Assembly (NCBI RefSeq): GCF_016592435.1
Contig: NZ_AP014545.1
Span: 992,001 to 1,056,000 of the forward strand
Reading direction: 5' to 3'
Origin: Amphritea japonica ATCC BAA-1530
Lineage (GTDB): Bacteria; Pseudomonadota; Gammaproteobacteria; Pseudomonadales; Balneatricaceae
DNA: 64,000 nt
Position 1 is the first letter of the stretch; every line of letters starts with the position of its first letter. Shown piece after piece: positions 1 through 64,000 of this stretch. The notes beneath the pieces were generated by a model, which worked only from the letters and a program-made list of their open reading frames with translations, was not told where the DNA came from and made no database searches. A program made the position numbers and the translations under genes.

Positions 1-191
1 TCGATTAGCCGTTGGAGTGTCTCTTCGGTAATGCGTTGCTTAGAAAAATCGGTCAGGCAGTGAGCGGCACTGAAACTAAACTTTTCAAAGCGCTGTGCAT
101 CTTCCGTAAACATCTGAGTCAGATGTTTATTACGCACATTGTCGGCATGTGCGTTGAGTGCGAGCCATGCAGGAGAGTGATTAACCGTCAT
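1..191 (-). CDS. pgi: Glucose-6-phosphate isomerase, N-terminal part (cut by window edge)
   Basis: Reading the minus strand from the ATG at 191 gives about 63 residues that run off the left edge with no stop. They start MTVNHSPAWLAL and contain DFSKQRITEETL, close to the DYSKNRITEETL block near the N-terminus of bacterial phosphoglucose isomerases. The enzyme interconverts glucose-6-phosphate and fructose-6-phosphate in the cytoplasm. The gene starts 4 bases after the galU stop, so the two are very likely co-transcribed. Together they link hexose phosphate to UDP-glucose supply for the upstream exopolysaccharide genes. Family assignment is firm despite the truncation; the catalytic part lies outside the window. 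Confidence 0.88.
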   Translation of the reverse strand, partial: MTVNHSPAWLALNAHADNVRNKHLTQMFTEDAQRFEKFSFSAAHCLTDFSKQRITEETLQRLI

Positions 192-195
192 AGTT

Positions 196-1080
196 TCAGT
201 CCTGTTGCGCCAGGAACTGCTTAAAATCTGCAGCGGTTTCCGGGTGTTGCAATCCATAAGCAACATTTGCCTGAAGAAAACCTAGTTTGTTGCCGCAGTC
301 ATATGTTTTACCCGTCATACGGTAAGCTTCTAGGGTCTGTTCTTTAAGCAGCTCGTCTAAGGCGTCAGTCAGCTGAATTTCACCGCCAGCACCGGGCTTA
401 GTATCAGCAAGCAGTTCCATTACCCTGCCTGGAAGGACATAGCGGCCGACAACCGACAGATCTGAAGGAGCTTCATCTGCGCTGGGCTTTTCAACCATTC
501 CGCAGATTGCTGCGGATTCTCCTGCAGCCGGTTTAATACCGTTGCAGTCAGTAATGCCGTAGAGATGAACTTTGTCCTCAGGCACAGCCTCAACCATAAT
601 CTGGGCGGCGCTATGTTGATCAAACGCGGCAACCATTTTTTGCAGATCAGTTTCGTTTTGCTGGTAGTTGTTGACCAGAACATCAGGCAGGATGACGACA
701 AAGGGCTCGTCCTTTATCACTTGTGCGGCGCAGTGTACTGCGTGACCCAGGCCTTTAGCTTCAGATTGACGAACTGAGAGAATAGTGACATCACTGGGAA
801 TAATATTACGTACAGCATTGAGAAGGTCTGTTTTGTTTTTCCGCTCAAGCTGTTCTTCGAGTTCATAGTGGCTATCGAAGTGGTCTTCAATTGATGATTT
901 ACCGCTACGAGTCACCAGTATTATCTCTTTAATACCTGCCTGAACCGCTTCTTCGACAACGTGTTGGATAACGGGTTTATCCACAACCGGCATCATCTCT
1001 TTTGGAATCGCTTTACTGGCCGGAAGTACCCGGGTTCCCAGACCTGCAACGGGGATTACTGCTTTACGTACGGTTGTCAT
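196..1080 (-). CDS. galU: UTP--glucose-1-phosphate uridylyltransferase
   Basis: This 294-residue protein makes UDP-glucose from UTP and glucose-1-phosphate, the activated sugar for exopolysaccharide and LPS. The N-terminal nucleotide-binding signature AVIPVAGLGTRVLPASK is intact, followed by IPKEMMPVVDKPVIQ. Later come a VEKP motif and GGEIQLTDAL, all typical of GalU/GalF. Length matches the family (about 280-300). I favour GalU over GalF because it is the only copy here and the signature residues are conserved. It lies 40 bases after the VpsP-like gene and immediately before pgi, so it appears to be the metabolic tail of the exopolysaccharide operon. Confidence 0.95.
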   Translation of the reverse strand: MTTVRKAVIPVAGLGTRVLPASKAIPKEMMPVVDKPVIQHVVEEAVQAGIKEIILVTRSGKSSIEDHFDSHYELEEQLERKNKTDLLNAVRNIIPSDVTILSVRQSEAKGLGHAVHCAAQVIKDEPFVVILPDVLVNNYQQNETDLQKMVAAFDQHSAAQIMVEAVPEDKVHLYGITDCNGIKPAAGESAAICGMVEKPSADEAPSDLSVVGRYVLPGRVMELLADTKPGAGGEIQLTDALDELLKEQTLEAYRMTGKTYDCGNKLGFLQANVAYGLQHPETAADFKQFLAQQD

Positions 1081-1120
1081 TATATTTCCTTTCCATAGAA
1101 AACGGAGTAGTTAGTTATCA

Positions 1121-1786
1121 TCAGAAACCACAAAGTTTTCTTTGATATATGTCTCTTTGTAAATTGGCACAGACCAGAGAACGCTTATTATATCGGTTTA
1201 TGATGATTTTTATATGTTCCATGTTTCGACGAATACCTCGTTGGATATTGTCGGTGATGATTTTTCTTTCCTGAGGATTCAGGCTTAACCATCCCAGTAG
1301 GCCTGCTTCGGCTAAGGCAATGTTTACGCCATTCTCCCAGGGCCCGCTAATAGCTGCTTGTTTGATTGCAATTTTATAGTCTTCATCAAACTCTTTTAAG
1401 AGAGCTTTAATCAGTGCGAAATTGGCCTGGCTGTATGCCCATCGGGGCCTTAGCGCGGTTGAGTGTTGATAGCTTGCTAATGCGTTATGTAAAGCGGTGG
1501 TCTGCAACAGAGGGCTATCGGAGATAAGTGCTTCGTAATGAAATAGCCTGCCCTGATAATCATAATATTCAGGATTACTGTCCCAGCTTAATGCGGCTTC
1601 TATAGCGACTTGAGCCTTGTTGAGTTCCTGGTGTGTTGGCAGCCTATTTTCGGATTGCCACTTGCTAATACTGTAGCGAACGGGATAAGCATTTATATCG
1701 CCAAGACCCCATTGGGTAACCGGAATGCAAAGGGCGATCAGAGCCAGCGCAGGGAGTAAGGCTAGCTTTCTGGTAAATTTAATCAC
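1121..1786 (-). CDS. VpsP-like exopolysaccharide-associated protein
   Basis: A 221-residue protein with an N-terminal membrane anchor or signal (LALLPALALIALCIPV, about residues 8-23). A helical, TPR-like body follows: repeated alanine/tyrosine-rich helices around residues 55-150 such as YDYQGRLFHYEAL and ALASYQHSTALRPRWAYSQANFAL. The start is GTG at 1786 and overlaps the phosphatase gene by 8 bases, so the two are translationally coupled. Similar anchored helical proteins accompany the export genes of Vibrio-type exopolysaccharide loci (VpsP). I assign it to that group on layout and general resemblance, not on a decisive motif. The biochemical role is unknown; a scaffold at the export machine is a guess. 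Confidence 0.55.
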   Translation of the reverse strand: MIKFTRKLALLPALALIALCIPVTQWGLGDINAYPVRYSISKWQSENRLPTHQELNKAQVAIEAALSWDSNPEYYDYQGRLFHYEALISDSPLLQTTALHNALASYQHSTALRPRWAYSQANFALIKALLKEFDEDYKIAIKQAAISGPWENGVNIALAEAGLLGWLSLNPQERKIITDNIQRGIRRNMEHIKIIINRYNKRSLVCANLQRDIYQRKLCGF

Positions 1787-2504
1787 GCAGGCGCCCTAAA
1801 ATTGTTGCAGGATTACTTGTAACCAGCTCGATGGCGGCCCGGTTGCCTATGATTTCAGCGGCCGCTTTGAGGCCGTTACTTAGAATCGGCGGTCGATGGG
1901 TGGCGTTATGAGCATCTGTGGCCAGAACGGTTGCCCATTCCTGCTGAAGAATATAGGTTGCGCAGTGCTTAGCCATTGCTCCAAACTCGCCTGTTATCGA
2001 CATAGCTGTTAACTGTAAAAGACATCCTGCATCAATGAAGGGGGCTAGCTTCTCTGGTGAAAGCATTATCTCTTTATTGCGCTCTGGGTGGGCGATCATT
2101 GGCGTAATTTTATGTCTTTTCAACCATTGAATCAGCTGATCTGTTCCCGGCAGAATATGGCTATGGGGTAGTTCCAGCAGTAAAACCTGTTCTCCCTTCC
2201 ATGAACCCAGATAGGGAATTAACCCAGCAGGAATCAGAGTTAGCATCTCTGTAGAGATGCGGGTCTCAGCACCCATGCTTAGCGTTAAAGGCATGCCTTT
2301 TTCTACAAGGGTTTGCTGAAGGCTGCTTAGGGCCGGTTGAATGGTACTGATCTGGTTGTCGTATCGGCCCGGGTGTATGTGGGGTGTGACAACGATATGA
2401 GAGATACCGTCATTTACCGCTATTTCTGCCAGAGCAAGCGACTCCTCCAGCGTTGCTGGACCATCGTCAATGCCCGGGAGAATATGATTATGCAGATCAA
2501 TCAT
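1779..2504 (-). CDS. PHP-domain tyrosine-protein phosphatase, CpsB/YwqE type
   Basis: The 241-residue protein opens with MIDLHNHILPGIDDGP, the metal-binding first motif of the polymerase-and-histidinol-phosphatase fold. Further metal ligands are visible in VTPHIHPGRY, IAHPERN and LATDAHN. In CpsB/Wzb/YwqE enzymes these hold a metal cluster that removes phosphate from the C-terminal tyrosines of the partner autokinase. The start ATG shares one base with the stop of the kinase gene just upstream (TAATG), so enzyme and substrate are translationally coupled. The phosphorylation cycle is expected to control polymer length and export. Length and motif order match the family; confidence in the specific substrate comes from the neighbourhood. 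Confidence 0.88.
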   Translation of the reverse strand: MIDLHNHILPGIDDGPATLEESLALAEIAVNDGISHIVVTPHIHPGRYDNQISTIQPALSSLQQTLVEKGMPLTLSMGAETRISTEMLTLIPAGLIPYLGSWKGEQVLLLELPHSHILPGTDQLIQWLKRHKITPMIAHPERNKEIMLSPEKLAPFIDAGCLLQLTAMSITGEFGAMAKHCATYILQQEWATVLATDAHNATHRPPILSNGLKAAAEIIGNRAAIELVTSNPATILGRLRD

Positions 2505-4726
2505 TAGGTGCTGCTTTTAACCGCGGGATCCTGTTCGACATAACCATAGCTGTCGTAATACCCCTCATAATCGTTGCCGTAGTACTTACTCGCTTTTTTC
2601 GTATCAAGCTGATTGAGTACAACGCCAATAATGGGGGCATTGGCTTCTTTCAGGCGCTTTAAGCCTGCTTTTGCCTGTTGATAGTTTGTTGAGTCTGCTT
2701 TGACGACATAGATCATCGCGCCGACATGTTGTGCCAGCACCAGCGCGTCACTGACTGCTTGTGTAGGGGCGGTATCAATCACAATGCGGTCGTAGTGAGT
2801 CTCAAGAGCTTCCAATACTTTAGCAAATCGCTTTGATGCCAGCAGATCGAGTGGATTTGGTGGAAGAGTTCCGGCGGTCATCAGGTCAATGTTGTTTATG
2901 TCTGCACGGTGGATGCACTGTTCAAGTTTAGAGGTGCCAGCGACAAGATTAGACAGTCCCGGCGATTTATTTGACAGGCTAAAGGCTTTGGCAATTGAAG
3001 GCCTGCGCATGTCGGCATCAATCAGCAGTACTTTTTCCATCTGGCCGAGTGATGTGGCCAGGTTGATTGCCAGAGAGGTTTTGCCTTCGCCGGGTATCGA
3101 TGAAGTACAGCATAAGATTTTATGAGGATTGTCTAGTGCTGATAGTACAACGCCGGTTCTGATCGTTCTTACCGACTCAGCGTAGGGGGATTGAGGGTCA
3201 GTTATATAGGCCTTGTAGCTGCTCTCCTCTTCACCTTTTTTCTGGGTCAACAAGGGTAAAAGCCCCAGCATAGTAGACTGTAGTTTTGTTTCGACGTCGG
3301 CGGCTGTTTTAACGGTGTTATTTAACGCTTCCATAAGAAAAGCAAGTACGACACCAAACATCAGACTGGCGACGAATGAGAGGACAACGATGAGTTTCTT
3401 CTTTGGTTTTGCTGGTTTCATCGGAACAACAGCAGGGTCGCTAATGCGCGCGTTGGCGGTTTGTAAATTGCCGGTAGCGTTGGTTTCATTCAAACGGTTA
3501 AAGAACGTGTCGTATAGCTGCCGGGTAGATTCCGCTTCTTTTTCAAGCGACTTGAGCCGGTGGTCTTTATTATTGATCGCCTGCAGGCTTTGCTTCGCTT
3601 TTTCCTGATCGGCTTTAAGTGATCGCTCGTTTGTCAGGGCGATACGGTAATCATTTTCAACGCTGCTAACAATTCTCTTTATTTGATTATATAAGCTGCT
3701 TCTAACATCTTTTAGCTCGGACTCTGCCGCTTGCATTTGTGGATGCTTAGGGCCGTAACGTTTGGATAGATCGGCTTTCTTGAGTGCGATTTCTAACTCT
3801 GCCCGCTTGAGATCTCTGATCAGCGGATGGTTCAGAATAAGAGGGATGTTCTCGTATGCTTCCAGATCAGGGGAGGCAACGGCTTTGATTTGACGGTGGA
3901 GGCTTTCTGCTTCCAGGCGCTTGCGGCGTGCATCGACAAGCCGGGTAGAGATGAGCGAGAGCTCGTTGTTAGCAATTTCGGCACCGCCGTCACTGCCGAC
4001 GATACCTTCTCTATTACGGTATTCCTGTAGTTTATCTTCTGCAGCGTTTACCTGATCACGCAGACCGCTAAGGCGCTCCATCAGCCACTCGGAAGCTTTA
4101 TAAGTCAGTTGTAGGCGTGAATCAAGATTGTTCTCAATATAGGCATCACCCACAGCATTGGCTACCTGGGCGGCAAGGAGAGGACTATTTGCTTCAAAAG
4201 TGATCTTAACTAACTGGGTTTTGCGGACGGGGGCAACAGATAACCTCTGTAGAAAGCTATTGGTTATGTGTTGAAGCTTGATTTTAGCCAGCTCGTCAGC
4301 GGTCAGCTCTTTCTGAGGGAGCTCAACTGGCAATAGATCGCGCCAGTTGAATGAGAAAGCTGACGGCTCAGGATTGAATTCAGGGTGCTCAACCAGGTTT
4401 AGCTTCAGAATAACTTTCTCTGCGAGTTGACGCGACTTAAGGATCTCGAACTGTGTTAGATAGTATTCGTTGTTTTTGGTGTCCAGACCGTAGACTTCTT
4501 CAATTGAGACCACGTTGGCCTGCTGAGACTCAATGAGTAAAGTAGCGGTGGCTCGGTAGGCTGGCTTCATTGAGAAAACAACCAGCGTTGTTAAAATCGA
4601 CACAATAAGAGCAAATCCGAAGATACCCCATTTATGCCGATTGATAGTCATCCAATATTGACGAAGATCGATGACTTCATCTTGCATCTGATGTGAAAAT
4701 CTATCCTGTGACGCTGTCGTATCCAT
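2504..4726 (-). CDS. Polysaccharide co-polymerase with tyrosine autokinase domain (Wzc/GumC-like)
   Basis: This 740-residue inner-membrane protein combines a Wzz-type chain-length domain with a bacterial tyrosine kinase. The first membrane helix lies at about 33-52. A long periplasmic part with coiled coil follows (roughly 210-410), and the second helix is at about 445-466 after the proline-rich PMKPAKPKKK. The cytoplasmic kinase has Walker A SSIPGEGKTS (about 542-551), Walker A' LLIDADMRRP (about 567-576) and Walker B IVIDTAP (about 648-654). The C-terminus carries a tyrosine cluster, KYYGNDYEGYYDSYGYVE (about 714-731), the expected site of autophosphorylation. It sits between the export protein and its cognate PHP phosphatase genes. 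It should set polymer length and couple synthesis to export. Confidence 0.93.
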   Translation of the reverse strand: MDTTASQDRFSHQMQDEVIDLRQYWMTINRHKWGIFGFALIVSILTTLVVFSMKPAYRATATLLIESQQANVVSIEEVYGLDTKNNEYYLTQFEILKSRQLAEKVILKLNLVEHPEFNPEPSAFSFNWRDLLPVELPQKELTADELAKIKLQHITNSFLQRLSVAPVRKTQLVKITFEANSPLLAAQVANAVGDAYIENNLDSRLQLTYKASEWLMERLSGLRDQVNAAEDKLQEYRNREGIVGSDGGAEIANNELSLISTRLVDARRKRLEAESLHRQIKAVASPDLEAYENIPLILNHPLIRDLKRAELEIALKKADLSKRYGPKHPQMQAAESELKDVRSSLYNQIKRIVSSVENDYRIALTNERSLKADQEKAKQSLQAINNKDHRLKSLEKEAESTRQLYDTFFNRLNETNATGNLQTANARISDPAVVPMKPAKPKKKLIVVLSFVASLMFGVVLAFLMEALNNTVKTAADVETKLQSTMLGLLPLLTQKKGEEESSYKAYITDPQSPYAESVRTIRTGVVLSALDNPHKILCCTSSIPGEGKTSLAINLATSLGQMEKVLLIDADMRRPSIAKAFSLSNKSPGLSNLVAGTSKLEQCIHRADINNIDLMTAGTLPPNPLDLLASKRFAKVLEALETHYDRIVIDTAPTQAVSDALVLAQHVGAMIYVVKADSTNYQQAKAGLKRLKEANAPIIGVVLNQLDTKKASKYYGNDYEGYYDSYGYVEQDPAVKSST

Positions 4727-4834
4727 ACTTAAAATTCTCTGCTGCTAGTGTTGGCAGGATGAAATAAATAATCGAAGAGGTTTGAGTTGCAAAGGATGCA
4801 GTTCTCTTGGATATAATTTGGTTTAGGTGATTGG

Positions 4835-5392
4835 CTAGAAGAAGCTCTGCTCAATCGTGATTATGTCACCTGGCTGGACTTGTTGGCCCAACTCCACCAT
4901 ATCTGGCTCTTCAGCGTTGTCATCATGTTGAATAAAAATCTTAGACTTTGATGCGCGTTCAGTGAAGCCGCCAGCGATGGCAACGGCTTTCTGCAAAGTT
5001 AGCCCGGGTTGAAAAGGATAGCTGCCGGGTTTTTTGACTTCGCCATTAATGAAGAACTCACGGTATTCGAGTACGGCTACGTTAACGTTGGGGCTTAGCA
5101 GATACCCGTCGGCTAAGCCGATTGCAATTTTGTTACTTAACTCGCTGGTGGTCAGGTTTAGTACTTCCATTTCACCAAGAAAGGGGTAAGAGATCGTGCC
5201 TGCATCGCTCAAGCGGGTTTCAATACTAAGCTCCTCTTCACCGTAGACGGTGATTTTTACCATATCACCGGAGCCGAGAGGATAATCTGAAAATTGTGAT
5301 TCATCAGCCCAGCAGATATTCACCATAGCGGCTAAAAAAAGCAGGCCAATGGTTTTTAGTGAAAGACTGAAGTAATTACCTAAATACTGCAT
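4835..5392 (-). CDS. Short polysaccharide export protein (OPX family, Wza-like without C-terminal barrel)
   Basis: A 185-residue secreted protein with a signal peptide (LKTIGLLFLAAMVNICWADE). A poly-export domain follows (YPLGSGDMVKITVYGEEELS ... DAGTISYPFLGEMEV). A soluble ligand-binding beta-grasp segment comes next (FINGEVKKPGSYPFQPGLTLQKAVAIAGGF). It has no proper lipobox: the only early Cys is preceded by VNI. It also stops before the C-terminal amphipathic helix that forms the outer-membrane helical barrel in E. coli Wza (about 380 residues). It therefore cannot by itself span the outer membrane in the Wza manner. The beta-barrel gene directly upstream (5426-6625) is the obvious candidate for the missing pore. 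Confidence 0.87.
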   Translation of the reverse strand: MQYLGNYFSLSLKTIGLLFLAAMVNICWADESQFSDYPLGSGDMVKITVYGEEELSIETRLSDAGTISYPFLGEMEVLNLTTSELSNKIAIGLADGYLLSPNVNVAVLEYREFFINGEVKKPGSYPFQPGLTLQKAVAIAGGFTERASKSKIFIQHDDNAEEPDMVELGQQVQPGDIITIEQSFF

Positions 5393-5425
5393 GTTTCGTT
5401 CTCAAAAGTAGACATTTAGTTTCGA

Positions 5426-6625
5426 TCAGAGAGAGCCTGTGACTGAAATCTGGTAAGTATTTCGGCTGAACGGAATGTTAGCCGTGTTGGAGTCGGTATT
5501 CTGATAAGCGTAACCGATACCAAAACTTAGCCAACGGCGCATGTCATAGTTCAGCTTGATGCTTGCGTCGGTGATATCATCCTGACGGCCGCCTGTAGCA
5601 CCCTGGTAGTCGTCATTAGTGTATCCGGAACTGAGAACTGTTTGAGTCTGATCGTTCCAGTCATGGGACCAGGTCAGGCGTAGTGCTTTAGAATCAATAA
5701 AGTCTCCTGCGCCAGAAGATTCTTTTTCAGACTGGCTGGTTGCAAAATCTAATACTGAGTACGTTAGCGGTTCCCATTTTAGCGCGGCTTCCCAACTACT
5801 CCCGGAGAAGTCTGATCGGCTGGATGCGCTGAAGTCTTTATTGACCTGGCCTAATTTAATCGTGCCGGTGGTTTTGGCTGTGCCTTCCCAGGTTGCGCCG
5901 ACATAGTAGCGTCTGGTTTCGCTGTCCAGGCTTGTTGTCGGGTCTACTTTATAATTAAGATCCTGGTTTCTGATTTCAAACAGCAGTGATGTTTTCGGTT
6001 GAATCTTATAATAGAAAGCAGCGCTTAGCGTGGTTTGCTCATTGTCGCGCTCATCAGTTATAGAGCGGAAATTTTGGTATTCTTTATCGTCATACTTACC
6101 TGAGAAAACCAGCTTTCCAGCGGCGTTGTCTGCACCGTAGGTGTAGGAAAAGGAGACAGACTTAGTATCGTATTTAAGAGGCGAGCTCAGCCCTGCACCG
6201 ACACTGCCCGATTCTGTGATGCCTGTGCCTCGCTCTTCGTGGTTCTTTGAATAAGTAGCATTCAGGTCCAGCGTGTTACGTGCGTCAAATTCGAGATGCG
6301 CATCGAGACCCAGATTATGATCGGTATAGTTATCATCAGCGCTGCTATCATAGATGCCTTGATTGAGAGAGTAACTTACCCGGTAGGCATTGAAACCATC
6401 CTCCGCAATCATTTGTACCTTAGGACTTATAATCGTCTTTTGACTATCCACTTCGGATGAACTGGAACTGAAAATATTGTCATCGTAGCCGGTCTGAATA
6501 CTGAGCGTCGGAATGATGCTTACAGGGCCCATGTCGTATGAAGCAGGCTCGATAGCAGAAAATGCAGATGAGGAAAGAAAAAGTGCTGGCGCAGTAACTA
6601 TGCTTGCCAGAGTTCGGCTTTTCAT
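5426..6625 (-). CDS. Outer-membrane beta-barrel protein of the exopolysaccharide operon
   Basis: A 399-residue protein with a clear signal peptide (SIVTAPALFLSSSAFSA, cleavage around residue 23). The rest is alternating amphipathic strands with aromatic girdles (for example RYYVGATWEG, SWEAALKWEPL, LRLTWSHDWN, WLSFGIGYAYQN), typical of a roughly 16-18-stranded porin-like barrel. It resembles the putative beta-barrel porin 2 and EpsL-type proteins found in exopolysaccharide clusters. It is the first gene of the minus-strand operon, 33 bases upstream of the short export protein. I infer that it forms the outer-membrane conduit for the polymer. The last residue is leucine rather than the usual aromatic, which is tolerated in some barrels. 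Confidence 0.75.
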   Translation of the reverse strand: MKSRTLASIVTAPALFLSSSAFSAIEPASYDMGPVSIIPTLSIQTGYDDNIFSSSSSEVDSQKTIISPKVQMIAEDGFNAYRVSYSLNQGIYDSSADDNYTDHNLGLDAHLEFDARNTLDLNATYSKNHEERGTGITESGSVGAGLSSPLKYDTKSVSFSYTYGADNAAGKLVFSGKYDDKEYQNFRSITDERDNEQTTLSAAFYYKIQPKTSLLFEIRNQDLNYKVDPTTSLDSETRRYYVGATWEGTAKTTGTIKLGQVNKDFSASSRSDFSGSSWEAALKWEPLTYSVLDFATSQSEKESSGAGDFIDSKALRLTWSHDWNDQTQTVLSSGYTNDDYQGATGGRQDDITDASIKLNYDMRRWLSFGIGYAYQNTDSNTANIPFSRNTYQISVTGSL

Positions 6626-6959
6626 TGACTGATATCCTTATGTGTATCCATACGAGCCTTTCTTTGTTTCAACTCCTATTTTTCCATGCTCTTGAGGGAA
6701 AATATGAAACGTAGGCTACTTAACTAAATGTAATAATAACATGAGCTTTTTTGGTAGCGCTTAGTTAGAAGCACTTCAGGGCGATGCCCAGCGGAGATAT
6801 TTTACCCTTTTTTGCTGCGCTGCGAAATTTTTTTCTCACTTCATTTCTGTTGGGTGGGTTTATCTGCTTGTGCAGGTGGATTTTGTATTCAGTTATACTG
6901 GGTTTTCGCTATAGTGTGTTGCAAAGAAATGACATGAAACTGTTTAGTCGGGAATAATT
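6626..6959. other. Divergent intergenic region between exopolysaccharide operon and moaB
   Basis: This 334-base stretch should hold the promoters of both divergent transcripts. Visible elements are a GGGC-GAT-GCCC mini-hairpin near 6780-6790 and an inverted pair TAACTAA/TTAGTTA flanking about 40 bases (around 6721-6775). Two -10-like hexamers, TATACT (6894-6899) and TATAGT (6910-6915), lie upstream of moaB without convincing -35 partners. I saw no c-di-GMP or molybdenum-cofactor riboswitch signature on either strand. Confidence 0.35.
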
Positions 6960-7514
6960 ATGGGTCACGCAAAAAAAGATGTTCCTTTTCAGCCTTTAAA
7001 GATTGCGGTATTGACTGTCTCTGATACTCGTACTCCGGAAAATGATACTTCAGGTGATGCGCTGGTATCGGGTTTAACGGAGGCAGGGCATGCTCTGGCG
7101 GATCACGTTATCTGTAAAGATGATGTGTATCAGCTGCGTGCGGTTGTCTCTAAGTGGATTGCAGATGAAGATGTGCAGTCTATTTTGGTAACTGGCGGAA
7201 CCGGTTTTACACTGCGCGACACAACCCCTGAAGCGCTTAAGCCGCTGTTTGATAAGGCGATAGAGGGTTATGGAGAGTTATTTCGTCAGCTGTCGTATGA
7301 TGAGATAGGTACGTCGACTATTCAGTCGCGAGCATTCGCAGGGGTGGCTAATCGAACGGTTGTCTTCTGTATGCCGGGTTCTACTGGCGCTTGCAAAACC
7401 GCCTGGAATGGCATTATTCGTGAGCAGTTAGATTCTCGTCATCGGCCATGTAATTTTGTTGAAATGGTTATGACAAATAAGCTTATTGATACTGCTTGTG
7501 GGCCGCGTGGATGA
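6960..7514 (+). CDS. moaB: Molybdopterin adenylyltransferase-type protein MoaB
   Basis: The 184-residue protein belongs to the MoaB/MogA family that acts on molybdopterin in cofactor maturation. It shows the family blocks LTVSDTRTPENDTSGD, VTGGTGFTLRDTTPEAL and the late FCMPGSTGACKTAWNGII, with the ligand-binding GGTG loop intact. Length equals that of E. coli MoaB. Unlike MogA it lacks extra C-terminal sequence. It is the first gene of a small cofactor group and overlaps moeA by 4 bases (ATGA), implying translational coupling. Bacterial MoaB may be partly redundant with MogA, so its exact catalytic share is less certain than its family. Confidence 0.93.
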   Translation: MGHAKKDVPFQPLKIAVLTVSDTRTPENDTSGDALVSGLTEAGHALADHVICKDDVYQLRAVVSKWIADEDVQSILVTGGTGFTLRDTTPEALKPLFDKAIEGYGELFRQLSYDEIGTSTIQSRAFAGVANRTVVFCMPGSTGACKTAWNGIIREQLDSRHRPCNFVEMVMTNKLIDTACGPRG

Positions 7515-8752
7515 ATAGTGGTGATCAGGGTTGTGATGCGCCTGTGCAAAAATTGATGCCTGTTGAAGCAGCGTTGGAAAGATTACTTGCAGAAGCTGTC
7601 CCGAAGAGTGCTATTGAAACGCTGGATATCACGAGCGCACTGGGGCGAGTCATCGCTGAAGATCAGTTGTCATCGGTGGATGTTCCTCCTCAGGATAACA
7701 GTGCGATGGATGGATATGCGTTTGCCAGTGTTGATGTGCTGGAAGGGCAGCGTCTGTCAGTCTCTCAGCGTATTCCTGCTGGCACAGCACCGGCGCCGTT
7801 GAAGCCGGGTACTGCGGCGCGTATTTTTACGGGTTCTGAAATACCCCCGGGTGCAGATACTGTCGTGATGCAGGAGAATACTGCGGCGGGTGAAACTGAC
7901 GGCGTTAGCTGGGTGGATATTAACCAGGCGGTAGTCGCTGGTAATAATATCCGTCAGCGGGGTCAGGATATCGGTGCCGGGCAGGTCGTTATGGCAGCGG
8001 GTACGCGCCTGCAGGCGATGCATCTTGGTGTGCTGGCGTCTGTTGGTATTGCCAGGGTGGCCGTCTATCGGCCACTTAAGGTGGCTGTTTTGGCTACCGG
8101 TGATGAGCTGGTTATGCCGGGTAATACACTTAAGCCAGGTCAGATTTATAATTCAAACTTATTTACGCTACGGGCTTTGCTGCAAGGTCTGGGGTGTGAA
8201 ATTGTTGATTTAGGTATCGTTGAGGATTCTTTCGACGGGACTAAAAAAGCACTGAAGGCTGCTTCTGAGAAAGCTGATTGTATTATCAGTAGTGGTGGGG
8301 TGTCTGTCGGTGAAGAGGACCATGTTAAAGCTGCTGTAGAGGCACTGGGCAATCTGGGGTTGTGGAGGATTGCTATTAAGCCAGGTAAACCTATGGCTTT
8401 TGGGTCTGTGAATGGTACGCCTTTTTTAGGGCTGCCAGGGAATCCTGCGGCTGTATTGGTTACATTTAATATATTTGCGCGGCCGTTTTTGTTGAAATCA
8501 ATGGGCGCGGCTTCGCTGCATCCTAATAGCTTTATGGTAGAAGCGGGATTTAGCCGCACAAAATCGATTGGTCGTCAGGAGTATCTTCGGGTAGAACTGA
8601 ATAAGGGGCAGGCGGTGCTGGGTCATAGTCAGAGCTCTGGTGTGCTAAGTTCATCGGTCACTGCCGCGGGTTATCTGGTTGTGCCGCCTCATACTGTTGT
8701 TCAGGCCGGAGACCGTCTGCTATTTATTCCGTTTAGCGAAGTGCTTAACTAG
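7511..8752 (+). CDS. moeA: Molybdopterin molybdenumtransferase MoeA
   Basis: A protein of about 413 residues that inserts molybdenum into adenylylated molybdopterin. Domain signatures include DVPPQDNSAMDGYA near the N-terminus, RIFTGSEIPPGADTVVMQE, the MoaB-like domain with LKVAVLATGDELV and SSGGVSVGEEDHV, then GLPGNPAAVLVTF. A longer reading from 7496 is possible, but the ATG at 7511 overlaps the moaB stop as ATGA, the usual coupled arrangement. Length is typical (about 400-411). It works downstream of MoaB/MogA; the genes for the early steps (moaA, moaC, moaE) are not in the window. Confidence 0.94.
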   Translation: MNSGDQGCDAPVQKLMPVEAALERLLAEAVPKSAIETLDITSALGRVIAEDQLSSVDVPPQDNSAMDGYAFASVDVLEGQRLSVSQRIPAGTAPAPLKPGTAARIFTGSEIPPGADTVVMQENTAAGETDGVSWVDINQAVVAGNNIRQRGQDIGAGQVVMAAGTRLQAMHLGVLASVGIARVAVYRPLKVAVLATGDELVMPGNTLKPGQIYNSNLFTLRALLQGLGCEIVDLGIVEDSFDGTKKALKAASEKADCIISSGGVSVGEEDHVKAAVEALGNLGLWRIAIKPGKPMAFGSVNGTPFLGLPGNPAAVLVTFNIFARPFLLKSMGAASLHPNSFMVEAGFSRTKSIGRQEYLRVELNKGQAVLGHSQSSGVLSSSVTAAGYLVVPPHTVVQAGDRLLFIPFSEVLN

Positions 8753-8857
8753 GAAAATACGAACGATCCCCAGTGTTATTAGCTATGCTTTTGTTCATAT
8801 GCTTACTTATAGGTAAGTGGTTAGTTTTTTGGTTGTTTTGTTGTGAAGGTGTTGTGA

Positions 8858-9103
8858 ATGGTAAAGGTGCTTTTTTTTGCTTCTCTGCGTGAGACGCTGG
8901 GAGTTGATGAGATAAGTCATCAAGTGGATGGTTCAATTAATGCTGCTGAGCTTTTGACTGTATTGAAAGGTCGGGGAGAGGGTTGGAGCAAGGCTTTAGA
9001 CGGGCCGCTGCTGTGCTCGGTAAATCAGGAAGTTGCTCCTTTAGATGTTGTTATTTCAGATGGCGACGAAGTTGCTTTCTTTCCCCCCGTTACCGGCGGT
9101 TGA
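8858..9103 (+). CDS. moaD: Molybdopterin synthase small subunit MoaD
   Basis: This 81-residue ubiquitin-like protein carries sulfur as a C-terminal thiocarboxylate to molybdopterin synthase. It starts VKVLFFASLRETLG and ends FFPPVTGG; the terminal Gly-Gly is the essential modification site. It lies 105 bases after moeA and overlaps mobA by 4 bases. Its usual catalytic partner MoaE is not adjacent, so MoaE must be encoded elsewhere. The small size and the intact C-terminus make the assignment secure. Confidence 0.92.
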   Translation: MVKVLFFASLRETLGVDEISHQVDGSINAAELLTVLKGRGEGWSKALDGPLLCSVNQEVAPLDVVISDGDEVAFFPPVTGG

Positions 9104-9684
9104 ATACGTTGGATGTCATTATTCTTGCTGGCGGTGAAGGCCGTCGCATGGAAGGGCGGGATAAGGGACTGGTTGTATTTCAGTCGCAGCCGATGGTGGC
9201 TCATACTGTTGAGTTGGTGCGACCCATAGCCGCCAGGATAGTTATCAGTTGTAACCGCCATCTGCCTGAATATGCTGACCTTGCAGATCAGGTAGTGGAG
9301 GATGCTTTAGAGGGGTTTCAGGGGCCTTTGGCTGGGATTCATGCCGGGCTCAAGGTTTGTCAGTCAGATCAGGTGTTAATTCTACCTTGTGATACCCCGT
9401 TGCTTGAATTGCCGCTAATTAAGCGTTTACTGGTTTCAGCTAAAGAAAGCCCTCAGGGAATTACTGTTCTGTCAGAAGGCGATAAGCTCCATCCTTTGCA
9501 TGCAGTGATTCCTTTGTCGCTGGCGGGTGACTTGGAAAGCTGGTTGGCAGGGGGGCAGCGGGCAGTTCAGCGCTGGATGAGAATCCATCCGATGCAGATG
9601 CTAGATGCGGGTGATGCGTCTGAACAGTTGAGTAATCTGAATACCCTGCAGGCGCTCGAAGCGTTGGAAAGCGCAAAAAGCTAA
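9100..9684 (+). CDS. mobA: Molybdenum cofactor guanylyltransferase MobA
   Basis: A 194-residue nucleotidyltransferase that attaches GMP to the molybdenum cofactor, giving the bis-MGD form used by DMSO-reductase-family enzymes. The N-terminal signature DVIILAGGEGRRMEGRDKGL is present, followed by a Mg-binding ILPCDTPLL block. No ATG or GTG is available near the conserved N-terminus. The best start is TTG at 9100, which overlaps the moaD stop (TTGA) and gives exactly the length of E. coli MobA; a second TTG lies at 9109. Reading further upstream in this frame would place the gene inside moaD, which is unlikely. Confidence 0.9.
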   Translation: MNTLDVIILAGGEGRRMEGRDKGLVVFQSQPMVAHTVELVRPIAARIVISCNRHLPEYADLADQVVEDALEGFQGPLAGIHAGLKVCQSDQVLILPCDTPLLELPLIKRLLVSAKESPQGITVLSEGDKLHPLHAVIPLSLAGDLESWLAGGQRAVQRWMRIHPMQMLDAGDASEQLSNLNTLQALEALESAKS

Positions 9685-9702
9685 GTCATGGAAGAAGATT
9701 CT

Positions 9703-9745
9703 TATATAAAAGCGGCTTATTGTTTTCGGGGTGTGCTTTTATATA
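9703..9745. repeat. Perfect 11-bp inverted repeat between mobA and lrgA
   Basis: TATATAAAAGC at 9703-9713 is the exact reverse complement of GCTTTTATATA at 9735-9745, separated by 21 bases. No T-tract follows, so it does not look like a standard intrinsic terminator. It could be an RNA hairpin ending the mobA transcript or a protein-binding palindrome for the lrgAB promoter. The rest of the 215-base gap shows no other clear element. Confidence 0.5.
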
Positions 9746-9899
9746 GATTGACAACGTCATTTGGTCGGTTCTTTTAGTTAGTATGCCTGACAGAATCTGG
9801 TGATAAAAAAACACCGTTGTGTGTATGCAGGTGGTGAGGCTTTGCAGTGGTTGGTGTGACTTTACGTAACTCAAATTCGGCGAATATGCTGGAGTGTAT

Positions 9900-10262
9900 A
9901 TGCTAATAGGTTTTCTGATACTGCTGCTTTTCCAGTTTGCTGGCGAGCTGATTGTTATTGCCGTTGGAATGCCTGTGCCCGGACCAGTAGTGGGTATGGT
10001 GCTGTTGCTGATTGGGCTGATTATTAAGGGTAAGGTGCCTGAAAGTCTTCGAGTCCCGAGCGAAGCGCTGCTCAAGCACCTGGCATTGTTGTTTGTTCCG
10101 GCGGGGGTCGGCTTGATGACGCATTTTGGCTTGCTGAAGCAAGACTGGCTGGCTATTTTGTTGGCACTCATCGTCAGTACTGCGCTGACGATTGTGGTGA
10201 CGGCGCTACTTCTTAACCCTTCTGCGAAGAAGTTGCGCAATATTAACCAGGAAAATAGTTAA
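9900..10262 (+). CDS. CidA/LrgA family holin-like membrane protein
   Basis: About 120 residues forming four predicted membrane helices, with the family signature GMPVPGPVVGMVLLL and a later LLFVPAGVGLM. Such proteins are holin-like inner-membrane proteins paired with LrgB. They are linked to control of murein hydrolases in Gram-positives and to metabolite transport or overflow-metabolism roles elsewhere. A GTG lies at 9894, but the ATG at 9900 is better spaced from the CTGGAG ribosome-binding site just upstream. The stop overlaps the next start (TAATG), so it is coupled to the LrgB gene. Confidence 0.87.
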   Translation: MLIGFLILLLFQFAGELIVIAVGMPVPGPVVGMVLLLIGLIIKGKVPESLRVPSEALLKHLALLFVPAGVGLMTHFGLLKQDWLAILLALIVSTALTIVVTALLLNPSAKKLRNINQENS

Positions 10263-10972
10263 TGGAATTCTGGGTGTTTTTTACAGCTAAGCCGTTGATG
10301 TGGTTGATCGTTACTATTGCAACCTTTATAGCAACATCATGGCTTAATCGGCGAGTTGGTGGTACGCCTATACTGCATCCGGTGCTGGTGTCGCTCGCGC
10401 TGATTATTGTGTTTTTGCTTCTGACCGGCACTTCTTACGAAACTTACTTTGAAGGGGCGCAGTTTATACATTTCTTGCTAGGGCCGGCGACAGTGGCCCT
10501 GGCAGTTCCTTTGTTTGATCATTTTGAGCGGGTAAAAAAGATGCTGTTGCCGCTAGTGCTTGCCTGTATGGCTGGGGCTGTGACAGCTGCTGTATCTGCG
10601 TTGCTTGTTGCTCAGGCCCTGGATGCTTCTATGGGGACCTTGTTATCAATTGCACCGAAATCAGTAACTTCTCCTATCGCGATTGGCATTGCAGAGAAAA
10701 TAGGTGGTTATCCTTCACTTGCGTCAGGGTTGGTTCTTATTACCGGGGCAATAGGTTGTGTATTGGCACCGGTGATTTACCGGATTTTGAATATAACGGA
10801 TGAAGCTGTAAAGGGTTTTACGCTGGGGGTTTCTGCTCATGGAATGGGGACCGCATATGCTTTTGAATATGGATTGATGGCAGGTGCGTTTGGTGGCTTA
10901 GCGATGGGCATGACCGGAGCCTTTACTGCGTTTATGTTACCGCTGTTGATTCCTTTGTTGGGGGTTGGTTAG
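10262..10972 (+). CDS. LrgB family membrane protein
   Basis: A 236-residue, multi-helix integral membrane protein of the LrgB/CidB family. Conserved segments are LGPATVALAVPLF, APKSVTSPIAIGIAEKIGG and SAHGMGTAYAFE, each typical of the family. It pairs with the upstream LrgA-like protein, with overlapping stop and start. The family is described as an antiholin partner or as a transporter of small organic acids; the sequence cannot decide which applies here. No regulator of the LytSR type is encoded nearby. Confidence 0.9.
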   Translation: MEFWVFFTAKPLMWLIVTIATFIATSWLNRRVGGTPILHPVLVSLALIIVFLLLTGTSYETYFEGAQFIHFLLGPATVALAVPLFDHFERVKKMLLPLVLACMAGAVTAAVSALLVAQALDASMGTLLSIAPKSVTSPIAIGIAEKIGGYPSLASGLVLITGAIGCVLAPVIYRILNITDEAVKGFTLGVSAHGMGTAYAFEYGLMAGAFGGLAMGMTGAFTAFMLPLLIPLLGVG

Positions 10973-11001
10973 GAATAGTGTGATCCTTGATTGCTCTATA
11001 A

Positions 11002-11340
11002 GCGGTTTTACCACAGAGGGCACAGAGACCCTCGGAGAAAGGCTTTAGGTTCTTATATTAGGTTTTACTTTTCCTTGGTGTATTTTGTGTTCTCGGTGGT
11101 TCAATGTTTGTGTAAGGGCGGTTTTGCTTCAGAGGGCACAGAGATTCACGGAGAAGGGCTATAAGTTCTTGTATTAGGTTTTACTTTTCCTTGGTGTATT
11201 TTGTGTTCTCAGGAGTTTAATGTTTGTGTAAGAGCGGTTTTACCACAGAGGGTACAGAGAAGTGCTTTGGTGATGATAAAAGAAGTGCTTTTAATAATTG
11301 GTTTTCCTCTGTGTGCCTGTGATCTCTGTGGTTATTATTT
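11002..11340. repeat. Tandem 116-bp repeat built on CCACAGAG/CTCTGTGG inverted motifs
   Basis: The 518-base gap before zapE contains repeat units starting with GCGGTTTT at 11002, 11118 and 11234, an exact 116-base spacing. The first two units are nearly complete and similar throughout. The third is cut after about 30 bases and is followed near 11305-11335 by the inverted motif CTCTGTG...CTCTGTGG. Within each unit a left arm (CCACAGAGGGCACAGAG in unit 1) faces a right arm resembling TTTGTGTTCTCGGTGG, so each unit can fold into a long imperfect hairpin. A lone copy of the right arm recurs at about 13190-13207. No coding potential is seen. CCACAGAG-type repeats are, as I recall, dispersed in many environmental proteobacteria. 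Confidence 0.8.
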
Positions 11341-11490
11341 TTTGTAATAGGGGGTTGTTGCAGAAGCTATGAAGTTCTGCTTACGTAACGCTTATGTTGC
11401 ATTGCAAAAAACGTGGGTGAGTAGTAGAGTGCCGAACCTTGTTTTACTCCTTTTATTATCTGTTTTGGTTTGAATGGTATGGTTTCTGGC

Positions 11491-12603
11491 ATGACTCCGA
11501 TAGAGCGTTACAAAAAAGATCTTGAGCGGGACGACTTTTCCTACGATGCGGCTCAGGAAGTTGCCGTTAAACACCTGCAGCGTCTTTTTGATGATCTGGT
11601 TGCTCTGCAGAGCGCTGCACCTAAGCCGAAGGGGTTGGTGGGTCGCTTATCCAGCCGATTTAAAAAGCAGGAAGTGGAGCCGGTAAGGGGGCTTTATTTC
11701 TGGGGTGGGGTTGGACGGGGTAAAACCTATCTGATGGATACCTTTTTTGATAGCTTGCCATTTGAGCGTAAAGAGCGAACCCACTTTCACCGTTTCATGC
11801 AGCGTGTTCATAAAGAACTAACGCTTCTGGATGGTACGCCCAACCCGTTGGTTGCGATCGGAAAGAAATATGCTGAAGAGTTTCAGATTATCTGTTTTGA
11901 TGAGTTCTTCGTTACCGATATAACTGATGCGATGATTCTTGGTGGTTTGTTGGAAGAGTTGTTTAAGAATGGCGTCTCTCTGGTGGCTACTTCGAATATT
12001 GTCCCGGATGGTCTGTACGAAAATGGTTTGCAGCGTGCGCGTTTTCTCCCTGCAATCGATATGCTGAATAAGTATACTGAAGTGGTAAATGTTGATAGCG
12101 GCGTTGACTATCGTTTGCGTACGTTGGAGCAGGCTGAGTTATATCACTTTCCGTTAGATGCAGCTGCTGATGTGAGCCTGAATCAAAGCTTTGAAGGCCT
12201 GGCGCCCGATATTGATGAAGTGGTCGAATCTGATGCGCTGGATATCAATGGCCGCGATATTCATTTTCGTCGCTGTTGTGAAGATGTTATCTGGTTTGAT
12301 TTTTCTGAGCTGTGTGAAGGGCCTCGAAGTCAGAACGACTACATAGAGCTGGGTAAGATTTTTCATGCGGTACTGATTAGTAACGTGCCGCAATTGGGTC
12401 GTAGTAATGATGATGCTGCGCGGCGCTTTGTGAATCTGGTTGATGAGTTTTATGACAGCGGCGTGAAGCTGATTCTCTCTGCAGAAAAATCTATCCATGA
12501 AATCTATAGCGAAGGACGGTTGGAGTTCGAGATTCAGCGTACCCAGAGCCGGTTGTTAGAGATGCAGTCACACGAGTATCTGGCAAGAGAGCATCGGGCG
12601 TAG
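11491..12603 (+). CDS. zapE: Cell division-associated AFG1-family ATPase ZapE
   Basis: A 370-residue P-loop ATPase. Walker A is in YFWGGVGRGKTYLMD, Walker B in IICFDEFFVTD, and RCCEDVIWFDFSELC marks the C-terminal half, all typical of the YhcM/ZapE family. In E. coli ZapE binds FtsZ and lowers Z-ring stability; the family is related to mitochondrial AFG1. The start at 11491 (MTPIERYKKDLE) matches what I recall of Pseudomonas relatives; in-frame ATG 11479 and TTG 11470 are longer alternatives. It sits upstream of rplM-rpsI as in many gammaproteobacteria, but here an unusual repeat array separates them. Confidence 0.9.
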   Translation: MTPIERYKKDLERDDFSYDAAQEVAVKHLQRLFDDLVALQSAAPKPKGLVGRLSSRFKKQEVEPVRGLYFWGGVGRGKTYLMDTFFDSLPFERKERTHFHRFMQRVHKELTLLDGTPNPLVAIGKKYAEEFQIICFDEFFVTDITDAMILGGLLEELFKNGVSLVATSNIVPDGLYENGLQRARFLPAIDMLNKYTEVVNVDSGVDYRLRTLEQAELYHFPLDAAADVSLNQSFEGLAPDIDEVVESDALDINGRDIHFRRCCEDVIWFDFSELCEGPRSQNDYIELGKIFHAVLISNVPQLGRSNDDAARRFVNLVDEFYDSGVKLILSAEKSIHEIYSEGRLEFEIQRTQSRLLEMQSHEYLAREHRA

Positions 12604-13313
12604 CGGTAGTTGCCAGACACGGCTTCGTCGCTTGCTAGTGGTTAGACGTCGCTTCGCGACTTGCTAGAAAAGAAAAGTCACCTATGGTGGCTTTTTTTTG
12701 TTTTGGAGAGCCAAGGCTTTGGAGCTTGTTGGTTTTGTAGGAGGTGTGCCCTCACGCCGATGAGGTTAATATAGTCGCCAGACGCAGCTTCGCCGCTTGC
12801 TAGTCGATAGACGTCGCTTCGCGACTTGCTAGAAAGGAAAAGTTACCTATTGGTGGCTTTTTTGTTTTGAGAGCGAGGGCTTTGGAGCTTGCTGGTTTTG
12901 TAGGAGGTGTGCCCTCACGCCGATGAGGTTAATGTAGTCGCTAGACGTCGCTTCGCGACTTGCTAGAAAGGAAAAGTTACCTATTGGTGGCTTTTTTTGT
13001 TTTGGAGAGCGAGGGCTTTGGAGCTTGCTGGTTTTGTAGGAGGTGTGCCCTCACGCCGATGAGGTTAATGTAGTCGCTAGACGTCGCTTCGCAACTTGCT
13101 AGATAAAGAAAGGCTACTGTTGGTGGCTTTTTTGTTTTGGAATACCAGGTCTTCGGAGTTAGGTTCTTTTAGAGTGCTCTTCTCAATGTCCTTTGTGTTC
13201 TCTGTGGTAAATCGCTTTTATCGTTTTGGTTTTCTGTTTGTTCTTTTCTAGCAAGCAAAGCGAAGCTTTATGTCTTGCAGCGGCGAAGCCGTGTTCTAGT
13301 GACTAGCGGCTAA
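12604..13313. repeat. Repeat array between zapE and rplM: four units with terminator plus two REP-like hairpins
   Basis: A core containing GTCGC-TTC-GCGAC and ending CTTGCTAG recurs at 12644-12667, 12809-12832, 12943-12966 and 13079-13102; the last has one change. Each is followed by a terminator-like hairpin (AGT-ACC/GGTGGCT plus T-tract). After the first three, the element TGTAGGAGG...CTCACGCCGATG starts at 12736, 12899 and 13035. Period is about 135 bases, lengthened to about 165 in the first unit by an extra CTAG-bearing copy. Degenerate inverted copies (CTAGCAAGC..., GGCGAAGCCGTG) sit at about 13250-13310, so the array is bounded by oppositely oriented relatives of its first element at 12613. 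A dispersed copy of the GGAGG element lies at 18461. No ORF looks real. This resembles REP/BIME-type expansion. Confidence 0.82.
12676..12699 (+). terminator. Intrinsic terminator downstream of zapE (first of several copies)
   Basis: AGTCACC (12676-12682), a TAT loop and GGTGGCT (12686-12692) form a 7-bp stem with one wobble, followed by a run of T. Very similar hairpins with T-tracts (AGTTACC-TATT-GGTGGCT) recur near 12841, 12975 and 13110, because the terminator is part of the repeat unit described at 12604-13313. Confidence 0.7.
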
Positions 13314-13319
13314 ATTTAG

Positions 13320-13348
13320 TTGGCATCTTTACGCGGTTGCAGTATAAT
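13320..13348 (+). promoter_or_regulatory. Sigma-70-type promoter of rplM-rpsI
   Basis: TTGGCA (13320-13325) and a perfect TATAAT (13343-13348) are separated by 17 bases, followed by a GC-rich stretch (CCGCGCTCC) typical of stringently controlled ribosomal promoters. This predicts a leader of about 125 bases before rplM. E. coli L13 represses its own mRNA through the leader; a comparable site could exist here but I cannot identify it. Confidence 0.8.
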
Positions 13349-13482
13349 CCGCGCTCCTTTGGACTGGTCCAGGGATTTTTGACGTTGTGGGCCTCGGTTT
13401 ACAACCAATAATTATAAGGTCGTCGAGTGCTCTTAACTCTTTGAAGTTAAAGTATTTAGACTGATGTATAGGTAAAATTATC

Positions 13483-13911
13483 ATGACTACATTTAGCGCA
13501 AAGCCTGCAGAGGTTAAACGCGACTGGTATGTTGTCGACGCTGAGGGTAAAACTCTGGGTCGTATGGCTACTGAAATCGCTCGTCGTCTGCGTGGCAAGC
13601 ATAAAGCAGAATACACGCCTCACGTTGATACCGGTGATTACATCATCGTAATTAACGCTGAGAAAGTTAACGTAACCGGTAACAAGCGTAAGGATAAAAC
13701 TTACTACCGTCACACTGGTTACCCAGGTGGTCTGCGTGAAACTTCTTTCGAGAAGATGGTTGAAACTCATCCAACACGCACCATCGAACTGGCCGTTAAA
13801 GGTATGCTACCTAAAGGTCCCCTGGGTCGTGCTATGTACACCAAGATGAAGGTGTACGCTGGTGCAGAACATCCGCATGCGGCTCAACAGCCACAAGAAC
13901 TGAACGTCTAA
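13483..13911 (+). CDS. rplM: 50S ribosomal protein L13
   Basis: The 142-residue product has the family length and conserved blocks [46 protein letters not shown] and [20 protein letters not shown]13 is an early-assembly protein of the large subunit. It forms a two-gene operon with rpsI 13 bases downstream, driven by the promoter at 13320. Codon use is strongly biased (CGT, GGT, AAC, CTG), as expected for a highly expressed gene. Confidence 0.98.
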
Positions 13912-13924
13912 GGGGCAGGTGAAT

Positions 13925-14317
13925 ATGTCTTCAACTCAGTATTACGGCACAGGCCGTCGTAAGTCCTCTACTGCACGTGTATTTTTGCGTCCAGGTACAG
14001 GTAAAATCACTGTTAACCAGCGTGATCTGGATATCTACTTCGGTCGCGAAACTGCTCGCATGATCGTTCGTCAGCCTCTGGAGCTAACTGGTAACGCTGA
14101 AAAGTTTGATGTTTACATTACCGTTAAAGGCGGTGGTGGTACTGGTCAGGCGGGTGCTATCCGTCACGGTATTACACGTGCCCTGATGTCATACGATGAG
14201 ACTCTTCGTCCAGATCTTCGTGCTGCTGGTTTTGTTACCCGTGACGCACGTGAAGTTGAGCGTAAGAAAGTGGGTCTGCGTAAAGCACGTAAGAAGCCAC
14301 AGTTCTCCAAGCGTTAA
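13925..14317 (+). CDS. rpsI: 30S ribosomal protein S9
   Basis: A 130-residue protein identical in length to E. coli S9. It begins [20 protein letters not shown] and ends in the basic KKPQFSKR tail that reaches the decoding centre and touches P-site tRNA. The ATG at 13925 is preceded by AGGGGCAGG. A GTG at 13919 would add two residues and is not needed. Co-transcribed with rplM, it ends at a good intrinsic terminator. Confidence 0.98.
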
Positions 14318-14345
14318 TTCGCTTCGATACAGTTTCTGTATCGCA

Positions 14346-14388
14346 CAAAAAAACGTCCGCACCAGCAATGGTTCGGGCGTTTTTTTTG
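14346..14388 (+). terminator. Intrinsic terminator after rpsI
   Basis: AACGTCCGCACC (from 14352) pairs with GGTTCGGGCGTT (ending 14381) around a short AGCAAT loop, with a G-T wobble and one weak pair. It has an A-run upstream and eight T downstream. The flanking A and T runs would let it work in both directions. Confidence 0.85.
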
Positions 14389-14433
14389 TTTCTTTTTTTC
14401 TCTTGCAGGGTGATGTCAAGACAACCTCGACTA

Positions 14434-14461
14434 TAGGCGTAAAAAGGGGGTTTTACGCCTA
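14434..14461. repeat. Perfect 11-bp hairpin upstream of petA
   Basis: TAGGCGTAAAA (14434-14444), loop AGGGGG and TTTTACGCCTA (14451-14461) form a perfect stem. It is not followed by a T-tract. It lies 147 bases upstream of the petA start in the 291-base rpsI-petA gap. It could be a transcript-end or processing structure, or a regulator-binding palindrome. The remainder of the gap shows no clear promoter. Confidence 0.55.
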
Positions 14462-14608
14462 ATTGGCCTTGTAAGAAGAGGGGAATTTCATTACTATTTG
14501 TGCCATTTTAAAAATCCGTTAATTCGGTATTCATTACTGAGCAACCAGAAAATTGCTGCGCTGCAATAGCGCAGGGGTTCAAAGGTTGAGTGAGGGGAGA
14601 TAATCTTA

Positions 14609-15205
14609 ATGAGTAATGACGGCGTGAATAAGGGGCGGCGACGTCTCCTGATCGGTGCCACTTCTGCTGTTGGGGCAGTAGGTGCCGTAGGAGCAGCAGT
14701 TCCGTTCGTGGCTTCATGGAATCCGAGTGCAAAGGCAAAAACTGCTGGTGCACCGGTGAAGGTAGATGTCAGCAAGCTTGAACCAGGTCAGCAGGCTATC
14801 GTTCAGTGGCGAGGCAAGCCTGTATGGGTTGTTCGTCGTGGACCTGAAGCTTTGGCTAGTCTGGCGACACTGGATGACACTCTGAGTGATCCAAAGTCAG
14901 TGGTACCGCAACAGCCTGAATATGTGCCGGGTACGCCTGCTCGAGCGATACGTGAAGATATCGTTGTGCTGGTGGGTATCTGTACTCACCTGGGTTGTTC
15001 TCCGACTTACCGTCCTGAAATTGCTCCTGAAGACCTCGGTCCTCAGTGGGTTGGCGGTTTCTATTGCCCATGTCATGGTTCGCGTTTTGACCTGTCGGGC
15101 CGTGTGGTAAAGAATTCACCAGCGCCTACTAACTTGGTTGTTCCGCCTCATTTCTATGAGAGCGATAACGTGATTGTTGTTGGTGTTGATCAGGAGACTG
15201 CATAA
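14609..15205 (+). CDS. petA: Ubiquinol-cytochrome c reductase iron-sulfur (Rieske) subunit
   Basis: A 198-residue Rieske protein of the cytochrome bc1 complex, carrying electrons from ubiquinol to cytochrome c1. The N-terminus has a twin-arginine-type motif ([12 protein letters not shown], about residues 9-20) and an uncleaved membrane anchor rich in Ala/Gly/Val. The [2Fe-2S] ligands lie in CTHLGC (125-130) and CPCHGS (153-158). The two bridging Cys that stabilise the cluster are present. The stop overlaps the petB start by 1 base, giving a petABC operon. Confidence 0.97.
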
Positions 15206-16452
15206 TGGCTGGCGCACGTAATAAAGGAAATCCAGGTGTTATGGGCTGGATTGATGATCGTTTCCCGCTGACGGCGATGTGGGATGATCATCTGGCAAAA
15301 TACTACGCTCCAAAGAACTTTAACTTTTGGTATTTCTTTGGTTCCCTGGCGCTGTTGGTTCTTGTTAACCAGCTGCTGACCGGTATCTGGTTGACGATGA
15401 GCTACAACCCAACAGCGGAAGGCGCGTTTGCTTCTGTTGAATATATCATGCGTGATGTGGATTATGGTTGGCTACTTCGTTATATGCACTCTACCGGTGC
15501 ATCTGCATTCTTTGCAGTCGTTTATCTGCATATGTTCCGTGGTGTATTGTATGGTTCTTACCGCAAGCCTCGTGAGTTGGTGTGGATCTTCGGTATGGCG
15601 ATCTATTTAGCGCTGATGGCTGAAGCATTCATGGGCTACTTGCTGCCATGGGGTCAGATGTCATATTGGGGTGCTCAGGTAATCGTATCGCTGTTCTCTG
15701 CTGTGCCGGTTATTGGTCCTGATCTGGCTGAGTGGATCCGTGGTGATTACGTCATTTCTGGCGTGACTCTGAACCGCTTCTTCTCTTTACATGTTGTTGC
15801 ATTGCCAATCGTATTGTTGGCCTTGGTTGTTATGCACATCATTGCGCTACACGAAGTAGGTTCTAACAACCCTGATGGTATCGAGATTAAAGATAAGAAA
15901 GATGAGAATGGCATCCCGCTAGACGGTATTCCTTTCCACCCTTACTATTCTGTTAAAGATATTGTAGGTGTTGTGGTGTTCTTGTTTGTCTTCTGTCTGA
16001 TCATCTTCTTCTTCCCGGAGATGGGTGGTTACTTCATTGAGAAGCCTAACTTTGAACCAGCTAACCCATTGAAGACGCCTGAGCATATTGCGCCGGTTTG
16101 GTACTTCACACCGTTCTACGCGATGTTGCGTGCGATTCCGCCAATTCTGGGTTCTCAGTTCCCGGGTGTGGTTGTGATGGGTGGTGCTATTGCTATTCTG
16201 TTTGTTCTGCCATGGCTTGACCGTAGCCCGGTTAAATCTATGCGTTACAAAGGCTGGATCAGCAAGGTTTGGTTGCTTATTTTTGCGGTGAGCTTTGTGA
16301 TTCTTGGGTATTTAGGTGTAGTTGCATCAACTCCAGGTCGTACGGTTGTCGCGCAGATCTGTACAGGATTGTACTTTGCGTACTTCTTCCTGATGCCGTT
16401 CTACACCAGAATGGAAAGCACTAAACCGGTACCAGAAAGGGTGACAGGCTAA
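15205..16452 (+). CDS. petB: Cytochrome b of the bc1 complex
   Basis: A 415-residue integral membrane protein carrying the two b hemes and both quinone sites. It shows YGWLLRYMHSTGASAFFAVVYLHMFRGVLYGSYR with heme-ligating histidines, the GYLLPWGQMSYWGAQV block, LHVVALPIVLLALVVMHIIALH with the second histidine pair, and the Qo-site PEHIAPVWYFTPFYAMLRAIP motif. The motif is quoted here in parts: PEHIAPVWYF, then TPFYAMLRAIP. Length fits proteobacterial cytochrome b. Overlaps petA and petC by single bases. Confidence 0.97.
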   Translation: MAGARNKGNPGVMGWIDDRFPLTAMWDDHLAKYYAPKNFNFWYFFGSLALLVLVNQLLTGIWLTMSYNPTAEGAFASVEYIMRDVDYGWLLRYMHSTGASAFFAVVYLHMFRGVLYGSYRKPRELVWIFGMAIYLALMAEAFMGYLLPWGQMSYWGAQVIVSLFSAVPVIGPDLAEWIRGDYVISGVTLNRFFSLHVVALPIVLLALVVMHIIALHEVGSNNPDGIEIKDKKDENGIPLDGIPFHPYYSVKDIVGVVVFLFVFCLIIFFFPEMGGYFIEKPNFEPANPLKTPEHIAPVWYFTPFYAMLRAIPPILGSQFPGVVVMGGAIAILFVLPWLDRSPVKSMRYKGWISKVWLLIFAVSFVILGYLGVVASTPGRTVVAQICTGLYFAYFFLMPFYTRMESTKPVPERVTG

Positions 16453-17213
16453 TGAAAAAGTTTTTTATCGCAATCATTATGGTGCTGGTACCTATGGTAG
16501 CCAGTGCGAGCTCTGGTGGGGTGCATCTTGATAGTATGGATGCTGACCCTACTAATCACGCGTCTTTGCAGCGTGGTATGAAGACCTTTGTTAACCATTG
16601 TATGGGTTGTCACTCGGCTAACTACCAGCGCTTTGATCGTGCTGCCAATGATATTGGTATGCCGGTTGAATTGATGGCTGAGAATCTGATCTTTGGTGAT
16701 CAGAAGTCGGGCGAGCAGATGACTATTGCTATGCCTCAGGTTGATGCTGCCAAGTGGTTCGGTACTGCGCCACCAGATTTGACGCTTGAAACGCGTCTGC
16801 GTGGTGAAGATTGGATCTATACTTATCTTCGTAGCTTCTACAAAGATCCTGCGCGCCCATGGGGTGTGAACAATACTGTATTCCCGGATGTTGGTATGCC
16901 TAACGTTCTGGAAGGTCTGCAGGGTGTTCAGATGAACCATTGCTCCCCTGAGGAGTTGGCGCATCAGAAGAGTGAGATTGATCCTCTGACTGGTTTACAG
17001 ATTGGTGGATGTCTGACTATTTCTGAGAAAGGTTCTCAGTCTGTTGAAGAGTTCGATAAAACTGTTTATGACCTTGTGAACTTCATGTCTTATATGGGTA
17101 ATCCTGTTAAGCTTGAGTCTCAGGCAATCGGCTTTAAAGTACTGATCTTCCTGGCTATCTTCTTCGTATTTGCTTTCTTACTGAAGAAAGAATACTGGAA
17201 AGACGTTCACTAA
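16452..17213 (+). CDS. petC: Cytochrome c1 of the bc1 complex
   Basis: A 253-residue periplasmic cytochrome with a cleavable signal (FFIAIIMVLVPMVASAS), one heme-binding CMGCH at 50-54, and a C-terminal anchor helix (VLIFLAIFFVFAFLLKKEYW). It passes electrons from the Rieske centre to soluble cytochrome c. It ends petABC and is followed by an intrinsic terminator. Two further Cys in the middle (NHCSPEE, GGCLTIS) could form a disulfide, as in other c1 proteins. Confidence 0.96.
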   Translation: MKKFFIAIIMVLVPMVASASSGGVHLDSMDADPTNHASLQRGMKTFVNHCMGCHSANYQRFDRAANDIGMPVELMAENLIFGDQKSGEQMTIAMPQVDAAKWFGTAPPDLTLETRLRGEDWIYTYLRSFYKDPARPWGVNNTVFPDVGMPNVLEGLQGVQMNHCSPEELAHQKSEIDPLTGLQIGGCLTISEKGSQSVEEFDKTVYDLVNFMSYMGNPVKLESQAIGFKVLIFLAIFFVFAFLLKKEYWKDVH

Positions 17214-17238
17214 ACGTCTGTCGGTCAGTAATACCAAT

Positions 17239-17276
17239 ACGCGGTCCAATTTTATTGGCCCGCGTATATTTTTTTT
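17239..17276 (+). terminator. Intrinsic terminator after petC
   Basis: ACGCGG (17239-17244) pairs with CCGCGT (17260-17265), extended by CCAA (17246-17249) with TTGG (17255-17258), and is followed by eight T. One internal mismatch separates the two stem parts. It sits just before sspA. Confidence 0.85.
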
Positions 17277-17303
17277 ATGGAATATGTGAAACGGGGTGAT
17301 TTA

Positions 17304-17933
17304 ATGGGTGTAGTGGCCAAGCGTTCGTCTATGACTTTTTACTCCGATGGTAATGATCATTACAGCCATCGGGTACGTATCGTTCTGGCGGAAAAAGGTG
17401 TTGCGGTTGAGATTAACGACTGCGATCCAAATAATTTGCCTGAGGATCTGGCTTCACTGAATCCATACAATAGCCTGCCGACCCTACTGGATCGTGAGTT
17501 GGTATTGTATGAGCCAAATGTGATGATGGAGTATCTGGATGAGCGTTTTCCTCATCCACCGCTACTACCTGTCTATCCTGTTGCACGTGCTGAAAGCCGT
17601 TTGTATATGTATCGCATTCAGCGTGATTGGTGTGATCTGGCAGACGTTATTCTGACTTCTGAGGATGCAGATGAAGCTGAAGAGGCGCGTAAAGCGTTGC
17701 GCGATAGTCTTGTGGCTGTATCGCCAATTTTCGGTGAAAAAGACTTCTTCATGAGTGAAGAGTTTACGTTGGTTGATTGCTGTATCGCTCCGTTATTGTG
17801 GCGTCTGGAAATTCTGGGTGTTGAGTTACCAGAAGCTCAAAGCAAAGAGTTGATCAAGTATATGGATCGTCTGTTTGAGCGTGAGTCGTTTCAGTTGAGT
17901 CTTTCAGAAGAAGAGCGCGAAATGCGTGACTGA
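17304..17933 (+). CDS. sspA: Stringent starvation protein A
   Basis: A 209-residue protein of the glutathione-transferase fold that binds RNA polymerase and supports stationary-phase and acid-stress transcription in E. coli. Signatures are [33 protein letters not shown] and [20 protein letters not shown]. The ATG at 17304 (MGVVAKRSS) has ACGGGGTGA eight bases upstream and fits known SspA N-termini. An ATG at 17277 would add nine residues inside the petC terminator region and is less likely. sspB follows after a short hairpin. Confidence 0.95.
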
Positions 17934-17953
17934 TTGATAGTTAGTGGTATTTT

Positions 17954-17987
17954 AAAAAGGATGGGTATCTACTCATCCTTTTTTTTG
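17954..17987 (+). terminator. Hairpin terminator between sspA and sspB
   Basis: AAAAAGGATG (17954-17963) pairs perfectly with CATCCTTTTT (17974-17983) around a 10-base loop, followed by more T. It ends 10 bases before the sspB start, so it may act as an attenuator reducing sspB expression rather than a full stop. Confidence 0.75.
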
Positions 17988-17997
17988 GAGTGTAATA

Positions 17998-18405
17998 ATG
18001 CAATCTAGTCGTGGATATCTGATTCGGGCGCTCAATGAGTGGATTCTGGATAATGGCTGGACGCCGCATCTGGTTATTGATGCTGAAATTCAGGGTGTAA
18101 TGGTGCCGCAGCAGTTTATTAGTGATGGGCAAATTGTTTTGAATATTGCGCCATCAGCCGTGCAGGGTGTCATGATCGATAATGACGCTGTTAGTTTCAG
18201 TGCGCGTTTTGGTGGTGTGCCGATGAATGTTTTTGCGCCCATGGTGTCAGTTCTGGCTATCTATGCGCGTGAGAATGGGCAGGGTATGGGTTTTGGCTCA
18301 GAGCCAGGTGTTGAGGCGTTGTATGAGGAAGGGCCTGATAATGATCCTGAGCCGCCAGAAAAGCCTAAAGAAAAAACGCGTCCTTCGCTGAAGGTTGTTA
18401 AATAA
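17998..18405 (+). CDS. sspB: Stringent starvation protein B (ClpXP adaptor)
   Basis: A 135-residue adaptor that binds ssrA-tagged peptides and delivers them to ClpXP. The N-terminal substrate-binding domain contains LIRALNEWILDNGWTPHLV, FGGVPMNVFAPMVSVLAIY and GQGMGF. A flexible acidic/proline linker leads to the C-terminal RPSLKVVK, the ClpX-docking tail. GGAGTG precedes the start. The order petABC-sspA-sspB is widely conserved. Confidence 0.96.
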   Translation: MQSSRGYLIRALNEWILDNGWTPHLVIDAEIQGVMVPQQFISDGQIVLNIAPSAVQGVMIDNDAVSFSARFGGVPMNVFAPMVSVLAIYARENGQGMGFGSEPGVEALYEEGPDNDPEPPEKPKEKTRPSLKVVK

Positions 18406-18460
18406 GCGCTAAGGCCTGTGGTTCGATCGCTTCAAAAGCAAAGCGTCGATGTTTTGTGTA

Positions 18461-18567
18461 GGAGGCGTGCCCTCACGCCGATGGATTGGGCAAAGGTGTC
18501 CGGGTTTTAATCGCGAGGAGGGCGGACAAGCTACCTATCGCTGTGCTCGGACAAGAATAGCGATAGG
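18461..18567. repeat. Dispersed REP-like element plus 9-bp inverted repeat between sspB and dolP
   Basis: TGTAGGAGGCGTGCCCTCAC then GCCGATG at about 18461-18483 matches the element repeated at 12736, 12899 and 13035. Here the stem GGCGTG-CCCT-CACGCC is perfect. Further on, CCTATCGCT (18534-18542) and AGCGATAGG (18559-18567) form a 9-bp inverted repeat. A GTCCG...CGGAC pair lies between. sspB and dolP converge here, so the structures may help end both transcripts. Confidence 0.7.
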
Positions 18568-18584
18568 GCTTCGTATATCTGCTT

Positions 18585-19151
18585 TTAATCTATGTATTCA
18601 AATATTTTCACAATTTTCTGAATACCATTAACGCCGCGAACTAGTCTGACTGCATTGTCAGACTGCATTCGGGTTACTAGCCCCATCAGGTAAACGACAC
18701 CATTCTCTGTAACGATTTTAACTTGCGTGGCATCAACCTGTTTATCGCCAATCATGTTGGCTTTAATCTTAGCGGTAATCCAGGTATCGCTGGCGCGGGT
18801 GAGGGTTGATGTTGGGCTGGTTACGGTTAATTCATTGTGAATACGGCGAATTTTACGTACCTGGCTAACAATTTTCTCAGCTTCCAATCTGCTGTCTTCG
18901 GTGGCTACTTGTCCAGTAATTAATACGACACCATTAAAACTGGTGACGTTGACATGGCTGCTACTAAGCTCGACAGTGCCTTTGCTTATATTGACATGAG
19001 ATTTAATCTCGATCAGCTCATCATCGACAAAGCTGCCGGTGGTGCGATCGGTGCGAACTTCTTGAATCGGCTCTTCTTTAAAGCTGCTGACTATTGTAGA
19101 GCAGCCGCTGGTAAGAAGGCCGGCTATCGTTAGGATAATTATCCGTTTCAT
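18585..19151 (-). CDS. dolP: BON-domain outer-membrane lipoprotein DolP (YraP)
   Basis: A 188-residue lipoprotein: the signal peptide ends in a lipobox LLTSGC, with lipidated Cys near residue 17. Two BON domains follow, marked by VNVTSFNGVVLITGQVATE and VKIVTENGVVYLMGLVTRM. Both show the strand-turn-strand pattern of phospholipid-binding BON folds. DolP localises at division sites and supports outer-membrane integrity and amidase activation in E. coli. ATG at 19151 is preferred over an upstream TTG at 19154. It lies 3 bases after diaA in the conserved lpoA-yraN-diaA-dolP order. Confidence 0.94.
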   Translation of the reverse strand: MKRIIILTIAGLLTSGCSTIVSSFKEEPIQEVRTDRTTGSFVDDELIEIKSHVNISKGTVELSSSHVNVTSFNGVVLITGQVATEDSRLEAEKIVSQVRKIRRIHNELTVTSPTSTLTRASDTWITAKIKANMIGDKQVDATQVKIVTENGVVYLMGLVTRMQSDNAVRLVRGVNGIQKIVKIFEYID

Positions 19152-19154
19152 CAA

Positions 19155-19745
19155 TTATTCTCCACCAAAAAGTTGGTAATCAATCAGGTCACACAACGCG
19201 TGTATAATTAAAGCCTGAGCACCGAAAACCAGTGCGGGGTCGTCTGCTGGGATGCAAAACTCGACTTCGTCTGGCAGTAATAGAGAGTGAATGTTGTCAT
19301 TAGTTCCGCCGGTTAATGCAATTACCAGCATATCTCTGTCGTGTGCAGCTTGTATCGCTTGAACCAGGTTAGCTGTGCGGCCATCGCCGGAGAGTATTAA
19401 TAACAGATCGCCTGGCTGTCCTAGTGCACGAATTTGTTTCGAAAAAACATCATTGAACTGACTGTCTTGTGCGATGCCTGTCAGGGCTGAGCCGTCAGCA
19501 CTTAGAGAGATGGCTGGAAGGCCTGGCCGCTCATGGCGAAACTGGTTCATGAGCAAGCTGCTGAAATGTTGTGATAAGGCGGCACTGCCGCCGTTGCCAC
19601 AACAGAGAATCTTATTTTCAGACATAAGGCAGCTGAGGAGCAGTTCTCCAGCGTGAGAGATCATCGGTGTGTATTCTTCGATGGTTTGGGCATTAACCTC
19701 CATGCTGTTATGGAACAGGCTAATTACTCGGTCTTGAAGTACCAT
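19155..19745 (-). CDS. diaA: DnaA initiator-associating SIS-domain protein DiaA
   Basis: A 196-residue single SIS-domain protein. It has CCGNGGSAALSQHFSSLLMN, LILSGDGRTANLVQAI and the C-terminal LCDLIDYQLFGG. The closest relatives are DiaA, which tetramerises and loads DnaA at oriC, and GmhA, the phosphoheptose isomerase. The catalytic Glu-rich segment of GmhA (HFAEEL) is replaced by HFSSLL, and the late Glu/His pair of GmhA is also absent. Its C-terminus matches DiaA. The position between yraN and dolP agrees with E. coli diaA, although many databases label such genes gmhA. Confidence 0.86.
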   Translation of the reverse strand: MVLQDRVISLFHNSMEVNAQTIEEYTPMISHAGELLLSCLMSENKILCCGNGGSAALSQHFSSLLMNQFRHERPGLPAISLSADGSALTGIAQDSQFNDVFSKQIRALGQPGDLLLILSGDGRTANLVQAIQAAHDRDMLVIALTGGTNDNIHSLLLPDEVEFCIPADDPALVFGAQALIIHALCDLIDYQLFGGE

Positions 19746-19756
19746 CGGTGCTCCTG

Positions 19757-20140
19757 TCAGAAAGTGGCTTCAGGTCTGAAGGCGTCTTTATACCATATAG
19801 GGCAGGAATCTCCACTCCCGTTGTCCTTATTGGCTTCAAATGCGACAACATCAAACCGGCATATTGGCAGATTACTGCTTTTTTGCTGGCTGAGGAAGTA
19901 ACCTGCTGTTTTAATTAATTTCTTTTGTTTGCGGGAATCAACTGAAAGGCTGGCTCCGCCCCATTGTTGGTGACGCCTGCTACGTACCTCAACAAACACC
20001 AGGTGATCTTCGTGGCGCATGATGAGATCAATCTCTCCAAACCTGCAGCGATAATTTTTCTCAATTAGTTTGAGACCCTGTTTTGTTAAATAGTTGAGGG
20101 CGTTTTGTTCGGCATCCTTGCCTATTTTTTGTCTGTCCAT
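19757..20140 (-). CDS. yraN: UPF0102 family nuclease-fold protein YraN
   Basis: A 127-residue protein of the UPF0102/YraN family, related to restriction-endonuclease-like folds. The N-terminus KIGKDAEQNALNYL, the core YRCRFGEIDLIM and VFVEVRSR contain the E-x(n)-D-x(n)-E-V-R pattern of the PD-(D/E)XK type. QQWGGASLSVDSRKQKKL follows. Its cellular job is not settled. It lies between lpoA and diaA with short gaps, in the conserved order. Confidence 0.92.
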   Translation of the reverse strand: MDRQKIGKDAEQNALNYLTKQGLKLIEKNYRCRFGEIDLIMRHEDHLVFVEVRSRRHQQWGGASLSVDSRKQKKLIKTAGYFLSQQKSSNLPICRFDVVAFEANKDNGSGDSCPIWYKDAFRPEATF

Positions 20141-20148
20141 GAGTTCTC

Positions 20149-21963
20149 TTATTGCATTGGTGTGGCTAATCCCTGTTTGAAGATATTCCAGTTCAGGGTG
20201 CGTACTATCTGGTTATTACCACTGATTGATAAAGCGCCTGTTTCGCCCTCAATCTTTGCTGAGGTTGATGCCGATAGCTGGGCAAGGTAAGGAAATAGGC
20301 TGAATGCATCAATGCCTAGTGCGTAAAGGCGACCAAAGCGGCTGTCAGTATTGTTCCGCTGTTGAGCTAATTGTAAGTGGGCTGTCGAGGGGGCGCTGCT
20401 AATCCAGGGGGTGGATACAAAACGGATGCCATTCAGGTCCTGGTCCTCGATTGCTGCTTTATTGCCGCTGAATAGGTGAGACGTGGCATAAACTGGAATT
20501 TTTCCGGCGTAGTAGAACGCCAGTGTGGGTTTAATCTGTCGTGCAGCCTGGGGCAGGGCGGATAGGAAAATGGCATCGACATCCTGACGGCGCCGATCTT
20601 CAAACTCAGGTCTCTGACCAATGATTTGTGTCAGCTGCTTGCGTCGTTCATTGCTCTGCTCGGTGCCCAGTAGGGTGGCAATTTGCTCTGAATAGTTGGC
20701 GTTGTTGCTATAGCTGTAGCTGTCCAGTACGGTGCCGCCCAGCTGTGTAAAGCGTTGCCTGAATGCAGCGGCTGCGCGTTGCCCCCAGTCGGTGTCGGGT
20801 GTATAAATTAGTGTCTGACTTTTTTGGTCTTGCCAGATTTTCTCTGCTGCCTGAATTGCTTCATCTTCGATCGAGAGTCCAAACTGATATACATTGTCCT
20901 GCTGGCGATCGGCAATGGTATTTAGCGTCAACGTTGGAATAGGTGCTGGGCCAAAGTTGATCAGGCTTTCAACCATCTGCTTTTGTAATGGCCCGATGAT
21001 CAGATCAATACCGCGCTCTTGTGCTACCTGATAGAGCTGCTCGGGTGATTGTATTTTGTTAGAATCGAGCATCGTTACTTTGGCGGTACTGTCGCCTGCT
21101 CGTACGGCATTATAATGGGCGGTCATGAACCCGGTTATGATCGCTTCAGCGGGCTTTTCCAGATTTCCACTCATGGGCAGGTATAGTGCGATATGTTCTG
21201 CGCTCAGGGTGTCTGTCGCTGTGACAGCCTTCAGTGCTGCTGGTGGAGTTTGTTGAGCTGGATGGGACTGCCACAGGGTGTCCCATTGCTGTAATAGTTG
21301 GTTTTGTTGGCTGAGATCGCGTGCCGTTGTGGTGCTTAATGCAAGTTCATACCAGCCTTGCTGGTAGTAACTGTTGTTAGGTTGTCTGCTGAGTTGTTGA
21401 AGCTGCGGGGTGGGCAGTTTGATAAGCAAGCCCCATATACGGTTGTGAAGAGCTTCGGTTTTTTCATTCAGGTTGTAACTGCTCAGTTGAATAAGCTGCA
21501 ATAGCTCGTTCACAGGATTTTGTTGGTATCGATAAGCATCGGCTTGCATTTCACCGATTTGATACTGCTGTTCTGCGGGCAGACTGTTAGTTGTTTCCTG
21601 AGGAAGTTGTTGTAGATAGCGTAATGCTCGTTGACCATCTTGTTCTTCTAAGGCTGAACGGGCCTTTAATTCAGCAATTTCAAACTGCAGTCCCGGCGTC
21701 AGGAATTCAATATTAATCTCTTCCAGAAGGCGGGATGCTTCGTCTTTACGGCCTAGCTGAATCAGTGTTCGAGCGGCTTCTGCTTTGAGTTGAGCGCTTT
21801 TGATGGGTGCTGCGGTTTCTGCCTCTGTGAGTAGTTCGGAGACCTGTTGCATAGGATCGCTAGGCTTTTGAGAAACTGTATTATTTGTCTGAATACTACA
21901 GCCGGCAAGAAAAAGTGCCGCGCTTGCGGTTAGGACAAGAGACAGACGACTTGGAAACGTCAT
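20149..21963 (-). CDS. lpoA: Penicillin-binding protein activator LpoA
   Basis: A 604-residue outer-membrane lipoprotein with lipobox LFLAGC. The N-terminal half is a helical TPR-like domain (LLTEAETAAPIKSAQLKAEAARTLIQLG and on). The C-terminal half resembles a periplasmic binding protein, with HIALYLPMSGNLEKPAEAIITGF, GIDLIIGPLQKQMVESL and VDAIFLSALPQAARQIKP. LpoA reaches through the peptidoglycan to stimulate PBP1A. Divergent rsmI lies 24 bases away, so the two promoters must overlap. Confidence 0.94.
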   Translation of the reverse strand: MTFPSRLSLVLTASAALFLAGCSIQTNNTVSQKPSDPMQQVSELLTEAETAAPIKSAQLKAEAARTLIQLGRKDEASRLLEEINIEFLTPGLQFEIAELKARSALEEQDGQRALRYLQQLPQETTNSLPAEQQYQIGEMQADAYRYQQNPVNELLQLIQLSSYNLNEKTEALHNRIWGLLIKLPTPQLQQLSRQPNNSYYQQGWYELALSTTTARDLSQQNQLLQQWDTLWQSHPAQQTPPAALKAVTATDTLSAEHIALYLPMSGNLEKPAEAIITGFMTAHYNAVRAGDSTAKVTMLDSNKIQSPEQLYQVAQERGIDLIIGPLQKQMVESLINFGPAPIPTLTLNTIADRQQDNVYQFGLSIEDEAIQAAEKIWQDQKSQTLIYTPDTDWGQRAAAAFRQRFTQLGGTVLDSYSYSNNANYSEQIATLLGTEQSNERRKQLTQIIGQRPEFEDRRRQDVDAIFLSALPQAARQIKPTLAFYYAGKIPVYATSHLFSGNKAAIEDQDLNGIRFVSTPWISSAPSTAHLQLAQQRNNTDSRFGRLYALGIDAFSLFPYLAQLSASTSAKIEGETGALSISGNNQIVRTLNWNIFKQGLATPMQ

Positions 21964-21987
21964 ATACTTTCACACCCTGAATTATAA

Positions 21988-22839
21988 ATGGCTCGAATAC
22001 CGATGTCCGAAGCAGTTTTGTATGTAGTAGCAACGCCAATTGGCAATCTGGAAGATATAACGCCGCGTGCGCTCCGTATATTGGAGTCTGTCGCATTAAT
22101 CGCAGCTGAAGATACCCGTCACAGTGGACGTTTGCTGTCACATTTTAATATCAAAACGCCGATGATAGCAGTTCATGACCATAATGAACGCCAGCAACAG
22201 CAAAAAATTATTGAAAAGTTGCAGCAGGGATTGGATATAGCGCTTATTTCTGATGCCGGAACGCCGCTTATTTCAGATCCGGGGTTTGTTCTTGTGAGGG
22301 AGGTGAGGGCAGCAGGCTTTCAGGTTGCACCAGTGCCAGGCTGTTGTGCTCTGGTTGCGGCGCTCTGTGCCGCAGGAGTGCCTTCTGATCGCTTTGCGTT
22401 TGAAGGATTTCCCCCAGCTAAGTCACAACAACGGTTGAATTATTACACTGCACGGGCCAATGAAACCAGAACGTTGATGTTTTATGAGTCGCCCCATCGA
22501 ATCATTGATAGCCTGAAAGATATAGTGAGTGCCTTTGGGTCGGAACGGTCTATTGTATTGGCCAGAGAGTTAACCAAGACTTTTGAAACCTTTCTTGGAG
22601 GTACTGCAGAAGAGGTGCTTGCTCAGGTAGAGGCGGACCCTAATCAGCGCAAAGGTGAGTTCGTCTTGATGATAGAAGGGGCGCCGGAGCAAGATGATAC
22701 CTTGCTTGATCCGCGCAGTAGTGAGGTCCTGGATATTCTATTGGAAGAGCTCTCGGTTAAGCAGGCTTCGGCGCTGGCTGCCAGAATTACGGGTGTTAAA
22801 AAGAAGGTGCTGTATCAGGCAGCGCTTGAGCGTAAATAA
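21988..22839 (+). CDS. rsmI: 16S rRNA 2'-O-ribose C1402 methyltransferase RsmI
   Basis: A 283-residue tetrapyrrole-methylase-fold enzyme that methylates the ribose of C1402 in 16S rRNA. Motifs are LYVVATPIGNLEDITPRAL, AAEDTRHSGRLL, ISDAGTPLISDPGF, PGCCALVAALCAAGVPSDRF and FYESPHRI. The ATG at 21988 gives MARIPMSEAV, and the ATG at 22003 is an alternative start five codons in; neither has a strong ribosome-binding site. Divergent from lpoA and upstream of rnpB, as in many gammaproteobacteria. Confidence 0.95.
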   Translation: MARIPMSEAVLYVVATPIGNLEDITPRALRILESVALIAAEDTRHSGRLLSHFNIKTPMIAVHDHNERQQQQKIIEKLQQGLDIALISDAGTPLISDPGFVLVREVRAAGFQVAPVPGCCALVAALCAAGVPSDRFAFEGFPPAKSQQRLNYYTARANETRTLMFYESPHRIIDSLKDIVSAFGSERSIVLARELTKTFETFLGGTAEEVLAQVEADPNQRKGEFVLMIEGAPEQDDTLLDPRSSEVLDILLEELSVKQASALAARITGVKKKVLYQAALERK

Positions 22840-22864
22840 TTCATCCGCTCTTTTGATCTTTGGC

Positions 22865-22892
22865 TTGCTAATGGCGGGTGTGCTGGTATCCT
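22865..22892 (+). promoter_or_regulatory. Probable rnpB promoter
   Basis: TTGCTA (22865-22870) and TATCCT (22887-22892) are 16 bases apart. The G+C-rich TTGCGCCGT discriminator places the start at about 22901-22902, exactly where the paired 5' end of RNase P RNA begins. Part of the promoter follows the rsmI stop closely. Confidence 0.65.
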
Positions 22893-22901
22893 TTGCGCCG
22901 T

Positions 22902-23260
<359 letters not shown>

Positions 23261-23278
23261 CTAATTCCATAGTATTTT

Positions 23279-23312
23279 CAACAGGTTACGGATGACTTGT
23301 TGAGGGTCTTTT
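23279..23312 (+). terminator. rnpB terminator
   Basis: CAACAGGT (23279-23286) pairs with ACTTGTTG (23295-23302) around an 8-base loop with one wobble, followed by AGGGTCTTTT. Related hairpins occur in each downstream repeat copy. Confidence 0.7.
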
Positions 23313-23316
23313 CGCT

Positions 23317-23478
23317 ATGGTACATAAACTGGTACAAAACTCCCATCCCTTCGTTGTCCTTCGTGGCAATACTTATTACTTCCGTTACGTCATTCCAACT
23401 CATATCAGAAAGTTGTGTCCTTCGTTGCCTACTGAGGCTAAGAGAGGCCTTCACACAGACTCTACAACTAATTTATAA
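23317..23478 (+). pseudogene. Tyrosine-recombinase (phage-type integrase) N-terminal remnant
   Basis: A short frame of 53 codons from ATG 23317 to TAA 23478 encodes a peptide containing VVLRGNTYYFRYVIPTHIRKL followed by PSLPTEAKRGLHTDS (quoted in part). This pattern of Arg-Gly...Tyr-Tyr-Phe-Arg, Pro-x-x-Ile/Leu-Arg and a basic Gly/Ser-Leu-x-Thr end is the N-terminal arm-binding module of many site-specific integrases. The full gene would be about 350-400 codons with a catalytic Arg-His-Arg-Tyr domain, which is absent. The frame is cut where it merges with a second copy of the rnpB tail (CTCTACAACTAATTTA at 23460). It starts 60 bases after the rnpB 3' end, as integrase genes often lie beside their attachment site. 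Confidence 0.68.
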
Positions 23479-23750
23479 AATGCTTTCAAGGGACTACCTG
23501 TTGAAGGTATCAAGTCCTATATGAATGATTATCCACGACAACTCTATAAAAAACTCATGGCTTATCGGCGATCTCTACAACTAATTTATTGAATGTTTTC
23601 AATGGGTTGATTGGTGAAGGTGTCAAGTCCTATATGAATGATTGTCCACGATAGCTCTATAAAAAGCTCATGGCTTATCGGCGATCTCTACAACTGATTT
23701 CATTGTGCTTTCAACAGGTTAAGAATTGCCTGTTAAAGATGTTTTTAAGC
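23460..23750. repeat. 113-bp tandem repeats carrying the rnpB 3' end and terminator
   Basis: The tail motif CTCTACAACT of rnpB (native copy at 23253) recurs at 23460, 23573 and 23686, exactly 113 bases apart. The segments between include near-copies of the last 60 or so bases of rnpB: TCCTATATGAATGATT, TCCACGA and GGCTTATCGGCGA. After each tail comes a hairpin region resembling the rnpB terminator; the last (AACAGG 23713-23718 with CCTGTT 23729-23734, then T-run) is strong. The copies lack the rest of the ribozyme and cannot be active. The E. coli rnpB gene is, as I recall, also followed by roughly 113-bp repeats of its own 3' end. The rest of the gap to 23895 holds nothing I recognise. Confidence 0.88.
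23711..23746 (+). terminator. Terminator at the end of the rnpB repeat array
   Basis: TTTCAACAGG and CCTGTTAAAG form a stem (core AACAGG 23713-23718 with CCTGTT 23729-23734) followed by ATGTTTTT. It is the best-formed hairpin of the repeat series and probably the last stop for read-through from rnpB. Confidence 0.65.
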
Positions 23751-23895
23751 TGGCGTAACGCTATCTATTCCGCAGGCCTTTTTTTGTAAACAGCTATCTT
23801 TTAAAGCTTTGTCGAATGAGGACCAAAGGCTTTGTGTTCGTTGGTTGCATTAAAAATTGTAATATAACAATCAAGCGGTACGCTCTGAGTAATAG

Positions 23896-24774
23896 TTATC
23901 TGTTTGTTTCGATATCAAAGCCAAGCTCTGTTACTGCATCTAGCTGGTGCTGCGTGAATACTGTTGTATCGTGATTCTGGTAACGGCCAACAGAGATAGG
24001 GGCTACCATTTCGTTCATTTCCTGTATCGTGTGGGTTGATAGCTTTGCTTCAAGAAATTCAATAATTCGAGGGATTTCAGTTGTTGGTTCAGAGCAAAGT
24101 TTATCGTAGTTAACAAGTAAAAAACGATTAGGTAATAATGAGTCTCCTAATTGAATCGCGCGCTGGTTTGCTTTTATCCAATAATCCAGAGATAGCGATG
24201 CTTGAGCAGCGTTTACTGCGGGTGGCTCGTTGTTTATATATTCCCCCCAGTTTCGTAGCTGCTGCTGGTTTTTACTGTAAGCCATATCCAGGCCATTTCT
24301 AACTACATGAATATATCTAATGTTTTTAATTTTTCTGGCTATTTCTGGTAAGAATATGTGTGTGTTTGGCTCTTTCCATCCCCATCCTACATGTGAAGAA
24401 AAGTCGGGTGCATTTGACGATATTATCTTTTGTGCGATCAAGCGGTCGGCACCAGTAGGAGATTTGGCTGCATTGTGTAGCGTTGCCAGATATTCAAGAT
24501 AAGCAATCTCAGAAGAGGAAAGTTTTCCGTGGAGTCCTTGCGTCATTGCTTTTTGAAACAGATGAATGGCAATGTCGATCTCTTCCGTTGATGGAAATCG
24601 TTTGACCCAGTCGGGCCTTTTAAATAGTAAAGTAAAATATAAATTATCAAGTGGGTGGTTCAGGGTTTCGCCAATAAAAAAGCCGGCTGCTTGGATAATG
24701 TCAGCAATCAACCGAGTCCCACTACCCCCGATGCCTCCTATAGCGACAGGAGGAAGCTTTAGTTGGAAATTCAT
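23896..24774 (-). CDS. Sulfotransferase family protein
   Basis: A 292-residue protein with the features of PAPS-dependent sulfotransferases. A 5'-phosphosulfate-binding loop is near the N-terminus (VAIGGIGGSGTRLIADIIQ), and a 3'-phosphate-binding segment is in the middle (IRYIHVVRNGLDMAYSKNQ). GWKEPNTHIFLPEI lies between, as in many family members. Substrate cannot be read from sequence. ATG at 24774 is preferred, with AAGGAA upstream; a TTG at 24783 would add three residues. It is transcribed away from the second sulfotransferase and the rest of the glycan cluster. The gene is visibly A+T-rich compared with the wall cluster to the right. Confidence 0.82.
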   Translation of the reverse strand: MNFQLKLPPVAIGGIGGSGTRLIADIIQAAGFFIGETLNHPLDNLYFTLLFKRPDWVKRFPSTEEIDIAIHLFQKAMTQGLHGKLSSSEIAYLEYLATLHNAAKSPTGADRLIAQKIISSNAPDFSSHVGWGWKEPNTHIFLPEIARKIKNIRYIHVVRNGLDMAYSKNQQQLRNWGEYINNEPPAVNAAQASLSLDYWIKANQRAIQLGDSLLPNRFLLVNYDKLCSEPTTEIPRIIEFLEAKLSTHTIQEMNEMVAPISVGRYQNHDTTVFTQHQLDAVTELGFDIETNR

Positions 24775-24988
24775 ATCAATCAATTCCTTAGTGTTATCCT
24801 GGGTAATTAAGTGCTTTGATTTATGCTTTTGCGAGTGCTAACTTCGGGATGTCGTGTATGTTATGGAGCTTACCATGTGCAAGAGCATTATACAGGTGAG
24901 TACTGCGTTCTCTATTTGAGGCGGTTGGTTTTTTGAGTTTCTGCATAATAGTGACGGTTCGTTTCGGTTAAATATAACGAGTAGAAGT

Positions 24989-25690
24989 ATGGAAAGTTCA
25001 AAGGTATGTATTTTAGGGATGCATCGTAGTGGAACCAGTTGTCTTGCTGGTTGTTTGGAAGAACGGGGTCTTTTTCTTGGAGACGTTGTGAATGCTTCGC
25101 CACATAATAAGAAGGGAAATAAGGAAAATAAGGAGCTGCGCCGTCTTAATGATGATGTACTTGAGTCAAGTGGGGGGACATGGGATAGGCCTCCAGAGTT
25201 TATTTCTTGGAATGACGAACATCGGCAAAGACGCGACGATATTATAAATACCTTAAAAAATAACAGGCATTGGGGGTTTAAAGATCCTCGTGTGGTTTTG
25301 ACACTACCATTTTGGCTTGAAGCGCTTCCTGATATGAAGTTTGTCGGAACATTCAGGCACCCAAGTGCTGTTATTGCCTCTCTAACAAAGCGTCCGGGTC
25401 TGGCTCCGTCAGTTGCTCCCTTAAAGCTATGGACTCTTTATAATCGCAGCCTCCTGGAGGCGGTAAAACATTACGAGTTTCCTCTCATCTGTTTTGACAG
25501 GCCGCAGGATGAGTATCTGTATTCTATAGAGCAAGCAAGTGCTTACCTTGGTTTGCCTGAGGGCATTAATGTGTCAGGTGGCTTTTTTGAAGAAAATATT
25601 AGAACGCAGAGTATATTTAAAGAAAGTGACCTTGAGTTAGGAAGTGAAGAGCAGGCGATTTATAGAGAGTTGTTAGATAAGTCGTGTTAG
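24989..25690 (+). CDS. Sulfotransferase family protein (second type)
   Basis: A 233-residue protein beginning VCILGMHRSGTSCLAGCLEE, a clear 5'-phosphosulfate-binding loop of the sulfotransferase fold. HWGFKDPRVVLTLPFWLEAL then KFVGTFRHPSAVIASL follow, the latter matching the 3'-phosphate motif. It is shorter than the first sulfotransferase and differs throughout, so the two are not recent duplicates. Genes of this kind often sit in surface-polysaccharide clusters. It heads a run of five same-strand genes, 29 bases before the glycosyltransferase. Confidence 0.82.
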   Translation: MESSKVCILGMHRSGTSCLAGCLEERGLFLGDVVNASPHNKKGNKENKELRRLNDDVLESSGGTWDRPPEFISWNDEHRQRRDDIINTLKNNRHWGFKDPRVVLTLPFWLEALPDMKFVGTFRHPSAVIASLTKRPGLAPSVAPLKLWTLYNRSLLEAVKHYEFPLICFDRPQDEYLYSIEQASAYLGLPEGINVSGGFFEENIRTQSIFKESDLELGSEEQAIYRELLDKSC

Positions 25691-25719
25691 CGAAGTGAAT
25701 AGTATAATAAGAGAGAGCA

Positions 25720-26631
25720 ATGAATAACATATCCCTTTCAGTCGTTGTGATTTTTCATGAAATGCAACGTGAGGCAGAGCGTACACTGTACTCTCTGAGT
25801 GCTGCTTATCAGTCGGGTGTGTCTGCACTAGATTATGAGATTATTGCAATTGATAATGGCTCTGTTTGCCCTTTAAATCCTGATCGCGTGGGGGAATTAG
25901 GGCGGAATATAAAATATCATTATTTTGATACCGATTCAGTTTCACCTGTGGATGCAATTAACTATGGAGTAAGCATCGCTGAAGGTGAATTTGTCGCGGT
26001 GATTGTGGACGGCGCAAGAATGTCTACGCCAGGTTTGATTGGTAGAACCCTAAAAGCACTCGAATTAGTTGAGCAGCCGTTTGTTTGCGCGCTTGCCTGG
26101 CATTTAGGGCCTGACGTGCAAAAAAAATCTATGTTAGAGGGTTATAATCAATCCGAAGAAGATCTCCTCTTAGACTCAATTGATTGGCAGAAAAATGGTT
26201 ATAAACTCTTTGATATTTCTACTATAGCGCCGTCTTCTAAAGCTGGTTTTTTAGGGGGAATGCCGGGGGAGTGTAGTTGGTTTGCTATGCGGCGTTCCCA
26301 TTATCTGTATATGGGGGGCTATGATCCGAGGTTCCAGGCACCCGGAGGAGGGTTGGTTAATCACGATTTTCTGAACCGAATTACTCAGCAGTCTCAAATA
26401 TCACCAATCATTATTTTAGGTGAGGGGCTGTTTCATCAAATTCATGGTGGCGTTGCGACAAACTCAAAGCCTGGTGAGCACCCTTTGCCGAGCTTTATGA
26501 GGGATTACGAAAAAATTCATAATAGGCCTTTTAAATTTATCCGACATGAAAGTCCACTCTACTTCGGAGAAGTTTCAACTGAAGCGGCCCGCTTTCTGGC
26601 TAGTAGCATAGATAATGGTTATAAGTTTTGA
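25720..26631 (+). CDS. Family 2 glycosyltransferase
   Basis: A 303-residue GT-A-fold protein. It starts LSVVVIFHEMQREAERTLYSL, then YEIIAIDNGS, typical of GT2. At the place where a DxD motif is expected it reads FVAVIVDGARMSTPGLI, so the second acid is missing. Later come FLGGMPGECSWFAMRRSHYLYMGGYDPRF (quoted in part) and GGGLVNHDFLNRI, a plausible acceptor/catalytic loop. The stop overlaps the next start (TTGA). It may add a sugar to the glycan modified by its neighbours, or it may be non-standard in metal use. The family is firm, the acceptor unknown. Confidence 0.84.
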   Translation: MNNISLSVVVIFHEMQREAERTLYSLSAAYQSGVSALDYEIIAIDNGSVCPLNPDRVGELGRNIKYHYFDTDSVSPVDAINYGVSIAEGEFVAVIVDGARMSTPGLIGRTLKALELVEQPFVCALAWHLGPDVQKKSMLEGYNQSEEDLLLDSIDWQKNGYKLFDISTIAPSSKAGFLGGMPGECSWFAMRRSHYLYMGGYDPRFQAPGGGLVNHDFLNRITQQSQISPIIILGEGLFHQIHGGVATNSKPGEHPLPSFMRDYEKIHNRPFKFIRHESPLYFGEVSTEAARFLASSIDNGYKF

Positions 26632-27479
26632 TTGTTTTCAAACCTCGTCAAGTGTTTAAACCTCATCCTGTTCTTGGGTGGTCTTTGGCTCCTGGTGCTC
26701 AGATTGAGGTGCCATTTCGTAATAATATTATTCAAACTATTGGTTCTGATGGATGGCGTGTTACTCCCGGCCAAACAGAGGCAGCTGAATTCAATTTTGC
26801 GGTATATGGTTGTTCGTTTACCTATGGTACTGGGTTGGCTGATAGTGAAACTTTCGCAGCACTCCTTCAGAATTCATTGAAAAATGTAAATGTGTTAAAT
26901 CGAGGGGTTGGGGGACATGGTACTGTGCAGAGTTTCCTGCAGTTCCGACAGGATGTTAAAAAAGGTGTTGTTCAAGCTGCGGTGTTTGGTGTTATCAGTG
27001 ACCACAGGTTTCGTAATATAGCCCACCCACAAAGAATGCGACATTTTTTGAAAATGGATTGGTATGAGCGAGGCGTTGAGCATTTTCCTATTGCTAAGCA
27101 GGATCGAAATGGCAAACTGGAGATTGACTATGTAGCTATCTGGCAGCCAAGTATTTTGCGTCATGACTTTGATGTATTCCTTCCAAATGACTATATGTTA
27201 GATCAAGCTACTTTTTCAGTTTTTAAAGCGATAACGGAGTTTTCTGAGCTTCATGGTATCCCTGTGATAATTGCGCTGCTTGACCAGTTAGATCCAGAGT
27301 TTAATATTGCTATGTTGAGTGGTTTTTCGAATGCTATCGATGTGTCTGCTCCCTGGGATAAGTCTCATACGTTTCTGCCAAAGGATATACATCCGAATGC
27401 GTACGCTAATCGTCTCTTTTCTGAACGATTGTTGGTGCCGGTCAAAGGTTTATGCGAGTCTGTGGAACGGAAAATCTGA
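26628..27479 (+). CDS. SGNH/GDSL-fold hydrolase or acyl-modifying enzyme
   Basis: A 283-residue protein with SGNH-like landmarks. AVYGCSFTYGTGLADSETFAA holds the nucleophile Ser in a G-x-S-F-T context; VLNRGVGGHGTVQSFLQF supplies the block II Gly region. KDIHPNAYANRLFSERL is the block V Asp-x-His. These enzymes add or remove acyl groups from glycans. The start is TTG at 26628, overlapping the glycosyltransferase stop; no better start exists before the conserved region. Its own stop overlaps the carbamoyltransferase start (TGATG). No signal peptide, so it is likely cytoplasmic. Confidence 0.75.
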   Translation: MIVFKPRQVFKPHPVLGWSLAPGAQIEVPFRNNIIQTIGSDGWRVTPGQTEAAEFNFAVYGCSFTYGTGLADSETFAALLQNSLKNVNVLNRGVGGHGTVQSFLQFRQDVKKGVVQAAVFGVISDHRFRNIAHPQRMRHFLKMDWYERGVEHFPIAKQDRNGKLEIDYVAIWQPSILRHDFDVFLPNDYMLDQATFSVFKAITEFSELHGIPVIIALLDQLDPEFNIAMLSGFSNAIDVSAPWDKSHTFLPKDIHPNAYANRLFSERLLVPVKGLCESVERKI

Positions 27480-29335
27480 TGTCTGGTGAAAAAATTGTCT
27501 TAGGAGTTTCTGGTCTTTTTCATGATTCAGCTGCAGCACTCGTTAAAGGTAATAAGGTGCTGGCGGCAGCACAAGAGGAACGATTCACGCGTAAGAAGGG
27601 AGATGCCAGTTTTCCTGTTAATAGTATTAAATACTGTCTGAGGCACTTGCCTAAAGGTTGTGATTTGGACGCTGTGGCATTTTACGAAAATCCTCGTTTA
27701 AAAATGGATCGTATCTTTAAAAGTGCAGTAAGAAATGCTCCCAGAGGTGCGCCGATATGGGCTCAAGCACTGCGCGCGGTAGATGAGTTAAATCGACAGT
27801 TGCCCAAGGCGCTATTGGGTATTCTGGATGATCCGGAAAAACTATTTTTTTCGACTCATCATAGGTCGCATGCTGCCTCTGCTTTTTACCCATCCCCTTT
27901 CAGCAAGGCTGCAGTCTTGGTTGTGGATGGTGTGGGCGAGTGGTCGACAACCTCTATTTGGTCGGGTGACAGGAATGAGCTGGTTCCGCAGGGAGAGGTT
28001 CGTTTTCCTCATTCATTAGGACTGTTTTATAGTGCCTTTACCCAATACTGTGGTTTTAAGGTTAACTCTGGTGAATATAAGCTTATGGGGCTTGCTCCAT
28101 TTGGTAATCCGATATATGAACAGAAAATACTCGATGAAATGATTGATGTAAAACCGGATGGATCGTTCACGCTAAACTTAAAGTATTTTGAATTTCATAC
28201 GGGTGTAAGCACAATAAGTCCTTTGTTTGGTTCATTTTTTGGGGAGCCTGCCCGGCTGCCTGAAAGTCCTGTTTCTCAGCACTTTATGGATATAGCCGCT
28301 TCTGTTCAGTCAGTAATTAATCAGGTTATGCAGGCGTTGGCCCGTTCGGCGCTAGAGCTTACAGGGATGAATCGCCTTTGCCTTGCTGGTGGGGTCGCGC
28401 TCAATTGTGTAGCTAATAGTAAGATTTTTCTTAATACGCCAGGTCTTGAGGGTGTTTGGGTACAACCTGCGGCAGGGGATGCCGGAGGTGCTTTGGGTGC
28501 GGCGTTCGATGTGGCGCTACAGCTTTCGGAAAGGCCTAAACCGAGTATCGATAAAGCGATTAAAAATAAAGATGGCATGCAGGGTGGATATCTTGGTCCG
28601 CACTATTCCCCTGTTCAGATCGAGTCAGCACTGCAAAGAAACCGGCTAGTTTATACTAAGTATGAATCGGATGAGCAGTTGTGCCACGCTGTTGCTGACT
28701 TGTTGGCTAAGGGTCAGATTCTGGGGCACTTTGATGGGCGGATGGAATTTGGGCCCAGGGCCTTGGGGAATCGATCAATACTTGCGGATCCGCGACCTGT
28801 AGATATGATGAGTCGTGTGAATTTGAAAATTAAGTTTAGAGAAGGCTGGAGGCCCTTTGCTCCTTTAGTTTTGTTGGAAGAGTCTGAAAGGCTTTTTGAA
28901 GGTATAACCGAAAGCCCCTATATGTTGTTGGTTTCTAGGCTTAATAAGCGATTTTGTACCGGTCCTAAGGTAAATGATGTTCGAGGCTCAGGTGTTTATA
29001 AGTTGGCAGAATTGCAGCGGTCAGTAACGACGGAGTTTAATGCTATTAGTCATATCGACTATAGTTCTCGCTTGCAAACAGTAACCAATGAGAGTGAATC
29101 GCGGGTATATCGTATTCTTAAGGCGTTTCACGAATCTACTGGTTGTCCGATGCTATTGAATACCTCCTTTAATGTCCGTGGTGAACCCATTGTCTGTGCG
29201 CCAGGGCATGCAATTAAATGCTTTCTAAATACGCATATGGATGCGTTGGTTATTGGAGATTTTATCGTAAGTAAGAGTGCACAAGAGTCTTGGGTTGCCG
29301 GTAGAGTTGGGAGGATGAAATTTAATGACGACTAG
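27479..29335 (+). CDS. NodU/CmcH-family carbamoyltransferase
   Basis: A 618-residue enzyme expected to transfer a carbamoyl group from carbamoyl phosphate, via carbamoyl-AMP, to a hydroxyl of a sugar or small molecule. It begins IVLGVSGLFHDSAAALVKGN, with AAAQEERFTRKKGDASFP and HHRSHAASAFYPSPF (metal-binding His). A VVDGVGEWSTTSIW block, LAGGVALNCVANSKI and the late FDGRMEFGPRALGNRSIL are all family hallmarks. The C-terminal domain has RPFAPLVL and LNTSFNVRGEPIV. The ATG at 27479 is chosen because it overlaps the previous stop; a GTG at 27452 is unneeded. NodU modifies Nod factors, but the acceptor here is unknown. Confidence 0.93.
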   Translation: MSGEKIVLGVSGLFHDSAAALVKGNKVLAAAQEERFTRKKGDASFPVNSIKYCLRHLPKGCDLDAVAFYENPRLKMDRIFKSAVRNAPRGAPIWAQALRAVDELNRQLPKALLGILDDPEKLFFSTHHRSHAASAFYPSPFSKAAVLVVDGVGEWSTTSIWSGDRNELVPQGEVRFPHSLGLFYSAFTQYCGFKVNSGEYKLMGLAPFGNPIYEQKILDEMIDVKPDGSFTLNLKYFEFHTGVSTISPLFGSFFGEPARLPESPVSQHFMDIAASVQSVINQVMQALARSALELTGMNRLCLAGGVALNCVANSKIFLNTPGLEGVWVQPAAGDAGGALGAAFDVALQLSERPKPSIDKAIKNKDGMQGGYLGPHYSPVQIESALQRNRLVYTKYESDEQLCHAVADLLAKGQILGHFDGRMEFGPRALGNRSILADPRPVDMMSRVNLKIKFREGWRPFAPLVLLEESERLFEGITESPYMLLVSRLNKRFCTGPKVNDVRGSGVYKLAELQRSVTTEFNAISHIDYSSRLQTVTNESESRVYRILKAFHESTGCPMLLNTSFNVRGEPIVCAPGHAIKCFLNTHMDALVIGDFIVSKSAQESWVAGRVGRMKFNDD

Positions 29336-29675
29336 TAAGTTAGAATTAATGGAGTTATATGCAGATGTGATTCTGAAGGCCTCAGATGCGGGTGTCCTCA
29401 ACAAAGGTGAGCAAGTATTCCGTAGTAGTGATCCAAGCTATTTCTCGCCTCCAAGTCAGGATTTAGTATCGCCAAGTGTGGCTTTGTCAGATTTGTTGGA
29501 GGGTGGCCCCAGTTTTATGTTGGCTCTTGCTGCAACATACGAGATAGAAGGTGAGCACGCTCTTGCAAAAGCGGTAAGAGATGTTGAGTCTTTTTTGGCA
29601 GCTCCCGATGTGAATCTGGATATGAAAGAGTATAGAGCCCGCCGTATTCTTGATTATGTTTATCCCGTAGTTTAA
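29325..29675 (+). CDS. Uncharacterised 116-residue protein coupled to the carbamoyltransferase
   Basis: I do not recognise this protein. It overlaps the carbamoyltransferase end by 11 bases, which supports real translation. It is soluble, acidic and helical-looking, with no signal, membrane segment or Cys. Visible stretches are ELYADVILKASDAGVLNKGEQ, FSPPSQDLVSPSVALSDLL, then AATYEIEGEHALAKAVRDVESFL. The ending is RARRILDYVYPVV. It could be a small partner subunit or a regulator of the enzyme. Possible unrelated reading frames in the area are weaker. Confidence 0.6.
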   Translation: MTTSKLELMELYADVILKASDAGVLNKGEQVFRSSDPSYFSPPSQDLVSPSVALSDLLEGGPSFMLALAATYEIEGEHALAKAVRDVESFLAAPDVNLDMKEYRARRILDYVYPVV

Positions 29676-30039
29676 TGCTGTGTTTATTGATGTTGGTGCA
29701 TATCTTAGTAAAATCGCCGGCATTCAAGGTTAAGGTTTCTCTACTCTGCTGCAGAGATGGGGTGTTGATGTTATTTAAACGCTAGGCAGTGCTGATGCGA
29801 TGATGAATTTATAGTTATTCAGGTCATGGTGTCTTTACATGTTCATAGTGCTTTATTAAATATCGTGTATTTCTTTTTATTCACTTTAGTTGCGGCTGCT
29901 TTTGTCAGGGCCATTTTTGAGTTTTTTTAACTCTCTGTTAATCCAATGGTTTTTCTCCAGCGTTAGATTAATTACTAGTTCTGTATTTATCGAGCTAATA
30001 CTCCTTCCCATTTTGGTGCTTTCACTGACGTTTTCTTCC
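29676..30039. other. Intergenic region between the island and mraZ
   Basis: About 364 bases, A+T-rich, without a convincing gene. A CTCTGCTGCAGAG palindrome is at about 29745-29757 (ACTCTGCTGCAGAGAT). I saw no copy of the rnpB tail here, so no right-hand attachment site is evident. The only longer open frame (from 29890, 64 codons) is hydrophobic but low-complexity and lacks a ribosome-binding site. Confidence 0.4.
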
Positions 30040-30111
30040 TTGCAAAGCCGGGGGTTAATTTCTATAGTGTGCAGTAGTGGGTAAATGTGGGTAAATGTGG
30101 GTTAAATTGGT
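30040..30111 (+). promoter_or_regulatory. mraZ (dcw) promoter with MraZ operator
   Basis: TTGCAA (30040-30045) and TATAGT (30063-30068) are 17 bases apart, predicting a start near 30075. Three TGGG boxes lie just downstream at 30078, 30088 and 30098, spaced by exactly 10 bases (TGGGTAAATG unit), and a weaker fourth TGGT at 30108. MraZ of E. coli and other bacteria binds TGGG-type repeats separated by 5-6 bases to repress its own operon, so this is a strong autoregulatory operator. Confidence 0.85.
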
Positions 30112-30130
30112 TTAGCGGGAGGTTGTTTCA

Positions 30131-30586
30131 GTGTTTCGAGGGGTCAGCCCAATCAATCTTGATGCCAAAGGCCGTATGGCCATACCGGCGCGTTACCGTG
30201 ACAAGATCACGGAGCTCTGCTGTGGAGAGTTAGTGGCGACGATTGATACCGAGGAACGCTGCCTGCTGTTGTACCCGCTTGCTGAATGGGAAGAGATTCA
30301 GGAAAAGATTGAGGCGTTACCCAGCTTTAATCCAGCCGCCCGACGCATACAGCGACTATTAATTGGTCACGCAACCGATCTGAATATGGATGGTAATGGT
30401 CGACTGCTACTGCCTGCGCCGTTGCGTGATTACGCGGAATTGACCAAAGAAGTTGTTTTGCTGGGGCAGGGTAACAAGTTTGAAATATGGAGCGAAGCAC
30501 GCTGGTTAGCCACCCGTGAAGAGTATCTGGCTGAGGCCGATGGTGGTGCTGAGTTGCCAGACGAATTACAGAATTTATCACTATAA
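30131..30586 (+). CDS. mraZ: Transcriptional regulator MraZ
   Basis: A 151-residue protein with two AbrB-like halves. The first has [21 protein letters not shown] and the second [21 protein letters not shown], each with the DxxGR signature. MraZ forms ring oligomers that bind TGGG repeats and regulate the division cluster. The start is GTG at 30131, with GGGAGG upstream. It opens the cluster and lies just behind its probable operator. Length matches E. coli MraZ (152). Confidence 0.96.
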
Positions 30587-30606
30587 ACCGACAGGGGTCA
30601 GCGCAC

Positions 30607-31545
30607 ATGAGTGCAGAGTTACAACATATCACAGTATTGCTGAATGAGGCTGTGGATACCCTGGTCGATGATCCTGAAGGGTTTTACATCGATGGTACCT
30701 TTGGGCGCGGCGGTCACTCGGCTTTAGTATTGAGTCGTTTAGCAGAACAAGGTCGTCTGATGGGGATCGATAAAGATCCTGAAGCGATTGCCTGTGCAGC
30801 AGAGCGTTTTGCAGATGAACCACGCTTTAGTATCGAGCGGGGATCATTTTCACAGCTGGAAGAGTTTGTTCGTCAACGTGAGCTTGCCGGACAGGTTGAT
30901 GGTGTGTTGTTGGATCTGGGGGTCTCGTCTCCTCAATTAGATGATCCAAATCGTGGTTTTAGTTTTATGGCTGACGGACCGCTGGATATGCGGATGAACC
31001 CAGACGTGGGTGAAAGCGCGGCTGAATGGCTAAGTCGCGCCAGTGAAAAAGAGATCGCTGATGTGATGTACACCTATGGCGAAGAGCGTCACTCCAGACG
31101 TATGGCCCGGGCAATTGTGAATGAGCGTGAGCTCGAGCCGATTGTAACGACTGGGCGTCTGGCGAAGATTGTTACTGAGGCGAATCCGGCATGGGAAAAA
31201 GGTAAGAATCCGGCTACTCGTGCATTTCAGGGAATTCGAATCTTCATTAACCGTGAATTAGAAGATTTGGAAGATTGTCTGGATCAGGCGCTTGATATGT
31301 TGAAACCTGGGGGACACCTTGTGGTAATCAGCTTCCATTCTCTGGAAGATCGAATTGTTAAGCGGTTTATTCGTAAGCATGTTAAAGGTGATGACCACCT
31401 GCCGCCTGGTATTCCGGTAACACAAGATATGTTGAAAATTCGTTTGAAGGCAGTAGGAAAAGCAGTGAAGGCTGGCCGTGATGAAGTTTCAGATAACCCG
31501 CGCTCCCGGAGTGCAGTGATGCGGGCAGCGAAAAAAATACGATGA
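30607..31545 (+). CDS. rsmH: 16S rRNA m4C1402 methyltransferase RsmH
   Basis: A 312-residue SAM-dependent methyltransferase acting on the base N4 of C1402, the same nucleotide whose ribose is methylated by RsmI (gene at 21988). Motifs are [48 protein letters not shown], and [17 protein letters not shown]. The end overlaps ftsL by 4 bases. Length is typical (about 313). Confidence 0.96.
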
Positions 31546-31892
31546 AGCTGAATGTGCCACTGCCGGGATGGCTGAAGGCCGAAGAAGAACCGCCGGTTGG
31601 AAAGCTGATCAAGCCTGTTGAGTTAGTAGGGCCCGGGCTGGCGCTGATGAGCGCAATTGTTTTTGTGGTGTTGTCCGCATTGATGGTTATCTGGTCGGCG
31701 CATCAGTATCGGTTGTTGTTTAATCAGCAACAAGAGTTAGTGCAGCAATGGGATGAGCTTCAGGTTGAGTGGGGGCAGTTGTTGTTGGAACAAGGGGCGC
31801 TGGCTGCCAATAATCGGGTAGAGTCGGTAGCCATTAAGCGTTTAGGGATGCGAATTCCTGAGCAGGTAGAGGTGATCAGAGATGAGCGATGA
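31542..31892 (+). CDS. ftsL: Cell division protein FtsL
   Basis: A 116-residue bitopic membrane protein. A cytoplasmic segment of about 37 residues is followed by a membrane helix ([21 protein letters not shown], quoted in part) and a periplasmic coiled coil ([23 protein letters not shown]). FtsL joins FtsB and FtsQ to control FtsW/FtsI. Weakly conserved as usual; identity rests on topology, size and position between rsmH and ftsI. Confidence 0.9.
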
Positions 31893-33597
31893 GCAAGTGT
31901 TACAAGCTCGAGCGGCCAGAGGCTGGCGCTTATGGCTGGTTTTTGTCTTGCTGTTTCTGATAGCGGGTGCCGTTGCAGCCAAAATGCTCTCACTGAATGT
32001 TCAGGAACAGGCGTTCCTGAAGCGTCAGGGTGATGCCCGAATTCTGCGTACAGCTGTAATACCTGCTCACCGAGGAATGATTAGTGATCGTAATGGTCAG
32101 CCTTTGTCGGTGAGTGCGCCAGTGTCGACCGTATGGATGAACCCAAAAGAGTTTGATCGACAAAACGCTTCGATCACTAAACTGGCTGGATTATTGGGTA
32201 CCGACAAAACGGCATTGCTGAAACGGGTTGCCCGCTTTCAGAAAAAGCAGTTTATTTATCTGAAACGTCAAATGACGCCTATACAGGCGGCGCAGGTTGA
32301 GGCGCTGGATATGCCTGGGGTTTATGTTGATCGAGAATACAAACGATTTTATCCCGCAGCAGAAGTTGCTACTCACCTGGTTGGTTTTACCAATGTCGAT
32401 GGAAAAGGTCAGGAAGGGATAGAGCTGGCTTTTCAGGATTGGCTGCAAGGGGTTCCTGGCAAAAAGCTGGTGATGCGAGATCTGTTAGGGCGAACGGTTA
32501 AGCATATCCGTGAGTTAGAGCCGATGTCACAAGGCCATGATTTACAGTTGAGCATTGATCTGCGCCTGCAATACCTGGCATACAGAGAGCTAAAAGCAGC
32601 TGTGCAGGCGCATAAGGCGGATTCAGCAGCGATGGTTGTACTGGATGCGCATACGGGCGAAGTGTTGGCGATGGTGAATCAACCTTCATATAACCCAAAT
32701 GACCGGAGTAATCTGGGGGCAGGTATGGAATCGCTGCGTAACAGAGGGGTAACCGATACCTTTGAGCCGGGTTCGACAATGAAGCCTCTGACGATTGCAG
32801 CTGCGTTGATGAGTGGAAAGTATTCACCGAGTACGGTCATTGATACTTCGCCAGGTTATATCAGGGTCAAAGGTAAAACAATTCGGGATCACCGTAACTA
32901 TGGTGAACTGGATTTAGGCCTGATTATTACGAAATCGAGTAATGTCGGCGTGACTAAATTGGCACTGGCAATGCATGAAGATGCGGTGCGAAATGTGTTT
33001 CAGAATGTTGGTCTGGGGCAGATATCGGGTACGGGTTTTCCCGGTGAACAGGCAGGAGTGCTGCCCTTTGTCCCGAAAAAAAGGCTGGTTGAACGGGCAA
33101 CAATGGCATACGGCTACGGCTTAGCTGTAACGCCTTTGCAGCTGGCGCAGGCGTATTTACCCTTCGCTTCGGGCGGGCTGGTTCGGCCTGTTTCTCTGTT
33201 GAAACTTGACCGGCCGGAACCTTCCACCAGGGTAATGCCTGAAAAAGTGGCTAACCAGGTGCTTCGCATGATGGAAACGGTAACCCAAACAGGTGGTACG
33301 GGGCGTCGTGCTGCGATTGAAGGATATCGGGTTGCTGGCAAAACCGGGACGGTGCATAAGGTGGGTTCTGGTGGTTATGCCGATGATCAGTATGTCTCTA
33401 TTTTTGCCGGTGTTGCACCGGTTGATAATCCTGAAATCGTCGCGGTTGTGATGGTGGATAACCCGAAAGGACAGGAGTATTACGGCGGTGAAGTTGCAGC
33501 GCCGGTGTTTTCCCGTGTCGTGGGTGGTGCATTACGCATGTTGAATGTAGCGCCGGATAACTGGCAACCCGCCTCATCACAGATGGTGATGAAGTGA
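31882..33597 (+). CDS. ftsI: Septal peptidoglycan transpeptidase FtsI (PBP3)
   Basis: A 571-residue class B penicillin-binding protein. One N-terminal membrane helix (about 17-34) is followed by the dimerisation/pedestal region with IPAHRGMISDRNGQPL. The transpeptidase domain has catalytic Ser298 in STMK (298-301), SSN at 352-354 and KTG at 487-489. It cross-links septal wall together with FtsW. The ATG at 31882 overlaps the ftsL end by 11 bases, and its stop overlaps murE (GTGA). Confidence 0.97.
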   Translation: MSDEQVLQARAARGWRLWLVFVLLFLIAGAVAAKMLSLNVQEQAFLKRQGDARILRTAVIPAHRGMISDRNGQPLSVSAPVSTVWMNPKEFDRQNASITKLAGLLGTDKTALLKRVARFQKKQFIYLKRQMTPIQAAQVEALDMPGVYVDREYKRFYPAAEVATHLVGFTNVDGKGQEGIELAFQDWLQGVPGKKLVMRDLLGRTVKHIRELEPMSQGHDLQLSIDLRLQYLAYRELKAAVQAHKADSAAMVVLDAHTGEVLAMVNQPSYNPNDRSNLGAGMESLRNRGVTDTFEPGSTMKPLTIAAALMSGKYSPSTVIDTSPGYIRVKGKTIRDHRNYGELDLGLIITKSSNVGVTKLALAMHEDAVRNVFQNVGLGQISGTGFPGEQAGVLPFVPKKRLVERATMAYGYGLAVTPLQLAQAYLPFASGGLVRPVSLLKLDRPEPSTRVMPEKVANQVLRMMETVTQTGGTGRRAAIEGYRVAGKTGTVHKVGSGGYADDQYVSIFAGVAPVDNPEIVAVVMVDNPKGQEYYGGEVAAPVFSRVVGGALRMLNVAPDNWQPASSQMVMK

Positions 33598-35096
33598 ACG
33601 TGAGCTGTTTTACTCTGGCTGAGCTGCTACCCCAGCTAGCCCAAAGTGATCTGGCTGGAATGAAGGTCTCCGGGATCTGTCAGGATAGCCGAAAAGTAAA
33701 ACCGGGAGATTTGTTTTTCGCCCGTGATGGTGTAAGCCATAAAGGAATCGATTTTGTTTGCTCCGCTGCAGCAGAAGGGGCAGTTGCTGCGATTGTTGAT
33801 GACGTAGCGCTGGCTGCAGCGGACTCTATTAACGTGACCATCCCGCTGATTGGTGTGCCAGATGTGGCCGCTTTAATCGGCGGGGTTGCTTCACGTTTCT
33901 ACGGGGAGCCTTCCCTTAATATGCGTGTGGTGGGTGTTACCGGTACTAACGGTAAAACCTCATGTGCTCATTATATTGCCCAGGTATTGGAATTCTGCGG
34001 AGAAACCTGTGGTTTAGTCGGTACTGTGGGTAATGGCCTGTTGGGCCAGTTAAACATCGCCACCCATACAACGCCGGATGCTATTCATTTGCATAAAATG
34101 TTAGCTGAATTAAAGCATCAGGGGGCTAGTGTCGTGGTGATGGAAGTATCCAGTCATGCGCTAGATCAGCAGCGGGTATCTGGTGTTCATTTTGATGCGG
34201 CAGCTTTTACCAATCTGTCCCGTGATCACCTGGATTATCATGGTGATATGGAAAGCTATGGCGCGGCAAAGGCGCGTCTTTTCTGTGACATGGATATCGA
34301 TCACCAGGCTGTTAATGCTGATGATGCTTATGGTAGCCGGATTCTTGCTTTACAGGATGGGCAGCAGCGCATTAGTTTTGGTGAGTCTGAAGGGGTGGAT
34401 GTCAGGGCGACAGACGTAACGCTTTCTGCAACAGGCATTCGTGCTCAAATAATGACGCAGCAGGGAACCTTTGAGATGGAAGCGGGTCTTATCGGCCGAT
34501 TCAATCTGAGTAATCTATTGCTGACGATTGCTATAGCTGAACGGTTGGGCTGCTCCATTGGCCAAATTGATACGGCGTTACGACAATTAACAGCCGTTCC
34601 AGGGCGTATGCAACGGGTATCTCTATCACAACCTTTGGTTGTTGTTGATTATGCCCATACACCAGATGCATTGGAAAAAGCGCTGGAAGCGCTTAGGACT
34701 CATTGTCAGGGGCAGCTTTGGTGTGTGTTTGGTTGTGGAGGCGATCGTGATACCGGAAAACGCACCCAGATGGCAGTGGTGGCTGAGAAACTGGCGGATC
34801 GTGTAGTGGTGACTAGTGATAATCCGCGTACTGAAGATCCGCAGCAGATTATCGCGATGATTATGAGTGGTTTTAAAGATGCAGATCAGGTGGTGAAAGA
34901 GGCCGATCGTGCAAATGCGATTGAGAAAGCGATTACTGAATTGAAATCGCAAGACATTTTACTGATTGCTGGAAAAGGGCATGAGAATTATCAGGATATA
35001 CAAGGGGTGAAAATGCCGTTTGATGATCTGGCGGTTGCCCGCAAAGCGCTGGACTTATCCATTGGGAAGTCTGGGGAGAAGGGGGCCGTACAATGA
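33594..35096 (+). CDS. murE: UDP-MurNAc-L-Ala-D-Glu:meso-diaminopimelate ligase MurE
   Basis: A 500-residue Mur ligase adding the third peptide residue. ATP site VVGVTGTNGKTSCAHYIA, the GTVGNG and THTTPDA segments, MEVSSHALDQQRV, and FTNLSRDHLDYHGDMESY are typical. The DNPRTEDP motif (SDNPRTEDPQQI) indicates diaminopimelate rather than lysine as substrate. Start is GTG at 33594 within the ftsI stop, so coupled. Length matches the family. Confidence 0.97.
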   Translation: MNVSCFTLAELLPQLAQSDLAGMKVSGICQDSRKVKPGDLFFARDGVSHKGIDFVCSAAAEGAVAAIVDDVALAAADSINVTIPLIGVPDVAALIGGVASRFYGEPSLNMRVVGVTGTNGKTSCAHYIAQVLEFCGETCGLVGTVGNGLLGQLNIATHTTPDAIHLHKMLAELKHQGASVVVMEVSSHALDQQRVSGVHFDAAAFTNLSRDHLDYHGDMESYGAAKARLFCDMDIDHQAVNADDAYGSRILALQDGQQRISFGESEGVDVRATDVTLSATGIRAQIMTQQGTFEMEAGLIGRFNLSNLLLTIAIAERLGCSIGQIDTALRQLTAVPGRMQRVSLSQPLVVVDYAHTPDALEKALEALRTHCQGQLWCVFGCGGDRDTGKRTQMAVVAEKLADRVVVTSDNPRTEDPQQIIAMIMSGFKDADQVVKEADRANAIEKAITELKSQDILLIAGKGHENYQDIQGVKMPFDDLAVARKALDLSIGKSGEKGAVQ

Positions 35097-36496
35097 ATGG
35101 TCCGTTTAACCTGAGTGAGCTTGCCCCGGCTTTATCCGCCCGCTTAATAGGCGGAAGCTGTGAAGTGAAAAATGTGAGTACGGATACTCGTAACATTAAC
35201 GCGGGAGATCTGTTTATTGCGTTACGTGGAGAAAATTTCGATGCCCATGATTTCGCTTCTCAGGCGGTTATGGATGGTGCTGTTGCGGTAGTCGTTGAGC
35301 GTGAAGTTGATGTCGATGTACCCCAGTTAGTTGTTACCAATACTCGCATGGCGTTGGGTAATATTGCTGCGTTTAACCGCAGTCGATTTGAAGGTGTGTT
35401 GTTTGCTGTCACCGGTAGTAGCGGCAAGACTACGGTAAAGGAGATGTTAGCGTCGATTAACCAACTCCGTGGCCAGACATTAGCGACCCAGGGAAATTTG
35501 AATAATGACATCGGAGTGCCGCTGACTTTACTTCGGTTGTCAGAAGGTGACCGGTTTGCTGTGATTGAGATGGGCGCGAGCGGTGCGCATGAGATTGCTT
35601 ACAGTACGCACCTGGCTCAACCGGATATAGCTATTTTAAATAATGCCATGGGTGCGCACCTGGAAGGGTTTGGTTCTCTGAAAGGGGTAGTGCAGGCAAA
35701 GGCCGAGATTTTTGAAGGGCTTTCTGATAAAGGCACGGCCATTATTAATCTGGATGATCCCCATGCCCCGGTGTGGTTGGGGATGCTGCAGCAACAGCCA
35801 GTAATGACCTTTTCATTAGTGAATCCACAGGCTTCTGTTTACGCCAGTGAACTCAGTTTGCAGGATAATGGCTGTTACGCCTTTAACTTGAATTATGAGG
35901 GGGTTCAGTACCCTGTCAGTCTTGGATTGATGGGGCGGCACAATGTGGCAAACGCTTTAGCCGCAATAACGGCAGTACTGGCCGATGGGTGTGATCCACA
36001 AGTTGCGGCTGAAGGTGTTGGGCATTGCCAGGGTGCGAAGGGTCGAATGCGTCCGACAGAGTTAGATGAACAAACACTGCTGATTGATGATAGCTATAAC
36101 GCTAATCCCGATGCGGTGAAAGCTGCGATTGATACTTTGATTGAGTTGCAGGGTGAGTCGGTGTTGGTACTGGGTGATATGGGCGAACTGGGCGAAGGCG
36201 CAGAGCTGCAACATAGAGATGTGGGGAAATATGCCGCAGTTAAAGGGGTTGATGCTCTCTATGGCTGTGGCGTAATGAGTGCCGAAACGGTGAAAGGCTA
36301 TAGTGCTGCTGGTGGAAAGCAGTCTGAGCATTGTACGAATAAAAGTGCAGTGATGAGTATGCTTAGTCAGTTGCCTAAACATAAACGAAATCTGTTGGTG
36401 AAAGGGTCTCGAAGTGCAGGAATGGATCAAATTGTGACAGAGCTTATGAAAACGAAAGTTGTAGTTGCCGATTCTAATGATGGGAGTGATCACTGA
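35093..36496 (+). CDS. murF: UDP-MurNAc-tripeptide:D-Ala-D-Ala ligase MurF
   Basis: A 467-residue Mur ligase adding the D-Ala-D-Ala dipeptide to complete the cytoplasmic precursor. [17 protein letters not shown] is the ATP loop; [16 protein letters not shown] and [12 protein letters not shown] are family marks, with [18 protein letters not shown] and [12 protein letters not shown] in the C-terminal domain. It overlaps murE by 4 bases and mraY by 1. Confidence 0.97.
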
Positions 36497-37578
36497 TGTT
36501 ATTGCTTTTGGCCGAATGGTTGACTGAATATAGCAGTTTTTTCGCTGTATTCAGTTATCTGACTCTGCGCGGAATTCTGGGTGTGCTAACAGCATTGGCA
36601 ATCTCCCTGATGTTGGGGCCTGCGCTGATTCGTAAGCTGAAAAGTAAGCAGATTAAACAGACTGTTCGTAACGACGGACCAGAGTCTCACTTCAGTAAAG
36701 CGGGCACGCCAACCATGGGCGGCGCGTTAATTATTCTGGCTATCATGATCAGTAGTCTGCTTTGGGCCGACCTGACAAATCGTTATACCTGGATAGTCCT
36801 TGGAGTGACCTTTATTTTTGGTGCTGTTGGCTGGGTTGATGATTACCGAATGGTGATTGAAAAGAGTAGCCGGGGTCTTCCTGCGCGCTGGAAGTATTTC
36901 TGGCAATCAGTGGGAGGGCTGGGAGCTGCGATAGTTCTCTATGTTACAGCTCAATCACCGGCTGAGACTCAATTGATTCTCCCCATTTTTAAAGACGTAG
37001 CCCTGGAAATGGGGCTTTTCTTCATTGTCTTTACTTACTTTGTCATTGTTGGAACCTCCAATGCGGTTAACCTGACGGACGGTCTGGACGGTCTGGCTAT
37101 TTTGCCAACGGTACTGGTAGCGGGTGCGCTGGGTGTTTTTGCTTATCTAGGGGGTAACGTCAACTTTGCTGAATATCTGCATATTCCTTATATAGCGGGT
37201 TCAGGTGAGTTAATTATCATCTGTGGTTCGATTGTTGGAGCCGGCCTTGGCTTTCTTTGGTTTAACGCGTATCCCGCGCAAGTCTTTATGGGGGATGTTG
37301 GCGCGCTGGCGCTAGGCGCTGCGCTGGGCGTTATTGCTGTGATTGTTCGTCAGGAATTTGTGCTGATGATTATGGGTGGCGTGTTTGTGATTGAAACCGT
37401 TTCGGTGATTCTGCAAGTAGCATCATTCAAGTTGACCGGCCGTCGAATTTTCAGAATGGCGCCGTTGCATCACCATTTTGAATTGAAGGGCTGGCCAGAG
37501 CCCCGCGTTATTGTTCGGTTCTGGATTATTACTGTAGTGCTGGTTCTGATCGGATTAGCGACACTTAAAATACGTTAA
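36496..37578 (+). CDS. mraY: Phospho-MurNAc-pentapeptide translocase MraY
   Basis: A 360-residue, ten-helix membrane enzyme that makes lipid I on undecaprenyl phosphate. [39 protein letters not shown] and the metal/substrate region [11 protein letters not shown] are present, then the [14 protein letters not shown] loop. Length equals E. coli MraY (360). The start shares one base with the murF stop. Confidence 0.97.
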
Positions 37579-37588
37579 TGGAGCTTTT

Positions 37589-38941
37589 GTGAGCCTGATA
37601 GCGACAGATCAACTGCGTATCATTATCGGTCTGGGTCAGACGGGGCTTTCCTGTGCCCGCTACCTGGCGAGCAGGAATCTGCCGTTTATATTGGTCGATA
37701 CGCGTAAAGTGCCGCCTAATCTGGAACAGATTCAAACAGAATTCCCGAATGCTGAGCTACATTGTGGCGAGTTAAACGAAACATTGTTATGTCAGGCTAC
37801 TGAGATTTTATTGAGTCCCGGCGTGGCGAAAGATCAACCCGCGATACAAGCAGCCGTTACTGCGGGCGTTAAGCTGAGTGGTGATATTGATCTGTTTTGT
37901 CAGGCAGTGTCTGCGCCGATTGTCGCTATCTCAGGTTCTAATGCTAAAAGTACCGTCACGACACTGGTGGGGCAAATGGCGTTGGATGCCGGTATTGATA
38001 CCGGTATTGGCGGCAACCTGGGGACGCCCGTACTGGATATGTTGAGTGCCGGTGAGCAGCAGCTTTATGTGCTGGAACTGTCGAGTTTTCAGCTTGAGAC
38101 AGTAAATGACTTGCGAGCGACGGTTGCCACGGTATTGAATGTCAGCCCTGATCACCTTGATAGATATAACAACAGTCTGCAGCTTTATTATCAGGCCAAG
38201 CACCGAATTTTCAAAGGTGCTGGCCGGGTTGTGATTAACCGGGATGACCCGCTGACGTCACCACTGGTCAGTACCGGCGTGAAAGTTACTAGCTTTGGGC
38301 AGGCTCGCCCCGATTTGAACCAGTTTGGTTTGTTGGAAAAGCAGGGGATAACCTATCTGGCCAAAGGAAATGAGCTACTACTACCAGTTAATGAACTTAA
38401 GGTTAGGGGACAGCATAACCTCGTTAATGCGCTTTCTGCCCTGGCGCTGGGTGAAGCGGTAAATATTCCATTGGACTCGATGCTGGAAACCTTGAAAGGG
38501 TTTGCTGGTTTAAAGCATCGCTGTCAGTGGGTAGCTGATAAGTATGACGTAGCATTTTTTAATGACAGTAAGGGGACCAATGTCGGTGCTACGGTGGCCG
38601 CCATAAATGGTCTGGCTTCCACTTTGTCTGCAGACAGTCGGATCGTATTGATTGCTGGCGGTGTGGGTAAAGGCGCAGATTTCAGCGATCTGAATCAGCC
38701 GATGCAAAACAGTGGCAGGGCGCTGGTCTTAATAGGCGAGGACGGTATACAGATTGATCAGGCAGTGAACTGCCTGGATGGGCTTTATGCCGATTCGATG
38801 CAGTCGGCAGTTAAGCGTGCAATGAGCTTGGCGAAACCCGGCGATATCGTACTGTTGTCACCGGCTTGTGCCAGCTTTGATATGTTCAGTGGCTTTCCGG
38901 CCCGGGGTGATGCATTTATTGAATCTGTGGCGGAGCTATGA
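37589..38941 (+). CDS. murD: UDP-MurNAc-L-alanine:D-glutamate ligase MurD
   Basis: A 450-residue Mur ligase adding D-glutamate. The N-terminal nucleotide-binding domain has IIIGLGQTGLSCARYLA; the ATP loop is AISGSNAKSTVTTLVGQM. Note Ala-Lys-Ser in place of the more common Gly-Lys-Ser/Thr, a variant seen in several gammaproteobacterial MurD. ELSSFQLET and NVSPDHLDRY follow, and the C-terminal SPACASFDMFSGFPARGD is diagnostic. The start is GTG at 37589, with GGAG upstream. Confidence 0.96.
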   Translation: MSLIATDQLRIIIGLGQTGLSCARYLASRNLPFILVDTRKVPPNLEQIQTEFPNAELHCGELNETLLCQATEILLSPGVAKDQPAIQAAVTAGVKLSGDIDLFCQAVSAPIVAISGSNAKSTVTTLVGQMALDAGIDTGIGGNLGTPVLDMLSAGEQQLYVLELSSFQLETVNDLRATVATVLNVSPDHLDRYNNSLQLYYQAKHRIFKGAGRVVINRDDPLTSPLVSTGVKVTSFGQARPDLNQFGLLEKQGITYLAKGNELLLPVNELKVRGQHNLVNALSALALGEAVNIPLDSMLETLKGFAGLKHRCQWVADKYDVAFFNDSKGTNVGATVAAINGLASTLSADSRIVLIAGGVGKGADFSDLNQPMQNSGRALVLIGEDGIQIDQAVNCLDGLYADSMQSAVKRAMSLAKPGDIVLLSPACASFDMFSGFPARGDAFIESVAEL

Positions 38942-40146
38942 GCACCGTTGTCGCTGTTCCAGTGATGGAGAATAAACGACTTTTACCGTTTGATCCCTGG
39001 TTTCTGGCGGCAACCATTTGCCTGATTTTAATCGGCTTTGTGATGATTAGTTCTGCCTCAATTGAGGTGGCCGCTGTGCGTAACAGTAATCCATTTTTTT
39101 ACATGATTCGCCACGGTATTTTTATTTTGATTGGATTGGCCGCCGCTATTGTTGTGTTGAAAATTCCCATTAGCTTCTGGCAGCGTAGCGGCCCCTGGTT
39201 GTTGCTGATTGGTTTTTTGTTACTGATATTGGTGTTGATAGTCGGGCGGGAGATTAATGGTTCAGTCCGTTGGATCTCTTTGGGCCCAATCAACCTGCAA
39301 GCGTCCGAGGTAGCAAAGTTTGCCATGGTTATTTATCTGGCGGGTTATTTGGTTCGTCGTCTGACCGAGGTACGGAGTAGTTGGAAAGGTATTGCTAAGC
39401 CTGCATTGCCTTTGGCCTTTTTTCTATTTTTGTTGATATTAGAGCCAGATTTTGGTGCTGCTGTTGTACTGCTTGGCAGTATTATGGGCATGATTTTTCT
39501 GGGCGGTATGAAGTTTAGTCAGTTCGCTATGATTGTCGTCGGCTGTGCAGTAGTTATTCCTTCTCTGGCGATACTCCAGCCTTACCGGGTGGTGCGGTTG
39601 AAGACTTTCCTGGACCCCTGGGCTGATCCTTTTGGTTCAGGTTATCAGTTGGCGCAAGCGCAGATTGCTTTTGGTCGTGGAGACTGGTTTGGCACCGGCT
39701 TGGGAAATAGTGTGCAGAAGCTGTTCTACCTGCCTGAAGCGCATACGGATTTTGTTTTCTCAGTGTTGGCTGAAGAGATGGGGTTAGTGTTTGCGCTGTT
39801 CGTTGTTGGTTTGTTTGGTCTGTTGGCTGTGCGTATGTTCAGAATCGGCCGAAGAGCGGAGAAGCTACAACAGTTTTTCATGGCTTATATCTCTTACGGT
39901 TTTGCCATCATGCTAGCGGGCCAGGCGTTGATTAATATTGGTGTAAATGTAGGTGCACTGCCAACGAAGGGGCTAACCCTGCCTCTGGTGAGTTATGGTG
40001 GCAGTAGTTTGGTGGTCAGCTGTGTCATGCTGGCGATTGTGATGCGCGTGGATTACGAGTTAAAGCGAATGCAAAGTGAGGCGGTGAATACGCCGGTCAA
40101 ACCGAATAAAAAAAGAAAGCGTCGTACGGGAGACTCAGATGAGTAG
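38938..40146 (+). CDS. ftsW: Septal peptidoglycan polymerase FtsW
   Basis: A 402-residue SEDS-family membrane glycosyltransferase with about ten helices. GREINGSVRWISLGPINLQASE, LEPDFGAAVV, AHTDFVFSVLAEEMG and the NIGVNVGALPTKGLTLPLVSYGGSS block (quoted in part) are hallmarks. It polymerises septal glycan with FtsI. It overlaps murD by 4 bases and murG by 8. A basic C-terminal tail (KPNKKRKRR) is cytoplasmic. Confidence 0.96.
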   Translation: MSTVVAVPVMENKRLLPFDPWFLAATICLILIGFVMISSASIEVAAVRNSNPFFYMIRHGIFILIGLAAAIVVLKIPISFWQRSGPWLLLIGFLLLILVLIVGREINGSVRWISLGPINLQASEVAKFAMVIYLAGYLVRRLTEVRSSWKGIAKPALPLAFFLFLLILEPDFGAAVVLLGSIMGMIFLGGMKFSQFAMIVVGCAVVIPSLAILQPYRVVRLKTFLDPWADPFGSGYQLAQAQIAFGRGDWFGTGLGNSVQKLFYLPEAHTDFVFSVLAEEMGLVFALFVVGLFGLLAVRMFRIGRRAEKLQQFFMAYISYGFAIMLAGQALINIGVNVGALPTKGLTLPLVSYGGSSLVVSCVMLAIVMRVDYELKRMQSEAVNTPVKPNKKRKRRTGDSDE

Positions 40147-41247
40147 TGCCTCTTTGATGTCTGGAACTACCGTTCTGGTTATGGCTGGTGGTACGGGTGG
40201 CCATGTATTTCCAGCCTTGGCGACAGCGGATTGTTTACGCCAGCAGGGTGTCAACGTGGAGTGGTTAGGTACTGCTTCAGGTATTGAAGCTGATGTGGTT
40301 CCAGCAGCGGATATTAAATTGCACTGCATTGATGTGAAGGGCCTGCGTGGTAAGGGCAAGTTAAGCCTGCTACTGGCACCCTTTAAGCTGGTACATGCTT
40401 TGTACCAGGCGTTTCAAGTGCTGCGTCGGATTAAGCCTGATGCGGTATTGGGAATGGGAGGCTTTGCTTCGGGGCCTGGCGGGCTGGCTGCTTGGTTAAC
40501 CGGTGTGCCTGTTGTGGTTCATGAACAGAATGCGTATGCAGGGATGACCAATAGAATCCTGTCGCGTATGGCGCGGCGTGTACTTGAAGCTTTTGGTGGC
40601 GCATTCAAGGGTAAAGTTGAAACGACAGTTGTCGGTAATCCTGTACGCGGGGATATTCTTGATTTGCCCGCGCCAGAGCAACGGTTTACTGATCGTCAGG
40701 GTGCGCTTCGACTGTTGGTTGTCGGAGGTAGTCTTGGGGCAAAAGCGATCAATGAGTTGTTGCCCGTTGTGTTAGCAGGACTGCCTGAGGGTACCCAGTT
40801 GGAAGTGCTGCATCAGGTAGGTAAACGAAACTTGGCTGAAACCCAGACCTGCTATCGGAATGCAGGGCTTGAGGGGAATGCCAATCTTCGTGTTGTACCA
40901 TTTATAGAAAGAATGGATGAGGCTTATGGTTGGGCTGACCTTGTGCTATGCCGGTCAGGTGCTTTGACGGTAAGTGAATTAAGCATAGCCGGGGTGGCTT
41001 CTGTGTTAGTGCCTTTCCCCTTTGCGGTAGATGATCATCAGACAGGCAACGCTCGCTATCTGGCTGAAGCCGGTGCCGCGATCCTGATTCAACAAAAAGA
41101 GCTTGATCAGGATCGTCTGACAAATATTTTGACAGAGCAGTTGAATAACCGGCAGGTACTTCTTGATATGGCGATAAAAGCCCGTCAGTTAGGACAGCCA
41201 GAGGCAAGCCGACGTGTTGCTGATATCTGTCTGGAGGTAATGAAATA

Positions 41248-41248
<1 letters not shown>
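40139..41248 (+). CDS. murG: UDP-GlcNAc:lipid I N-acetylglucosaminyltransferase MurG
   Basis: A 369-residue GT-B enzyme that makes lipid II at the inner face of the membrane. [46 protein letters not shown], and [16 protein letters not shown] define the donor and acceptor sites. [15 protein letters not shown] and [15 protein letters not shown] bind UDP-GlcNAc. Length is near E. coli MurG (355). Confidence 0.97.
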
Positions 41249-43637
<2,389 letters not shown>

Positions 43638-43640
43638 CCT

Positions 43641-44537
43641 ATGCTGAAAAAACTGCTTGCGTCTGAACGATCTGAACCGGAACAACCCCAGCGGGGAGCT
43701 TCGGCGACGGTATATAAGCGAGCAGAAAAAGGCACCGCAGCGGAACAAAAAACTGATTCAGAGAGTGATACGTTCGTCTGGCTTCAAAAATGGAAAGGGA
43801 TTGATGGTGACTGGTGGCTTAAGCCGGCGACAATCCTTACCTCGCTGGCGGTGTTTATTGCGTTAGCGGATTACAGCTACAGCGTAATGTACAACTGGCT
43901 GGATAGGCCAGTGGAAAAAGTTGTGTTTGAAGGTCAGACGCGGCATTTAGACCGTCAACAGCTGGCGGTCAGCTCAGTCGCTTTGATGAATGGCGGATTG
44001 CTGAGTGCGGACCTTGAAGCAGTAAAGGAGGGGATTCAGGCTAACCCATGGGTTTATCAGATAGGTGTAACCCGACGTTGGCCGGCGGCTCTTTATCTGC
44101 AGGTAGCAGAGGAGGTCCCCGTGGCTCGCTGGGGACGAGATGGCTTATTGAATCATGAAGGTGATATCTTTTGGCCGGAGCAATTATCGAGATATAGCTC
44201 TCTTCCATTGCTGACAGGCCCTTCGGGAAATACTGCGATGATGATGTCGGAGTATCACGATCTCAACCAGATGCTGAGAAACGCGGGGCTGCAATTAATG
44301 GAATTAAAGCTCGAGGCCAGGGGGGCGTGGACGCTGATTCTGGATAACGATATTCGTGTTGTTGTAGGCAGGGATCAGGTCGTTGCGAGGCTCGAGCGCT
44401 TTTTGAAAATCTATCAGCAGCGTTTACAGCCTGAAGCAGATGCGGGTCGGATTGAACAGATTGATATTCGTTATAACAACGGCATTGCCGTGAAGTGGCG
44501 CCCTCAGGTGACCACCGAAGAACAACAGAAAGGTTGA
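43641..44537 (+). CDS. ftsQ: Cell division protein FtsQ
   Basis: A 298-residue bitopic protein. It has a long basic/acidic cytoplasmic segment (about 70 residues) and one membrane helix (about 73-90, ILTSLAVFIALADYSYSV). A POTRA domain (VEKVVFEGQTRHLDRQQL) and a beta domain (YLQVAEEVPVARWG, LNHEGDIFWP) follow. FtsQ recruits FtsLB and scaffolds the divisome. Coupled to ftsA 4 bases downstream. Confidence 0.93.
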   Translation: MLKKLLASERSEPEQPQRGASATVYKRAEKGTAAEQKTDSESDTFVWLQKWKGIDGDWWLKPATILTSLAVFIALADYSYSVMYNWLDRPVEKVVFEGQTRHLDRQQLAVSSVALMNGGLLSADLEAVKEGIQANPWVYQIGVTRRWPAALYLQVAEEVPVARWGRDGLLNHEGDIFWPEQLSRYSSLPLLTGPSGNTAMMMSEYHDLNQMLRNAGLQLMELKLEARGAWTLILDNDIRVVVGRDQVVARLERFLKIYQQRLQPEADAGRIEQIDIRYNNGIAVKWRPQVTTEEQQKG

Positions 44538-44541
44538 TACT

Positions 44542-45789
44542 GTGAATATGGCGATGAAGCCTGGAAATAATATGATCGTAGCACTGGATATAGGCACTTC
44601 TAAAGTGGTTTGTCTGGTGGGTGAAGTAGGTCTGGACGGTACGATCGATATCGTTGGTATTGGCTCTCATGAATCGCGAGGATTAAAGCGGGGTGTAGTG
44701 GTTAATATAGAATCTACAGTGCACTCGATCCAGCGGGCTGTGGAAGAGGCTGAGTTGATGGCTGGCTGTAAAATTCATTCGGTCACTGTGGGTGTTGCCG
44801 GCAGCCATATCAACAGTATGAACTCTCACGGCATCGTCGCTGTACGTGAAGGCGAAGTCATGGAACACGACCTGGAACGGGTGATAGATGCCGCCCGGGC
44901 AGTAGCTATTCCGGCAGATCAAAAAATTCTTCACATATTGCCGCAGGAATATGTGATCGATAATCAGGAAGGTATACGTGAACCGCTGGGTATGTCAGGT
45001 GTCCGGCTTGAAGCTAAGGTGCATCTGGTAACCGGTGCGGTAAATGCGGTACAGAATATTGAAAAGTGCGTACAGCGTTGTGGCCTGGCGGTGGATAATT
45101 CGGTACTGGAACAATTAGCATCTAGTTACTCGGTACTGACGGAAGATGAGAAAGAGTTAGGTGTGTGCATGGTCGATATGGGTGGTGGTACCACCGATAT
45201 TGCCATTTTCACCGGTGGCGCGATTCGCCATACGGCGGTGATTCCTATTGCTGGTGATCAGGTGACCAATGATATTGCTATGGCGTTGCGTACCCCTACA
45301 TTGCATGCTGAAGATATCAAAATTAAGTATGCCTGTGCGTTAGCCCAGCTGGCCAGCCCTGAAGATACTATTAAGGTGCCCAGCGTCGGTGATCGCCCGG
45401 CCAGAGATCTGTCCCGGCAGGCGCTTGCTGAAGTGGTAGAACCTCGATATGACGAGTTGTTTACTTTGGTTCAGGCAGAATTACGTCGTAGTGGTTTTGA
45501 AGATTTAGCGGCAGCGGGCATCGTACTCACCGGAGGAACCGCGAAGATGGAAGGCGCGGTAGAACTGGCGGAAGAGATCTTTCACATGCCGGTACGATTG
45601 GCCCTACCAAAAGGGGTGCGGGGCATGGGGGATATTCTCTGTAGCCCGATTTATGCAACCGGCATAGGTCTGTTGCAGTATGCCAAACAGGATAATCAAC
45701 ATTTGGGCGAAGCGGTTGAAGTAGAAAGCAGCGTCGAACGTCCAAGTGTTCTGAACCGGATGAAATCCTGGTTTCAGGGTAACTTTTAA
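44542..45789 (+). CDS. ftsA: Cell division protein FtsA
   Basis: A 415-residue actin-fold ATPase that anchors FtsZ to the membrane. MIVALDIGTSKVVCLVGEV is the phosphate-1 loop; VGVAGSHINSMNSHG lies in subdomain 1C; CMVDMGGGTTDIAIF and VLTGGTAKMEGAVELAEEIF complete the ATP site. The C-terminal amphipathic targeting helix is LNRMKSWFQGNF. GTG 44542 follows AGAAAGG; ATG 44548 is an alternative. Confidence 0.96.
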   Translation: MNMAMKPGNNMIVALDIGTSKVVCLVGEVGLDGTIDIVGIGSHESRGLKRGVVVNIESTVHSIQRAVEEAELMAGCKIHSVTVGVAGSHINSMNSHGIVAVREGEVMEHDLERVIDAARAVAIPADQKILHILPQEYVIDNQEGIREPLGMSGVRLEAKVHLVTGAVNAVQNIEKCVQRCGLAVDNSVLEQLASSYSVLTEDEKELGVCMVDMGGGTTDIAIFTGGAIRHTAVIPIAGDQVTNDIAMALRTPTLHAEDIKIKYACALAQLASPEDTIKVPSVGDRPARDLSRQALAEVVEPRYDELFTLVQAELRRSGFEDLAAAGIVLTGGTAKMEGAVELAEEIFHMPVRLALPKGVRGMGDILCSPIYATGIGLLQYAKQDNQHLGEAVEVESSVERPSVLNRMKSWFQGNF

Positions 45790-45912
45790 CGAAAAAGATA
45801 GTTGGGTCTGCGGGCCCTGTGACGGATTTGTTCACAGGATGTGACAGGCAACAAATGAATTGCAACGCAATACAACAGGTGCGGGTTGGGCACTGAACCT
45901 GGAGGAAGGGAC

Positions 45913-47109
45913 ATGTTTGAATTAGTTAATGATATGGCGCAGAACGCGGTCATCAAGGTGATCGGCGTTGGCGGTGGTGGCGGTAACGCTGTGCAGCACA
46001 TGGTTTCATCTGAAGTTGGAGGGGTTGAGTTCCTCTGTGCTAATACGGATGCACAGGCACTGAATCACATGGACTCCCGCAATGTATTGCAAATGGGAGG
46101 GGAGATTACTAAGGGATTGGGTGCAGGCGCTAATCCTGATATTGGCCGTCAGGCGGCACTGGAAGACCGGGATCAGATTGTTGAAATGCTTAATGGTGCG
46201 GATATGGTTTTCATCACTGCAGGCATGGGCGGAGGAACGGGAACAGGTGCTGCGCCAATCGTGGCTGAAGTTGCAAAGGAACTGGGGATTCTTACCGTTG
46301 CAGTAGTAACCAAACCTTTCCCATTTGAAGGCCGTAAACGGATGCTGATTGCCGAAGAGGGCATCAAGCAGTTATCTGAACATGTTGATTCGCTGATCAT
46401 CGTGCCAAACGAGAAACTTCTGCAGGTGCTGGGTAAAAGCTGCACTCTGATGAAGGCGTTTAATGAAGCCAATGATGTGCTGAAGGGTGCAGTACAGGGT
46501 ATTTCTGACCTGATCATTCGTCCGGGTATGATCAACGTCGATTTCGCCGATGTACGTACGGTGATGTCAGAAATGGGTACCTCAATGATGGGTACGGGTT
46601 CCGCTCGGGGTGAAAATCGTGCGATGGAAGCTGCCGAAGCTGCCGTGCGCAGTCCATTGCTGGAAGATGTCGATCTGATGGGGGCTCGCGGTATTCTGGT
46701 TAATATCACGGCGGGCCTGGACCTTGGGCTGGGCGAGTTCAGTGATGTAGGTCAGGTGATTGAAGAGTTTGCTTCAGATAATGCAACGGTTGTTGTCGGT
46801 ACGGTTATCGATCCGGAGATGGTAGACGATATTAAGGTTACTGTGGTCGCGACCGGGTTACAGAAAAATACACCGGAGCAGGGTACTGTTAAGGTCGTGA
46901 GTAATACGCGTAAACCTGACGGGGAACTCGACCTGGATAAGCTTGAATTGCCTGCGGTTACACGCCGTAAAGCTGATTATATCAGTGCTGAAAAAAATAG
47001 ACTCCAGCAGCGGGAACTATCCGTATCTCAGCGGTCTCATAGTGATGAGAAAGGGGATGCAGAAACCTATCTGGATATACCGACATTTTTACGGCGCCAG
47101 GCAGATTAA
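45913..47109 (+). CDS. ftsZ: Cell division protein FtsZ
   Basis: A 398-residue tubulin homologue that polymerises into the Z ring. The GTP signature GGGTGTG is at 106-112; [17 protein letters not shown] lies near the N-terminus, and the T7 region is [15 protein letters not shown]. The conserved C-terminal peptide [10 protein letters not shown] binds FtsA and ZipA. ATG at 45913 follows a strong GGAGGAAGGG. An upstream in-frame start at 45886 would add nine unsupported residues. Confidence 0.98.
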
Positions 47110-47228
47110 GACTACCGAATTAATCTGCCAGTGTTAAACGGGTTACACTAATCAGTTATTGCTGAAATAGAGTGTAATTTGTTAGTATGGCGGGTTAATA
47201 CGGCACAAAAAAAACCTTGGCAGGAAAT

Positions 47229-48143
47229 ATGATCGGACAACGTACTTTACGGAACAGCATCAAAGCAACTGGAGTCGGGCTTCATACGGGTCAGAAAGTT
47301 TATCTGACGCTGAAACCTGCGCCGGTAGATACGGGCATTGTTTTCCGTCGAGTCGATCTGGAACCGACAGTTGATATTCAAGCTTGTGCTAAAAATGTGG
47401 GTGATACCACAATGTCGACAAATCTGCAGAAGGGTGATGTGCGGATCTCCACCGTTGAACATTTGCTTTCAGCAATGGCGGGCCTTGGTATTGATAATGC
47501 CTATGTTGAGTTGAGCGCTGAAGAAGTGCCAATCATGGATGGCAGCGCGGCTCCTTTTGTCTTCCTGATACAGTCTGCGGGTATTCAGGAACAGGATAGT
47601 CCGAAAGAATTTATTCGAATTACCAAGGAAGTAACGGTTCAGATCGAAGATAAAGTGGCGACCTTTAAGCCGTTTAACGGGTTCAAGGTTGGTTTTACAA
47701 TCGAGTTTGATCACCCTGCTTTCGCTGATCGTAATATGGAAGCGAGTTTAGATTTTTCCAGTACTTCGTTTGTTAAAGAAGTCAGTCGCGCTCGTACCTT
47801 TGGCTTTATGCGAGATATTGAATATCTGCGTGCACAGAATCTGGCTCTCGGTGGCAGCATGGATAACGCCATCGTAGTGGATGACTATCGTATTCTTAAT
47901 GAAGATGGTCTACGGTACGATGATGAGTTTGTTAAACACAAAGTGTTGGACGCTGTAGGTGATCTATATCTATTAGGTAAAAGCCTGATTGGTGAGTTTC
48001 ATGGTTTTAAATCAGGCCACTATCTGAATAATCTGTTACTACGTAAGTTACTGGAAACAGAAGATGCCTGGGAGGTGGTTACCTTTGATGGCCAGGAACA
48101 GTCGGTGCCTATTTCATATCTTCAACCTGTCGTTGTCGGTTGA
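47229..48143 (+). CDS. lpxC: UDP-3-O-acyl-N-acetylglucosamine deacetylase LpxC
   Basis: A 304-residue zinc enzyme committing to lipid A synthesis. It begins [20 protein letters not shown], with zinc ligands in [12 protein letters not shown] and [15 protein letters not shown]. The catalytic [14 protein letters not shown] segment is also present. ATG at 47229 matches the E. coli N-terminus; the frame extends to TTG 47217 without similarity. Followed by a strong terminator that closes the cluster. Confidence 0.97.
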
Positions 48144-48161
48144 TTAGACTCATTTTCAAAT

Positions 48162-48189
48162 AGCCGGACTATCCAGTCCGGCTTTTTTG
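48162..48189 (+). terminator. Intrinsic terminator after lpxC
   Basis: AGCCGGACT (48162-48170) pairs perfectly with AGTCCGGCT (48175-48183) around ATCC, then six T. It ends the division cluster transcript. Confidence 0.92.
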
Positions 48190-48332
48190 TGTTTTTTCTG
48201 CCTATTTATACCCACTAAAAAAATATCCCTATTGAGATTCAATTTGGTGCCCCAATAGATGTAGAATGTTGTGTTAATTTAACAGTTTAACCGGCCTCAG
48301 CCCGCCGAATCTAACAGGTAAATAATCAGATT

Positions 48333-51068
48333 ATGTTCACTTCGATGTTAAAGAAGGTTTTCGGTAGTAAAAACGATCGCGTACTCAAACAGATGGGTAA
48401 GGTCGTTAAACAGATCAATAGCTATGAAAGTGAACTGGAACAACTGTCTGATGCAGACCTGCAAGCGAAGACAGCTGATTTTAAACTTCACTTAGAGCAG
48501 GGTGATAGTCTCGAAAAGATTTTGCCTGAAGCCTTTGCTGTCGTTCGTGAAGCTTCTCGTCGGGTGATGGGTATGCGTCACTTTGATGTGCAGATGATAG
48601 GTGGTTTGACGCTTCATCAGGGAAAAGTTGCAGAGATGCGCACTGGTGAGGGTAAAACGCTGGTGGCGACCCTGCCAGTCTATCTGAACGCATTGGCGGG
48701 CCGCGGTGTTCATGTAGTCACCGTTAACGATTATCTGGCAAGCCGGGATGCTGAATGGATGCGCCCTTTGTATGAATTTCTGGGGCTGAGTGTGGGTGTG
48801 GTTCTGTCAGGGCAGGATCCGGAAACCAAGCGGGCCGCTTATCAGTCAGATATTACTTACGGCACGAATAATGAGTTTGGCTTTGACTATCTGCGCGATA
48901 ATATGGCGTTCAGTGTAGAGGATAAAGTCCAGCGCGATTTCTTCTTCTCGGTTGTGGATGAGGTGGATTCCATCCTGATCGATGAAGCACGTACACCGTT
49001 AATTATTTCGGGTGCAGCGGAAGACAGTTCAGAGCTGTATCGCAAGATGAATACCCTGATCCCTGTGTTAGAAAAATACGATGGTGAAATTGATCCCAAG
49101 AGCGAAGAAGAAATTGAAGGTGATTTCACCGTAGATGAAAAGAACCGCTCTGTTGAAATGACGGAACGGGGTCATCAGCGTATTGAAGAGATGTTGAGTA
49201 AAGAGGGGATTTTGGGTGAGGGTGAAAGCCTCTATGCGCCGCAGAATTTGAGTCTGCTTCATCATGTATTGGCTGCTCTGCGGGCACATAACCTATTTCA
49301 GCGCGATGTGGACTATATTGTTCAGGACGGCGCCGTTGTTATCGTTGATGAGCATACCGGTCGAATTATGCCAGGGCGTCGTTGGTCTGAAGGTTTGCAT
49401 CAGGCGGTAGAAGCCAAAGAAGGCCTGCATATCAATCAGGAAAGCCAGACTCTCGCATCAACGACTTTTCAGAATTATTTCCGTTTGTACGAAAAGTTGT
49501 CTGGTATGACCGGAACTGCAGATACTGAAGCGTTCGAGCTTAATCAGATCTATGGTCTGGATGTCATCGTTATCCCTACTAACGTTACCGTTGCCCGAAT
49601 CGATTATAACGACCTTGTTTTCCTCACGATCGAGGAGAAGTATGAAGCGGTTTTGGAAGAGATTCTCCACTGTGTTGAAGAAAAACGTCCGGTACTGGTG
49701 GGTACTGCATCTGTTGAATCTTCAGAGCTGATCTCTGCTTTTCTGACGAAGAAAAATGTCGCCCATAACGTACTTAACGCTAAGAATCACGGTAAAGAAG
49801 CGGGTATTATCACCGAAGCGGGTCGTGCCAGTGCTGTAACTATCGCAACAAACATGGCCGGTCGAGGCACCGATATTGTGTTGGGTGGTAAGCTGGAATC
49901 CGAGTTAGAAAAGCTGGATAACCCAACTGAAGAGCAAATTGCCGAAGCAACAGCTGAGTGGCAAAAGCGTCATGATGCTGTTCTTGAAGCAGGCGGTCTG
50001 CATATTATCGGCACAGAGCGGCACGAATCCCGCCGTATCGATAACCAGCTGCGAGGTCGTGCTGGTCGTCAGGGCGATAACGGTTCTTCCCGTTTCTTCC
50101 TGTCGCTGGAAGATGATTTGATGCGGATTTTTGCATCGGACCGGGTGCGCCAGTTTATGAAAGCTCTGGGTATGGAAAAGGGTGAAGCTATCGAACATAA
50201 GATGGTTTCTAATGCGATTGAGAAAGCGCAGCGTAAAGTGGAAGGTCGTAACTACGATATCCGTAAGCAGTTGCTTGAATACGATGATGTTGCGAATGAC
50301 CAGCGTCGAGCGGTATATGATCAGCGTAATGAATTGATGGCAACCAATGATATTTCTGAAACTATCGAAGCGGTGCGTGCAGAAGTGGTTGAGGGTGTCA
50401 TTAATGACTACATTGCGCCTCAGAGTCTGGATGAACAGTGGGATGTACCAGGACTTGAAAAACAGTTGGAAGCTGAGTTTGGCATAGAGATGCCAGTTCA
50501 ACAGTGGCTTGATCAGGACGATACACTTCATGAAGAAACGCTGCGTCAGCGTATTCTGAGGGATATCGTCGAAGATTATCAGGCTAAGTCTGCCATTGTT
50601 GGTGAAGAAAATATGCGCCTGTTTGAGAAGCAAGTGATGCTTCAGGTGTTGGACACCTTGTGGAAAGAGCACCTCCAGTCAATGGATATGTTACGTCAGG
50701 GTATTCATTTACGAGGGTATGCTCAGAAAAACCCTAAGCAGGAGTATAAGCGTGAATCCTTTATTCTGTTTGAGCAGTTGTTGGAAAATATCAAAACGGA
50801 TGTGGTGAAGATTCTTAGTAATGTTTCAGTTCGCCAGCCTGAAGAGATTGAAGCGATGGAGCAGCAGCGTCGGGAACAGGCCGAGCAACAGCAGATGGAC
50901 TTTAAACATGAAGAATCGTCAGCAATGGGAAGTGACGAGTCTGATGTTGAAGGCGAGGCCGCTGGCGCTGAGCCGTTTGTGAGAGAAGGTAAGAAGGTCG
51001 GACGTAATGATCCTTGCCCTTGTGGTTCAGGCAAAAAATATAAACAGTGCCACGGTAAACTTAGCTGA
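48333..51068 (+). CDS. secA: Preprotein translocase ATPase SecA
   Basis: A 911-residue motor that drives proteins through SecYEG. Walker A is in [53 protein letters not shown] and [14 protein letters not shown] are DEAD-motor motifs. The C-terminal zinc site is [14 protein letters not shown], which binds SecB and lipids, after an acidic linker. No SecM-like arrest gene is present in the 189-base upstream gap. Length matches E. coli SecA (901). Confidence 0.98.
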
Positions 51069-51170
51069 TATTGGTGTTCAGTGATGATCGGAATTGGGCT
51101 GACACTGCTTCGGCATCTCATAGAGCAAGTTGAATAGTTTTACCCTTTTCTTGGTATTGATAAGAACCCC

Positions 51171-51198
51171 GAAAGCAGCGAAGCTGCTTTCTTTTTTT
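51171..51198 (+). terminator. Intrinsic terminator between secA and argJ
   Basis: GAAAGCAGC (51171-51179) and GCTGCTTTC (51183-51191) form a perfect 9-bp stem with a GAA loop, followed by seven T. The argJ start lies only about 20 bases beyond, so the hairpin may attenuate argJ. Confidence 0.88.
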
Positions 51199-51217
51199 AT
51201 GATTTAAGGAGCTTGTA

Positions 51218-52435
51218 ATGGCTGTAGGTCCTGGCACACTTCCAACGCTGCATCCGGTTGCTGGTTTTCGTTTAGGTACAACCTCTGCCGGTGTCAAAAC
51301 GCCAGGACGACAAGATCTGGTCGTGATGAAGATTGCTCCTGGCGCAACAACGGCAGGTGTATTTACCCAAAACCAGTTTTGCGCCGCGCCGGTTCAGATA
51401 TGTAAATCCCACCTTAAGAAAGCGATGCCTTCATTCTTGGTTGTTAATACCGGCAATGCGAATGCGGGTACCGGAAAAGAAGGTTATCAGGATGCGCTGG
51501 ATGTCTGCCAATCAGTTGCTGAGCATGCTGGTGTCGCTCTTGATCAAGTGCTTCCTTATTCGACAGGTGTGATCGGTGAGAAGTTGCCTACTGAACGCAT
51601 TATGCCTGCTGTTCCCGCTGCTTTTAATGCTCTGACTGAAGATGGTTGGCTGGACGCTGCCAATGGTATTACAACAACGGATACTCGTCCTAAAGCTTTT
51701 TCACTACAGTTCGATTACCGGGGTGTGCTTATTACACTGACTGGCATCTCTAAAGGTGCCGGTATGATTAAGCCAAATATGGCTACTATGCTGGCTTATG
51801 TGGCCACTGATGCAAAGATCGAAGCGCAACTGCTACAGTCGATGCTTAGTCGTTCAGCTGATCTGACTTTTAATCGGGTCACAATTGACGGTGATACCTC
51901 GACAAACGACTCTTGCATGTTAATAGCCACTGGTGCCAGTGGTGTTGAGGTGACAGAGACGGATTCTGAGCTGTTTGAAGAGTTTAGTAACGCTCTGGAT
52001 AAAGTGATGCTGGAATTGGCTCAGGCCATTGTCCGTGACGGTGAAGGCGCGACTAAATTTGTCACGATCTCTGTTGAACAGGCAGCAAACTCTGCTGAAG
52101 CACTGAAAACAGCGTACGCAGTTGCTCACTCACCATTGGTTAAGACGGCACTGTTTGCCAGTGACCCTAACTGGGGGCGAATTCTGGCCGCGGTAGGCTA
52201 TGCTGGTGTGGATAACCTGGACGTAGACGCATTACAGATCTGGCTGGGTGATACCTGTATTGTTGAAAACGGCGGCCGTGCTCAAGGTTATACAGAGTCA
52301 GCGGGGCAGGCAGTGATGAGTAGGGAAGATATTACTATTCGTATAATACTTAACCGTGGGAATAAACAGGAAACGGTGTGGACGACTGATCTAAGTAAGG
52401 ATTATGTTTCTATCAATGCGGATTACCGTTCCTGA
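51218..52435 (+). CDS. argJ: Bifunctional glutamate N-acetyltransferase / ornithine acetyltransferase ArgJ
   Basis: A 405-residue enzyme that recycles the acetyl group in arginine synthesis. It is a self-cleaving protein: the conserved SKGAGMIKPNMATMLAYVATD holds the Ala-Thr processing site whose Thr becomes the catalytic nucleophile. FRLGTTSAGVKTPGRQDLVV, VVNTGNANAGTG, and FASDPNWGRILAAVGYAG are further family blocks. Whether it has only the ornithine activity cannot be read from the sequence. Confidence 0.95.
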   Translation: MAVGPGTLPTLHPVAGFRLGTTSAGVKTPGRQDLVVMKIAPGATTAGVFTQNQFCAAPVQICKSHLKKAMPSFLVVNTGNANAGTGKEGYQDALDVCQSVAEHAGVALDQVLPYSTGVIGEKLPTERIMPAVPAAFNALTEDGWLDAANGITTTDTRPKAFSLQFDYRGVLITLTGISKGAGMIKPNMATMLAYVATDAKIEAQLLQSMLSRSADLTFNRVTIDGDTSTNDSCMLIATGASGVEVTETDSELFEEFSNALDKVMLELAQAIVRDGEGATKFVTISVEQAANSAEALKTAYAVAHSPLVKTALFASDPNWGRILAAVGYAGVDNLDVDALQIWLGDTCIVENGGRAQGYTESAGQAVMSREDITIRIILNRGNKQETVWTTDLSKDYVSINADYRS

Positions 52436-52450
52436 TAGGGTATTTTTCTT

Positions 52451-53398
52451 GTGTCTGAGTTAATTCATGTTGCTGCCGCTGCAATCTTTAACGAATCAGG
52501 TAAATTGCTGTTGGCTTTGCGTGATGAAACGCAACATCAGGGCGGCTTATGGGAGTTTCCTGGCGGTAAGGTCGAGGCAGGTGAGGATGTCTACAGCGCG
52601 TTGGCCAGAGAGCTAAATGAGGAGTTGGGGATAGAGGTTGATATCTCTGCGACTACGCCGCTGATACAGGTTCCTTTTCACTATCCTGAAAAATCGGTAC
52701 TACTGGACGTCTTTCGGGTGACTCGCTTCGCTGGTAAAGCTTATGGAAGGGAAGGCCAACCTCTAAAATGGATCAGTCTCACCGAATTGCCTAACTATCA
52801 GTTTCCGGCAGCAAATAAACCTATTGTTGATGCGTTACTGCTCCCCAGGATTATCGCTATTTCCCCGGAGTTACCTCTTGATGAGTACGCATCTTTTGTG
52901 CGTAATGCTATGGCTAAGGTCGAGCAAAGTGATCATGCAATGGCGGTTATGTTGAGGGTAAAGCAGCTCGCTGAATCGGATCAGTTAACACTTTATTCGA
53001 CGCTTACAAAAGAGTTTCCAGATCTACAGTTGATATGGAATGGATCTGTTGAGTCGGCTAACAAGGCAGGTATTCAGTCTATTCATCTTAGCTCAGTTCG
53101 ATTAATGCAACTGCAGCATCGGAATGACTTTCACGGAGATTTGTTGGGTGCGTCCTGCCATAGTAAAAAAGAGATTCGCCATGCTGAACAACTCGGTGTT
53201 GATTATATAACTCTGTCGCCGGTTCAGCAGACCTTGAGTCATCCCACAGCTGAACCACTGGGATGGCAGCGATTTTCGGAATTAGTGCGTGACTGTGCTT
53301 TGCCCGTTTATGCTTTAGGTGGCGTAGATTCTGTAGATCTGGAGCGAAGTCTGTGTGCTGGTGGGCAAGGCGTTGCTGGGATTCGTGGTTTCAGTTAA
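52451..53398 (+). CDS. Nudix hydrolase MutT fused to a thiamine-phosphate-synthase-like domain
   Basis: A 315-residue two-domain protein. Residues 1-130 form a MutT-type Nudix domain with the full box GGKVEAGEDVYSALARELNEELG (quoted in part) and FEFPGG-like LWEFPGGKVEAG; this cleans 8-oxo-dGTP. Residues from about 150 resemble TMP synthase/TenI: IQSIHLSSVRLMQLQHR, LLGASCHSKKEIRHAEQLG, DYITLSPVQQT and LPVYALGGVDS. The fusion is known in many gammaproteobacteria next to argJ. Start GTG at 52451. The role of the second domain is uncertain. Confidence 0.9.
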   Translation: MSELIHVAAAAIFNESGKLLLALRDETQHQGGLWEFPGGKVEAGEDVYSALARELNEELGIEVDISATTPLIQVPFHYPEKSVLLDVFRVTRFAGKAYGREGQPLKWISLTELPNYQFPAANKPIVDALLLPRIIAISPELPLDEYASFVRNAMAKVEQSDHAMAVMLRVKQLAESDQLTLYSTLTKEFPDLQLIWNGSVESANKAGIQSIHLSSVRLMQLQHRNDFHGDLLGASCHSKKEIRHAEQLGVDYITLSPVQQTLSHPTAEPLGWQRFSELVRDCALPVYALGGVDSVDLERSLCAGGQGVAGIRGFS

Positions 53399-53429
53399 TC
53401 CGTTTTATCTATATTTCTAATGCAATTGT

Positions 53430-53669
53430 TTAGTGTAAGGGGCGGTCCTGGTATTCCTGGCTTTCCGGGTCGTCAAAGCTGCTGCTGTAATCATCTACGC
53501 TAGGTTCCGCGGCAACTTTATATTCCTCAGAAGCCCAGGCTCCGAGATCTATCAATTTACAGCGTTCGCTACAGAAAGGCCGGAAAGTATTCGCAGTGTT
53601 CCATTCTAACTGTTTGCTACAACTAGGGCAGGCAACTAATGGTTTTTTCGTCTGGGTAGGATTTGCCAA
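53430..53669 (-). CDS. yacG: DNA gyrase inhibitor/zinc-binding protein YacG
   Basis: A 79-residue zinc protein with four Cys ligands ([12 protein letters not shown] and [18 protein letters not shown]). In E. coli YacG binds GyrB and blocks DNA binding. The C-terminal tail is acidic. The start is TTG at 53669, well spaced from CAGGAG; no ATG or GTG is available upstream of the first Cys. It follows coaE by one base and pilD further upstream, the usual order. Confidence 0.92.
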
Positions 53670-53670
53670 G

Positions 53671-54279
53671 TTAAGACTCCTGTTTCTGTTGTGCCAGTTC
53701 TATCAGCTTATGATGTAACGATTCTACTTTTGGTTGCAGTAGTGCTTCAGGTCCACTGTTATCAATAAGGCTGTCTGCACGCTCTATACGTTCTAAGCGA
53801 GGCATCTGCGCGGCAATAATGGCCCTGACTTGCGTGCTATCGGTGTCATCTCTGACTGTGGTTCGGTTAATCTGAGTTGCTTCATCGACATCCACAACAA
53901 CGGTATGATCTACCATTAGGTGCTGGTCAGTTTCCAGTAAGAGTGGAGAAGCCAGAATAGCATAGGCTGAGATAGCCTGTTCAAGTTGTTGTAAGATCCG
54001 TTCTCTGATTATTGGGTGTAATAGCTGCTCCAGCCAGTCTCGCTGTTCAGGCTGGTCAAAGACGATTTTTCTAAGTGCGGTGCGATCTAGATTGCCATCA
54101 TTAAGAAGAATTTTTTCCCCGAACTGCTGAATGATTTTATCCAGCGCAGGTTCTCCGGGCTGAACGACTTCCCGGGCAACGATGTCCGCATCAACTACGC
54201 ATATGCCTAGTAGCTCAAAACGCTGAGAAACGGCTGTTTTTCCACTTCCAATGCCGCCGGTAAGGCCTGCTACAAACAT
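53671..54279 (-). CDS. coaE: Dephospho-CoA kinase
   Basis: A 202-residue P-loop kinase that performs the last step of coenzyme A synthesis. Walker A is in [38 protein letters not shown] and the lid segment [10 protein letters not shown] are typical, then ASPLLLETD. It lies between pilD and yacG with short gaps, the classical pilD-coaE-yacG arrangement. Confidence 0.96.
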
Positions 54280-54315
54280 ATCAATGTCTCTGAATATAAT
54301 TAGTCGTATTTTTGG

Positions 54316-55212
54316 TTAAAAATTTAATAGCTGAAGATACCAATCAGTCAGGTCATGGCCCCAGAGTAGCGCTATCCAGCCAGCTCCAGCCAGATAAGGC
54401 CCAAAAGGAATGGGTGTTTGAGACTCATGACGGCTGAAGGCTATCATCAAGCCGCCAACTACGGCGCCAATGAGTGAAGAGGCAAGAATAATCAATGGCA
54501 GCATGTCCGCGCCAGCCCATGCGCCTAATGCAGCTAATAGCTTGAAGTCACCATAGCCCATGCCTTCTTTTCCGGTAATCAGCTTAAATAGCCAGTACAC
54601 AGACCAAAGAGAAAGGTAACCCAATACGGCACCCCAGAGCGCCGAAGGCAGGCTGGTGAAGTAGTCGAAACTATTTAGTATCAGTCCAATCCAGAGCAGT
54701 GGCAGTGTTATTTTGTCGGGTAGCAGTTGATGATCTATATCAATAGCGGTTAATGCGATCAGGCACCAGCTAAAAAATACAATGCTAAAGGCAACGAGAT
54801 TAAAGCCATAAAGGTAGATGATAGCGGCAGATATCGCTGCTGTTATCAGCTCAATCAGCGGATATCGCAGTGATATTGGGGTTTTGCAGCTACTGCATTT
54901 TCCTCCCAGTATCAGAAAGTAGCTGATAAGAGGAATGTTTTCATACCAGTGTATCAGGTGACCACAGGTTGGGCAGGTAGAGGCAGGCTGAGCTAAATTA
55001 TATACGGTCGCAGGCTCTTTAGGGTGCTCAGTTGTGCCCGTATCAGTTGTATTGTTATTGGCTGCTTCGGCTGCCATTAACTGCCATTCATGCTCCATCA
55101 TCAACGGCAGTCGGTGGATAACGACATTGAGAAAGCTACCAATCAGAAGAGCAAATCCAAAAGCCACTGATACTGACAGCCATGTATTGGCTGCAATAAG
55201 TTCAAACAGCAT
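54316..55212 (-). CDS. pilD: Type IV prepilin peptidase / N-methyltransferase PilD
   Basis: A 298-residue membrane enzyme that cleaves prepilin leaders and methylates the new N-terminus. GSFLNVVIHRLP is near the start. A zinc-binding tetracysteine motif (CPTCGHLIHWYENIPLISYF then CSSC) is intact. The catalytic aspartates are in LTAIDIDHQLLPD and GMGYGDFKLLAALGAW. An insert of about 20 residues (EAANNNTTDTGTTEHP) precedes the Cys motif. The start ATG at 55212 is preferred to TTG 55233. Confidence 0.95.
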   Translation of the reverse strand: MLFELIAANTWLSVSVAFGFALLIGSFLNVVIHRLPLMMEHEWQLMAAEAANNNTTDTGTTEHPKEPATVYNLAQPASTCPTCGHLIHWYENIPLISYFLILGGKCSSCKTPISLRYPLIELITAAISAAIIYLYGFNLVAFSIVFFSWCLIALTAIDIDHQLLPDKITLPLLWIGLILNSFDYFTSLPSALWGAVLGYLSLWSVYWLFKLITGKEGMGYGDFKLLAALGAWAGADMLPLIILASSLIGAVVGGLMIAFSRHESQTPIPFGPYLAGAGWIALLWGHDLTDWYLQLLNF

Positions 55213-55283
55213 AAAGTCGGATGTTCCTGTCAATTTCGGTCAAAGTTTTTATGAAATATTCAATATAAAACTCTGAACGTTCG

Positions 55284-56510
55284 CTAAACTACATTACCTA
55301 GTTGGAAGATTGGTAAGTACATCGCGATAACCAGGCCGCCTACCAAAATGCCCAGGATTGACATGATTAACGGTTCGATTAACGTTGATAGGTTGTCGAC
55401 GGCATCATCAACCTCATCTTCATAATAACCAGCAACTTTATCTAGCATGGTCTCAAGCGAGCCCGCTTCTTCGCCGATAGCGATCATTTGTGTTGCCATC
55501 GGTGGGAACAGGCCGGTCATAGTAACTGCGTTTTGAAGTGACTGACCAGTCGATACGCCATTCTTAATCTGCTGAATGGCTGTTTCATAGACAATATTTC
55601 CTGAAGCGCCTGCAGCAGAGTCCAGAGCATCAACTAAAGGAACGCCAGCTGCAAAAGTAGTTGCCAGAGTTCTGGCGAAACGGGCAATGGCGGAGTTGTG
55701 AAGTATCTGGCCAATAATGGGCAGTTTGAGAACGCTTCGATCTACCCACTCTCTGAAGCCTCGTGATTTCTCATGCGCTTTAGATATTGTAAAACCAGAT
55801 ACTGCGATTGCGATAATTGCGATAAACCACCAGTCCTGGGCTATATTAGACAGGCTGACTACAAATAAAGTGAATGCTGGCAGGTCTGCGCCGAAGCTGG
55901 AAAATACACTTTCGAATTGTGGTACTACTTTAATTAGCAGTATTGCTGAAACAACTAAACCGACTACGATAACGGCAATTGGATAGGTAAGTGCTTTCTT
56001 TATTTTTTTCTTAAGTTTTTCCATCTTCTCTTTGTAAGATGCAATACGGTCTAACATGGTTTCAAGCGAACCGGAGCTTTCACCAGCATCTACCAGATTA
56101 CAATAGAGATCATCAAAGCACTTTGGGTGCCGTTCTAGTGCTTTGGCAAAACTGGTACCGCCGCTGACGTCGGATTTTAGGTCATAAATAACTTTTTTCA
56201 TTTTGGCTTTTTCTATGCCGTTAGCAACAATATCGAAGCCTTGTAATAGGGGGACGCCAGATTTCAGCATGGTGGCGGTTTGTCGTGTGAACAGCGCAAC
56301 GTCCAGTGGTTTTATCGGTTTGTTGTGATTGCTGAACATGCTATAAGTCTGTTTGCGGACTTTTTTCGGCATAACTCCCTGTTTGCGCAACAGGGCTTTA
56401 GCTTCGCCAAGATTATCGGCATTGATAGAGCCTTTACTAGGATTACCACTTTTATCCTTGCCTTCCCAGTTAAAGGTGATAGGTGCCTTATCTGTTACTT
56501 TCTTAGCCAT
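55284..56510 (-). CDS. pilC: Type IV pilus inner-membrane platform protein PilC
   Basis: A 408-residue polytopic protein with two homologous GspF domains. DVALFTRQTATMLKSGVPLLQGF marks the first and ARFARTLATTFAAGVPLVDAL the second (quoted in part). Three to four membrane helices lie around 175-195, 215-245 and near the C-terminus (ILGILVGGLVIAMYLPIFQL). PilC couples the PilB motor to pilin insertion. It follows pilB in the same operon, about 77 bases apart. Confidence 0.95.
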   Translation of the reverse strand: MAKKVTDKAPITFNWEGKDKSGNPSKGSINADNLGEAKALLRKQGVMPKKVRKQTYSMFSNHNKPIKPLDVALFTRQTATMLKSGVPLLQGFDIVANGIEKAKMKKVIYDLKSDVSGGTSFAKALERHPKCFDDLYCNLVDAGESSGSLETMLDRIASYKEKMEKLKKKIKKALTYPIAVIVVGLVVSAILLIKVVPQFESVFSSFGADLPAFTLFVVSLSNIAQDWWFIAIIAIAVSGFTISKAHEKSRGFREWVDRSVLKLPIIGQILHNSAIARFARTLATTFAAGVPLVDALDSAAGASGNIVYETAIQQIKNGVSTGQSLQNAVTMTGLFPPMATQMIAIGEEAGSLETMLDKVAGYYEDEVDDAVDNLSTLIEPLIMSILGILVGGLVIAMYLPIFQLGNVV

Positions 56511-56587
56511 CCGGTTGATTTCCGTTTACAGGTTTAGAATACGTACTATCTACAATGTTTAAAGTATTAACAACTATGCTAAGGCCA

Positions 56588-58306
56588 TTAAAGCTTAATA
56601 ACCCGGTTCATCTCTTCCAGACTGGTAACCCCTTGAATTACTTTCCTCAGGGCCGATAGCCGAAGTGATCTGAAGCCTTGTTGCTTCGCTGTGTTGAGAA
56701 TGTCCAGTGAACTCCCGTTATCCATTATAACCTGTGCAATTTCAGGGCTCATAGACATAGTTTCGTAGACACCTACACGGCCTTTATAGCCTTTATTACA
56801 TTTATTACAGCCTTCTGGGTTGTGTTCAAATATATTGAGTCCTGCTTTTATCTGTTCCGGGGTAAAGCCCTCTTCTAATAGAGTGGTTTCTGGAATGCTG
56901 GCTGGTTTTTTACAACCATTACAAAGGCGTCTTCCTAAACGTTGAGCAATAATCATAGAGACAGATGTGGCAATGTTAAAGGCAGGAACACCCATATTGC
57001 GCAGTCGTGTGAGAGTTTCTGCTGCGCTGTTGGTATGCAGGGTAGATAGAACCATGTGGCCAGTTTGAGCAGCCTTAATTGCGATCTCAGCAGTTTCAAT
57101 ATCCCGGATCTCACCTACCATGACGACATCGGGGTCTTGGCGCAGGAATGAGCGAAGGGCCTCAGCAAATGTCAGGCCTACTTTAATATTTACATGAACC
57201 TGGTTGATGCCTTCCAGGTTGATCTCTACGGGGTCTTCTGCAGTGGATATGTTTCGTTCAACGGTGTTGAGGATATTCAAACCGGTATAGAGAGATACGG
57301 TCTTGCCGCTACCAGTAGGTCCGGTAACCAGAATCATTCCCTGGGGTTTATGTAGAGTCTGCATAAACAACTCTTTTTGGTCTTCGTCGTACCCAAGCGC
57401 TTCGATACCCATCTGTGCGCTTGTTGGGTCTAAAATACGTAGTACAACTTTCTCGCCCCAGAGAGTAGGTAGGGTGTTCACACGAAAATCAATGGCGCGG
57501 TTTTTTGATATTTTCATTTTAATACGGCCATCCTGAGGGATACGCCGTTCAGATATGTCCATTTGTGACATGACTTTCAGCCGGGCACAGAGCCTGGAGG
57601 CCAGGTTAGATGGCGGCTTAGCGACTTCTTGAAGGATGCCATCAATACGACAGCGGATACGGTAGGATTTTTCATAGGGCTCAAAGTGGATATCTGAAGC
57701 GCCTGTTTTAATCGCGTCCAAAAGTATCTTATTAACAAAGCGAACAATAGGAGCGTCGTTAGCAGCCTCTTCGCCGGTGTCCTCCTGCTGTTCTGTAAGC
57801 CCCTCATCAATCTCCAGATTATCAAGGTCTGCATCCTCGAGTCCGTCTAAAGCTGAGTTTTGCTCGTCAAGGAAGGTATCGATCAGGTTGGAAAGCTTAT
57901 CTTCCTCTACGATAACTCCTTCAGTCGTTGTGCCGGTATGGAACTTAAATTCATCCAGTGCCTGGATATTGGTGGGGTCTGAAATAGCAACATAAAGCCG
58001 GTTTTCACGCTTAATTAAGGGCAGGGCGTGGTGCTTAGTGATTAGTTTCTCATCAACCAACCCTTGAGGCAGAGCTTCAATGTCGATTACTTCAAGATCA
58101 AGAAGTGGCATGCCAAATTCATCAGCAGCGGCTGCGGCTGCACGATAGGCGCTGACCAATCGATTCTCAATAATATGGGCGATAAAAGGCTTATTGTCTT
58201 TGCGGGCTGTTTTGAGGGCGTCCATCGCAACATCCGATGAAAACACACCATCGTTAACCAGTCGTCTTGCCAGGCCGCTGAGCGGCTGAAAGGGTTGTAC
58301 GCTCAT
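56588..58306 (-). CDS. pilB: Type IV pilus assembly ATPase PilB
   Basis: A 572-residue GspE-family motor. It has N-terminal MshEN-like segments (LARRLVNDGVFSSDVAMDAL, LVSAYRAAAAAADEFGMPLL), then Walker A VTGPTGSGKTVSLYTGL, an aspartate box (STAEDPVEINLEGINQ), Walker B DPDVVMVGEIRDIETAEIA, and a His box. A zinc-binding tetracysteine (CNGCKKP, CNKCNKGYKG) is present near the C-terminus. The N-terminal MshEN pattern (RLxxG and LPxxxA-type) suggests possible c-di-GMP response. Divergent from pilA. Confidence 0.95.
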   Translation of the reverse strand: MSVQPFQPLSGLARRLVNDGVFSSDVAMDALKTARKDNKPFIAHIIENRLVSAYRAAAAAADEFGMPLLDLEVIDIEALPQGLVDEKLITKHHALPLIKRENRLYVAISDPTNIQALDEFKFHTGTTTEGVIVEEDKLSNLIDTFLDEQNSALDGLEDADLDNLEIDEGLTEQQEDTGEEAANDAPIVRFVNKILLDAIKTGASDIHFEPYEKSYRIRCRIDGILQEVAKPPSNLASRLCARLKVMSQMDISERRIPQDGRIKMKISKNRAIDFRVNTLPTLWGEKVVLRILDPTSAQMGIEALGYDEDQKELFMQTLHKPQGMILVTGPTGSGKTVSLYTGLNILNTVERNISTAEDPVEINLEGINQVHVNIKVGLTFAEALRSFLRQDPDVVMVGEIRDIETAEIAIKAAQTGHMVLSTLHTNSAAETLTRLRNMGVPAFNIATSVSMIIAQRLGRRLCNGCKKPASIPETTLLEEGFTPEQIKAGLNIFEHNPEGCNKCNKGYKGRVGVYETMSMSPEIAQVIMDNGSSLDILNTAKQQGFRSLRLSALRKVIQGVTSLEEMNRVIKL

Positions 58307-58594
58307 AATGTCAGAGAATCCATTTTAACTGCGTTTATCGGCGTTATATTTAAAAGCTTAAGTTTATAACGCTTTAACCTAAACCGCCTTGTATTATTAT
58401 CTATTTGTAAAGTAACATCTATGCGTCGGTTTGAGAATCAACAGACGCTTGCTTTAGGTCACTGGACTGTCATAAATAATAGGTTATTATCATATCAGGC
58501 TCGTATGGAGCATGGATGAAGAGCTGTATGGCAAAGGAAAGGGTCGTTCGGAGCAAGGATGATGATGAATACTTTACTCGCTGGAGAGTTAATA

Positions 58595-59059
58595 ATGAAA
58601 AACACCATTAAGAAGCAACAAGGTTTTACCCTAATTGAATTGATGATCGTTGTAGCGATCATCGGTATTCTGGCAGCGATTGCGTTGCCTGCATATCAGA
58701 CTTATACACAGAAAGCTAAATTTTCAGAAGTTGTTGCTGCAACAGGCGGTGTAAAAACATCAGTTGAGGTCTGTGCACAGACGGTAGCTACTACTGCTGC
58801 AACATTTGCTTCAAGCTGCAGAGCTGCGGGAACTAATGGAATTGTGAGTGCCGCTGCAGTAACTGGTGGATACTCTGCTGGTGTAACAGTAGGAGCTGGT
58901 TCAGGTAATACTGTTCTTATCGACTCTAATTCTCAAGGCATTGAATCAACAAATCCAGACTATCAACTAGAAGGTGGTTACACTGGAGGTACTGTTGTAT
59001 GGTCACTTGTTTCAACCTCTGGCTGTGCAGCGTTGGGTTTGTGTAGCAACCCGCGATAA
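58595..59059 (+). CDS. pilA: Type IVa major pilin PilA
   Basis: A 154-residue prepilin with leader [10 protein letters not shown] and the mature N-terminus [20 protein letters not shown]; Phe11 is methylated and Glu15 is the assembly glutamate. The head domain has four Cys (60, 75, 144 and 150), giving two possible disulfides; the last pair (GCAALGLC) forms the D-region loop. ATG at 58595 has GGAGA seven bases upstream; the longer frame from 58559 is ruled out by the leader. It has its own terminator and is divergent from pilBCD. No sigma-54 TGGCAC-TTGC site is apparent in the 288-base gap. Confidence 0.95.
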
Positions 59060-59078
59060 TATCTTATTGACCTTTCCA

Positions 59079-59105
59079 AGCCTCGGTATATCCGGGGCTT
59101 TTTCT
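59079..59105 (+). terminator. Intrinsic terminator after pilA
   Basis: AGCCTCGG (59079-59086) pairs with CCGGGGCT (59092-59099) with one T-G wobble, a short loop, then five T. Confidence 0.85.
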
Positions 59106-59148
59106 TGTTTTAATTTAAAATAGTTATCTAGAAATTGTGCGGTACTGA

Positions 59149-59508
59149 ATGAATAAAAAAACTATTCTGATATTAATGGTTGCCATTACAGCTGCAGTTA
59201 CTTATTTTTTGTATGAACAACCATTACCTCTGGAGAAGCGTGCTGTTGTGGAAGCAGACTTAGCCTCTCAGCCAGACAAATATCCTGCTACACCGGTTTG
59301 GTGGTCAGATGGTGGTGTACTGGCGATTGGTATGATGCCTCGTGAAGCGAGTGAAAAACGAAATGACAGTGCAACAGAGATCTGCGGTATTCTGTGGAAG
59401 CATAATGTAAACAAGACGGTTGTCGAAGTGTACGATATCCTTCAAATACAGAAAAGTGACGAGTGGACACTGATCGGTGCCGCAGATTGTCGGCGTGCTG
59501 CACCATAA
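59149..59508 (+). CDS. Uncharacterised membrane-anchored small protein downstream of pilA
   Basis: I do not recognise this 119-residue protein. An N-terminal helix (TILILMVAITAAVTYFLY, about 5-22) looks like a membrane anchor or uncleaved signal after two lysines. The rest is probably periplasmic, with two Cys (79 and 114) that could form a disulfide, and a VYDILQIQKSDEWTLIGAADC ending. It is separated from pilA by the pilA terminator and 40 more bases, and is followed by a bidirectional hairpin. A role with the pilus is possible from position only. Confidence 0.65.
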   Translation: MNKKTILILMVAITAAVTYFLYEQPLPLEKRAVVEADLASQPDKYPATPVWWSDGGVLAIGMMPREASEKRNDSATEICGILWKHNVNKTVVEVYDILQIQKSDEWTLIGAADCRRAAP

Positions 59509-59636
59509 GTTTTTTGGCTTATGTAGTCTTTTTGATACAGGTCAACTGGATTACTATGCAGTTGTTACCCAGATTGGGTATCCAAAGTCAAACGGTTGAT
59601 TGTTTACTATTTGGAAATAATAAGTCTGATAAATAT

Positions 59637-59667
59637 AAAAAACCGTCATAACAGACGGTTTTTTTAT
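59637..59667. terminator. Bidirectional terminator between 59149 gene and nadC
   Basis: AACCGTC (59641-59647) pairs with GACGGTT (59654-59660); the A-run before and T-run after extend the stem and allow termination of both convergent genes. Confidence 0.85.
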
Positions 59668-59698
59668 GGTTGCTGCAAGACAGAATACCAGTCAATAG

Positions 59699-60544
59699 TC
59701 AGATAAATCGCATCGATAGATCAACGGCTTTGCAATCCTTAGTCAGCAGGCCGATTGAGATATAGTCAACGCCGGTTTCGGCAATGCTACGTAACGTACT
59801 TTCATCGATACCGCCTGAGGCTTCTAGTTTGGCCGGCGTAGGGTGTTCTTTGTTCTTCTGGACCGCGAGGCGAAGGCCTGCATGATCAAAGTTATCGAGC
59901 ATGATGATATCTGCGCCCGCCTCCAGTGCTTGCATCAACTCATCAAAAGACTCAACTTCCACCTCTACCGGCTTACCTGGTTCATTATGTTTGGCTGTAG
60001 CAACGGCATTGGATATGGAGCCGCAGGCCATGATGTGATTTTCTTTGATTAGAAAGGCGTCGTAGAGGCCAATTCTATGGTTAAAACAGCCTGCACAGCT
60101 CACTGCATATTTCTGTGCATTACGCAGGCCTGGAATAGTTTTGCGGGTATCCAATAGTTTCACGCCGGTACCTTCAACTAAAGAGGCGTAATGTGAACTG
60201 ATAGTAGCTGTGGCCGATAGGGTTTGTAGAAAGTTCAGCGCGCAGCGTTCGCCGGTTAATAGTGAACGGGCAGAGCCTTCAAGCTCAAAGAGTGGTTGGT
60301 CTGCTATGACTCTATCGCCGTCCTGTACGAGCCAGTTAACTTTCACGCTTTTATCTACTTGATGAAATACCTCATTGACCCATTGAGTACCGCAAATTAC
60401 AGCGTTTTGACGACTAATAACCCGCGCTTTAGCTGTCTGCTCAACGGGAATCAGTTGCGCAGTAATATCCCCATCGCCAATATCCTCAGTCAGCGCGGTT
60501 TGAACGGTAGCTGGTATATTGGTGAGCAGTTGGGTATTGGCCAT
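59699..60544 (-). CDS. nadC: Quinolinate phosphoribosyltransferase (carboxylating) NadC
   Basis: A 281-residue enzyme converting quinolinate and PRPP to nicotinate mononucleotide in NAD synthesis. [53 protein letters not shown] (with the phosphate-binding Arg/Lys), and [20 protein letters not shown] are family blocks. [26 protein letters not shown] ends the barrel (quoted in part). Divergent from ampD. Confidence 0.96.
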
Positions 60545-60709
60545 GGGGGCTCCGTAAAAGTGTATTGAGTCGGGTGATCTTGCTATCAGGCGTTACGCCA
60601 CTTTGTTGATAGCTTGTCTGTTGTGAAAGCCATGGTAATATCAAAGGCATCCATGGGCTGGTATTTTAACGGAAACCTGCTGGGTAAAGTAGTCGTTGGT
60701 TGAGGAAAA

Positions 60710-61288
60710 ATGACGTTGTTAAAAAAGAGCCTGCGAATAGAAAATGGTTGGTTAACAGAGGGGGAACATTGCCCGTCGCCCAATTATAATTCTCGTCCCG
60801 AGAATGTGACTCCGCGTTTACTGGTCGTTCATAACATCAGTCTTCCACCGGCCAAATTTGGTGGGGGCTATATTAAAGATTTTTTTCTCAATCGACTCAA
60901 CAGCAAAGCCGATCCTTATTTTGCAACGATTGAATCTCTGCAGGTGTCCGCGCACCTGTTAATCGAGCGCGAGGGAACATTGGTTCAGTTTGTTAGTTTC
61001 GATCAGAGAGCCTGGCATGCCGGTGCTTCTGAATACCGTAGTGTTGCTGACTGTAATGATTTTTCAATCGGTATTGAGATGGAAGGAACTGATAATATTC
61101 CTTATACAGAACAACAGTATCAGCAGCTAGCGCTGGTTTCTGCTGCACTTATTCGATATTACCCGCAGCTCAGTCCTGATGACGTTGCTGGTCATTCAGA
61201 TATTGCTCCACAACGAAAAACAGATCCAGGTATGGCGTTCAATTGGGTTTATTATAATCGTCTGCTTAGCAGGGAGATAACAGAGTGA
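60710..61288 (+). CDS. ampD: 1,6-anhydro-N-acetylmuramyl-L-alanine amidase AmpD
   Basis: A 192-residue zinc amidase that recycles muropeptides and thereby keeps AmpC beta-lactamase induction low where AmpR is present. LLVVHNISLPPAKFGGGYI, SAHLLIEREGTLVQFVSFD, RAWHAGASEY and AGHSDIAPQRKTDPG carry the three zinc ligands (two His and an Asp). GAGG precedes the ATG. It overlaps ampE by 4 bases. Confidence 0.96.
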   Translation: MTLLKKSLRIENGWLTEGEHCPSPNYNSRPENVTPRLLVVHNISLPPAKFGGGYIKDFFLNRLNSKADPYFATIESLQVSAHLLIEREGTLVQFVSFDQRAWHAGASEYRSVADCNDFSIGIEMEGTDNIPYTEQQYQQLALVSAALIRYYPQLSPDDVAGHSDIAPQRKTDPGMAFNWVYYNRLLSREITE

Positions 61289-62133
61289 AGTTTTTAGCAG
61301 TACTATTAATAGTAATTCTGGGACGGTTTAAGCGGCGCCCTAAGCGGGTTAGTAAGTTAGCTAAAGCGGCAATTCCTCAGAGTGTTCTTCATTGGCTGAT
61401 GCTCGCGCTTTATCTGGTTGTGCTTGAAGTTCTGTTATTGCTCTTTTTTAGCTGGGAATTCGGTATTGTCGTTTTGAGTGTTGAATTGTTGGCGTTATAT
61501 TTGTACCTGGAAAGTTGGTCGCCTAGTGAGTTGACTGGAAAGTACTATAAGCACTGGTGTCGGGGGGACTTTCAAGCTGCCTGGTTAGACCTTGCTGAGC
61601 TAATGGGCTTGAGTCGCACCGATGAAGTAACGGATTGTCAGAAAGCGCACTATGCAATATGTCAGCAGCACCTTTACCTTTCATTAACGGGATTCTTTTC
61701 AACCTTATTCTGGTTTCTGTTGTTAGGGATTCCGGGGCTATTTATCTCTTTATGGGCAAACTGGCAGACTCAGCGACAAACACCGTCAGTGGCTGATAGC
61801 TTTGCTGAAATTGTCCTCTGGCTTCCCGCCAGGCTGCTTGGGTTTACTTTCTTTATCGTTGGTAACGGCGTTAGCGCTTATGCTCAACTTAAAAATAGTG
61901 ATGGGGGTAAGGAGAACGCACGTGATTGGTTGTTTCGTATCGCTTTAGCTGCAGTGGGTGAAGAAAGTTTTCGGCAATATCAATCAGGCAGTGATTGTGG
62001 TGATGAGGAATTCAGACATCTGGCTGCTGAAGAGATCGTCTTTCTCAATAAGTTGATTCGGCGCGCTGCGCTTTTATGGTTAATTGTATTGGCTGTTCTA
62101 ACGATGTTAGGTATCGAAACGCCGCTTTATTAA
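61285..62133 (+). CDS. ampE: AmpE family inner-membrane protein
   Basis: A 282-residue integral membrane protein with four or five helices (for example LMLALYLVVLEVLLLLFF, GFFSTLFWFLLLGIPGLFI). The family is named for its place next to ampD; its own function is not settled, although it has been proposed as a sensory transducer in beta-lactamase regulation. Shared features are WSPSELTGKYYKHWCRGDFQ and FSTLFWFLLLGIPG. Translationally coupled to ampD. Confidence 0.88.
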   Translation: MKFLAVLLIVILGRFKRRPKRVSKLAKAAIPQSVLHWLMLALYLVVLEVLLLLFFSWEFGIVVLSVELLALYLYLESWSPSELTGKYYKHWCRGDFQAAWLDLAELMGLSRTDEVTDCQKAHYAICQQHLYLSLTGFFSTLFWFLLLGIPGLFISLWANWQTQRQTPSVADSFAEIVLWLPARLLGFTFFIVGNGVSAYAQLKNSDGGKENARDWLFRIALAAVGEESFRQYQSGSDCGDEEFRHLAAEEIVFLNKLIRRAALLWLIVLAVLTMLGIETPLY

Positions 62134-62201
62134 TGTCTGTTCTGTATAAAGTCAGCACTGCTGAGGATCTCCGTTTACCCCTTGTGAATATATGAGTAAA
62201 C

Positions 62202-62220
62202 TATAGCGAGAATCATTATC
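62202..62220 (+). promoter_or_regulatory. Probable Fur box upstream of the iron-type ABC ATPase
   Basis: The 19 bases at 62202-62220 (ending GAGAATCATTATC) match the Fur consensus GATAATGATAATCATTATC at 15 positions by my count. The site is 26 bases upstream of the ATPase start. It suggests iron-dependent repression. Confidence 0.7.
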
Positions 62221-62246
62221 ATTTATTGTCGAGAATGCATTAAGCC

Positions 62247-63311
62247 ATGACTTCCTTGTTGGAACTTCCCCCTCTTTTAGAGCTTAAATCCCTTAGTTGT
62301 GGTTATGGAGAGACCGTTATTACCGGGCAGCTTAGTTTCCAGCTGCAAGCGGGAGAAATTGCTTGTCTGTTAGGGCCGAGTGGTTGTGGCAAGACGACTG
62401 TATTACGAGCTATAGCTGGGTTTAACCCTTTGCTGTCTGGCAGTATCAGTCAGAACGGACAGGTGATCTCTGATCTGAATTTCACCCTGCCGCCTGAGCA
62501 TCGGGGTATCGGTGTTGTGTTTCAGGACTATGCGCTTTTTCCTCATTTGAATGTGTTTGACAATATTGCTTTTGGTTTAAATGGGCGAAGCTCTACAGAA
62601 AAAAAGCAAGCCGTCCAAAGCTTGCTGAAGCTGGTTGAGCTTCCAGATATATCGTCTCGTTATCCCCATGAGCTTTCTGGTGGGCAGCAACAACGGGTTG
62701 CGCTGGCGCGTGCTCTGGCGCCTAAGCCCAAGCTCTTGTTGATGGATGAGCCGTTTTCTAATCTGGATACTGATCTTCGCCGTCAATTGGCGCTTGAAGT
62801 TCGCTCTATTTTGAAGGATCAGGGAATTGCAGCGATTATGGTCACCCATGATCAGGAAGAAGCTTTTGCCATTAGTGATAAGCTTGGCATCCTCGCCAAT
62901 GCTCAATTACAACAGTGGGGAACGCCCACAGAACTTTATTATCAGCCATTAAACCCAATGGTTGCTGGTTTTGTTGGTAAGGGTGAGTTGTTCGATGCTG
63001 AGTGTTTGAGTGAAACAACGGTGCAGACAGAACTCGGTAAAATTGAATTTGCCGAGCCGTTTGGCGCGGAGCCGGGTAAGCAGCTATCGCTCTTTATTCG
63101 CCCTGTTGATATCCGGCCTGGTCTGGAACAAGGGGAAGTAATGGCCAGGGTAGAGCAGAAAGAGTTTCTAGGTAATTCTGTCGTGTATCAGTTGGTACTA
63201 CCTTCCGGACGTCAGATAGAATCAGAGATCTTTGAACCACTGATGTTTGAAGTGGGCTCCCAGGTTTCTTTGCATGTGGCCGCGCATCGGCCAATAGCTT
63301 TTGCGTCTTAG
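62247..63311 (+). CDS. ABC transporter ATP-binding protein, ferric iron (FbpC) type
   Basis: A 354-residue ATPase. Walker A is in LLGPSGCGKTTVLRAIAGF; the Q-loop is VVFQDYALFPHLNVFDN; the signature ELSGGQQQRVALARALA and Walker B LLLMDEPFSNLD follow, with the switch His in VTHDQEEAF. The C-terminal TOBE-like domain (FIRPVDIRPG, VEQKEFLGNSVVYQL) is usual in FbpC and other CUT1/Fbp importers. Its Fur box and the facing permease gene support iron(III) uptake. It stands alone on this strand. Confidence 0.88.
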   Translation: MTSLLELPPLLELKSLSCGYGETVITGQLSFQLQAGEIACLLGPSGCGKTTVLRAIAGFNPLLSGSISQNGQVISDLNFTLPPEHRGIGVVFQDYALFPHLNVFDNIAFGLNGRSSTEKKQAVQSLLKLVELPDISSRYPHELSGGQQQRVALARALAPKPKLLLMDEPFSNLDTDLRRQLALEVRSILKDQGIAAIMVTHDQEEAFAISDKLGILANAQLQQWGTPTELYYQPLNPMVAGFVGKGELFDAECLSETTVQTELGKIEFAEPFGAEPGKQLSLFIRPVDIRPGLEQGEVMARVEQKEFLGNSVVYQLVLPSGRQIESEIFEPLMFEVGSQVSLHVAAHRPIAFAS

Positions 63312-63333
63312 ATTATCCGGTAAGCACTATAGG

Positions 63334-64000
63334 CTAAATACTTTTGCGGGTTCCTGAGATAGTTTTGCTGAGTATAATCACCGGGATAATACCAACCAGA
63401 ACAATCAACAACGCTGCCAACGAGCAGGCTTCCAGCATCTCATCTGAGGCAAACTGATAAACATAGGTTGCCAGAGTATCGTAATTGAACGGGCGCAATA
63501 TGAGAGTTGCCGGCAACTCTTTCATACAGTCAACAAATACCACCAGTGAGGCGGTTAGAATGCCTCCTTTAATTAGTGGCAGGTGGACTTTTATCAGAGT
63601 TTGTAGGGGAGAAAGTCCTAGTGATCGGGAGGCCATATCCATACTTTCAGTGATCTTATTCAGGCTGGACTCTACCGAACCGACTGAGACCGCTAGAAAC
63701 CGAACTACATAGGCAAAAACGACAGCAAAGGCGGTGCCACTGAGTAGCAACCCGGTGGAAATGTTGAAATATTCTTCCATTAGGTGGTCTACCGCATTAT
63801 CAAACGCTGCCAGCGGAATAATGACACCTATCGCTAGTACTGCACCTGGCATCGCATAACCCAGGCTGGAAAATTGAGCGGCAAGTTTCAGGCTTTTCTT
63901 TTTATGCAGACGCTTTGAATAGGCCAGCAGCAGAGCAATAACAATGGTGAGCAAGGCCGCAGCGGCTGACAGAAGGAAGCTGTGGCTGGCATGAGTAATA
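63334..64000 (-). CDS. ABC transporter permease, iron(III)/FbpB type, C-terminal part (cut by window edge)
   Basis: The frame is open to the right edge, so the gene continues beyond 64000; about 222 residues are visible. It has at least five hydrophobic segments and the EAA-type loop SLGLSPLQTLIKVHLPLIKGG that docks with the ATPase. MKELPATLILRPFNYDTLATYV is characteristic of the FbpB/SfuB iron permeases (quoted in part). It converges with the ATPase gene, 22 bases apart. The upstream neighbour is probably a ferric-binding protein gene, outside the window. Confidence 0.85.
   Translation of the reverse strand, partial: ITHASHSFLLSAAAALLTIVIALLLAYSKRLHKKKSLKLAAQFSSLGYAMPGAVLAIGVIIPLAAFDNAVDHLMEEYFNISTGLLLSGTAFAVVFAYVVRFLAVSVGSVESSLNKITESMDMASRSLGLSPLQTLIKVHLPLIKGGILTASLVVFVDCMKELPATLILRPFNYDTLATYVYQFASDEMLEACSLAALLIVLVGIIPVIILSKTISGTRKSI

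What the first reader, a model, noticed from the sequence alone, without database searches (positions are those of the whole stretch)
23896..29675. Sulfation-carbamoylation glycan cluster inserted between rnpB and the division cluster
Two distinct sulfotransferases, a GT2, an SGNH-fold enzyme, a NodU-type carbamoyltransferase and a small unknown protein lie together, A+T-rich, where related genomes usually have rnpB next to mraZ. The five plus-strand genes are tightly packed, four with overlaps. The set would be able to add sulfate, sugar, carbamoyl and perhaps acyl groups to one acceptor. I know no described pathway with this exact set; it is the best candidate for a new system here.
Basis: partly seen in the sequence, partly recalled or inferred. 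Interest (0 to 1): 0.75.

Follow-up and report, generated by a model that had tools for sequence, protein, structure and literature searches.

The report
Mobile carbamoylation cassette with orphan peptide
The six genes are a real, laterally acquired set that recurs in distant bacteria; its core is a carbamoyl-transferring enzyme, an SGNH-fold enzyme and a small unknown protein with a nearly invariant tail, which may be what these enzymes modify.

Summary
The six genes are real and AT-rich. They lie in an integration hot spot: the rnpB 3' tail is repeated and an integrase remnant follows; a congeneric genome keeps a long integrase frame there. CT has no match in the 16 other same-genus genomes searched. 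The set is not scattered: one Rhodobacterales genome (uncultured Nioella) has all six genes in the same order and orientation, and 20 loci in all, one on a plasmid, carry the core SGNH, carbamoyltransferase, small protein. In Hyphomonas and a Caulobacterales MAG the core sits between unrelated genes. The small protein matches no family, but a [YF]VY[PT][VT][VI] end follows CT in 21 of 21 loci, and the strict pattern occurs nowhere else in 18 genomes. The SGNH model's best solved match is CgnD, the leader-removing hydrolase of crocagin biosynthesis, a peptide pathway that also has a carbamoyltransferase. I therefore favour modification of the small protein's tail over glycan decoration, with sulfotransferases and GT2 as added tailoring; that is inferred, and polysaccharide genes beside two core loci speak for the rival.

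The parts
22902..23260 (+). rnpB (RNase P RNA, class A); its 3' end is the probable integration site
   Evidence: Rfam RF00010, 336 bits; extra partial 3' copies in 9 of the 14 other same-genus genomes with rnpB, some only about 20 nt
23317..23475 (+). 53-residue remnant resembling a DUF6538-type tyrosine integrase N-terminus
   Evidence: PF20172 E 7.7e-6, 25.9 bits, just under the cut-off of 27; related ORFs after rnpB sequence in G008, G010, G015; G015 keeps DUF6538 plus Phage_integrase in one 430-residue open frame, cut by the contig end
23511..23693 (+). two tandem imperfect copies of the rnpB 3' tail (23511-23580 and 23624-23693; 113-nt period)
23896..24783 (-). ST1, sulfotransferase, divergent from the other five genes
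   Evidence: PF13469 53.6 bits; 40% identical to the divergent sulfotransferase of the Tateyamaria plasmid set
24989..25690 (+). ST2, second sulfotransferase
   Evidence: PF13469 32.9 bits; 49% to Nioella; relatives directly upstream of a GT2 relative in 14 of 19 loci fetched from the same order, own genome included
25720..26631 (+). GT2 glycosyltransferase
   Evidence: PF00535 22.0 bits, just below cut-off; 50% to Nioella, 43% to a paralogue in the same genome
26628..27479 (+). SGNH-fold hydrolase or transferase, core gene 1
27479..29335 (+). class III (NodU/TobZ-like) carbamoyltransferase CT, core gene 2 (ORF listed from 27452; likely start ATG 27479)
   Evidence: PF02543 262 bits, PF16861 216 bits; NovN, GdmN, TobZ in PDB; 53.5% to the plasmid orthologue; clade support 1.0
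29325..29675 (+). small protein, 116 aa, ends in YVYPVV; core gene 3, candidate acceptor or precursor
   Evidence: no Pfam family; such an end follows CT in 21 of 21 loci; strict tail pattern once per genome in 15 of 18 genomes
29868..30038 (.). zone where same-genus homology upstream of mraZ resumes (right edge of the insertion)
   Evidence: blastn against same-genus rnpB-mraZ regions: homology starts at 29868 to 30038, depending on the genome

Best explanation
A laterally acquired tailoring cassette, probably brought to the rnpB 3' end by DUF6538-type integrase elements that have since decayed. Shown: the set recurs in another class and on a plasmid; its conserved core is SGNH enzyme, O-carbamoyltransferase and small protein; the small protein's C-terminal hexapeptide is far more conserved than the rest of it. 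Inferred: the small protein is the substrate. The carbamoyltransferase makes carbamoyl-AMP and transfers the carbamoyl group to the tail, whose only invariant hydroxyl side chain is Tyr113; the CgnD-like SGNH enzyme cleaves or acyl-processes the modified tail, as CgnD frees the crocagin core; where present, ST1 and ST2 sulfate and GT2 glycosylates the product. Two working models fit: a RiPP (a ribosomally made, modified peptide), or a HypE-like partner protein that carries a carbamoyl group on its C-terminus.
Against: No modified product, binding or cleavage is shown. In one search the small genes were located by their tail after CT; by tblastn the window's small protein does not find the plasmid one (best E 0.75 off-gene, 7.8 at its end), though it finds others at 28-36%. 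CgnD resemblance is structural only (15% identity): a profile of 16 SGNH sequences did not find CgnD at E up to 1, and SGNH proteins of other carbamoyltransferase loci may look the same (untested). CgnD's triad Asp, three residues before His, is Asp in only 2 of 16 here. The crocagin paper says its cluster is an outlier: related clusters have a glycosyltransferase in place of the carbamoyltransferase. In most RiPPs, from recall, the leader is conserved and the core varies, the reverse of this; about 100 residues before the tail is long for a leader. None of the six proteins matches a dioxygenase, radical-SAM or transporter family. The small protein's model is weak (pLDDT 74, pTM 0.41), so the tail could be a docking peptide. 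Polysaccharide-type genes lie near the core in L276 and L290.
Confidence: 0.4

Rival explanations
1. Surface glycan or glycoprotein decoration: SGNH, carbamoyltransferase, sulfotransferases and GT2 decorate a cell-surface glycan or a secreted collar-domain protein made by other loci; the small protein is an accessory.
For: ST2-GT2 relatives recur as a pair in the order: ST2 directly upstream of GT2 in 14 of 19 loci, and the two such loci tested have an ABC-2 exporter pair, one also acyltransferase-3 and a methyltransferase. Two core loci have polysaccharide-type genes nearby: RmlD and a GT2/RgpF protein in L276, group 1 glycosyltransferases in L290. Carbamoyltransferase relatives at about 50% in several cases have a distant SGNH gene nearby. 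Exactly three secreted Collar-domain (PF07484) proteins lie beside the core in 11 of 20 loci.
Against: In Hyphomonas the tested neighbours of the core are housekeeping families. Collar proteins were not found in 4 of 10 core-bearing genomes that lack adjacent ones, Nioella among them; the window's genome has two, about 1.1 Mb away. The nearly invariant tail of the small protein is unexplained.
Confidence: 0.32
2. The small protein is an obligate adaptor: its tail docks into the carbamoyltransferase or SGNH enzyme to form a complex, and the substrate is an unknown metabolite or lipid.
For: The small gene overlaps or abuts the carbamoyltransferase end, in the same relative frame in 20 of 20 loci scored, which suggests coupled synthesis. 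Predicted all-helical with flexible linkers.
Against: No structural or co-evolution evidence for a docking site; in the tail only Val112 and Tyr113 are invariant over 21 loci, which suits a reaction site as well as an interface.
Confidence: 0.2
3. The window copy is a decaying relic of an integrated element and no longer does anything.
For: The integrase frame is 53 residues and no right-hand rnpB repeat was seen; GC is below the flanks.
Against: All six ORFs are open over the length of their orthologues and keep the conserved residues tested in SGNH and CT.
Confidence: 0.06

Closest known systems
Crocagin biosynthesis (RiPP; CgnA precursor, CgnD hydrolase, CgnI carbamoyltransferase), Chondromyces crocatus
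   Same: A hydrolase of CgnD-like predicted fold, a carbamoyltransferase and a gene-encoded small peptide or protein with a C-terminal candidate core; passages and section 10 read in PMC10070186.
   Different: No dioxygenase family among the six proteins, CgnB/CgnE not sought by profile; the small proteins are 104-118 aa, CgnA has an 18-residue leader; hexapeptide tail, not Ile-Tyr-Trp (the Ile recalled); sulfotransferases are extra; the crocagin-like clusters described besides crocagin's own have a glycosyltransferase in place of the carbamoyltransferase.
HypF/HypE S-carbamoylation ([NiFe] hydrogenase maturation)
   Same: Carbamoyl-AMP chemistry with YrdC-like and Kae1-like domains, acceptor at a partner protein's C-terminus (PMC6022934 and PMC9633730, passages).
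   Different: Acceptor there is a C-terminal Cys; the tail here has none; domain order is reversed and HypF has two further domains.
NodU, TobZ, NovN, GdmN class III O-carbamoyltransferases
   Same: Both Pfam domains over full length; NovN, GdmN and TobZ match in the PDB.
   Different: NodU equivalog score 110.7 against a cut-off of 1000; forms its own clade with its own partners among the 91 sequences compared.
Carbamoyltransferase loci with SGNH and two small neighbours (labels SxtJ and DUF5989 recalled, not called by HMM)
   Same: Carbamoyltransferase 44-50% identical, in several with a distant SGNH gene nearby.
   Different: Those small neighbours are not seen beside the window CT; a small protein without a strongly hydrophobic stretch and with the conserved tail follows CT instead.

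Membership tests
Class III O-carbamoyltransferase (NodU/TobZ type) | Carbam_trans_N and Carbam_trans_C domains over their full length | tested here: met
   262.4 and 216.2 bits, cut-offs 24 and 27
Class III O-carbamoyltransferase (NodU/TobZ type) | HxxxH and Asp metal-site positions (recalled for TobZ) | tested here: met
   H136, H140, D159, D343 kept in window and plasmid orthologue; HH..H block aligns with NovN
NodU (nodulation carbamoyltransferase) | NCBIfam NF041651 equivalog cut-off | tested here: not met
   110.7 bits against 1000
Sulfotransferase (PF13469) for ST1 and ST2 | Pfam gathering score | tested here: met
   53.6 and 32.9 bits, cut-off 27
SGNH/GDSL hydrolase | Pfam gathering score of Lipase_GDSL_2 | tested here: not met
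   15.5 bits against 32.9
SGNH/GDSL hydrolase | SGNH fold | tested here: met
SGNH/GDSL hydrolase | Ser, His and Asp catalytic residues | tested here: inconclusive
   Ser63 and His255 invariant in 16 of 16; residue two before His is Asp in 14 and Asn in 2; residue three before His is Asp in 2 of 16
Crocagin-type RiPP pathway | CgnD-like hydrolase | tested here: inconclusive
   Top structural match, no sequence match at E up to 1
Crocagin-type RiPP pathway | CgnC dioxygenase in the cluster | tested here: not met
   No dioxygenase family among the six proteins; genes elsewhere in the genome not searched
Crocagin-type RiPP pathway | CgnB/CgnE peptide-binding proteins | not tested
   Not sought by profile
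RiPP (general) | precursor shown to be modified and released | not testable with these tools
   Needs expression and mass spectrometry
Carbamoyltransferase-SxtJ-DUF5989-SGNH type locus | the two small neighbours of the carbamoyltransferase (labels recalled) | tested here: not met
   CT's neighbours here are SGNH and the small protein, whose highest 19-residue hydropathy is 1.27
Element integrated at rnpB | duplicated rnpB 3' end beside a site-specific integrase | tested here: met
   two tail copies and a DUF6538-like remnant; long integrase frame after rnpB in G015
Element integrated at rnpB | second repeat at the far end of the insert and an intact integrase | tested here: not met
   no 10-mer of the rnpB 3' end in 29676-30130; integrase frame is 53 residues

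The most novel reading that the evidence does not exclude
A new kind of protein-tail or peptide modification system: a NodU-type carbamoyltransferase carbamoylates an invariant tyrosine in the C-terminal hexapeptide of a partner protein, a CgnD-like SGNH enzyme processes that tail, and sulfotransferases and a GT2 elaborate it; the minimal three-gene form is spread through Alphaproteobacteria and moves on plasmids and integrase islands into other classes.
Probability: 0.31. Interest if true: 0.85.

Novelty: new variant of a known kind. Interest (0 to 1): 0.62.

Why it matters
If the small protein's tail is the substrate, this would be a compact three-gene modification system with an easily tested product, would extend O-carbamoyltransferases to a protein or peptide acceptor, and would give a genome-mining handle (the tail motif) for a peptide family that my paper searches did not reach. 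Even if not, it shows that the set is a conserved mobile system and not a local patchwork, and it marks the rnpB 3' end as an integration hot spot in this genus.

Tried and rejected
Chance clustering: rejected, since Nioella has the same six genes in the same order and orientation. Genus housekeeping locus: rejected, CT has no match in 16 of 16 other same-genus genomes. Phage or defence cassette: no PADLOC match for any of the six at E 0.01; PHROGs only for the carbamoyltransferase; no SGNH relative in the phage collection; CT relatives at 29-49% in 7 viral contigs, none with the clade's pattern. Collar proteins as obligatory acceptor: rejected. Tail as a general sorting signal: not supported, one match per genome at most. 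Promoter and terminator scan: no more than shuffles give, so no operon claim rests on it. A degenerate SGNH scan of viral contigs hit 600 stretches with no relative, so I wrote a carbamoyltransferase pattern instead. Foldseek with the small protein: nothing at E up to 0.001. ST1 against PDB sequences: nothing at E up to 1.

Rows dropped: L254 (a 115-residue carbamoyltransferase fragment at a contig end) was left out of the core count. L249's SGNH was left out of the SGNH alignment after a coordinate error. The small-protein alignment and its statistics use 14 of 21 loci. The tree uses 91 carbamoyltransferases: 21 core and 70 others that I picked from those held, leaving out short pieces. The overlap count has 20 of 21 loci; Phaeobacter (L290) failed the script's motif. 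Weaker sulfotransferase-like matches (L273, L276, a second one in L293) were not counted as ST2. Five of the other 80 pattern loci have a distant SGNH match (24-32%; L165, L192, L207, L211, L228) and were not counted as core. L203 and L235 were seen only as 8-kb pieces because their genomes are not held, and several others end at contig ends, so neighbour counts are lower bounds.

Literature: searches found no paper on this set in the PMC library held; listings only. Saxitoxin papers appeared because of the carbamoyltransferase and SxtJ terms; none was opened. Read: PMC10070186 (passages and section 10), PMC11231755, PMC6022934 and PMC9633730 (passages). Searches are listings.
Full report
Pfam supports both sulfotransferases and the CT clearly, the GT2 marginally, and gives the SGNH protein a sub-threshold match. 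GC of the six genes is 41.7-45.3%, of the seven flanking genes measured 48.8-52.1%. Four of the five plus-strand genes take part in overlaps, as stated; the CT probably starts at 27479, so that only 1 nt overlaps SGNH.

The place is an integration hot spot. Downstream of rnpB are two further imperfect copies of its 3' tail, spaced 113 nt, and a 53-residue ORF that resembles the DUF6538 start of tyrosine integrases (PF20172, 25.9 bits, just under its cut-off of 27). Fifteen of 17 genomes searched in the genus, the window's own among them, gave an rnpB match. Of the 14 others, 9 carry at least one extra partial copy of the tail, some only about 20 nt, three of about 120-150 bp (G008, G010, G015), and the same three carry DUF6538-like starts there. 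G015 has one open frame of 430 residues with DUF6538 and Phage_integrase directly after rnpB, cut by the contig end. In G008 and G010 the cargo at this place is different. Homology with other same-genus genomes resumes between 29868 and 30038, depending on the genome. No rnpB repeat was seen at the right end, so the integration is inferred from one side and from relatives. CT has no match in the 16 other same-genus genomes; 8 of 116 family genomes match, the window's own included.

Where else the set occurs. In 369 genomes of the class, only the window's own SGNH gave a full-length close match; 15 others gave distant ones. In 293 genomes of the order, GT2 matches occur in 25 and CT matches in 84, own genome included; ST2 lies directly upstream of GT2 in 14 of 19 loci that I fetched, and the two tested have ABC exporter genes; the roughly 50% CTs sit with other partners. 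No CT or SGNH relative was found beside GT2 in those 19 loci at E 1e-10, an ST1 relative in one. The small protein matches only itself at E 0.001; 17 other genomes gave weak matches up to E 0.1. So the two halves live apart in its own order, as far as sampled.

A Tateyamaria omphalii plasmid changed the picture: ST1 (40%), SGNH (46% over 275 residues; the deposited gene starts late), CT (53%) and a small protein with the same end, in the same arrangement without ST2-GT2. The small proteins of window and plasmid do not find each other by tblastn and align at 29%; place and tail link them. From window and plasmid I wrote a CT pattern specific to this clade (among 161 loci held it matches only the window's own and the plasmid) and scanned the genome collection of 84,980 species: 99 stretches. 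Nineteen of the 99 have an SGNH gene of 42-64% identity next to the CT, counting the better of two queries, window or plasmid (the Tateyamaria syn59 one is 85% to the plasmid); all 19 are Alphaproteobacteria by their titles (taxonomy recalled), mostly Rhodobacterales. Of the other 80, five have a distant SGNH match, one is too short to judge, the rest showed none. With the plasmid that makes 20 loci. In the tree the 21 core CTs form one clade (support 1.0; 91 tips), with the window beside a Caulobacterales MAG (support 0.964). Its GC over the insert (43.4%) is below the 50.6-69.9% of the other loci, each measured over the whole stretch held, so the donor was not a typical high-GC one or the genes have adapted.

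Anatomy across the 20 loci: SGNH, CT and small protein in 20 of 20; ST1 nearby in 12; exactly three Collar-domain secreted proteins in 11; ST2 in 4; GT2 in 1. That one, uncultured Nioella, has all six genes in the window's order and orientation. In Hyphomonas johnsonii the core lies between ketoacyl synthase, YceG and guanylate kinase on one side and OsmC, rRNA dimethylase and PdxA on the other; in the Caulobacterales MAG beside tRNA m1G methyltransferase, two proteins of no family and an ABC ATPase. Against that, Sinirhodobacter (L276) has RmlD and a GT2/RgpF protein and Phaeobacter (L290) two group 1 glycosyltransferases within about 10 kb. So the minimal unit is SGNH-CT-small, sulfation and glycosylation look like additions, and some copies sit in polysaccharide surroundings.

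The small protein. No Pfam, NCBIfam, PADLOC or PHROGs family for the window protein; among 14 relatives only isolated weak hits. Its body varies (mean pairwise identity 0.30), its last six residues do not (0.86). All 21 loci have an ORF after CT ending in [YF]VY[PT][VT][VI]; I located them by that end, and 11 of the 20 outside the window were also found by tblastn there, the plasmid's being itself a query. The same end was not found in 1.88 Mb of other loci held. In 18 whole genomes the strict pattern occurs once in 15, at the small gene, and not in 3 whose small proteins have variant tails; the reversed control pattern gave 2 hits. The model is helical with loose linkers and of low confidence, without a solved relative.

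The SGNH protein. Ser63 and His255 are invariant in 16 of 16 sequences, but the Asp that precedes His by three residues in CgnD is there in only 2 of 16. Its model is confident. The best solved match by two methods is CgnD, which in crocagin biosynthesis frees the modified core from its leader, in a cluster that also has a carbamoyltransferase, CgnI (PMC10070186). The match spans model residues 4-273; TesA-type matches start at about 54, though 16 of the 50 rows, CgnD included, begin before residue 50. Against it: no sequence match at E up to 1, 15% identity, and I could not test whether SGNH proteins of other CT loci look the same.

How it most likely works. Shown: recurrence in another class and on a plasmid, conservation, gene families, tail. 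Inferred: CT forms carbamoyl-AMP and transfers the group to the tail of the small protein, where Tyr113 is the one invariant hydroxyl; SGNH processes the tail; ST1, ST2 and GT2 elaborate it. HypF, with the same chemistry, modifies the C-terminus of HypE (PMC6022934, PMC9633730), so a tail acceptor is not without precedent. I put 0.40 on this, 0.32 on glycan or surface-protein decoration, 0.20 on an adaptor role, 0.06 on a relic. It is not crocagin: no dioxygenase family is in the set, and the other crocagin-like clusters described lack a carbamoyltransferase. It is not NodU: the equivalog score is far below its cut-off. It works like parts of both at most.

Novelty. I found no paper on this set in the library held (listings). 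The enzymes belong to known families; the three-gene unit and the tail are, as far as these searches reach, undescribed. I file it as a new variant of a known kind, with a bolder reading left open.

Noticed in passing
window 23203-23693 and same-genus loci L035-L048: Extra partial copies of the rnpB 3' end follow rnpB in 9 of 14 other same-genus genomes with rnpB, with DUF6538-like integrase starts in three; an integration hot spot whose tandem tails look like repeated insertion and loss.
   Followed up: partly
L317 (G015:C40:27900-29837), frame from 648: An open DUF6538 plus Phage_integrase frame of 430 residues directly after rnpB, cut by the contig end.
   Followed up: partly
L091 (own genome 1197000-1216900), 9037-14380: A 982-residue protein with methyltransferase, GT2 and RMNT_CmcI domains, whose GT2 part is 43% identical to the window GT2, beside a sulfotransferase-like ORF and a second DUF6538 match (1204543).
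   Followed up: partly
L150, L203, L235, L271, L272, L276, L277, L278, L280, L291, L292: Three secreted Collar-domain (PF07484) proteins in tandem, exactly three each time, beside the core in 11 of 20 loci; the window's genome has two elsewhere (2120393-2121390).
   Followed up: partly
CT-small junction, window 29325-29335 and 19 other loci: The small gene lies in the same frame relative to CT in 20 of 20 loci scored, with candidate starts inside the CT end, mostly TTG; translational coupling, or perhaps a frameshift product, not tested.
   Followed up: no
L161 (Roseovarius faecimaris plasmid): An ST1 relative (32%) directly after a tail fibre domain gene and followed by a methyltransferase and an FG-GAP gene (deposited annotation); the Tateyamaria plasmid has a tail fibre domain and an FG-GAP gene near its ST1 too.
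   Followed up: no
L274 2467-3402 and L278 8155-9114: A 320-residue protein without Pfam family directly after ST2, in the place that GT2 holds in the window.
   Followed up: no
L294 7945-8821: The ST1 relative of Rhodobacter sp. NTK016B matches in two overlapping pieces, so it may be frame-broken.
   Followed up: no
L102 (G632, same order), 7032-14277: An ST1 relative (28%) in the same stretch as an ST2-GT2 pair; no SGNH or CT relative was found there at E 1e-4.
   Followed up: no
L154-L160 (viral contigs): Carbamoyltransferase relatives (29-49%) in seven IMG/VR contigs; contexts not examined.
   Followed up: no
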